A stretch of 47,500 nucleotides of DNA from the NCBI GenBank assembly GCA_018398765.1, contig JAHBMJ010000355.1, forward strand, positions 52,623 through 100,122, given 5' to 3'. Origin of the DNA: Chromera velia (taxonomy: Eukaryota; Sar; Chromeraceae). This document shows, piece after piece, positions 1 through 47,500 of the stretch. A model generated the notes under the pieces. That model was not told the DNA's origin and did not search any database. It saw nothing but the letters and a program-made list of their open reading frames with translations. The position numbers and the translations under genes were made by a program. Position 1 is the stretch's first letter; every line of letters starts with the position of its first letter.

Positions 1-75
1 CCCCCCTCTCTCTCTCTCTCCCTCCCTCCCTCTCTCTCTCCCCCTCCCTCTCCCTCTCTCTCTCCCTCCCCCTCT

Positions 76-116
<41 letters not shown>

Positions 117-117
117 C
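1..117. repeat. (CT)n/(CCCT)n low-complexity tract
   Basis: The window opens in about 117 bases of almost pure pyrimidine, alternating CT dinucleotides with short C runs. No coding potential is visible. Similar CT tracts recur at about 3,784-3,868, 10,482-10,520, 27,322-27,354 and 42,598-42,633, usually inside introns or intergenic DNA. Confidence 0.95.
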
Positions 118-947
118 TCGACCGGCAAACAATCACTCGACGTTCTCGGAAAGAAAAGTCCAAACTCCAGTTGATCACTGCATCGCGTTGTGTGCTCTTC
201 ACTCCAACTACGTCTCCTGCCTGAAAGATGCGCTCTTCGTTCCGAATCAAACCATTACTTCCCTTCCCTTTCCCTTCCCTCCCTTCTCTGGTTCAGGCAG
301 CTACTCTACCTTTTTCCTCCTCGAAAGCACCTCTGAATGTTCCTTCCTTCCTTCCTTGGCGACAGGGCAATCAATCTCGTCAGCCTGCCCCCAAATTGGA
401 TCGGGTGTATCAAATGCTGACATACATGCGTGTTACGTTCACGGAGTAACATATTGGACCTACAATCTGGCTAACTGACTCGTTCCATGAGAATGCTCTC
501 TTCAAGAAGAACCGCGTCCTCGTTGAAGCCCATCAAGTCCGTCAGGCTCGGAGGAGGCGGGTTAGATGGTCTGCTCAGGAGAGATACACGGTTGGTGTTT
601 CTTGGGCGTGGGTTTGGGTTTGTGGGTCCCTGAGCTCTCCGCTGTCCGTCACTGCCTGTGCCCTCGAAGTGCATTTTGGCGGAGGATGCTTGGAGGGGAG
701 GGAGGGAGCGAGAACGTCCACGCACCCACGCACGAGAACCATAAAAGGAGACGGCAGTCAACCCCCGGAATGAAAGAGACGTACCCAGAAGGCTGCGATT
801 AATTCACTGAACAGGCACACGACACCAAAAATGGGGCCATGTCAGAGCAAATGGGGCTCTCTTCGATCTGTACTTGCTTTCTTCTCTACACATCTCTGCA
901 CCCCCACGAACGATCACCATCGGCTGCGTGTCCAACCACAAACCCGC
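118..947. other. No confident gene; one possible exon
   Basis: This stretch has several short open frames but no recognisable domain. The only segment that obeys the splice grammar seen in the real genes of this window is at 480-570 on the minus strand, which is listed separately. Confidence 0.6.
480..570 (-). CDS. Possible internal exon of an unidentified gene running off the left edge
   Basis: On the minus strand an AG acceptor (GAGCAG) is followed by 91 bases open in one frame and a GTCAGT donor, the same donor type used by confirmed exons elsewhere in the window. The translation contains the stretch SLTDLMGFNEDAVLLEESIL, which has the composition of real protein rather than repeat. One base plus 30 codons fit, ending in phase 0. 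I could not place neighbouring exons on either side and recognise no family, so this may be a chance open frame. Confidence 0.28.
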
Positions 948-1315
948 GGCACGACCTGGGCCGAATGGGGCCCGGGACCATCGGCTGCATGCGTACAAAT
1001 CCACGGCACGTACGACCTGGGCCGAATGAGCGGGCCCGGGACCATCGGCTACCACAAACCCGCGCGGCACGACCTGGGCCGAATGGGCAGGCCCGGGACC
1101 ATCGGCTGCATGTCCAACCCCACAAATCTGCGGCACGACCTGGGCCGAATGGGCGGGCCCGGGACCGCTGCGTACATGTCCATGTAACCACAAATCCGCG
1201 GCACGACCTGCACAGCTGCGCCGAATGGACCATCAGCTGCGTGTCCAACCACAAACCCGTGGCACGACCTGGGCCGAATGGGTGGGCCCGGGACTATCGG
1301 CTGTGTGCGGCATGA
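914..1315. repeat. GC-rich minisatellite, about six copies of a 54-69 bp unit
   Basis: Six imperfect copies of a unit containing GGCACGACCTGGGCCGAATG, then a GGGCCCGGGACCATCGGCTG block and a CCAACCACAAA block. The first element begins near 948, 1,003, 1,066, 1,131, 1,200 and 1,261. Copy length varies and individual copies carry small indels, so the unit is not kept in one reading frame. All frames through it look like repeat translation, and I do not call a gene here. Confidence 0.9.
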
Positions 1316-2239
1316 CCTGCATGGGCCGGCCACTCGGCCTAGGATAAACGTTGAACGTTCGAACAATCCTAAACAATCCCGGAGGACCGTCATTGGAAGG
1401 CGTGCAAAATTCAACAGAGAACGTACAGCTAAAGATTTAGGACATCCAGAAAAAAAAATCAATATATATACACCTCCGTGTTCAACCAGGCTCGTCAGAT
1501 TATCCAGCAATACAATGCCAAAATACGGGATTTTGACACTCATGAGTGAAAATGATTGATGATAGATTCACCATGCATGAAAACATGTCAAAAAACAAAA
1601 AAAATCCTTTAAAGATATTGATTTAACATTTAAAAGACGAAATAAACTATATTGAATAAGATGTGTAAGTTAAAATATATGTTTAAAAAAATATAATATT
1701 AGACAATAAAATGTATAGCTAGCTCATACGCCGCCATAGCTTAATCTCCCCCCCCCCTCCTCAAAAGTTATAATCGCTAAATATCGCTAAGTTTAAAAAA
1801 ATGAAGTATAAAATAGACATTTAGCATTTTTTTTTTCAACAATAAAATAATTCTCAAGTACTATCGAGTACCTATCAATAGGCTATTATTGTAAACGCTA
1901 GCACAAAAAGACAGGAACAAACGCATCGGAATGGCCTTGAATCGATCTGATTGAAACACTTCTTCTCATGATCTTAACTGATTTGTTTTCACTTCATAAT
2001 ATATGAGGCACTGCTCAACGATGGGCCGTGATGGGCGTGATACTGTCAGGGGGAGGAGTTAAAAAAGCTAAATAGGAAGACAATCGGGATCAATCGGACG
2101 GGCAGGAAAGCCACAAATGGGAATTAAGGCATTAAGGCAGACAGAAAGGTTGAGATCTGGAAGGCAGGTAGGCACTGCCGGGCAAGAAAACGGAAATTTC
2201 AAAAGGTAGTCACTGTCAGATCATTGCGTCGTCATGCAG
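1316..2239. other. AT-rich intergenic DNA
   Basis: From about 1,440 the base composition falls sharply towards A+T, with poly-A and poly-T runs, and no open frame has coding character. Nothing else is recognised. Confidence 0.7.
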
Positions 2240-2364
2240 TCCTTCACCCGTTGGAGCCCGACGAAGACGACGGCGAAATCGGAATCTTCACTACCCTGGA
2301 GTCTACCCAGTACTTCGTCATGTCAAAGAGATCCCTTATGTGGAGGAAAGGCACTGCGAACACG
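2240..2364 (+). pseudogene. Isolated exon-like segment, weakly HisI-like
   Basis: A plus-strand CAG acceptor (ATGCAG) is followed by 125 bases (two bases plus 41 codons) and a GTGTGT donor-like site. The peptide includes IFTTLEST, then YFVMSKRSLMWRKGTANT. This has the rhythm of phosphoribosyl-AMP cyclohydrolase (HisI), where TLE is followed by an aromatic, S(R/K)R, a Trp and KG. The catalytic-type Cys and Asp residues of that family are not visible nearby, and the flanks are AT-rich without further exons. It is an orphan exon, a gene remnant or a coincidence. The HisI resemblance is weak. Confidence 0.28.
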
Positions 2365-3783
2365 GTGTGTGAGGTATCAAACGATCGTTTCGCCTGCGAC
2401 TGAGGGAGGTTTCTGTGCGTAAGTTTGCGGGGGAGGGTGAAGGTTGATTGATTGATTGACTGATAGGTTCGATAGTGCACTGGTATACTGTAGTAGATAC
2501 CGTTGCAGTGCAATATAGTCTATCTAACCAAAAAGACTCTTAACGACTCTTAAGAGAGCTCCAGTAAGCTAACCTGGAAGCTAACTGAGATCGGCTCTAG
2601 GGCCGGCTGCTAGACGCTGGTATTGTTTCTTCCCATTATAAGACGCCTTTTGAAATAGGGGCTACCTTATAAAAAGTTAAAAAATATTCTAGAAATATGT
2701 GTTCTAGTATATATTGATTAGGGCTGTGTAGCGTGGCATCTTAGAATATGATAACTTTTCCCCATCTAATGCTAGGCATAAAGTTAGAAGTATTCAGCTA
2801 GCTCTGGATATGGATGACGATGGGGCGTACTGGCGCATCATAGTTATAGTCTAGAAATATGTTAAAAATATTATAAAAATTTTATACAAATCTCTAAAAA
2901 TATTTTAGATCGAAATGTATATAGAAACATTATAAAAATCTTAAGTCTGAAATCATATAAAAATATTATGCATAAACCATGCAGATTTCTACAAAACTTT
3001 CATAATACTTTTATAAAATTTTATAATATTTGTAGAATTTTTCTAACATATTTCTATCTGGATTTCTATAATATTTCAATCTTATAGGAATAAGTTAGGA
3101 TCTAGGTTAGGATAGGATAATTAAGAAAGGATCTAGGATAGGATTAATGTTTTGGGTTGTCCTGCGGTTGACAACCAGGGCATTACCGGGCCTTGACTTA
3201 CACCGTCTTAACTTCCTTGTTGGGTAGAGGTGATGATGACTAATGATGATTCATTATTTTAGTTGTAAACCACCGTGGTCCGTGGTTCATAACTAACGTC
3301 TGGCGTGTGCATGCTTGTATGCATTGCGGGCTAACTTCGTCTTTCGCGCTAGCTTTCGCGGTGAAACTTACCGTGTAAGCAGCGTACGCCGCCCTTGCAA
3401 TGCTTATCAATCAGCCCCAGTCCGAGTCCATCATTCAATCTGAATCAATCATCATTAATCAAATAAAAAATAAGTTAATGATAACATCAATCTAAGAATA
3501 GATTTCTTATACTAAGTGTCACGGTACTAAGCATTTCCGTGTCCTTTATGGAAGAAAAAGCGGGTTCAATCAGCAACTAGATCAGCAAGGCAGCCTGGCA
3601 GCAAATCAGCTAATGTCAAAGAGAGGAAAGGTGATAGAAAACGACACGAAGGGGGCGTCTGCACAAAAAAACAAACGGGCGGGGAAAAGTTATGAGAGAT
3701 AACTAATATCACAATCTTCTAGAAAATATTTTTTCTCACACACAAGGCTTCCCAATTTCCCATCAAACTTCCTCAGTCTTTTT
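2365..3783. other. AT-rich intergenic DNA
   Basis: The region is AT-rich with short repeated words such as TCTAGGATAGGAT (about 3,100-3,150) and a foldback at 2,851-3,060 (listed separately). No gene is supported. Confidence 0.7.
2851..3060. repeat. AT-rich foldback (imperfect inverted repeat), possible MITE
   Basis: The left arm starting at 2,851 (AGAAATATGTTA, then ATTATAAAAATTTTATA) reappears in reverse complement ending near 3,060 (TATAAAATTTTATAATATTT, then TAACATATTTCT). The arms are imperfect and about 45 bases each, around a 100-base AT-rich centre. No clear target-site duplication was found. A small non-autonomous DNA transposon is one reading; AT-rich chance pairing is the other. 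Confidence 0.4.
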
Positions 3784-3797
3784 CTCTCCCTCTCTCT

Positions 3798-3834
<37 letters not shown>

Positions 3835-4571
3835 TCTCCCCTTCTCTCTCACTCTCTCTCATAATAGAGTCTCATTGTGTGTGTGAGTGCGTGTATTTGT
3901 CTGTTTTCCTTCCGAATTCAACAAAAGTCCTTGCAGCCACGAATATTTTCATCGAGGGCGCCATTCCAGGTATTCCATCCAACGTTTCCCACCTTTTTTC
4001 ATATCTGAAAGTTATCCGTCGCTCCTTTCCTTTCTTTCTTTCTCTCTTCTTTCCTTCCTTCTTCACCAAAGGGGGCACAGCAGGTCAACCGCAGATGCTG
4101 CACGTGAAACGACAGTCGGCGAGAACATTTACCCATTTGCCCTCCTTCCTTCTTTCTTCCTTTATGCCAGCATGAAGTCGGACAATTAAAACAAAAAAAA
4201 CAGAGAGAGGCGAGAGATCCGTTTGCACGGGGGACCCCTCCAAGGGGTGACAAGGAAGCTCAACCGAATTTTTCATTTGCAGGTTTCAAATAAAATTGAT
4301 CTGACCATGCATGACCACCTCGCTCACTCAAAACATGAATTCGGAACAACAGCGCTCAGCGGACTGGACAATTAAGAAAGCAGTGAAAAGACAGACCGAC
4401 TCTTATGACTGATTGTTCGTCTCTCTCTTGAAGGAAAGAAAGTGAAAAATAAACAAATTCGATCAATTTTCTTTCACCCAAATCCACACCAAACTGTGAC
4501 CCCAGTCTGACTTGAGTTCATTCACATCTTCTTTCTGTCCAGCCAATTCTCAAAAAAACAAGCTAGTATCG

Positions 4572-4602
<31 letters not shown>

Positions 4603-6066
4603 CAAGAAGAGGCCCGTGCACCCTCACTGATCCATCGCCCAATCAAGACAAGAGGGCAAACAAAGAAAGAAAACACACGTGCGCGAAAGAACGAACGCCC
4701 AATGCAGCCCCAACGAGACCCCACCAATCCATCCATCCATTCGCATGCAGCTCTATCCTTCCGCATTGTAAAAACCTACTGCCCCCCCCATCCCAACCCC
4801 TCTCTCTCTCTCTCTCTCTTTTATTTTTTGAGATGCCTGCATGTCGGAGGGCCCTTGCAGCACAAAAAAACGGCACTCCAAGGCGGTGAGTGAGCCAGTG
4901 CGGACTTCAGGTACCTGCCAGGAATTCAAATTTGATTTGTTCCTCTCTTCTCTTCTTTACTTCTTTTCTTTTGCGGAGGGAACCAATCAGTGAGGGGGTC
5001 AAGAAGGAAACAGGAGAAGAGAAAAGAGAGAGTCGGTCCTCTTTCCTCTGCATGCCTTCTCTTCTTCTCTCCAGAAGGGAAAAGCCGATCTGCCATGGGA
5101 AAAAACCGATAGAGACAAAGACAGGGACATGGACGCAGACAGACCATACAGAGACAGCGAGAAAGACAGGAAAAGAGACAGACAAACAGAGACAGACAAA
5201 GAGACAGACAGACAGCCATGAAAGAAAACGATTCGTTCATTCAGGTACGAAAAGGAAGGGAAAGGAAGGGGAAGGGAAGGACGTTCCCCGGGCCGCGCCG
5301 TCCTGGCAGGCAGACGTTGCCTGTGAGTCAGTCACTCAACTAAACAACAGACTTCATTCAGACCAACGCTCCCCGCTTCCCCCTGTTTAAATTTCTTTTC
5401 ACGTGGATGAATCCCAACGTACTCTTTTTAGTTTATTGCCCTCCCTACCTCACCCCTTTTTCCAAAGAGGCCTCTCTCTTGCACTGCAGTGCAAAAGAAC
5501 GAACGGACGGATTCATTGAAGTCTCCAATTCCCCTTCATTTCCTTCCCCGAATCCCGGCCCTTCTCCTTTCTTTTCTTTCTTTCTTTCTTCTTCTCCTCC
5601 GTGCCTGCCGTCTGCCCACCTTCGCATTGAAAGAAAGTCTAAGCAAAAAAAAAGAGAGAGAAGCCCCAACCTGCTCGCTCCTCTCTGTTGCTAATGCAGT
5701 TCCCTCCCTTTTCTTCTGACCCACCCCTCTTCCATCACCCTTTCATTTTTCTCCCCTTCCCTTCAATTGCTGCCTCATTTCTCCCCTTCCCTTTAATTGC
5801 TGCCTCAAACGACCAGCTTTCTCCTGTAATAAAATGACGATTTAGTTACTTGGTCCCCCTTTCTCCTTGGCATGTCCTTCTCCCTCCACGTATGCTTATT
5901 CTCAACACACCCACCAACCCACTAAGCCAGTCGACTGTCAGTGATCAGAAAGCGTCACCCATCTGCGAGGTGGGGGTACACAGAGAGGAGCCTCTCCACT
6001 CTGCATTGCATGATGCAAACAAACGCCCACACGGACAGGGACGTGCTTTGACACGCATATCGTATC
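3784..6066. other. Repeat-rich DNA without a confident gene
   Basis: The stretch contains CT tracts (3,784-3,868), a (GACA)n run (4,572-4,603), GAAA/CTTT-rich segments and further (GACA)n-like sequence near 5,140-5,216. Short open frames on both strands overlap these repeats. An ATG at about 4,832 followed by a GTGAGT donor near 4,886 could be a first exon, but no later exon can be joined to it with confidence. Confidence 0.6.
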
Positions 6067-6104
6067 ACACACACACATACACACATGCACGTGCACATGC
6101 ACGT

Positions 6105-6189
<85 letters not shown>

Positions 6190-6216
6190 AACACACGCAC
6201 AAACACACGCACAAAC

Positions 6217-6254
<38 letters not shown>

Positions 6255-6292
6255 ACACACACACACATACACATGCACACACACATACACAT

Positions 6293-6336
<44 letters not shown>
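6067..6336. repeat. Long (CA)n/(GT)n microsatellite
   Basis: About 270 bases of CA dinucleotides with interspersed GCACAAA and TACACATG variants. Long frames through it translate to poly-His/Thr or Cys/Val on the two strands and are not genes. It lies just downstream of the last placed exon of the minus-strand fusion gene, so it may sit in that gene's final intron or 3' region. Confidence 0.95.
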
Positions 6337-6816
6337 GCATACACGTGCAAAGAGCTGAAGTCAATCTGACAGGCAGACAGGCAGGCAAGCAGGCAGGCAG
6401 GCAGGCAGACAGACAGACAGAGAGACAAATGCAGATGCATATGCAGAGATGCAGACGTATGCAAGGAGCGCAGACACTGCAGAAACTCTCGACGTGTCCT
6501 GTCTCTTCTTCTCGGTGCGTTGTGTAGAGATCGAGAGGAACTTCAAAGGAAAGGGAGCGGCCAGAAGAACAAAAAAATACAAATGATACAACGCAACGCA
6601 ACGCAGCGACAACAAAGAGCACGAAAGCTACCGTCCAGGTGAGAGAGGGGGCATCTAACAGACAGAGATCTATGCTTTCTGACGGAAAGAAAGAGCGCCA
6701 GGAAATGAAAGAAAACACAGAGATGGTGAGACGCAGAGAGAAACCGAATAGAAGAGGCGGAGTAAAAAGGCAGCACAATTGAAAGACTGCTTAACAGAAG
6801 AAAGAAAAAGACCGAC

Positions 6817-8799
6817 CCTCCACTAACGAGCACCACACTCCTCCCACGGCTCGCCAAAATCGAAGCTGCAATGGCCGATCGGAATCCAGTGCGGCAGACG
6901 ACCGCAAATCTGCACCCTTGCAAGATATACGTCAACGTTCAAACGCATCGATGCATAATCACGAAACTTTGCATGCCTCTGCTGAGCATACGAACGCTTG
7001 GGCATGCAGTTGCTCTGCGTGCGTCAACACTAGATTCTGTGCGATCATATGTGAAGTCAACAAATCTACACGAAAAGCGAATCTGCACTACTCGTTTATC
7101 CGTCCACATCATTCCCTCCCCGTCCACACCTTTGTTCTCTCTTGCGTTCTTTCACCCTCTGCCATTTCAGTCACGTAAACCCGATGCAAAATGTTGCACA
7201 AACGAAAAAAAAACGAAAAACGGGGCCGGCACCATACCACCTACTGACTCACAATTAGTCAGGTAGACAGACAGGCTGGCTGACTGAGAAGTACCCACAG
7301 ACCAACCGACCGACCGACCGACCGAAGTCTGGAATCCAGAGCTTGCGCCTTTGTGGCCAGATTCTGGAGGGGAAGGGACTCTGACCCTGCCATTTCAGTC
7401 AGCAACAAAGAAGGGAGAAATTAAGGGGCATCAGTCCCGGTATGACGACAATTAAGCAGAATGGAGAGAAAGCGGACGAGAGAACATAGAGACAGATAGA
7501 ATGGTCGAACTCTGGCAGAGAGAGACAGAGAGGAGAGAAAGTGTGGTAGCGCTAGAGGAACGGCGAGACAGAGCAGCAGACAGTTAAGGCGAATGCGTTG
7601 AATGAACGGCAGCGCTTGAATAGATGATACGGTGCATCAAGTTTTCTTCCCTAGCTCCAATGGAAACGAACAAAACAGGTGAGCCACCTTCTCCCCACTC
7701 ACCTTTGACTCTTCCCGGTCCTCTCCCGGCTGCCGCTGCTTGGACTGCTCTCGCAAATTCTGCAGGGCCCCGGACGTCCAACACGCGCACACCCGGAAGC
7801 TCCAAGGCAGAAGGCCCCAAAGGACCTACTGACTGAGAGGAGCCTGAGGCAGAAGAATCTTTGTCCCTACTTGCTCCGGCTGCTGTAGTCTTCTTCTTTT
7901 TGTCTTTCAGTTCTTTTTGCTCCTTTTCTTTTTCTTTTCTCGGATCGTAAGTGGGAAAACTGGAGAAGAATTCTTTCTCTTTTTCCCCGCACGAGCTGGA
8001 TGACAGTTCTCCCTCCAGTACCGCAGTCACATCAGATTCCAGCCCCAACTGCTGGAGCCTTCTCAGGGCCTCGTCGCACCTCTGGACGCACTCACCGCCT
8101 GCCCCAGGCTTCGCTTCCAGATCCAGAGGCTCTGGAGGGACAACAAAAATTTGAAGAACGGGGGACGGAGGAGCTTCGCTTGGGTCTTTTTCCTTCGGGG
8201 CTTTCTGCTGCTGCTGTTGAAGCGACGGCACGACAGAGACGATAAAATGTGCCAGCCAGGGTGACCAAAAATCTTCTGATGAGGTCTGTGTCATGGGAAA
8301 AGAAAGAGAGCCCTTCACGTGACAGCCTGCAAATGCCTCTCCCTTCCGGCAGTCAATCAGAACTTTTGTAGGAATCCTGCCTGACGGATCTTTTGCATTT
8401 GGCAGGCTGCTCTTTTTGTACTCAGCCACGAACTTGGGCGCCGTCAGTCTGATAAACCGTTTGACGTTCTGAAGATGGGAGAAGTGAGTAATCAGTAGGT
8501 CGCCCGAAGGAGCGGCGGAAGTCGAAGAAGGGGGAGTGGGGGAGCTTGAGGCAGTCGAAGAGGTTGAGGGGGAAGAGGAGTCTTTAGTAGACAAGGAAGC
8601 GGACGCAGAAGAGTTGGAGGTCATGGAGGTGAAGGACGAGACTCGGTGGACGGAAGGGGGGTCCGGGAGGGCCCTCTCCTTCCATGGGACGCCGTTGGCT
8701 TTCGCTATCTGCATATGCATATACATACAGATGCATCTGCATATACATACAGATGCATACATACATAGCCTCTCCTTCAAAAAGGTCTGTCTCTCTCTT

Positions 8800-8830
<31 letters not shown>

Positions 8831-10478
8831 CACACACACACAAGAAAACAGATCGAGACGCACGGGGAGAAACCGACCGTCCGATAGAGACAAAAAGAAA
8901 GTCACACACAAACAAACAACCTGACGCACCACATCCCAGGGCATCTGCAGCCCCTTCTCCATAGTCCCGATCTCTTTCTGATAAGAGACCCAGAACGCGC
9001 GCTGTCCGCCGCCGCCGTGCCCTCCCTCGACGTGCAGGTGTTTCTCTTTTTCCCTTTCCCCCCTCACTTCACCCATCGAGAGGGACCCCCCCGCGCTTGT
9101 CGTCCCAGCAGAGGATGAAGAGGAGGAGGAAGAGGAAGAAGAGGACTCGAAAGGAAAAGGCGGACTCGGACTCCCTTGACGGGGATCGTCCATTTCCTTC
9201 ACCTGCACTCACGCCACTCACGCCACTCACTCACTCACTCACTCACTCACTCACGCTCACTCTCACTCACTCACTCACTCACTCACTCACTCACTCAGCA
9301 ATGCATGCATGGACCAGACAGACAGCCAGACAGAACCCTGCTAGAATTCAGCTAACGGTCCCGCGTCTCTTCCCAATTGAAATTGCCTTCCAGGAAGGAA
9401 AGAAAATGAAGAAAAACCATTTTCAGGTCTATCCTCTTCCCTGCGAGGGGAGACTGTTTTCTTCTTCTGTCTTTTCAGCTTTGCACGATCGAGAGGACCT
9501 GGCCAAGCCTGAGGAGCATGTGTGTGAAAGTAACCGTTTGTTCGACAGGGCTTGCTTGTTTATTTTGAACCGAATGTTTTTCTTTTCTAATTCCATCAAA
9601 GGAAGCACTCTTTGCTTGCAGGACTCACGGTGATGCTCGTTGCCCCCTCCACGACCCTGTCTGCCGGTGCAGGAGGAAGGCAGAGAAGGGAGGCAGCCCC
9701 ATAGGCAGGGAAGAGGTCTGTGTCCGGAGGCATCCCCTTAACCTTCTCGATTGTACGGGACAGATGCCGAACCAGACCCTCCCTGCAGACAGACAGACAG
9801 ACAGACAGACAGAGAGATAGAAGAAAAGAGGCATGGACGCACGGCAATCGAGAAGTTTCAAAGAAACCATCGACCGATTGGCAAGAAAAGGGAGAAAATT
9901 CCTTCCATGGAGGAGACCGAGCCAGAGAAAGAAGCGAAGCCGTCCAAAGAGCTAAAGAGGGATACAAAAGAAAGACACATGCACTTAAATCGAGGCCTTC
10001 CTTTGTTTTTTCTGTTGAAGGAAGTGAGTAACCTTTGTTTGGCCCTGACGTTCTCTTGACTGAAGGAGGAGGGAGACTGACAGGTTTGCTCCTTTTGGCT
10101 GAGGGTATCCCTTGACCTTAAAGCAGAGGTCGCCTCGAGCAACACCGTCCGCAAGCACTGAACCACCCGTGAAAGCCAAAATAGGCGTGTCCTTCTTCTT
10201 CGTATGCTGCTTGTGCCCATACGAGCGTATTTGAAAAGACGCACATGCACGTGAGCAGTGCTGGCTTTAATCAAGAAGAAGTGAAATGAAAGACCCACAC
10301 GTCCAGCGGAGGTCCGTCCTTTTTGACAATGAATTCAGTCAGCAAGCGGAATGGATACTGTGTGTGGATTGGGACCTTCTTTGTCGTTGTACGTTTTGAG
10401 TTCTTTTTTTTTCTTTCATAACGAAAAGAGACAAAGAGAGGGCAGAGCAGGAAGGGATAAATTCGAAAGGTGAACTAG

Positions 10479-10521
<43 letters not shown>

Positions 10522-13500
10522 CTTGTAAGATCACTGGGGTAATGTTGCGATATTAGGAAAACACAATCAACCCCTGCAATTGGAATGTCGTCAAAACGTT
10601 CGTCTTCTCCATCCTTCGTATCAGGTTGTTAACAGATAAACCAACAAATAAACGAACGAACCTCCTTGGAAACCCGATCCAGAACTGCCACCATTCCCCC
10701 AAAAGTGTGGCCGGGCGCGTGGATGAAACGAAACTTGAACCCTGGACAAACTCTGCATCATGCAAGGAGTGAGTGCAGTTCAGTGAGAAAGAGCAGGGAG
10801 GGGGCACGAAGGGAATGAATAAATCAGACAGAACGATGTCATCCTGCATGAAGTGTTTCTGCCCCCAACCAAATGCTGTACTCTTTCCTTCCTTCATTTG
10901 GTCGACAAACACTCGATCAAAATCTCCCTCCTTCACCTAGACGCCCTCCCTCCTTCCCACTCACTCATTCACTCACTGACTCACTCACTCTCGTGTGTCT
11001 CCATCCTTCACAAGAACGAGATGAGAATCGGGGATCGCAGCGTGAAGCGGCCTCTCGTGTTCCCCCACGAGGACCTCGGCTCCCGTCAGGCAGCAGAGCT
11101 TTGGGGCACCTGCGAAGAAGACGGTCGGAGTACGCAACTTCACTCGATCGCGCATTGGGGAACCTTTCGGACTGTAAACGTGAACTCAAACGAACGTGCA
11201 AAGAAGTTTTTATCCCCGGACCTCTACCTTAGAGGGAGGGATAAGCCGTACAGCCAGACAAGGTAAGTCGGAGCAGAACACGCGAGAATGAGAGAGAGGG
11301 GACAGCAAAAAGCAGCCCGAGGGAAAGAAACCGCGGAAACAGGGGACACAAACAGAAAAAAAGAAAACTGCAGACTGAACGCACATATGTGCAGATGCAC
11401 TGACTGACCCACCCACCCGAGACGAAGGCAAACGGAGCGTGAGTGACCACAATGCCCCGAAGAGTCAGGCCGTCGTGCTGCAAACACGCATGGCAGACAA
11501 CATGCACACGAAAACATGCACAAACGGAGAGGAGAATTGAGTGCGAGCCCACAGGACAGGAAGGACACGTACCCAGAAAGAACTTCACTGGCCTTCCTTC
11601 GCCACACTCGATTGATTGATTGATTCAAAAACTTATTTGTCTTTTCATAACTCGCGAAGGGGCACCAAAGGAGCATACTCTGGAAGGAAGGGATTGTTTG
11701 CCTCCTTCTATCCCCCTCCTGGGTACTCGACCTCTCACACCTCCCCGAGGTTTACTCCTCCATCACCCGAAAACTCCGATATCCGCCAGTCTTGCTTTAG
11801 CCGGTTTCTCGCAGACACACGCCATACAATCAAGCACCAGCGTACCCCTGCATGCGGCGGGAGGCATACAGACAGACAAAGCGACAAGCCACCCACCTAC
11901 CTCCAGATCTGAGAGATATCCTCTGAGGTCGGTGCCGGGGTCGATCACGAAAGCGTTCTCTGCAAGGAGCGGTGAATGGATGGATGCGCGGATGGATGGA
12001 TAGATAAATGAATAAATGCTTTAAAAACCTCACGCATGGGGACACACTCGCGTTCTCCCCCCGGACGGACAGAAAGTCAAACAGTCAGGCGGGCAGCCAG
12101 CCAGAACGAACGGAAGAAAGATGGAAAGAAAACAAGAAGGAAAGAAAGACGGGAAAAAGGAAGGAAAGAAGGAATGATGAATGAATGAATGAATGAATAA
12201 ATGAATGAATGAATGAATGAGTGAGTGAGCGAGTGAGTGAGTGAAAGAAATAATAAATGAATGAATGAATGAATGAATGAAAGAAGTAATAAATGAATGA
12301 ATGATTGAATGAATCCTTTACTGGATGAATGAAGGAAAGAAGGAAGGAAGGAAGGAAGGAAGCAAAGGCAGAAAATGGGGAAGCAAAACAAAAAACAACG
12401 AAAAAGACAAAAACGAATCCAAGGAAAGAACGAAAGGAAGAAGCAAGGAAAGTCATAGGAACAAAGATAAAGTCGGCCAACAGAACAGTCTCTTCTGTCC
12501 ACAAGGCATTAATAGATGAACACCCCATCTCCATCTTTCACTAATTTTGTTCTGTGGTATTTGTCAATGCTCACTGACAGCCCCGAAGCCCCGAAGCGTC
12601 GTCGGTCAAGCAGGGACGGCCACACTTGTTCCTTCACACCCATTTTTACTCATACATATCGATGTGTCATTGTCTTCGTACAGGAACGCATACATACACA
12701 GAAAAAAGATACATAAGCATCAATCAAACATGGATCAATGTGTACCTACGCCTGCAGACAACCAACAAAGAAAAGCAATGAAGACAAGGAAATCGACTGA
12801 CTGTCCAGAGCAATCAGGTAGGACGCCACTCCCATCGACCCATCGTAGTAACACCTGCACGCACGCTTGACGCACGCACGCACGATGCATCATCCATCTA
12901 TCGAGGAATATGGACGGATGCAGTCCTGTCGTCCGTCCGTCCGTTTGTTCGTCCATCCATGCATGCAGTCACTCAGTGAGCCATGCACCCGGCCATCATG
13001 CGTTCCTCAATTTTTCCATGCGTTTATTCCTTTGTTCATTGATTGAGTGACTCATTGGTCCCCGTAAAGAAGGAAGGATACGAAATGGACAAAAACCCAT
13101 GCATGGGAGCATGTGTTCGTGCCTATGTGCGTGACAAAGAGATCGACCAAAAAACGACAATAATAAAAAAAAGAAAATAAACAGATCAAGAGACCCACCA
13201 ACCTGAAGACAACGTCGCCCTTCAGAACGCGACAGAAATTTGCAAAGTCCAGCTCATCCTCTTCGTCTGCCCCCAGCTGCATACACTCAAAAGAGAAAGA
13301 AAGAGCCGGGAAATCAGACAGGGTCAGACACGGAGCTGCCAGTCCAGAAAAAGCGAAAAACTGGTGTTCACACATGCGCGTGCATCACTATGAGAGAGAC
13401 TCTGCCTCCCTTTCTTCCTGACAGTGTAAAAATGCGAGTGTGACTTTGTGTGGAGGGGGGGGGGCGAGGGGAGTGTGGGCGGGCTTGCGTTTCTTATCGC

Positions 13501-16411
13501 ATGATGCCAATTTTCTCTATCGGGAAAAAGAATGAGTGTAAAGAAGACCGTAAAATCTCTGTATTTATACCAATTTTTGGTTTGTGTCTATCAAAGGGAA
13601 TGATCCTCGATGCTTTCCTTTTGACGGCCACATCCCGTGTGTGCGTGCGAATCTCCCGATGGCCGTTTCGTAGCCTCGGCAGACGTTTGACTTTTATCGA
13701 AGGGCCCGCCGTGGAGGTAGATGTCCGTACGATCGGGCTGGGGCTTGATACGCAGGACCTTTCATGTCGATGCTTCTTGATGTGTACAACACGTCCGTGC
13801 AGAGTTTTTGCAGAACAAAACAAACCACCCAACTCACTGACTGACCAGCCGCAACCAGGTCTCGGCCTTGATCACCGGACCCACTGCCTTCTCCAGTCGC
13901 CTCAAAGCTGCAAACGGTCTCTCTCAAAAATCGGAAACGTACGGGGGTATCATGAACAGCGCGAGGTTTCCTTTTTGCCAAACCGATGTGTCGAGACGCA
14001 GACTAGGCCTGCCGGCGGGCCTTTTCAATGGCAAAATAAACGAGTCACCGCGGATTACCGACTTTCGGGAGAGCTGCAAAAGAACGTTCCGAGCATCTTT
14101 GCCAAAGAATGCACTCAAAGAATACAAAATCAATGCAAATGATCGAGTCAAAGAATTTGGCAGTCAGCTCACTCTTTTTTCATTCAGCATATCTAAAGAA
14201 CATCTATGCATGCAATTCAGCACTTCCATCGCTGTGTGAATTGATGGCATAGTAATACATGCATAAGAAAGAAGCAAATGGCCTGACTGACCCGTTGGAA
14301 GGCTCATAAAACCTCCAAGTCTCTTCATGGTTCCGGACAAAATTTGTGTCTTGTCGGCTCCTAGAGGGGCGGATGGGTGCAGACTCCCGAGAGATGTCGC
14401 CGGGCGTGCGAGATGATTTTGCCCTCCCTGGCCGGATGGGGATGCATCTGCCGCCGCCGTGTCCTTTCTCTTTCCCCCCTTCTCTGATCTGTTTGCTGAG
14501 GAGACCTTATCTTCTGCAGGAGGCTCCAATACAGACACAGCCCGGAGAGAGACGTGGACCGTGGATGAAGTTGCGTTCAGGTTCGTTGCTGAGAGACTGC
14601 ACACAAATAAGGAAACAAGCACCCAAACATGCACACAGGAGGATGAGGAGTGGGCCTCTTCATAGGAGCACTTGAGCTTCTTTTTAGAGAGAAGCTGTCT
14701 ATGCGACCGCGCAGGCAGGCATACAAGAAAGGGGCATTCGTTTACTTTCGATTATGCTGACATTTCCTTCTTCCTTCGAACCAGCCCGCTGCACATCCAT
14801 CGGCCCCACGCAGCCAGAAGAGAAGAAAGGGGCTGAAAAAAATGAAAGTCAAAACAGAAAAACACGACTCAAGGTGACAAGCAGAGGCAGTGCTGACGGG
14901 ATCCAACATGTGACGCACGCACACACCGATTACACGTAGAACATGAATACACCCGCGAGCCAATAGTATCCTGAGTGACGCACGCACGCTGTGTTTTGCA
15001 GACATGACTCGAAAGAGAGGGTAGACTGAAGAGACGGATTCGGAGACGAGTCACGAGACAAATAACAAGAGGCAGAATATTTATCAATCCCCGTCTCTCG
15101 TCCCTCGTTGAAATTTCCTTACTCGACATGTTCGAAGAGCACCGACAAACACCAGATGTGTGAATCTGGAAGCCTTACAAGAAAACCACAAAACGTCATC
15201 GCAACAGACTGACTGACCCGTGGGAGAGACGCTGCGGTCCACCAGCAGTCGTTTGAGGCCTCTCTCTGGCCGCCATTCCTGCTGTTGACTGGACAGCAGA
15301 AAGGGGAAGAGAGGCAGTGACTGCCCCCGCCCCCGTGGGACCAGTAGCCTGAGGCGGTCTCTCCTTCAACCCCTTCGGCTGCTGGACTACCGAGGAGGCG
15401 GCGGCGGTTGTTTTCTCCTTCTCTTTCAAATTCCCCCCATTTCTGTGTGTTACCCTGTCTCTCTCCCTCTCTCTGGCGACGTCTTCGGGTTGTTGGAAGT
15501 CAAACTGAGAGAGGACAGAAAGGTCCCGTGGGGGACGTGCAGCGCTGCCTGGCGTGATGTCACGAGAGAGGGTGCAATTCGGTGTGTGCGCTCCTGCACG
15601 CAGGCACTCTCGATCGATCGATCGATCCAGAGTACTTACGCCCATGCACACACAGAAACATACATGCAGACAGACAGACAGCCAGCCAGCCAGCCAGACA
15701 GACAGACACAAAGAACGAAAGAAAGCGCAGAATGAATGCAATTAAGGGAAAGGAAAGAAAAGGAAAAGGGGGTCTCGGCAGATGTCCGATCACGAGGCAG
15801 GGAGGTGCGGCAATGAATGAGGTGTACTGCCTGCGGGATTCTTGTGCTGTTGTTGCTCTGGTCGTGTCGTACGGAAAAACAAAACAACGTTCATTCTGTC
15901 CTCCATGCGCATTTATTGTAGCCAAGAGAAACGAAAGAAAGGATTGACAGCTAGTCAGAGTTTGGGTCTAAAGCAAAAATTCTCTTTTTGCCCCTTTCCA
16001 TCGTTTGTTTGCATCTCCGTCGATTTTGCAGGTCGTGCGTTTTCCTTAATTGGCATTGCTGACAGGCCCGCCCGGTGCAAAAACACAAACAACCACGACA
16101 ACTTCCGATCCGTTAATTTAAGATACAGTCTTCCAACCAGCCGAGCAACTGGTCTTGCAACCAACGAACCAACCAACCGTGGAGGAAGAGAGGTGTGACA
16201 CTCCTGAGGATTTCGTTGCCTCGTCTGGGCGTGTGCAGTTCTTTTTCTTCTTTTTCTTTCTCCTCGTCATCGCTGAACCGCCTCTGAGGCGCAAGGGCGC
16301 TTCCCGATCCAGGAGGGGGCGGGCCCCCAGCGGTGACGTCCCTCAATTCTTCCAGAGACAGGAGACCGTCTCCGTCCTGCAGAAATTAAAGGTGCAGAAA
16401 GCCATGCAGGG

Positions 16412-16453
<42 letters not shown>

Positions 16454-19400
16454 GTACATACATACAAAATCAATTACACAAGCCGAGCACTCGATCCCCC
16501 TTCCACACGCTCCCTCCCTCCCACCCATCTGACCGACCGACCGACACACCCACTGAACCTGTGAAGAGACCGGAAGGCAGCACTCGACAGTGCATGCATT
16601 TATTTTCATTCATTTGTATATAAAATTCTGTATGTATGAAAATTAATGCACACACCCACTGACCCTGTCAAGAGACCGGAAGGCAGCCCTCGACAGTTCA
16701 CTCGAGGTGGCGATGTTCCTCTCGCAACAGGCCGCCAGAAACTCCTGCAAGGAAGTAAGTTGACAGACAGACGTACAAGCGGACGGAATATTTTCAGGCA
16801 GATCTTCGGACACACACAAACTTCCACCTGAATAAAGAAAGCTTCAAAGACAGACAAAGAAACTGACAGGTACATGATCATTTAAAGGAAATTTCGACTT
16901 CTTGCGATACTCCTCATCCTCTTTTATCGTCCCCGGCAAAACTCGTTCGTTTGAAGAAATCAAGTGTTTTTCACACTTCCTTAGCCGCACCATATTTCGA
17001 CAAAAGAAAAGGAGGAGAGAAGGAAAAGAGAAGGCGGGATTCAAGAGACATCATTACAAGTGATACGCTTAATTCTTCGTCTGAGTTTCATCCATGCTCT
17101 CTGTTAGTTGGAGTCCGGTTCATGGTTTCTCTCTCGATCCATCTTCTCTCAGTGAAGAGCTCGCTGACCGACCTTAAATTCAATCTGCCCGTCAAAGTTG
17201 GTGTCAACAGACTGAAAGAGAATCTGAAGGCAAAAAGGCAGGCAGAGTCTATTGGTTGAGGGGTAAATATGAACAAGGTCGAGACGGGAAAATAAAATAT
17301 TCAACATAGCCATGAATGCAAAGGTTGACGGTCTCCCGAGACCTTCCGGAAGCTTCGCTCTGGGAAGACTGGATTCCCTTCATACAGATACAGAGGGGCT
17401 CTTCTCTTTTCTTCTCTTCTCTCTTGTGGAGACAGACAATGGTTTGGGCAAAATCTCATGACCAATCAATGGCTTGAAGATTTTTTTTTCCATTGTGTGT
17501 TTCCGTTTCATGACCAACAAGGTAACTCTAGAATAGGGGTCGGTTTCTCGTCAAACCGCGACAAATCCCTTCTCGCATGATTTTTTCTTTTCTTTTCTTT
17601 GAAGAGCTCCGACAGAAAGACAGACAGACAGACACCCTTCTGCCTGCCCCCTTCGGACGGACCCTCATTTCCTCATCACTGCTGCAAAGTTCGGAGGCCA
17701 AAAACAGGAGACGGGGCGTGAAGATCTTCCGAAGTTCAGCGTCGGACCGGATCGTTGGCAGCTTCGTGCGGAACCAGGCCCGCAAGGTCTGCATGCAGGA
17801 GGCAAAATACAAATGAAGGGGCCAAAAACTCATCTCATCCGCACAGGGCTGGATGGCTCTACAAAGTGAGTTCAGTCTCTTAGAGCAGCACAAGGACGGA
17901 CGGTGATCCCTCTTTTCAGAAGTAAATTGATTGCTTGTCCTTCCAAAGATGAACAGACAGTTTTTCTCTCTTCTGCTGACGTACTTAACGTATCTTCCCG
18001 CTCTTGCCATCCACCGACCGTTTTGAGTTCCTCGAACGACACCACCCCGTCTCTGTCCGAATCGAACTCCGAAAAAGTCTGCCGGAGCTGCTCCCACCTT
18101 GACCCTCTTAGGTAAGACGCCGCCGCTGTGAGGGCTGCCTTCACCAGTTTGGTGTGTCGGGGCCAACAGAGCAAATTCGCAATTGCCCTGACAGGAATTC
18201 TGTCAAGCTCGAGTTTGTAGCTGGAGTGAATCCATGGGTGCTGCACCGCCTCTCTGGCTGAGATTCTCTTTGAGGGGTCGACTTGCAGAAGCCGCTCACA
18301 GAAGTCCCGAGCTTCAGCCGACACCCTTTTTTTGTCATCGGATGTCCACTGAGCCTTCCAACCACCCCACAACCGATTGAAGAGCTCTGCCTTTTCTCGG
18401 GGGTCCGTGGATGTTCGAATTTTCTCTCTTAGGGCCTCTTGGTCATCTGTCAAGTGAGAATGGTGGGTGAGTGCCGTGTAGGTCATTGCCCCAACGGACC
18501 AAAGATCTACGGCCTCGCTGAACGAATCAGAAACCAGGACCTCAGGTGCAATGAAGGAGTGTGTTGGATGAATACGATCACGAAACGGACAGCCGGAAAG
18601 AGATTCACGGATCCGATCTGCAAGTGAATCTCCTCCGCCAGTTGCTTTACTGTTCTTTCCCCCCTTTTCCTGTCCCTGTCCCCCCCCCTGCCCCTGTGGC
18701 GTCGCCGACTCTTGGGGAGAGGGCGTGGGGGTTTTCACTTCAATGCCCCCCCCCTTGTCTCCTCCCCCTTCCCCTCCCCCCGCCCCCGGTCCGTGGGCAG
18801 TAGAGGAAGCAGAAGACGAAGCGCTGCTATTGACCCCCCCTATTCCCCTTGAGGAAGGGCTAATGACGGCAGCTTCCTCCCCCTCATCCGAATCCCCCCC
18901 NTCCTCGAACGACACCACCCCGTCTCTGTCCGAATCGAACTCCGAAAAAGTCTGCCGGAGCTGCTCCCACCTTGACCCTCTTAGGTAAGACGCCGCCGCT
19001 GTGAGGGCTGCCTTCACCAGTTTGGTGTGTCGGGGCCAACAGAGCAAATTCGCAATTGCCCTGACAGGAATTCTGTCAAGCTCGAGTTTGTAGCTGGAGT
19101 GAATCCATGGGTGCTGCACCGCCTCTCTGGCTGAGATTCTCTTTGAGGGGTCGACTTGCAGAAGCCGCTCACAGAAGTCCCGAGCTTCAGCCGACACCCT
19201 TTTTTTGTCATCGGATGTCCACTGAGCCTTCCAACCACCCCACAACCGATTGAAGAGCTCTGCCTTTTCTCGGGGGTCCGTGGATGTTCGAATTTTCTCT
19301 CTTAGGGCCTCTTGGTCATCTGTCAAGTGAGAATGGTGGGTGAGTGCCGTGTAGGTCATTGCCCCAACGGACCAAAGATCTACGGCCTCGCTGAACGAAT

Positions 19401-22384
19401 CAGAAACCAGGACCTCAGGTGCAATGAAGGAGTGTGTTGGATGAATACGATCACGAAACGGACAGCCGGAAAGAGATTCACGGATCCGATCTGCAAGTGA
19501 ATCTCCTCCGCCAGTTGCTTTACTGTTCTTTCCCCCCTTTTCCTGTCCCTGTCCCCCCCCCTGCCCCTGTGGCGTCGCCGACTCTTGGGGAGAGGGCGTG
19601 GGGGTTTTCACTTCAATGCCCCCCCCCTTGTCTCCTCCCCCTTCCCCTCCCCCCGCCCCCGGTCCGTGGGCAGTAGAGGAAGCAGAAGACGAAGCGCTGC
19701 TATTGACCCCCCCTATTCCCCTTGAGGAAGGGCTAATGACGGCAGCTTCCTCCCCCTCATCCGAATCCCCCCCCAACGAAGTAGAAGAACCCTCCCGACA
19801 ACCCCTCAAGGACAACAGTCCCCTCAGGTTTCCCATTACATTCTGATTCAGGCGCTGTGTCGACGTGCCGTAGTAGGCTGCTTTCTTCGGCTGGCTTTGT
19901 TGCTGCACGCAGCGTTGTTGGCATGAAGTTGTGTGTCCTGTCTCTCTCTCTTTCTCGCTCTCTCTCTCTCTTTCTTTCTGGTTTTCTTTCTTTTGTTTTC
20001 CTTCTCTCTTTTCTCTTTTTTGCCTTTGTTGTTTTTTTCGTTTGTTTGTTCGTTCACTCTTCGTTTTCTGTGCAGTGCTATTTTTTTCTCCTTTCTCCTC
20101 TTGGGCAAAAGACGGGGCAAAAAGTTGGCCAGTCAACCAAGCAACTTCTTTCCTTTCTTCCACGCACCGACCGACCGTCTCATTCATGGAACAGTTTGCC
20201 CGTCGTGCAAATCCAAAATCGACAAGCTGCAAGAAGGAAGGGAGAAAAGGAGATAGAGGAAAAAGAAAGGAGAGGGAAAGGTTGAATTTTATCAGGAGAA
20301 AAATGGAGACGCCTAGGCGTTTTGGGGGGGTCTCTCGTTTCCATGCCAACATTTGCCAACCTGTGTTTGCGTTTGTACGGATGGATTCGTGTCTAAGCGA
20401 TCAGAATTGGATGCGTGCGGTAAGTGGTGAGTGTGTGCGTTTGTGTGTGTCCAAGTGTATGTGTGTGCGCGTGTGTGGTTGAGAGAGGGGCGGGGGGCGA
20501 AAGAGGAAGGGCGTGCCTCAATGGCCGCCCTGGAAGCTCAAGAGAATAAATGAAAAAAAGGGAAGTCGCCGTTTGCCAATTTTCCTCACACCTTCTTTCC
20601 AGCCTCTTTTTCCTCCTCGTAACGGGAACGGGAAGGGAAAGAAAGTGACCAAGAAAGGAAGAAGCGTCTGTCATATCAATCCTTCAGTCTGCACTTTCCT
20701 CCATTCCTTTTCCTCCCTCCCCCTTCCTCCTCCCACCTTCACGGGCGAGTCAGGCGCCTGAGAGACGAAGAGGATGTTGTCGTATTTGATGTCTCTGTGG
20801 ACAAAACCTAGAAAGGAGGGAGGGAGGGGGGGGGGGCAGAAAAACAGTGGGGGCAGATGAAAAAGAGAAGCGGCGTGTGAACAGATGGCCGGGGTCTCTG
20901 TTCGACAGATAAAGTCTGAAAGAGAAAGAAAAAGTACCCGTCTTGCTGCGAGGACAGAGAGAGAAGGCATACGAGACAAGAGACATCAGGCTAATACGCT
21001 AACCCGCTGAATAAACGTAACCTGAACCCCACAATATTCATCAACCGTCACGACCAATAGACGCACCCACCCCGTGAATGGATGTGAATCAAGGCCGAGC
21101 ACACATGGCGAATGACTCTCTTCAGCCACTTCTCCGACACCCTTTCCGATTCTGCAAAGGAACAGTACGGTGGAAGTATTTCGTGAATTATAGAGCCGAA
21201 AGGACTCATGCAATGCATTGCATAAAAGGGGCAAAATGAAGAGAGGCAGGGCGATCAGAATTTCCAAAAAAGAAGGCAGAAATGCACGGAGAAATGCGCC
21301 AACACAGAGAGAGACGCACACACACTGACAGCTAGGCACACGTGTACACGCACACACAAACAATCAGAAGGAGGGAGGGAGGGAGGGAGGGAGGGACGGA
21401 ATTCAGTGCCGACACTTCCATGCCGGCCGGGCGACACAAAAAAGGAAACAAGGGCTACCACAAAGAAGGAGAGACGGAAAAGACAGAGAGGCAGAGACAG
21501 GGTCAGGCAGAGACAGACAGACAGGCAGACAGACAGACAGACAGACAAGATAGGAAAGGAAAGGAAGAAGATGGATGTGGACGTGCATGCATGCAGACTG
21601 ACCCCTGAGTCTGTCAAAGAGCTCCCCGCCCTCACAGAGTTCCTGACAGATGTAGTACTGCATGCATCCATGCATGCGTACGCAAAATGGAATTGACGTG
21701 TATGAATCCAACGTCTGTCAAGAATGCTACAGGCAGAAAGAGGAAGAGCACAAGACGCAACGAAAAAAAAGAGGGAGGGAGGGAAGAGACCTCCTCCCCC
21801 CGCTATTCGCAGGGCTCAGTCTCGACAGATGAAGTCATCACTTGCTGCAATGCGAGTTGAGTTGAGTGCAGCTTTAAAGCAAAATACCAAGCGGACAGTC
21901 CTCAGCATGAACTCACTCATTGACGCATGCACACACAAGCCCCACTGAGTGACTGCCTGCCTGCCTGCCTGCCTGACTGATTAACTGACGCTTCTGGCGT
22001 CTGAGAAGATTTCGAAGAGCCTGATGATCTGGGGATGGTCCAGTTCCCTCAGGATGTTGATCTCCTCGTTCAACACGGAAACGTCCTGGATCGCACTCCT
22101 GCATCATGAAGCTTACAGATAGATAGATAGATAGATAGATACTGAGATGTGCACGTACGTATTCATACATATATATGCATGGGTCCCCCCAAGCGCAGTC
22201 TACTCCTTCCCCCACCCACCCCCCTAGGGTCCCTCCTTCCTTCCTTCCTTCCTTCCTTGATGTCCTTCGGGCCATTCTTTCTTTCATTTGCATTCAAGGT
22301 CCTTCATGTCCATTCATTTGGTCATTCATTTGGGGGGGCTTTGTGTTGATGCGGGGAGAGAGCCTTAAGGACAGACAGACAGAC

Positions 22385-22419
<35 letters not shown>

Positions 22420-23985
22420 GAGAGAGAGACAGAGAGAGAGAAAGAGAGAGAGAGAGAGATCATTAACTCATGACACACACGAACAGAGAACCATTTTATT
22501 TCGCGACTTTCGATTCATGTCACTTGATTGCCCTTTGTTTGTTGACTGTCACTGATTTCGCCACACTATCGGCAGGCAGGCACAAGAAAAGAAACCAAAT
22601 CAACAAGGGTAGACGAACCCGCCCAGGCAGGCAGGCAGGCAAACAGGCTTGCAGGAAGCACGGTAGGAAGGAAGGCAGAAAGGCCTCATGGGGGGGGGGG
22701 TAGGGGGACGGCGGGAAGAGAAGAGTTGATGAGAGCAGAAGAATTAAGAAAAAGGCAAAGCAGGGATAGACGAAGAGAATAAAAGAAGAGAAGAGAAAGA
22801 GTCAGGGATAACAGCACGAAACGCCAGTTACTGAAATACCTACACTGCTTATCTGGAGACTTCCTGTCGGTTGCAATGCTACAAAGCAAACCAGGAGACA
22901 AAAAGAGAGAAGGGCCGGAAGATGAGCGAATGGAAGGTAGGAAGGAAAGGTAAACAAAAACAAACAATCTGTTTACAAACAAACAAACCAACAAACCAAG
23001 AAAGAAAGAAAGAAAGAAAGAATCCCTTCATCGATTGATCGATTGACCAAGCTGACCGACCGACCTGTGTATTTTTTTTATCGCCACGCTGTCCTCTGAG
23101 AATTTCGATTTTGCCACAAAAACTTCGGCAAAGGACCCAGAGCTGCATTCACTCATTGACTTGACTGACGATTTCGCCGAGCAGAGGTGAGATGAAAGGA
23201 CCAAAAAGCGAAAGCAGTCAGAGCAGCTAGAGGGAAAGAAACTTCACTCTTACAGCCGAATGGAATGTTTTTCAACTTAAATTCACAGGACATCCTGCAG
23301 ATATATACATACGTGCAACACAGAGAGCACGCAGCTCATCTACTCCGCAATGCAATGCACGTGTTGACTTGGAGAAACAAACGATCAGTCGAGTTCAGGC
23401 GGCAGGACGGACAGAGAGCATCGACAGACCCGAGGATGTGTTCTGGATTTAGGTGTAGACGGAAAAAGGTCAGTCAATTTCAGGAAATCTCTAACACAAA
23501 CCGCAGGAAGACAGACCCGATGACGTCTTCTGGAGTAAAGGTGTAGTAGGTAAAGACACTGCCGGCATTGGAGTGCAGAAAGGACCCTCGATTGATTGAC
23601 ATCCTGCAGAGGAAGGAAGGACAGGAGGCGAAGGAAACGTACAGAACACACAAGAGGAAAAAGGTCAGTCAGGAGCAGTCTCGATCGAGAGACTGCGCGA
23701 AGCCATCCATCTGTCCCCTGCCCTTCCCTGTATCCTCTGTTTTTCTTCACCAACCGAGTTGTGAGCATCTTCTGCATGTCCTCGGAGGTTTCGCATTCCT
23801 CCGAGGGAATCTCAATAGCCAATCCTGCAAGGAAGCGGAAATTGACATGCGGGACTTGCTGAAACATACAGCGCTGTACATATATCGAGCAGGTAAGGAG
23901 AAAAGGAATCTTTGAATGAAAAATAAAACGCTGTACATATATCGAGCAGGTAAGGAGAAAAGGAATCTTTACCTTTCGGCGGCAT
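6817..23985 (-). CDS. CDPK-type kinase fused to an MBL-fold/rhodanese module (3' end not resolved)
   Basis: I assembled about 30 exons, all agreeing in reading phase, minus strand, 5' to 3': 23973-23985, 23755-23824, 23517-23603, 23065-23142, 22846-22878, 21990-22098, 21603-21657, 21071-21151, 20737-20807, 20176-20226, 18019-19902 (with artefact), 17173-17223, 16664-16744, 16178-16376, 15218-15593, 14292-14596, 13846-13907, 13203-13276, 12802-12854, 11901-11959, 11417-11477, 10989-11109, 10662-10752, 10061-10206, 9629-9782, 9455-9508 (uncertain), 8921-9202, 7703-8708, 7323-7386, 6817-6909. Order of domains: kinase, EF-hands, disordered linker, fourth EF-like unit, MBL fold, rhodanese, rhodanese; about 1,660 residues without the artefact. 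The start MPPKG was chosen because its GTAAAG donor matches the next exon in phase; no myristoylation Gly2 is present. The last exon below 6,817 was not found. A model with two adjacent genes is the main alternative. Confidence 0.72.
9206..9298. repeat. (CACT)n array in an intron
   Basis: A nearly perfect CACT tetranucleotide array lies directly upstream, in transcript sense, of the acceptor of the exon at 8,921-9,202. On the coding strand it reads (GTGA)n and runs to within a few bases of the acceptor TGCAG. Confidence 0.9.
12178..12312. repeat. (GAAT)n tetranucleotide array in an intron
   Basis: About 135 bases of GAAT/GAGT/AAAT tetranucleotides inside the intron between the exons at 12,802-12,854 and 11,901-11,959. 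Frames through it translate to Ser/Phe/Ile/His repeats on the minus strand and are not coding. Confidence 0.9.
16545..16712 (-). repeat. Partial duplication of exon 13 and its donor
   Basis: The 3' part of the exon at 16,664-16,744 together with its donor is repeated with a few mismatches about 106 bases further along the intron (16,545-16,593), including the CTGCCTTCCGGTCTCTT core. The intronic copy has a GTTCAGT donor-like end but no matching acceptor of its own, so it would not be spliced as a separate exon. Confidence 0.8.
18029..19774. repeat. 872-bp exact tandem duplication across a single N (assembly artefact)
   Basis: Bases 18,029-18,900 are repeated at 18,902-19,773 with a constant offset of 873, and the only ambiguous base in the window (N at 18,901) sits between them, immediately after a run of seven C. 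I saw no difference between copies. The offset is a multiple of three, so a single open frame runs through both copies and makes an impossible kinase with two C-lobes. The simplest explanation is two overlapping contig ends scaffolded with a token gap rather than merged. Confidence 0.93.
23872..23968. repeat. 57-bp tandem duplication in the first intron of the kinase gene
   Basis: The word CGCTGTACATATATCGAGCA with the following AGGTAAGGAGAAAAGGAATC starts at 23,872 and again at 23,929. The second copy is complete over about 40 bases. It lies between the 13-base first exon and exon 2 and creates two TGTACAG acceptor-like sites on the minus strand. Confidence 0.85.
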
Positions 23986-25728
23986 CGTGAAGAAGACCTC
24001 CAGCAATTGGAATCCTTAGAGGGAAAGCTTTTTTTTCTTGGATTTCCTTTTGGTGAAGGACGGATCACACTCAGAAACTGTATGCATCGGACTGGTGCAG
24101 CTGCTATATAGAAGGTTCGACGTCTTCTGTTCTCGACATCCGTTGCTCTCTGCTGAGACGGAACGAAAGAACAGTCGTGGCACACACCTCAAACCACTTG
24201 CGTCTCAACACCTTGCATTGAGTTCCTGCTTTTGGTGACTTAAATTGCATTGTTTTGCACACGCACAACCGTACGCGTTTCTTCTTTAGTGTCTCTCTGG
24301 TCCTTTGTCCGCATTTTTGCATGTAACCGCGACCAGCATGCAGCTAGCACATGCATGCATGCAGAGTGCATGCCCGCATGACCGATCCCCCCTCTGACGC
24401 ACGCGCACAACGGCCGGGCCGAAAAAAAAAAGCCAGATTGTCTCGCGTGGCCCCGGAAAGCGCCTGGGCTCTCAGAACTCGCCACTCAGCAGAACACCTA
24501 AAGAATTGCACCCCCGCAGACCACACGGACGTCCGACGTTGACAGAAAGATCTGACCACGCCAAGCTAGTAAACTAATCGTTATAAATTATAATTTTTAG
24601 ATAGTATATATAGATAGTACGTATATATATGAATTTTTAGATAAGTGATTTAGTGATGCTTGAAAGCACATAGTATACACTATATATATATAATTACTAA
24701 CATCTTATCGTCCATCTAGTTATGCCTAAAGTTATGCTTAAGTACCCACCGGCACCTGCCACTCCGCCCGCTTGTCAGTCTGCTGTCCGCCCGCCCCCGC
24801 TGCCCGGAAAGCCAATTCAGCTGAGGGAACATTTACCAAATTTTACCAAATTTCAAGGAGGGACGAAAAGAATTATAATTTCGCTTTCTGTGTCATTAAT
24901 TTGCACGGAGTGTATCTAAGTGTGCCAGAAACGCCATTAAACACGATTCGTCATCCAGACTGTCAGCTGTTTTAAACTGAGAAAACACCGAGTAACCATC
25001 TGGTATCTGAGTTGAGTTCTACTGTATTCTATGCAACAAGATTATTGTTAGACATCAGTGCGGAAAAACTGATGTGTTCTGATTACGGTGTTTTATTATG
25101 ATCATGTCATAAACTTCATTGTTGCTTAATCACCTATAGTTACTCACATTTCTCTTGCTAGTTGTGTTATTTTCAGCCAGCGGTTAGAATTGCGATAATA
25201 ATAAGGGTCATTATCTTTTAAACACTTTTTTCTGTATACAAAAAAAAAGTAAAAAAAAACTATTTTAGTTTAATTACTTTTATAACTTTAACAATGTCTT
25301 TAGTTGCAACTTGCATGAGATACATTAACTACTTCTAGAACTACTTACTCCTCATTACCTAGCTCATTACGTATAAATGCTAGTATAAATAGTGTACACA
25401 AATCACATTTTCATACAACTTTCACAAGCATAATTTCAGACCATCTGTCTGTATGTTACTCGAAGTCGTAATTGTCTTTCATCCCGATAATTATTAATTG
25501 AATTCCCGTACTTCACGTGATGCAACACTCTCCCACATGCTATGACCAACACTCCCCCTCTATAGCTGTCGCACCTCATCGATGTCAGTCCTCCCTCCGG
25601 ACCCCTCCTTCTCTGCTCCCTCCACCCCGACGTGCCTCCTGAGATCCTCAATTAGCTTCTTTGAATTCTCTCCCTCCCCGCCCCCCAACTTATTTATTGC
25701 ACCCATCAATCAACTCAATTAATTACAT
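23986..25728. other. Intergenic region upstream of the kinase fusion and downstream of the HAD gene
   Basis: The first 550 bases hold several TGCATG words, densest at 24,336-24,380, which lie 350-395 bases upstream of the proposed kinase start. From about 24,560 the region is AT-rich, with TATATA runs and no coding frame. Confidence 0.6.
24336..24380. promoter_or_regulatory. Cluster of GCATGC words upstream of the kinase fusion gene
   Basis: Within 45 bases there are AGCATGCAG, ATGCATGCATGC and GTGCATGCCC. TGCATGCA is the known target of one apicomplexan ApiAP2 DNA-binding domain. That the chromerid sites work the same way is inference. The same word also appears in introns here (for example 9,301 and 21,583), so it is not promoter-specific. 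Confidence 0.35.
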
Positions 25729-26548
25729 TCATCGCCGGAAGTCGTCTGTGAGGATCTCAAACCGAAACCCCTCTCCCCCGAGAACCCCAAGCGAAGGGTA
25801 CCCTTCTTGCACGGCCACGTTGCAGTTCTCCAGAGAGTCGTCCAGCAACAGAATCTGCACACACACATGCAGACAGGGTGACACGGATGCACTTTCAATC
25901 AATCAATCAATCGACCGGACGGACGGACGGACACGGCGGGACACTGTGACCTAGGGGGGAGAACAAACAAAACACATCCGGCGAATGAATGAATGCAACC
26001 ACGCTGAACAGCTAGTCAAATCCTCTCTGGCTCGAACCAATGGACAAGTCAGAAATACACGTCGGCCGACCAACTCCAAAGATTAGTTCAAGAGCTTCAT
26101 TTCACGTAGAGGCCCGTACCACACATACATACATGTACAAAACAAACCCCGTGTTGGAAGTTACAGAGAGAGAAAGGGACGGAAAAGGAAGGGAGAAAGG
26201 AAAAAAGAAATAAGGAAAGAGGAGAAAGGAAAAAAGAAATAAGGAAAGAAAGTGGGGGCACGGGGGGGAGAGAAAAGAAATCCTGTCCGCCTTATTGGCC
26301 GATTTATTCTTCTCGCTCCTTCTCTCCGGGTGCATTCATGATTTCTTTCCTTTCGCCAATCTTTTTTGAACCAAGGGGGCCTATTTCGTTCTTTTGTTTT
26401 CTTCTGTCGGCATTTTGTTTTTAACCTCCCCCCTTGGAATCATTCATTTTTTCCGTCTGTCCCTCTTCCTGAGAGCCATAGAGCTGGGGTAAAAAGATAT
26501 CTCCCTCTCTCTGTATTCGAGACAGGGGACAGCCTCTCGGCCTGCCTG

Positions 26549-26582
<34 letters not shown>

Positions 26583-26877
26583 CCTTCTGGTTTTCACCTC
26601 CGTCTGCCATACAGAAAGGGAATGAATGTACACGGAGGGCGTGTCTAGACATTCGCAGAGAGGAAACACTTGACTGAGAGGAAAGAGTCTCGGGCCCCGT
26701 CCGGTTTCCTTTGTGCGGAGGGAAGGGTCTGACTGACACCCAGCAGAAGGAACGGGCAGTAACGCAAAAGCAAAATAAGTCCACGAGCGGAACATGACCA
26801 AAAAAACGGATGCGCACTTCGAAACATACAGACACACAGTACACTTCCACAACACCCTCCTTCTCTCGTCCACACAC

Positions 26878-26916
<39 letters not shown>

Positions 26917-27316
26917 CACACACACACACACCTGGTGCTTCTGGAGTCCATATTCCTGGCAGAGAGACTTAAGATGATAGGACTTGGACATTCGCATCGG
27001 CTCCTTCAGTCCAAGGGGGGAGTAGTCTTCCGGATCTTGATAGTTGCTGCACACACACATACACACACAGACTCTCTCTCTCACACATTCACACACACAT
27101 ACATACACATACACACACGCAGACACACGTAGATATATCATAAATAGATGAAGACACGTATGTGTGCATGCAGACACACATACAGACGCACGGATGAGAA
27201 AGGAGAAAAAAGAGGGTGTTGAAGGGGCGGGCACCTTCATTGAATACACATTTCAGCAATCAAACAAGGGCTCTGCATGTCCCATTCAACTAAAGGAAGA
27301 AACTCTGTGTCCATTC

Positions 27317-27368
<52 letters not shown>

Positions 27369-28769
27369 ATGTGTGAGAGAGAGAGAGAGACTGTTTTTGT
27401 GTGTGTCAGTGTTTTAGTGTATGAGTGCGTGCCCGCAGATTTCTGCACGCCAGGTGTCGCGTCCCTTTCCTTTGTCTCCCCGGTCATGAGTGCTGTCAGA
27501 ATTCAGATTCAGACAAAAAAACGGAGAATTCGTTCACGGAGAGAGAGAGGAAAAGAACTCTGCGTTTTCTTCTAGGAGAGGGGGGAAGGCCCGGAGAAAA
27601 AGGGAGAAGGGGGCAGAAGTCTGGACCGATCGACGAGGGGAGAAAAGAAAGGGAGGGCAGGAAAGCAAAGCAAAGCAAAGGAAAGGAGGCGAAACGAAGA
27701 AGAGGAAAGGAAGGAAGGAAGGAAGGAAGGAAGGAAGGAAGGAAGGAAGAAGGCAAGCGCGAAAAAAAGGTACACAGGAAGTAGAAAGAAAGAGGAAAAA
27801 AAAACTGACGCACGCAGGGTATCGATCGATGATGCTCTCCACTTGGAAGGGCGCTTGCGAGGCCTTCAAGATGTCAATGATCAGATCGCTTCCTCCCCGT
27901 TCCTCATCCCTGCATCAGACAGACCAATGATGGTGCTTCATGAACTTCTCAAAATAATTTTCTTGCTCATCTAATTCTTTCATGCACGGAGACGACGAGA
28001 AGATTTTTTCTCTTTGCAGAGAAGAGAGTCCAGACACGGGACCAGAAGAGAGGCGCCCCAAAAGTAAAAATGCGCGACGAAGGAAGGAAACGGGGACACC
28101 CCTCCGGATGTTGTCATGCCCCCAGTCTTTGACAGAGAGGCCGACTGACCGATCTCTGCAGCTGTTGCGGTCTGCGAAGGAGACGATGGAGATCTTCAGT
28201 CCCGCGCCCTCGAACATCTGTCCGAGCTCACAAAAATCTCGCGACACGGACCGGAGCAATGATCGATACCGCTCCGAATTCTTCGACGCGAACCCCCCCG
28301 TGTGCTGTGTAGTGATTGTCAGGTCGAAATCGGAGGCGATCATCTTCACTCCCCGACTCACCAAGAACTGCACAAGCTTCCCGACAGCCTCCTTAGCATT
28401 GTGGGGCAGAGCTGGAAAATAATGCTGCCGTAAAAAAAGGGAAAGCTCCGCTTGCATGGTTCCGTCCAGGCACAGGACAGGAACTCTGTGACAGGTAGGC
28501 AACCACGTACAAAAGCAAGAAATTCGGACTGTTGGCTCGTCTGTCAAGAGACGAAAAAGGTACGCGGATTCTCTTATTACCCTGTACGTGAAGGCTCGAA
28601 CGAAATTGAGAAGCTGTGCCCTTCGAACAAATTATGATGAACGGTTCAGCGAAACACTTGCACCAGACACTTCCTTCTGAAGCTGCGGCAGATTAGGTGC
28701 ACTGATCAAGGAGACACTTCGAGACTCACCATCTGACAGAGAAGATCGATGATCGATGAGATCGAGCAT
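25729..28769 (-). CDS. HAD-superfamily phosphatase-like protein, 212 aa, five exons
   Basis: Exons, minus strand: 28730-28769, 28150-28411, 27814-27909, 26932-27046, 25729-25854; they sum to 639 bases with every junction in phase and a TGA stop. HAD motif I is ASDFDLTIT (Asp41 and Asp43, nucleophile and acid/base), motif II is probably the Ser of ISIVSFAD, the motif III Lys is likely in KSYHLK, and motif IV is LLLDDSLEN (Asp176-Asp177) for Mg binding. The whole protein is close to one compact HAD core with a small helical insertion, so it is probably a soluble small-molecule or protein phosphatase; the substrate is unknown. The frame stays open upstream of the chosen ATG, so an earlier in-frame ATG (about 28,799) is possible. 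A (CA)n repeat forms the donor side of intron 4. Confidence 0.85.
26881..26931. repeat. (CA)n microsatellite at a splice donor
   Basis: On the coding (minus) strand the exon ending at 26,932 is followed at once by GTGTGTGTG, so the donor itself is the first unit of a GT repeat of about 50 bases. Confidence 0.9.
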
Positions 28770-29172
28770 CTTCAGGACGAAAGATAACGAAAGATGCATG
28801 TGACATGAAGCGATCATGAAGCGCGCATCCACTGCATGTGACAAAACGAAGCCGATTGGAGCCGCGCGCACAATTTAAAGACGCGCGAACACAAACCTTT
28901 TTTTTTAATTTATTAATTCTACATGCATGTTGCGTTTCGTTTCTGTATATATATATGCCTGCATTCAATCAGTCAGAACTTTAATAATCATGCATACATA
29001 GAATGTCTTCCATTGTGTTGCAACAGACAGTCCGGTCCTTTAAATTTCTTCCAGTTCCCTCCACTTTTGCACATGACAGTCTGACGTCCCATTCCTTCGA
29101 AAGGTTCTTTGAACGCTTTGACCTGACTGGGAGACGGTGAAGAAGAAAAATATTCACTATTATCTTCGAGTC
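28770..29172. promoter_or_regulatory. Divergent intergenic region between the HAD and hydrolase genes
   Basis: About 400 bases separate the start codons of the minus-strand HAD gene and the plus-strand hydrolase gene, so both promoters must overlap here. It contains an ACATGCATGT palindrome at 28,921, TATATATATA at about 28,947 and an ATCATGCATACATA word at 28,987. No transcription start can be fixed from sequence alone. Confidence 0.5.
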
Positions 29173-31432
29173 ATGTCTTCCGTTTTCGTGGAAACGCCTT
29201 TCGGCCGTCTTCACCTTTTGGACAACCAGGCAAACGTCCAGGAAAGCAAGCAGGGTGACCTTCCGACTGTCCTCTTGCTTCACGGTGCTCGGAAGACTCT
29301 CACAGCGAAGGGGTGGGAGCCCTCCCTGCCCGCCCTGGCGGCTGCAGGAATCCGGGCCCTTGCTTTGGACTTTCCGGGGCATGGAGAGAGTGGGGGGGAC
29401 CTTGCGGAGGGTGCAGCGAGCCCTGTGAAGGTTGTTGCCAGTGTGGTAGACAAACTAGGGCTGAAGAGCCTTTTTCTCGGGGGCCGCGCAGACGGGGGCC
29501 GCACAGTCCTTCTATGTGCAACAAGCACAGAGCCTCCACTGAAGTCTGCTCTTCATGGTGTGATCCTCTGCCACCCTGTCGCTGCGGACGTGAAAGTGCT
29601 CCAAGCAGTCAAGCAACAGGCGCGACTGCGAAAGCTTCTCTGGTAGGTCAAAAATGGTGGATGAGGAGCATGCAGCTTTTTCCCCCTCTCATTGGTCTAA
29701 TTCGTTTTTGATTTTGTTTCATTGATCAAAAAAATGTATAATTGGCGTCCAATTTGCATGCATATAAATTCGATTGCCTCCACAGCTCGGAGAAGGAGGA
29801 TGTTGCAAGCAGCGTCAATTGTTTTTCTTGTCATTTTTGTCTTATCCATATTTGGAGCCATTATATATATATTTCTCTCCTCACTCTCACAAACGTACAT
29901 ATGTTTCTAAATTAAGTTAATTGCCTCGATCGTTCTGCCTCTGCAGGTGGGCGAAGGACGATGAGGGTCAGGGCCAACCCTTCAAGGGGCCTCATGGAGC
30001 CCATTATTTCGTGCAGCAAATCGGGTGTGGGTTGAACCTGTGGGAAATGGCGGCGTGGAAGGCCAACACGAATGAGTTTTTTGGTTCTGAGGAATTTGTG
30101 GAGGCAGTCAAGTTCGAGGCTCTAGCTGCGATTAGACGAAGGGGGGTGCCTCTGGGAGGAGGAGGAGTGGCTGCCGGGGGTGGTCAAGAGAAAGGAGTGG
30201 GAGAGAGGGAGGAGGGGGCAGAAAAAGAAAAGGACAACAACGAGGGGGCCGTTGCCCTTTCCGTCTCCCCTCTCGTTCCCTCCCTCGCAGAGATTTCCAT
30301 CGAGAGCCTGCCGGATATGTCAGAGGAGACCCAGAAGGAGGCAGCAGAAGCAGAACAGAAGGAGGGGAAGGGAAAGGGAGAGGGGGGTGGCAAAGGGGAA
30401 GATTCAGGAATTCCAAAAGCGCCTGCACCTGCAGGGTCTCAGAAGGAGGCAGAAAAAGACGAGACGAGGGAAAGCAATTCTAAGACAGAAGGAAGCACAG
30501 AAGGCACGGCAAAGTCTGTCCCAAAGGAAGCGGAGAAAGATGAAAAGAAGAAAGACAAAGAAAAGGCACAACAAGCACAGCCTCTTATTTCTGCAGTAGC
30601 ACCATCCAACCCCCCTTCCGTCTCTTGGCGAGACAATCCCGAGGCCTTCAACCGACAGAAAGACTCCGAGTTGGAGGCAGGTGGCGGTTCGTTCTTCGTC
30701 AAGACACCGTATGGCGATGTGCACATCTTTCACGCCTCTCCTGAAGGGAAGGGGGACAAGGACACCCTGCCCCTCTATGCGGCCATGCACGGAGACGGTG
30801 CGAAATCTTCAGCTGCCGACTGGCTCTCGGCCCTCCAACCGTTGGCCGATCGCTCGTCCTACCGAGTGTGTGCCGTGTCGATGCCGGGGTATGGTCTGTC
30901 GTCTGGAAAGAGGAGTGCCTTCCGCCAGAGCGGGGTGGAGGTGTTGATGAGTGTGCTGGAGGGGTTGAAGGTTCGGTTCTCCTTCTCCTCTGTAGTTGTT
31001 GGGGGCAGGTCCGTGGGGGGGCGCACGTCGTTGGAGTTGGGGTCCCAGTGGAAGGCCATTGCGGCCTCCTCCAAACTTTCATTCAAAATTAAAGCCCTAG
31101 TTTTGACTCACCCAGTCGTGCCGTCCGAGCAGGTTGCTCGAGCAGCCGGAGCCGCGTTTCCCATTCTCTTGACGTGGGCAACCGACGACGGTTTCCACTA
31201 CAACCGTGCGATCCTAGCAGCCCAAAAGGGAAAGGCGGGGGGAGGGGACGCCCTGGCCAAAGCAACTGCTGGTCACCCCTACTTTGGCCCTAGAGGCGCT
31301 GCGTTTCTGGTGTCCTTGACGGGATGTGAGCTTTTGAGCTGGCAGGAGAAGGACTTCTCGGACGTCTCTGAATTTTATGCAGACGTTTTTCCAATCCGAG
31401 TTGCCAGGTTCCTCACAAAAAAAGTCAAATAA
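29173..31432 (+). CDS. Tandem alpha/beta-hydrolase protein, 651 aa, two exons
   Basis: Exons 29173-29642 and 29947-31432 join through a GTAGGT donor and a CTGCAG acceptor, splitting one Trp codon. Domain 1 (residues about 8-200) has VLLLHGARK for the oxyanion strand, LDFPGHGES and then GGRADGG (residues 103-109) where a nucleophile elbow GxSxG is expected; Ala106 replaces the Ser. An acidic, low-complexity linker of about 200 residues follows. Domain 2 (from about residue 400) repeats the pattern with VKTPYGDVHIF, VSMPGYGLSSG and GGRSVGG containing Ser512, then TWATDDG as the likely acid region. Both domains open with T-P-[FY]-G, so they come from an internal duplication. It resembles ABHD14-like hydrolases. 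Expected to be cytosolic (no signal peptide seen); substrate unknown. Confidence 0.88.
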
Positions 31433-34305
31433 ATGGTTTTTGCCAGCCAGATTCCATGCTACTACTAGGCTAGTACTATAGCTACTACCTTCCAAGTGTA
31501 TCAAATCATGTAGAACAATTAAACTAAATATAGTACTAATTCTATAAAACTATATAAAACAAAATGGCAATAGTGTTTTACGACCTAGTTTACGATACTG
31601 GTAAATTACTTGTCACTTATTACTTATCACTTACTTATCACGTATTACTTTATGAGTCGAATTATGACTTATACAATACTGACAAATTTTGAAAATATAT
31701 TGAATTAATTAAAGATGTTTATTTCATCATCATCATCATCATCATTCTTCACCATCGCTATCGGCCCATAAATGAGCCTAGAAATGAGCGTTTAATGTTC
31801 GGCTGGTTTGATACGTAGCTAGACATACTGCTAGGGCAGTCCTTTCCCATGAAGGAAGATAACACAGGCAAGAACGGCTTTCCCGTGCTAGGCGACCACT
31901 ACAAAAAAAAAAAAAAAGTTAAAATCTCATTTTTAGTTTTCTTTTTTTTTTTTTGAAAGCTCTACATGTGCATGATTATGTTGCACGCTGTGGCCAGCGC
32001 CCCGTGGGTACTCGATCGAGTCCCCGCCGCAAGACCCCCATACGCCGCGCGCCGCGCATGCCTACAAACCGGCCGGTTGCATGTATGCGTCCTCAGCCAG
32101 CAACTTCGCTCAAATTCAGTCGAACGCCTGCAGCGGTTTATCTGACCTTACAGCCCTTTTACCTCAAACACCAGTTTCGATCTAGCAGCCTACTGTAAGC
32201 TGTTTAGCGCACCAAGCCATCTGCCTTGCTATACACCTTTACTTGAGGCTGCCTCCACGTTTAAAAGGGTAGAAAGGCGTTTCACTAGCGGGTCTTTTCA
32301 CCAGCGTGTCTTTTCACACATTCTTCTTACCAGCGTATCTTTTCTTCCCCGGTCCTTCATGTTTTTAGGAGCGGGAGGCGCAGGAGGAGGGGCTGGGGGC
32401 GGTCAGGGGCACGATGGCATCTTGGATGCAAATCTGGGTGGGGGGCTAGGCGGGGGGCAGGTAGGGGAACGACTTAGGGAAGGGAAGAAGGGCGGTGTCT
32501 GTTGTATTTCACTGGGTGCTAAACTAGGCGTGCTGTCTCTCTTATCTCTCTCTTTCTTCTGTATGTTTGTTGTTGCCCGTTTCTTGACTTAATCTAGGCT
32601 AGAACCTCGGACTTGATACATCATTAACTCTTAGACTGACTTAGTAAGTTAGTAAGTGAAATCATGTCAGTGTTGACCTAGGTGTTGACTTCGTTTTTTT
32701 TTGTCAGCGTGAACACGTTTAGAAACAAAAAAAAAAACCTAAATGGGGTAAATGCTCTTATTTTTTTAAATTTTTTTTTATTTTTTTTTTTGTATATTAG
32801 TCGCCTAGTTCCCGTAACGGCCACTCACTGAATTCCTGTGGTAAGGCAGAGTGGTCTTACATCCTCACACAGAATGCGTGGCCTTGTCCTCTTTCTGCCG
32901 AAATCTAGCTCAATCAGAAGAAAAAAGAGCCAGAGAACCTTCATTCTGATAGGCTAGGTTAGGTTATGCCCTTTCACCTTCATATCTCGCCCCAAAGCTC
33001 CTTTTCGCCTGCCTGTTTTGAGGTAGACGGTGGTAGAATGACAGAGCTAGATGGCTGAAGAGACGGGCAAAAACGGTAGTCTGGCTTGGCTTTGTCCCCA
33101 TTCCGTGAACCACTTCCCAAAAAGGGAGAAAACCTCATCCGTCTGACCCCGTTGCCAGTGTTTCGCACTCAGCACGCGTGCGCGCCAACTGCTTGTGCTG
33201 TCTAACTGCAGGTCGGTAAAAAAAGATGTTTATTTACTTTTACTTATTTTATTTTTGTATTGATCATGTGGACTGAAACTATACTTTGACACAATTCCAG
33301 TACCAAAACAATACCGTATATATATAAGTACCAGTGCTAGTGCTATAGTGTTACTCTAGATGATTTAGCATTACCGCGCAGTGAAAAGAGCTTATAAATG
33401 CACGTGAAAGGGTAAAAAAGAACCAAAGAAGTACGATAAAAGCGAGTGAGTTACTTTTCTGGGAGATTCGGCTAAGAAAAGAGCTCTGAGGCAGGCCAGA
33501 AGTCGCAACCTTTGAATTACTTTTTTCTCTTTCACGGCGAATCTGGACTTAATTCATTAAATTTACGTTTTCGTCTTGAAAGGCCTTTCACCACACAAGA
33601 CGAGACGAGCAGGCGGGGCGAGAGATCGACAAGATTGATTCGTATGATCGATGCCTGCCCCGGCATGCCCCCATAGCAATTTAGTGTGCGGAAGGGCCCT
33701 TCTTGATTCACCCTGGGGACACCAGTGGCAGGAAGCGAGTCAGCAGGGAGGGAGCAAGGAGGGAGAGGACTTTTGTCCCAAGGCTATCGATCAAGGTGAA
33801 AAGAGGGAGGGAGGCAGGCAGGCAGGCAGGCAGGCAGGCTTCACTTACTGACTGGCGGCCTGGCTGAAATGATTGGATCGATTTGTCTGACAGGAGTTCG
33901 TGAGTCAATGAGTCTGACACGCCTTTCCCCTGCCAGCACTTTCTTTTTTTCCACTCTGCAGTTGGATCTTCTTCCACTCAGATTCCGTGTTCCTTCTTCT
34001 CTTTTCTTCCCTTCTTTTCTTTTCTTTTCTTTTCAGCATTCGTTTCTCCCGATCCTTCCCTTCTGAATACAGTGGATCCTTTTCTTTAATTCACCTCTTT
34101 TTTGTTGGATTTCCTTTTTCGTATTGCATTCCCTTCTCTATGAGAAGATCTAGGAGACAGGAAAAAGAGGGAAGGTGCAAATAAAACGAAGCCCTCTCCC
34201 TTTTCGTCTGGTCTTTTCTCACTTTGCTTGCTTTTCCCTTTTGTTCTTTCTTCTCGGTGCCTCGCAAAAACCCATCCCTCTCTTTCTCCTGACAGCTACT
34301 GGCGG
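31433..34305. other. AT-rich intergenic region with one transposon
   Basis: Apart from the TIR element at 31,888-32,808 I see only AT-rich DNA (31,440-31,880 and 33,200-33,450), a (CAGG)n run near 33,812-33,838 and CT-rich sequence at 33,940-34,110. Open frames here lack coding character. Convergent 3' ends of the hydrolase and TSP1-vWA genes flank it. Confidence 0.65.
31888..32808. mobile_element. hAT-like non-autonomous DNA transposon, 921 bp
   Basis: The left end begins CTAGGCGACCACTAC followed by poly-A; the right end finishes with poly-T, GTATATTAGTCGCCTAG. The outer words CTAGGCGAC and GTCGCCTAG are inverted. Flanks are TTCCCGTG on the left (31,880-31,887) and TTCCCGTA on the right (32,809-32,816), an 8-bp target-site duplication with one mismatch, which is typical of hAT elements. 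The interior is GC-richer than the ends and encodes no transposase, so it may be captured sequence. Two shorter relatives occur at 46.3 and 46.7 kb. Confidence 0.75.
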
Positions 34306-34498
34306 TCACTCCTTTTTGCCTCCTGTCACGAGCTTCTTTCCACCAGCAGCCTGCAGTGTGAGCTCGAATCGGACCTGTAGGCAGACACAGACACAGACGC
34401 AGACACGCTCTCGCACTCATCTCAACTCATATGTGCGGACACGTGCACATTCATGCGCGCGCGCACGCAGCACGCACGGACGCACGGACGCGCGCGCG

Positions 34499-34531
<33 letters not shown>

Positions 34532-35365
34532 CGAGAGCGAGAGAGAGAGAAACAGACAGACAGACAGACAGACACACACACACACACACACACACACGTT
34601 CCGAGAATTCAGCATATGTGCACCGAGAAAAGCTTTACGCAGCCTTAACGAAACGAAAAAAAGAGAAGGAAAGCGTAACCCCCCCAAGCACCCACCCACC
34701 CACCCTCGGACCGACCTGCGGACACATGTTTCTCACCACCTTCCCCGCCGCCTTCCTGAGGCTATCAGCCGAGTGCCAGATGGAGAAGTCCCCCGTGTAC
34801 CTCCTCCCACTGCTCAGCTCGTCCAATCGCTTCAGAGCAGAAGGAGACATCCCTCCACTGTTCTGCAGCACTGCCACCATCACACGGGCGTCCGCCTCCT
34901 CCTTCAGCCTCTTGGCTGACTGAGGGGCAAGGAAGGCCTCCGTGAAACCGTTCTCGAATGTCCCAGAGGGCAACGAGTCGGTCACCAAAAGGACGACCTT
35001 GTGTCTCTCCTCGTCCTCCGACTCTTCGGACTCCCCCTGTTGACCTGTCAGCATGTCACGGGCACTGTCGAGGGCGTGCGCGGTGGCTGCCCCCAGCCCG
35101 TCGGACACCCAGAGGCTCCCCGTAGCGTCCGTGAGGTTTGAGATCACTGCATGACGGTCGTTGGTCAGAGAGACCATCACGTTGGCCGACTGGGAGAAGG
35201 TGATCAGAGACACCTGCACACAGAGAGGGAGACAGACAACAGCACATGCAGTACTCATCTTTGTATTCGGATACAAGCTTCAAGGCCGAAAGAACAGACA
35301 GCCCAACAGCGACCGAAGAAAAAAAACGAAAATGCCCTACCCACAAAAGAAGAAAAGAGAGACAC

Positions 35366-35397
<32 letters not shown>

Positions 35398-38300
35398 CAG
35401 ACGGACAGACAGACCCTGACGACTCGAAAATCCAAACGGGAGACGATGGCCCGCGCTGCCGCAGCCACCTGGGAGAAACCCTCCCTTCCGAGGGACCCGG
35501 AGGAATCCAAAAGAAGGACGAGGTCGAGGGGGGTCTCGCAGATCGGGCGCCCAGCAGGGCACTGCTGCTGGTTGCACTGACGCCACTCGAGTCTGCATAG
35601 AGAGATGCACTCCTTGCACCAACAATACACAACGCATGTATTGCCTGCATGAATTCATTCATTCATTCACTTCTAGGGGTGGAAGAAGAAAGAGGAAGAA
35701 AGAAAAGGCAGAAAGAAAAAGAAGGCGCGCAAATTCGCATGTACAGACAAACACCATCGTCGCACAGTCGACATTCATCAAATCCTTCAGTGCAGACCAA
35801 GAAACAGCTGCAGAAAGAAGAAGCTCAGATCCACAAGGGAGAGAAGAAGAAGAAGAAGAAAAAGAAAAAAGAGGGCAGAAGAGAACGAACCCCCCAAAGA
35901 GAAGTAACTTGTGTCTGAAAGCTCTGCCCCAGCTGACTGCAGTACCCACATGAACCCACCCACCCACGTATCTACCCACCCACCTGGGGTTTTGGATTTC
36001 GTTTCCGCCCTCCTTCGGGCAATGGCCTCCCGCTGTGGCCGGGCTGGCAACGTTCCGCATTCTTTTCTGCCACCCCCCCCCACAGGTGAGCCCGCAAGTG
36101 TCCCACTGGGTCCACTCCGTCAGCACGCAGTCCCTCGTGCACTTTGCCAGGCGCCTCTCTGCGTGGATGCATGCACAAAGAAAGAGAGCGCCCTTCAACC
36201 AACAATTCAAACATCTATGTACAAAGGAGAGGATCCGCCGCATCGCTTTGGAAGGAAGTGGAGACTCCCTCCAGAAGTCAAATCAGAGAGGGGGATCCGA
36301 GAGGGACAGAGAGGTAGAAAGAGAGAGAGAGAAATGCCGACAGGTGGAAAGGAAGACATTTGAACAAACAAACAGAGTCCCCACGGACCCACCCAAGTCC
36401 AGATTCTCTGATTTCTCTGCAGCATCCATCTTCAATTTCTCCTCCCCCAGCCTGCCCGGACAAGGGGCGGATTCTTTCAGTTGGGGGCACTCTTCCCCCC
36501 CCCTTTTGGGCATCTGGGTCACTCTGCGCGTTCGTGTCCTCATGCCTGCATGAAATTAAGAGGGAGTGTGCACAAACAAATGCACAGATAAGAGACTGCG
36601 GAGACGAAAGAGAATCACACCATTTGTGTGTATCAGCTCTGCTCCTGTTTGCACCACCGCAAATATGCACAGAGACTTTCACGCGAACTGATAAAGCGTG
36701 AAGACCACTGCGGAAACGCACACTGTGCGCATACTACAAACTGCAATATACTTCCCTTCAAGCCGACCACCTCCACCAAGCAATTCGCAGAGGAAAAAAT
36801 CGAATCTCAAATCGAACGGAAGCGAGCATTTCTTTTGTCCTCTCCTGAAACACCCTTTCTTTTCTTCTCGTTCATGCTCTCTCTCATGCCTTCGAACTGC
36901 ATTTTTGTGGTGAAGCTAGTATCTGTTGTTTCCCGTGCTCTCACAACCCCCTCCCGCCTCCCCGTTTCCAAAAAGACCGAAAAGAAAGAAAAAAATGAGC
37001 GCTCCACAGGAAGGACTGCAGTTCCGTATGTGCAGAATGAATGAATGAGGGAAGCCAACTGACTGACCAGCATCGCACTCCGAGTCACACACGGACCACT
37101 CTGCCCACTGAGACACACGGCATTCTTGAGGACACGACTTCCTCTTCCGGTTGCACTCCAGTGCCGCACTCAGGACAGGACACGAGACCGCAGCGATCCC
37201 GGAAGGCTCTCCAAGGATGCGGCGGGTCGCAATGATCTTCCCCTTCTCTGGCCCGCAGGTCTGCTTACATGCAGAGAGAGAAGAATTTAGATAAACACAT
37301 ACACAATGAAACTGAATGCGTGCACAATTCTCTTTCCCGCCGGTCTACATGCAGAGAAAAAAAGAAAAGAGGAGAGAAAAAAGAAGAGAGATTAAATCAG
37401 GGAAACAAAAAAGACGAACAGCGAACTGAAATGAGAAGTCTATGAGAAATACAAAGGCTCATGCATCGAAGGACTAAACAGATGAAAAAGATCAAAGCTT
37501 GGTGGGAGTTTCACGTCTTGTTTCGTGTTTTTATTCTCTCTTCTCCTCTCTCTGCCCTTCCCATTCCTCTCTGCTTCCACGCCTTTCGTTCCCACCCCCT
37601 CTTCCTTTTCCATTACTCCTTGCTCCCTTTTTCTGTTTTTTTCCTGCTGTCGCCTTTTCTCTTCCAAATTTATTCGTCCCCCTCCTACCTGCCTGCCTGC
37701 CTGCCTGAGCGCACGTCCGTCAGGTGTTTTGTTTGCTTGCCGGGCTGAATGTATGTATGTATGTATGTATGTCTATGTGTGTATGTCTATGTGTGTGGCT
37801 GACTGTCTGACTGACCTTTGAGCAGGGTGTGAATTCCCACTTCGAGACAGAACAGTCCATGGTGTTCGAGAAGAGACGCTCCGGGTGATCCCCCTCCCCC
37901 CCTCCCCCCTCTTCTTTCGGGTGAACTTCTGCGGCTTTCAGGAGCAGTCTGTTTCGCAAACGCTGGAGGGCAATCATCTCACGCAACCGCTTCTTCATCC
38001 CCCCCTCACACTTTTCACGCAAACCGTCTAGCTTTTTTTGCCTCAAACTCACCCTAGACGCCACCCACCGTGCCCTCCAGGACTGCAGCTTTCGCTCTAG
38101 CTCGGCAGACTTGGCCTCTTTCCGTGCGTGTGCCAACGTTTCTTTCCACAGTTTCTCTTGTTCCCCTCTCCTTTCTGCGTCTGCATCGCATCTGTTTTCC
38201 ATTCTGTGTCTCTCCAGACGGTGGAGAAGGATGTCCCTCTTGACCTCCGACGCCAAAGAAATCAACGCCTCGTAGATCTGAGGACAAGAAGCCACTCGGC

Positions 38301-40784
38301 CAGACTTTGAGGTCTTGCAGGATCGAGGAGAGAACTTCACCCCCCCACCCGAATCTACCCCTCCAATCTCTGATCCCCCCCCGACAGCAGAAATCGAAGC
38401 TGCGTCCTCATCCCCCAGCCTGGAGGAGTCAGACACCACTTTCGGCTTGCGGAGGCCCACAATTCCCCCCTCGCTCTCTTCTTCCTCCTCCTCCTCTTCA
38501 GATTCCCCCCCCCCGTCTCCGTCTCCGGGGCCGTCCAATACAGAGAAGGCGACTGATCCCGGGGATTCCAGACGACCGCACTCGAGGAACGTGATGGTGG
38601 GCGTGGAGGAGACAGAAGAGGGGCCTGGGAAGTGTGCGTGCGTCACCAGACTCGAGGTGACGTTCAAGGAAGGGTGATTGTTCGTTTCGCTGCTGCTGGT
38701 TTGGTCAGGGGAATGGGGGGGATGGGAGAGGACGAGAGGACCTTTGAGGCGTCGGCTGACTGACTTCTCTGCCTCATGTAACGAGGCAATCACCCCCTCC
38801 AATTCCGAACTTCGGGTGTGGGCCCTAGCCTGGAGTACGCCCTGTTTTGCGAAGTCGGGAGGGAGCACGAGGGGGTGTGCCTCTGCCTCCTCCTCCATCT
38901 CCTCGGGGTCTGCCGTGAGGGACAAAATGGACCTAGAGTTCAACAGCTTTCTCACGTGGTTGCCCCTCCCCGGGTGTCTGTTGAGGAAACAAGTAGAGGA
39001 CTTGAGGGCTTTCACCACAACCTCAAAGTCCTTCTGCATGATCCCCTCCACTTTGTCTAATTCGTCCAGAGAGGCCTCACACCTTTCTTTCTGAATGACC
39101 GACTCTGCCTTCATCTTCTCAAGCAAGTTGCTGCTGGCGGTGGCACGGGAGTTCCATTGAACGAAGTCGGAGATCAGGGTCTCCAGGTGTGCCTGGATTT
39201 GGTTTTGTTCTTTTTTGGACTTGTCAAACCTCCGTCGGGTGCCCTGGAGGTCTTCGTGGCACTGGAACGTCAGGGAGTCTGCACGGCAGGGAAGGGAAGG
39301 GAAAGAAAGGGAGGAGAGGAGAAAAAGAAAGCAAAGAAAGAGGGAAGGAAGGAAAACGCACCGATTGAAATGCATACACGCTCACGCAAGCGCGCGCGCA
39401 CACACACACAGGTGCTAGGAAAAAGAGAAAGAGAAAGTGAGACAGACGTCAACAAGAGGTGTGCAAGGGAACGGAACTCTCCAAACCCATCTATGTGAGA
39501 TGTACTCGGAAGGAAGGAAGGATGGAGGAGTTCTTATTAATACAACTTTTTCGTAGACATGTTCTGAAATCTGTGTGATTTGTCTGTCAGTTTTTTCGCT
39601 CCCCGAATTCCTCTCTGCTTGTATCACAAACATTTTTTCTTGCCAGTCTGATCTGAAACGGTTTTGCGTCGTTTCTCTTTTTTGTTGGATTTTCTTTCAT
39701 CCAATCCACCCCTGCCCCCCCCCCAAAACGAAGAAAACCGACAGGCAGGCAGACCTGCACTTGCGATCATTCCGATCTGGTGTCTTTTCAGGACTGAGAG
39801 CACTTCCACAGGAGTGCTTGGGTGGGCGTGGTCAGAAGAAGCGTACGTGTAGAGGTCTCTGATGTCCTTTGGGACTTCTTTCAACACCTGGGCTTCAGAA
39901 AGCGCGACCATCTCCTGCCTGAGACTGTCGAAGCTGTCCTCATCCACGAAGACTCCTGAAAGGAAAGAATGTTGTCAGAATGAACTTAGGCAGTGAGTGA
40001 GTGTTTCTGCTTGGTGTTTTTCTGCATGTCGTTTGTCTGTTTTTGTCTGCATGTTCATTTCTTCACGACTCGAGCTCTAAGTTTTGGTCAACGCTGACAT
40101 ACAAAGAAAGAAGCGTCTCTCGTTAAGACAGAGTGCTCACTCATCGACTCTTCTCTTCTTTCATCAACAGGAAGGCAGACAGGCGGCAGAGGAGGAAAGA
40201 GACAAACAAGCGTTGGGGGGGGGGGAGGGCGGCGGAGGGAAGGAGTGAGAAAAAGAAAGAGAGACAGACAGGTGCAGGCGAGGGTCTCCGTGTCAGGGGC
40301 ACCGGGTGGGAGTGTGACATTCTTTCTTTTCTTTTTTTGTTCCTTCCACCTTTCCACCGAGAGCATGGGACACCGCCCGTCACTTTGTGCCGGTCCTCCC
40401 CCCGATTGATCTATTTCGTTTTCCTGACACACTCAATCAATCATTTGTGAACAGTGAAAGGAAAGAGGGGGGGGGGGACACCCACATCAACCCTGCGCAA
40501 TGAATATAAGCGCCAGCCAGTACAAGAAAGAATGTGCATACGTATCTCCAGACAACACTCTTGACGTCAAGGCACTCACCTGCAATGTTGGAGAGCATCT
40601 GTATCCCTCTGGCGCTGTTCTCCGCCTGTCCTTCCCTCTCCTCGTGGTTCAGTTCGTTGGCCTCCGTCCTCTCGACGAGGGTGCAGCACAGAGAGAACAA
40701 AAAGAAGAGGAGAGGCAACACACAGTGTCCCCCTCCCCTCCCCACGGAGAGGGGAGAGATGGACCTCTTCGAGAAGACCATCAT
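34306..40784 (-). CDS. Secreted coiled-coil, triple TSP1 and vWA protein, 1,044 aa
   Basis: Nine exons, minus strand: 40580-40784, 39755-39955, 37816-39278, 37068-37260, 36393-36545, 35984-36158, 35415-35592, 34716-35213, 34306-34374; total 3,135 bases, all in phase, TGA stop. Residues about 20-42 (VLPLLFFLFSLCC core) form a signal peptide or anchor. Exon 3 encodes a 487-residue helical, charged region with coiled-coil character and an acidic Ser/Glu tract. TSP1-1 starts at DCSVSKWEFTPCSK, TSP1-2 at CRVSQWAEWSVCDSEC and TSP1-3 at DCVLTEWTQWDTCGLTCGGG. The vWA domain has the MIDAS start LVLLLDSSGSLG and VLLVTDSLP. WxxW (C-mannosylation) and CGLTCGGG (CxxTCG O-fucosylation) motifs are present. 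No transmembrane segment or GPI-type tail follows. Domain order is opposite to TRAP/MIC2 (vWA first). It should act in the secretory route or outside the cell, in adhesion. Confidence 0.9.
34506..34598. repeat. (GA)n, (CAGA)n and (CA)n compound repeat in an intron
   Basis: A compound microsatellite lies in the last intron of the TSP1-vWA gene. Frames through it give Arg/Glu or Thr/His repeats and are not coding. Confidence 0.9.
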
Positions 40785-41601
40785 GATTCCTTCCTTCCTT
40801 CCTTCTTAATTGGCCGTCTCCGTCTCTCCCTCCTCTTTAAATCGGCTTCCAGGAAGAAAGCTCGACCGAGAAGCGAAGGGAAGCGTCACCTTCTCAGTAT
40901 ACGTTGACTCATCTCAGAATTCCCCCTCCTCCTCTCGTGTCTTCCTTCCCCGCTTCCTCCAAGAAATCAAAGAAGATATTTAGACCTGCAGAGCTTTTGA
41001 TCCGGCCTAGCTGTCACCAGCTGTTTCCGATGCAGGCCGAGGAGGGAAAGCGAAACCGGACTACAGCTCCAGATCCATTCTCAAATTCATTTAATGAGCC
41101 CCTGGCTTATCCTTCTCCACCCACACTGACACTGCCAAGCTCCCGCGCATCCTTTGCATGGCGTAAGTTCGGAACATCGAGAAGGACTCGCGGTGTGGCT
41201 CATCATGGCTCAAAACTGCATGGATCTGCATGCATCTTCGGAGGACTCGATCGATCGATGCATGCTGCATCATGCATGCTGCCAGTATGCCAAAATTTTT
41301 TGGGATTTTGTCCGCGGCGCGCGCTCGCACGTTTTGCCGTCTACGCGTACGCAGTATCTGACAGTCAGACTGAACGTCTGTCTGTGCTGTGTATGGAAGC
41401 GCGAGACCACGCGAGCCATCGCGAGCCCGCGTGTTGGACCAAAGGTGGGGGTTGAGTGAAACCGCCACACCGCCACAACTCAGCCTCAAGAATTAAACGA
41501 AGATCAAGAACAGGACACAGCACGTCCAAGAGCCATCAGAGGAGAAGAACGGAATAAACCAAGGAAGTGGTGGGCAGGAGAGAGGAAGTGAAGAGAGGAC
41601 C
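40785..41601. promoter_or_regulatory. Divergent intergenic region with clustered GCATGC words
   Basis: About 0.8 kb separates the start of the minus-strand TSP1-vWA gene from the plus-strand glycosyltransferase gene. Between 41,227 and 41,280 the sequence carries CTGCATGCAT, GATGCATGC and ATGCATGC with a GATCGATCGAT run, a density not seen in the rest of the interval. It is a candidate bidirectional control region; ApiAP2-type binding is inferred from the motif only. Confidence 0.45.
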
Positions 41602-42527
41602 TTGGGAGGCGACCAGAGAGAGTGGGGGAAGGGAGGGGAGAAGAAAGGAAAACAAAACTTGATGGGAAGACGGGTCCGCTGCTGCCCCCTCCATTCTCCC
41701 TTTCTGTTGTTGCCCCGTCTCTCACTTCCTCGTTTCTTCCCGTATCTGTTTGTTGGTCTGTTGGTCACCTGGTTGATCCTGCAGCTTCTGTTTCTGTTCT
41801 TCTTTCTGAAGATGCCGAGCTGTCCTCCGAGAGGTCCCCGAGGGGGGGAGACGGCTCTTGACCTTGGTTGGATGGAGGGGAGGGACTCCCGATCACTGAC
41901 AGGAAGGGACAAAGGAAGAGGGGGAACAGGAACAGAAACCTCAGATCCTTTCGATCCAGAAAGAGGAGGGGGACTTGTGCCGAACTACTCGGACGGCTTG
42001 GCTGGGACACCCCACACTGTCACGCAGGTTTTGTTGGGGATTTTCTGCAGGAACAAGGACAGGTACGACCGGGTTGTTCAGCGTTTGGCACTCGAGGGAG
42101 GGGTCGAAGAGGCCCTGAGAATTCATAGAGTTAACATCACAGTCAGATTTGTCATAGGGGAAAACTCGACTGAGCTTTGGGATGAGCATCAAAAGTACGG
42201 TGACATTTTGGTTTTGAACATCCAAGAGAATATGGACGAGGGCAAAACTTTCGACTGGTTCCACGCAGCAACACGACAAAACGACCTGAGCCCCCCGCCT
42301 GATCTGATCGCCAAAATGGATACCGACGTCCTTCTTTTCGTTCCTGAATTTGCCAAAGACGTTGCCAGTCTCCCCAAGCACGACTTGGTCTACTGGGGTC
42401 GGAAGAACGATTGGGAGACCTGCTGGGGGTGGAAGTGGCCCTGGTGCCCTCCGAAGACGTGCACGGACTTTGCGGGTGCGTCGGTCGGTCGGTCGGCTGG
42501 TCGAGCTGGTGCGTATATGTGTAGATG

Positions 42528-42570
<43 letters not shown>

Positions 42571-42595
42571 GAGGGGCGGGGGGGAAGCTCCCCCT

Positions 42596-42664
<69 letters not shown>

Positions 42665-43899
42665 CATGGACCGTATGTATGAATTAAAGAAAGAAAACGA
42701 GAAAGATTTGAATGTTCCTGCATGAATCCCCTGCCGGGAGGTCTTTTGCTCATTTTTTTGCAATTTCGCGTCCAATGTAGACAGAATGGTGTGTGTACGT
42801 GGACACATACGTATCTGTACTTACATCTACTCACTCACTCACTACCGGAATCTCCCACCGTTCTGCTTCATGCGTGAGCGAACAAAAGCACAACCAGAGA
42901 AGGACAAGCACTGCGAAGAGAGTCGGACACGTGTGTGCGTATGTACGTATGTATGTATGCATGCGAGGGTGCACAGCGAAGAGAGTCGGACACGTGTGTG
43001 TGTGTGTGTGTATGTACGTATGTGTGTATGTATGTATGCATGCAGGGGTACACTGCGAAGATAGTCCCAAGGGTCGGCTGTGCGAGGAGTGCTGGATCTA
43101 CATGAGTGGAGGAATGTACATGCTGAGCTTTCGGATGGCAAGGCTGTTGGACGACTGCGAGGCCTGCAAAGCGTGGAGGAAATACACTGAAGACATGGCC
43201 ATGGGTGAGTCAGTCAGCCAGCCAGTCAATCAATCAACGAGTGAGCCAGCCGGGCAGTCACTCAGCCAGCCAGCCAGCCAGCCAGGCAGATGAACAGTCA
43301 GACAGACAGACAGACAGACAGCGAGGCAGATGAACAGTCAGACAGACAGACAGACAGACAGCGAGGCAGATGAACAGTCAGACAGACAGACAGATAGATA
43401 GATAGACAGACAGAAGTCAGTCGGTCCCTTAATTCGTCATTCAGGTCAGGGGAAGAACGGAGAACAAAATGTTCCTTGAGAGCTTGCGGATAGCACGGAA
43501 GGAAATGGATGTGCGTGAGAATATTCGTTTGTATTCTAATTTTTGTTTTTCCTTTCCGCTTTCTTTGATCCTTCCGTTTTTTCTTTCTTTCCTTCTTTCT
43601 CTCTTTCTTTCTTTGTTTCTTTCTTTTATTTTCTTTTCTTTTCTTTTCTTTTCTTTCTTTCTTTCTTTCTTTCTTTCTGAAATTCCTCCTTTCCCTACCT
43701 TCCTTCCCTCCCTTCAGGACACTCTTTGAACGCAACTCTGAGGGAACACAACCTTGTGGAGCACGCAAAGCTCTTCCATCGAGAAAACGGAGACTTGTTT
43801 CTTCACAACGACCAGCTGAAAGGCCAAAACGCCCTGTTGATAGTGCATGAATATTTTAAATTCGGTACAATTCCCAAAAACTTAAGTGTCATAAAGTGA
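41602..43899 (+). CDS. Type II membrane glycosyltransferase, GT31-like, 404 aa (384 from the second ATG)
   Basis: Exons 41602-42475, 43046-43204 and 43718-43899 join in phase and end in TGA. An ATG at 41,662 (MGRRVRCC) is also a good start and places the anchor closer to the N-terminus. The segment FFPYLFVGLLVTWLILQLLF is a signal anchor, fitting a Golgi type II enzyme. After a Gly/Arg-rich stem come VLLGIFCRNKDRYDR, VRFVIGENS, the metal-binding DxD motif in KMDTDVLLF (Asp240 and Asp242 from the first ATG), then the second-exon sequence WIYMSGGMYMLSF and EDMAMGHSL across the last junction. The latter two match the Y-x-S-G-x-G and E-D-V-x-x-G blocks of GT31 (beta-1,3-glycosyltransferases). Donor and acceptor sugars cannot be told from sequence. 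It is divergent from the TSP1-vWA gene. Confidence 0.85.
42907..43068 (+). repeat. Tandem copies of an intron-exon junction in the glycosyltransferase gene
   Basis: The start of exon 2 (GTACACTGCGAAGATAGTC) together with the preceding GTATGTATGCATGC intron tail is present as two further imperfect copies upstream, each with GCGAAGAGAGTCGGACACGT, near 42,908 and 42,973. The real acceptor (TGCAG before 43,046) is the last copy; the upstream copies end in GAG or lack CAG. Confidence 0.85.
43285..43413. repeat. 40-bp tandem repeat in intron 2 of the glycosyltransferase gene
   Basis: Units beginning GGCAGATGAACAGTCAGACA start at 43,285, 43,325 and 43,365; the third grades into GATA repeats. Each unit is itself built from (CAGA)n. 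Confidence 0.9.
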
Positions 43900-44786
43900 C
43901 GAAACGGACAAAACGTGAATGTGACATATAATTTAAAATGAAACACAATAAATGGGCCGCAGCGTATTTACTGATGTATTATTTTCGAATATTCATTATA
44001 GAACAAAAAAAATATTAGTTAAGCCTGAGATTGTTTGTAATTTATTACTCCAGTGAGTCCAGTCGTTCCTCGGGCTAGTCTAGGGGAATCTAGGGTAATC
44101 TAGGGGCTGGTCGTCAACTTAATTACTTATCATAATCATTATAGTATCATGTCGTATTGCGATAATTTAAAGTTACCAGCTTCTTGTAATAAACTATGCA
44201 TTACATACTTAAATACTTAATACTTAATTGTGGTTAAGCCTAGGGTCTCTGAAACCAGAGATAAATGGCAACCCATGCATGCAGTTGTAAACAAAAAGAG
44301 CAAACCGCTGCAGCTTAGCCAGCTGAGCCTGCTGTAAACATACCTGCATTGCCTGCATTAGTTAAAATTTAAAGTTACTTAAAGCGCAAACTAATAGCTA
44401 GCAGTTAGCTAAACACTACTAGTACTAATATTAGTAGTCTAGTAAATATTAGACATAGAGTAATAGACGTATGATGATGATGATCGTCTATAGGTCGAAA
44501 TGAAGATAGAATAGTGGAATAGTCCAATAGTACTAGCCCTGACTAGGAATAGTTGGAATAGGCTATTCCATCATATAGAATAGTTAGAATATTTAACTAT
44601 TCCACCATTCAACTATTCCACTATTCTACCATGACATCAACGTTGAGAGAATAGGTGAAAAAATCCACTATTCCACTATTCTGCTCACTCACCATTCCAC
44701 TATTCCACTATTCTTCAGCTAAAAGAATCGAGTCAGACAGTCGACTCAGACTCAAATAAACAGGAAGGAAAAGATCAGAGTGAATG
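43900..44786. other. AT-rich intergenic DNA with a short-repeat cluster
   Basis: No coding frame is seen. 44,509-44,713 is a cluster of GGAATAGT/ACTATTCC words and is listed separately. The rest is AT-rich. Confidence 0.65.
44509..44713. repeat. GGAATAGT/ACTATTCC word cluster with inverted ends
   Basis: The cluster starts with GAATAGTGGAATAGT and ends with its exact reverse complement ACTATTCCACTATTC, a 15-base inverted repeat. In between the words recur in both orientations. A further small cluster lies at 45,319-45,356. No clear target-site duplication was found, so it may be a MITE-like element or simply an inverted microsatellite. Confidence 0.6.
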
Positions 44787-45047
44787 TCACACACTGAATG
44801 AAACCTCCCCCTCCTCTTCTTCCTGGGCCGCCTCTTCCTCCTCACTTTCCTCCTCCCCTCCCTCTTGAGCCTGAGAAACAGCCTGAGGTTGCTTCTCCAG
44901 AATAATACTCATATGACCGAGGCAGTCCTTGATAAAATATTTGGGCTCTATGAAAGGAGAGACCAACAAAAAAGAGATGAGGTTCTCCTCCTTCATCTCC
45001 CTGATGACCTTCTGTTGCTTTACCATGCTCATGGTCAAAACCTCCTT
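44787..45047 (-). CDS. Possible 3'-terminal exon of an unidentified gene or gene remnant
   Basis: After an AG acceptor (TTAGCACAG) about 86 codons are open to a stop. The peptide contains MKEENLISFLLVSPFIEPKY and KDCLGHMSIILEKQ, and ends in a Glu-rich tail. Its composition is protein-like and unlike the AT-rich surroundings, but I recognise no family and see no upstream exon in the 450 bases that follow on the minus strand. An internal ATG also allows a stand-alone 83-aa protein. Confidence 0.38.
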   Translation of the reverse strand, partial: KEVLTMSMVKQQKVIREMKEENLISFLLVSPFIEPKYFIKDCLGHMSIILEKQPQAVSQAQEGGEEESEEEEAAQEEEEGEVSFSV

Positions 45048-45571
45048 CTGTGCTAACTTTGCGGCCCCCCCCCAGTAAAATTTAATCAGAGGAACGTAAT
45101 ACTACTATGTGTATGATCGTTCACGGAGGAGGGACGGTAAGAACGTGCCATCTCTTTGGAGAACCGATTTGAGACAGGCGAGAAAGAAGCAGACTTCAAA
45201 GATAAAAAAAACTGAAATTCTTTTCAAAAACGTTTTAAATGGTTTTTAAATGATACTAGATATTTTTAACATGTTTTTAAAAATTTTGGTACTATTTTTT
45301 TTTTAAATCATTCCCTAGTGGAATAGTTGGAATAGTGGACTATTCCCACTATTCTGACTAGTCATCCTCCCCACCCGACCCATAGACGATGATAATAATG
45401 ATATTTACTAAGCCCGGTAGCCATCGTATCCCAATGGCAGAGGGTAGCTAACAGGGAAGCAGAAGGCAGAGGGCCCTATTTATATACAGGGAAACTACTA
45501 CTTTAGCTAATTTCAACAGCAGCTTAATTAAACAGCTTCATCTGGTTAGTTATAAAAACCGAGCCTACCTA
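45048..45571. other. AT-rich intergenic DNA
   Basis: No gene is visible. A GGAATAGT cluster sits at 45,319-45,356. Confidence 0.65.
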
Positions 45572-46054
45572 GTGACCAGATTTGATTTGATTTAATTTGA
45601 TTTGATTTGAAGTAGAGCTTAACCTCAAATCAAATCTTAGGCCTGAGAAACTTTAGCATGATAGGGCTTATCAAATCCTATCAAATTTACTTCAAATCTG
45701 ACCCTTTAACCTCAAATCTCTAGGATAACTCAAGTCTTAAATTAAGATGACTCTCTAGAATAACTCTAAGATAAAAACTTATGTAATTAAGCTCTTAGCT
45801 TTGACAATAGCTCATTAATTTTGAGAGTCTTAATTGAGCTTTTAGTCTAGTTTTTAGTGATTTTCTTGTCTCTAGGGCTTTCTAGGCCTGGCTAGTGGTA
45901 TCGACTGTGTCATATCGTCTTCAGTGCTATCAAGAGTGACCTCTAGACTTCAACCTCAAATCTACTTCAAATGTGGTCAGATTTGAGCTTGAAGCTCAAA
46001 TCAAATCAAATCAAATTAAATCAAATCAAATCCTATCAAATCAAATCTGGTCAC
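45572..46054. mobile_element. Non-autonomous DNA transposon with TA ends, 483 bp
   Basis: The ends GTGACCAGATTTGATTTGAT and its exact reverse complement are inverted over at least 20 bases, flanked on both sides by TA (45,570-45,571 and 46,055-46,056). TA target duplication is the hallmark of Tc1/mariner-type elements. Subterminal (TTTGA)n and CCTCAAATC repeats fill both arms. There is no transposase, so this is a MITE. Confidence 0.75.
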
Positions 46055-46316
46055 TAAGTCTGCCATAGTGCATGTAAGTGTACAACAATATGATACAGCC
46101 TAAGACTCCCTGAATAAAAAAGTCTGGGATCAAATAATACGCATGCATAGTCACTGTCATGATCTCAGTAAAGCTGAGCTGCCCCCTGAGTACCCCCGAG
46201 GTGATAGGGACTGCTTGCACATGCTTTTTGGGCCGTGGCCAGGGCGCTATACCATGCATGCTACCATACAGCCCTGTATAGCTACATGAGGGGGGCCGCG
46301 GGAAGGAACCTACATG

Positions 46317-46548
46317 CTAGGCGCCGCACATAAAAAAAAAAGAAAAAAAAACTAGGCCTCCCCAACTTTTTTTTTTTTTAAAGGTTAAAAGTCATGTCTA
46401 TATCCTATGTAGAAAAGTAAGTTTGAGTGCTAGTTTGAGTGTCGAAAGAGATTTTTTTCCTTTTGGAGGCACTTGAAAAAAAAAAAATAAAAAAAAATAA
46501 AAAAAAAAAGGCCTCTCTAACTTTTTTTTTTCCTATGTGCGCGCTTAG
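46317..46548. mobile_element. hAT-like MITE, 232 bp
   Basis: The left end CTAGGCGCCGCACAT plus poly-A and the right end poly-T plus CCTATGTGCGCGCTTAG are inverted with a few mismatches. Flanks are CCTACATG (46,309-46,316) and CCTGCATG (46,549-46,556), an 8-bp duplication with one mismatch. The interior holds two direct copies of a GGCCTC(C/T)C(C/T)AACTTTT word. It is related to the elements at 31.9 and 46.66 kb. Confidence 0.75.
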
Positions 46549-46657
46549 CCTGCATGCATGGGCATGCCGGGGCCGCGTATGCAGGCATGCATGCTACGCC
46601 CTTTATTGCAGATTGAAGCAATTAAGACGCATGTTCTGGCCCAACACAGGACCAGAG

Positions 46658-46892
46658 CTAGGCGACGCACAGTGATAAAAAAAAAAGAAAAAGAAAATCC
46701 CAAGAAGCCTAATTTTTATTATTTTTTTTTTTATTTCAAGTGTCAAACATATAATAAAAACATATCTATAATTACAAAACCTACCTTTGGTAAGTTTGTT
46801 TGGACTTTTGACCACCAGACTAAAAAAAAAAAAGAAAAAAATAAATCTTGACATGTCTATTCTTTTTTTTTTTACCACTGTGCGTCGCCTAG
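46658..46892. mobile_element. hAT-like MITE, 235 bp, with a perfect 8-bp target duplication
   Basis: The left end CTAGGCGACGCACAGTGATA plus poly-A and the right end poly-T plus ACCACTGTGCGTCGCCTAG are almost exact inverted repeats. Both flanks read GACCAGAG (46,650-46,657 and 46,893-46,900), a perfect 8-bp duplication. No coding capacity. Of the three copies this one appears youngest, judged by its intact ends and flanks. Confidence 0.85.
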
Positions 46893-46900
46893 GACCAGAG

Positions 46901-47500
46901 ACACACGTGTGTACGAAGGCATGCATGCACAAGTTTGGACACGCCCTGGCCTTGAGGGCTATGGGCCCGTGGCGCATAGATCGAGGGCGCGCTGAAAGCG
47001 CACTGTTCAGGTTTGTGAGAAGACTAAGGGGGGAAAGGCATACGGACGCTCTGAATGTTTTGTGTCGGATTAAATGATCAGAGTGCACCGAATGCATCCT
47101 GCCAGGCCATCACAGGAAGACTCTCTGGAAGAGCAACTTAGGAAACAAAAGGCTTACATGATGATAAAAAAAAAAAGATTAAAAGACTTAGGAGTCAAGT
47201 TAGGATGTCTGTTACGTTATCCAGCTGCGATTTCAGCGTCATCTCCGCTAATCTGCGCACACAATACGTATATCTGACGCACTTCATGTGAATAACCCGA
47301 AAACTTTAAGCGAAATTAACTTTAGATTCAGAAACATTCAAGTTTTATGAAGTACTAGGTTAAGTGTCTTCTCAGCACTATTTCCGGGATATCCGACTGC
47401 GTACGTGCATCGATCAGTTTTTTAATCAAAGATTCACCACGTTTGCCATACGCGCATATACGCGCTCTCCGACCCCAAGTTTTTGTTTCCGGTCCATAGC
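46901..47500. other. Right-end stretch without a confident gene
   Basis: Short open frames on the plus strand (about 46,930-47,275) contain some charged sequence but no known domain and no good splice sites. I see no feature I can support here. Confidence 0.55.

Follow-up and report, generated by a model that had tools for sequence, protein, structure and literature searches.

A calcium-dependent protein kinase (CDPK) of Chromera velia is probably joined, within one nuclear gene, to a metallo-beta-lactamase (MBL)-rhodanese tail, and together they would form one protein of about 1,680 residues (probability roughly 0.8). CDPKs are major calcium effectors in apicomplexan parasites and their relatives, and most known CDPKs and MBL-rhodanese proteins are separate proteins. 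Read from its sequence, the predicted product is a CDPK with three canonical EF-hands and a degenerate fourth, followed by an MBL domain, a degenerate rhodanese and a second rhodanese. The fusion is supported by the splice grammar, by the intron phase and by an exon for the fourth EF-hand (EF4) that is devoid of a stop codon, whereas a paralogue of the same genome stops at this place. All positions refer to the window, the whole stretch of 47,500 nucleotides that was analysed.

Exon chain and kinase part

The rebuilt gene model runs on the minus strand from 23,985 to 5,955 and is made up of 30 exons and 29 introns whose phases all agree. The chain of about 30 minus-strand exons proposed in the sequence-only reading is therefore real. 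That reading had placed the gene at 6,817-23,985; the exons are indeed found there, but the chain continues beyond 6,817 to a terminal exon carrying a TGA (6,000-5,955, minus strand), assigned from its splice site, phase and stop. The corrected model has 1,681 codons with a single stop at the end and none inside. GT-AG borders are found in all 29 introns, a GTNNGT donor in 27 of 29 and a GCAG acceptor likewise in 27 of 29; setting an exon end at 6,817 rather than 6,813 gives a GTNNGT donor. Splice sites were scored by leave-one-out and ranked among the gene's own 29 introns, with a cut-off of 3.5 for acceptors. The putative start codon lies in a first coding exon at 23,973-23,985 (MPPKG, minus strand). 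A first model of 1,702 codons contained two further small exons, 23,294-23,254 and 22,878-22,840, which were dropped because joining 23,517 to 23,142 restores a canonical glycine loop without them. Six-frame genome-wide family searches (Lactamase_B, Rhodanese and Pkinase, the last having scored 113 of 735 candidates) list no match in the fusion gene, whose domains are split by introns.

Minus-strand exons within 18,902-23,603 encode the kinase domain (Pfam Pkinase, 188.1 bits with the first model) and the greater part of EF1. The motifs are the glycine loop GSGSFAEV (residue 57), VAIKKI (76), HRDIKYDN (168), VDFGFAR (190) and FIAPEV (364). The catalytic Lys, the HRD-Asp and the DFG-Asp are all there, as in a CAMK-type Ser/Thr kinase. 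An insert of about 145 residues, mostly of low complexity, interrupts the activation segment between MNET (202) and CPFRDR (352). When this insert is left out, the best PDB matches of the kinase-EF part are CDPK structures (3.9e-58). These include 9d8s and 3igo, two entries named calmodulin-domain protein kinase 1, which, like the others, we take to be from apicomplexan species. With such CDPKs the fusion protein shares VAIKK, HRD and DFG, as well as an EF-hand domain placed right after the kinase. It differs from them by its two inserts (about 145 and about 280 residues), by its degenerate EF4 and by the MBL-rhodanese tail that replaces a stop after EF4.

The exon at 19,902, which encodes the kinase C-lobe and EF1, spans the only N of the window, at 18,901. 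This N adjoins an exact duplication: positions 18,029-18,901 hold the N and a second, identical copy of the 872 bp at 18,902-19,773. The duplicated stretch was skipped in the model, so that it is counted once. The 872-bp repeat is probably an unmerged contig overlap, a place where SSPACE leaves single Ns. PMC4501334 describes the use of SSPACE for the C. velia genome. A gap and an exact duplication within the gene could also signal two misjoined contigs, the N-terminal kinase part then coming from another gene. This is very improbable, as the two flanks match exactly for 872 bp, which an unmerged overlap would lead one to expect, the kinase C-lobe runs in frame into EF1 and the EF4/MBL junction is more than 5 kb away.

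Downstream on the same strand, exons within 16,178-18,028 encode the end of EF1, EF2 (DTNFDGQIEFKE) and EF3 (DRDGDGLLSLEE). EF3 and EF4 are separated by an insert of about 280 residues (14,292-16,376), covering the 3' portion of exon 16,376-16,178 as well as the next two exons. Finally, the EF3-EF4 helix is encoded, together with the degenerate EF4 (GADEEDELDFANFCRVLKGDVVF), by two exons within 13,203-13,907. EF1 to EF3 are recognised by Pfam. EF4, which had been described as a fourth EF-like unit, is weak and escapes Pfam on its own, but it does contribute 6.4 bits to an EF-hand_7 pair match: over residues 6-68 of the insert-free piece, this match reaches 31.1 bits (cut-off 30), against 24.7 bits without EF4. 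In view of this gain, the EF4 exon is probably part of the kinase.

The junction between kinase and MBL

The EF4 exon (13,276-13,203, ending in phase 2) is joined to exon 12,854-12,802 across a 348-nt intron at 12,855-13,202 on the minus strand, CAG|gttggt ... gtgcag|G, and the spliced product reads FCRVLKGDVVFRCYYDGSMGVASYLI. The phase 2 junction between 13,203 and 12,854 is as it had been proposed. The donor matches the consensus (8.52, rank 15 of 29) and, like the acceptor (13.47, rank 2 of 29), is in line with the other sites of the gene. Nine AG positions were listed for the gap; the next best, at 12,865, is weak, with a score of 4.2 that still passes the cut-off of 3.5. The intron preceding the EF4 exon is ordinary as well, with a donor at 13,845 (8.33, rank 17) and an acceptor at 13,277 (12.29, rank 8).

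Two statements about this boundary had been too broad. No stop follows the EF unit once the junction is spliced, but unspliced read-through of the EF4 exon meets one about 50 residues on. The MBL part was also said to lack any start exon ahead of it, which is too strong, since in-frame ATG codons occur at 12,835, within the MBL exon, and at 13,282, two codons ahead of the EF4-exon acceptor, from where the frame is open through the EF4 exon.

An alternative built on these start codons is a pair of adjacent genes read from the same strand, in either of two layouts. In one, the kinase would end after exon 13,907-13,846, whose unspliced read-through stops after VSQ, and the MBL gene would begin at ATG 13,282 with the EF4-like exon first, passing into the MBL frame by the same donor. 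In the other, the kinase would end within the 348-nt gap, for example by using the AG at 12,865, which gives a 17-residue terminal exon and then a stop, and the MBL gene would start at 12,835. A start at 12,835 removes strand 1 of the MBL, yet still leaves 102.5 of the 106.8 bits of the MBL profile match. The boundary had been said to fit strand 1 of the MBL; this looks right by eye, but the residues concerned, VVFR, are worth 0.6 bit of profile score (106.2 bits without them). The usual separation of the two families and the failure of Pfam to see EF4 alone also speak for two genes. We nevertheless consider this arrangement quite unlikely. Both splice sites before the EF4 exon are of ordinary strength, EF4 completes the EF-hand pair, and the acceptor at 12,854 far outscores every other one in the gap. 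Moreover, 15 ATG-led exons in 13,400-12,855 can be spliced into 12,854, and in only two of them is the donor GTNNGT, in both cases that of the EF4 exon itself.

Same-genome paralogues bear on the same question. The best-scoring kinase-EF paralogue outside the fusion gene (C200, L042) is 42% identical over the kinase (query 28-219) and 39% over the EF region (400-468). It ends DGTIDFQEFVAMMRSSDS-stop inside its own EF4 exon, where the fusion gene has DELDFANFCRVLKGDVVFR followed by a donor. Such a stop within the EF4 exon itself argues against the two-gene arrangement. Over about 5.8 kb downstream of the C200 kinase, 593 bases of which are N, no match to the tail was better than E 6; for a second CDPK region (C59, L043), none was better than E 3.

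MBL and rhodanese domains

In the single-gene model, the MBL domain is encoded by minus-strand exons within 9,629-12,854. The tail matches the bacterial MBL-rhodanese-rhodanese proteins of PDB entries 3tp9 (4.6e-23) and 3r2u (7.2e-15) from strand 1 onward, and its MBL domain is homologous to this family. A protein search with the MBL part found 149 proteins, the best match to the 235-residue query being 33% identical over 87% of its length; among the best 120 of the 149, every name that gives an organism is bacterial. Residue states were read by alignment to 120 bacterial relatives. Like 3tp9 and 3r2u, the fusion protein has the order MBL, degenerate rhodanese, CxxGxR rhodanese; it differs from them by changes at 1019, 1021 and 1164, by long low-complexity linkers and by the kinase in front.

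The MBL had been called persulfide-type. Family homology stands, and two of the three ligands of the persulfide dioxygenase (PDO) iron site are kept by alignment (H1017 and H1080), but the third position is G1110. For PaPDO, PMC12856154 gives a 2-His-1-carboxylate iron site made of His71, His146 and Asp163. The fused MBL lacks the carboxylate by alignment. To call the MBL dead because its FTGG lacks Asp would be too strong: 80 of the 120 relatives also have Gly there, and 40 have Asp.

The motif HxHxD belongs to MBL-fold hydrolases. At the places of the relatives' ligand motifs, the fusion protein reads THAPFAF, HAPGHT, FTGGSV and PAYGAAS; H1017 is kept, whereas HxHxD has lost its second His and its Asp, and the late His is gone too, so that the hydrolase set is incomplete. 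By alignment, it is these changes, Pro1019, Ala1021 and Tyr1164 in place of a His, an Asp and a His invariant in 120 of 120 relatives, that distinguish the fused MBL from its relatives. Because of G1110 and of these losses, the fused MBL is probably not a persulfide dioxygenase. Elsewhere in the genome, a PDO-like frame (C1765, L010) shares the MBL fold and has THVHADH, HTPGHT and AGDT, which the fused MBL does not. Another PDO-like locus (C3782, L031) carries a rhodanese followed by an ETHE1-like MBL with, in the parts read, NTHVH, HTPGHT and FTGDA, also absent from the fused MBL.

Two exons within 7,703-9,202 (minus strand) encode low-complexity linkers and a first rhodanese (KVLIDCR..IFVVPP) and run into the beginning of the second; the last three exons (5,955-7,386, minus strand) encode the second, with its loop CRTGFR, and the terminus. 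The description as two rhodanese domains holds for the C-terminal one, which scores 33.0 bits and is the only one of the two to keep CxxGxR. The first is degenerate and scores 19.0 bits, under the Pfam cut-off of 22.2; the order of the family is thus retained with a weak middle domain. Within the loop, the fusion protein retains Cys1641 (codon 6,896-6,894), a position that is also Cys in 119 of 120 relatives, and Arg1646.

The fusion may have been made and its tail may nonetheless be a functionless, decaying appendage, a reading that overlaps with our explanation, which concerns gene structure first. The three lost invariant residues, the loss of 16 of 49 near-invariant columns and the long low-complexity inserts fit such decay. 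We hold it to be unlikely, as 33 of the 49 columns are kept, Cys1641 and Arg1646 being among the residues retained, and every tail exon is open in frame with ordinary splice sites.

Relatives and possible working

A search with residues 960-1250 of the first model gave no match at E <= 0.001 among 4,547 candidates. A kinase Pfam domain was found in none of the best 120 of the 149 proteins of the MBL-part search, and none of the 15 proteins of a kinase-region search was listed with Lactamase_B or Rhodanese. The collection searched includes some eukaryotes (Porphyra, Alternaria), and no match resembled C. velia's own protein, so that the absence of fused relatives is weak evidence. In the open-licence PMC literature, no paper combined calcium-dependent protein kinase, metallo-beta-lactamase, rhodanese and EF-hand, or C. 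velia and rhodanese. Entry 3r2u is presumably CstB. According to PMC12856154, Staphylococcus aureus CstB is a PDO-rhodanese fusion.

The predicted protein would be translated from one mRNA. In it, a calmodulin-like EF-hand domain would follow a CAMK-type kinase and lead, with almost no linker, into an MBL fold; the degenerate rhodanese would come next, and the rhodanese with its catalytic loop last. On the best reading, a kinase under Ca2+ control would carry a non-catalytic MBL as a scaffold, together with a sulfur-transfer domain that may be active. Ca2+ binding to EF1-EF3 would release the kinase, as in other CDPKs, while EF4, having lost Ca2+ binding, would form the bridge between the EF domain and MBL strand 1. 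With most of its metal ligands gone, the MBL would serve as a scaffold, and the last rhodanese would take sulfane sulfur onto Cys1641. The outcome could be sulfur delivery at sites of Ca2+ rise, or a kinase tuned by its persulfide state. A bolder version, which we put forward tentatively and with doubt, unites the EF-hand and MBL-rhodanese parts in a single switch: kinase activity would depend jointly on Ca2+ and on the sulfur state of Cys1641, the dead MBL acting as a sensor scaffold. The suggestion that calcium signalling and persulfide chemistry meet in one polypeptide is backed by the predicted fusion and by the C-terminal CxxGxR, but is weakened by the ligand losses of the MBL.

If the fusion is true, a CDPK has exchanged its stop codon for a splice that leads into a sulfur module of bacterial type, tying calcium signalling directly to sulfane-sulfur handling. 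A signalling kinase would thus have acquired a new output through exon joining and, with a paralogue stopping at the matching place, the fusion event would be readable.

Structure of the gene and its surroundings

The gene, probably a single fused one, is a chain of 30 exons on the minus strand, running from 23,985 to 5,955 and coding for a calcium-dependent protein kinase (CDPK: kinase and EF1 to EF4) followed by a tail made up of an MBL domain, a degenerate first rhodanese, and a last rhodanese. Its reading frame of 1,681 codons has a single stop, the final codon, and the 29 introns are all GT-AG; the donor is GTNNGT in 27 of them and the acceptor GCAG in 27. This confirms, with corrections, the exon chain seen in the sequence-only reading. 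The span proposed there, 6,817-23,985, was correct as far as it went and missed a terminal minus-strand exon at 6,000-5,955 (SGGVERLLSVYPHLADG, then stop). Two extra small kinase N-lobe exons of our first model were dropped because joining 23,517 to 23,142 yields a proper glycine loop (IGSGSFAEVFVAK). The last intron contains a long CA/GT repeat (6,066-6,344).

The sole N of the window, at 18,901, is flanked by an 872-bp exact repeat (copies 18,902-19,773 and 18,029-18,900), which probably corresponds to two overlapping contigs left unmerged; the repeated stretch is counted once in the gene model. Passages of PMC4501334 on the Chromera assembly describe the use of SSPACE. The duplication (18,029-19,773) is in frame, with 873 bases including the N, and could lead gene prediction to double the kinase C-lobe.

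Elsewhere in the window, a thrombospondin type 1 match (TSP1_spondin, 42.3 bits) lies near a von Willebrand A match (VWA_2, 28.4 bits) on the minus strand at 34,638-36,282, and the two may belong, as exons, to a single TRAP-like extracellular protein. Alpha/beta hydrolase pieces occupy 29,122-31,429 on the plus strand, with Abhydrolase_6 at 33.2 bits in 29,122-29,643 and an Abhydrolase_1 match under its cut-off in 29,921-31,429. A degenerate tandem array with units of about 57-61 bp is found at 916-1,303.

Kinase, EF-hands, and the junction

In the first model, Pfam gave Pkinase at 188.1 bits plus three EF-hands. The VAIKK, HRD, and DFG motifs are all present and the EF1 to EF3 loops are canonical by eye. 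With the insert of the kinase domain left out, the kinase half matched 625 distinct PDB sequences under 1e-20; among the best 60 of these 625, those at the top bear the name calmodulin-domain or calcium-dependent protein kinase (down to 3.9e-58). EF4 is degenerate and sits after another insert, of about 280 residues. By itself it has no Pfam match; EF3 and EF4 together, with this second insert left out, cover the whole EF-hand pair profile and score 31.1 bits (cut-off 30), vs. 24.7 bits without EF4. These scores make the EF4 exon (13,276-13,203), just before the junction, probably, though not certainly, part of the calmodulin-like domain.

The junction intron leads to the first MBL exon (12,854-12,802). 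In leave-one-out matrices built from the gene's own introns, this intron reaches 8.52 at its donor, 13,203 (rank 15 of 29), and 13.47 at its acceptor, 12,854 (rank 2 of 29). Across the window's minus strand, sites matching or beating these values occur at 1.1 per kb for donors and 0.23 per kb for acceptors. Nine AG positions are present in the gap from 13,172 onward: 12,854 (13.5), 12,865 (4.2), and seven scoring below 0. The one at 12,865 exceeds the 3.5 cut-off, and its use would add 17 residues and then end the kinase. Extended upstream in frame, the MBL exon runs into a stop at 12,892 before any ATG.

Two separate genes, a kinase devoid of EF4 and an MBL gene starting at ATG 13,282, also form a coherent reading, since this ATG, two codons ahead of the EF4 exon acceptor, is open through the EF4 exon into the MBL frame, and since read-through from the preceding exon would stop the kinase after VSQ. 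However, the intron before the EF4 exon has ordinary sites (donor rank 17 of 29, acceptor rank 8 of 29), and the match of EF3 and EF4 to the pair profile also argues against such a start. A shorter MBL could begin at ATG 12,835; it would score 102.5 bits, vs. 106.8 in full, and the VVFR residues contribute just 0.6 bit to the MBL profile score.

A paralogue from the same genome served as a control. The kinase-EF query gave 87 matches in the genome (90 of 194 candidates scored), the best outside the gene being on contig C200 (42% over query 28-219). There, the EF4 exon has EAVKRLMSEVDTDGDGTIDFQEFVAMMRSSDS followed by TGA; in the gene described here, the matching place carries DELDFANFCRVLKGDVVFR followed by a donor. 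The TGA of the paralogue sits about where MBL strand 1 starts in the present gene. In about 5.8 kb downstream of the paralogue (593 bases being N), the tail found no match better than E 6. We estimate at roughly 0.8 the probability that CDPK and MBL-rhodanese are fused in one gene.

The MBL-rhodanese tail

The tail resembles the bacterial PDB proteins 3tp9 (4.6e-23) and 3r2u (7.2e-15), and an MBL query of 235 residues retrieved 149 proteins from a large collection (best, 33% identity over 87% of the query). With Pfam, the last rhodanese reaches 33.0 bits and the first 19.0 bits, under its cut-off of 22.2. Residue states were scored by alignment to 120 listed of the 149 relatives. H1017 and H1080 are retained (His in 120/120), positions 1019, 1021, and 1164 are Pro, Ala, and Tyr where all 120 have His, Asp, and His, and the column of G1110 is Gly in 80 and Asp in 40. 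The last rhodanese keeps Cys1641 and Arg1646, each found in 119 of the 120. Of the columns with an identity of 95% or more among the bacterial relatives, 49 in all, the tail keeps 33 and loses 16.

The metal ligands of persulfide dioxygenases (PDO) are His, His, and Asp, given for PaPDO as His71, His146, and Asp163 in a passage of PMC12856154. In comparison, the fused MBL has, by alignment, ligands one and two without the third. From these residue states, the MBL is very probably not a PDO, and sulfur transfer by the last rhodanese is possible; the persulfide chemistry proposed from sequence alone is partly supported. Better PDO candidates are found in the same genome on contigs C1765 and C3782. 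The C3782 locus (L031, G000:C3782:34,000-42,000, minus strand), exon-split, carries a rhodanese and then an ETHE1-like MBL (LVFRQLFDRESCTYTYLLA, NTHVH, HTPGHT, FTGD), and is likely a true PDO of this organism.

A proposed working of the probable fusion protein

The CDPK half and the MBL-rhodanese half are each of a known kind; no record of their union turned up among the listed hits of protein searches with kinase and MBL queries or in term searches of open-licence PMC papers. Binding of Ca2+ via EF1 to EF3 should switch the kinase, and movement of the EF domain could reach the tail, as about three residues separate EF4 from MBL strand 1. The tail itself would be a scaffold with a cysteine positioned for sulfur transfer. 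It may supply sulfur to a target, sense sulfane sulfur, or do no more than localise the kinase.
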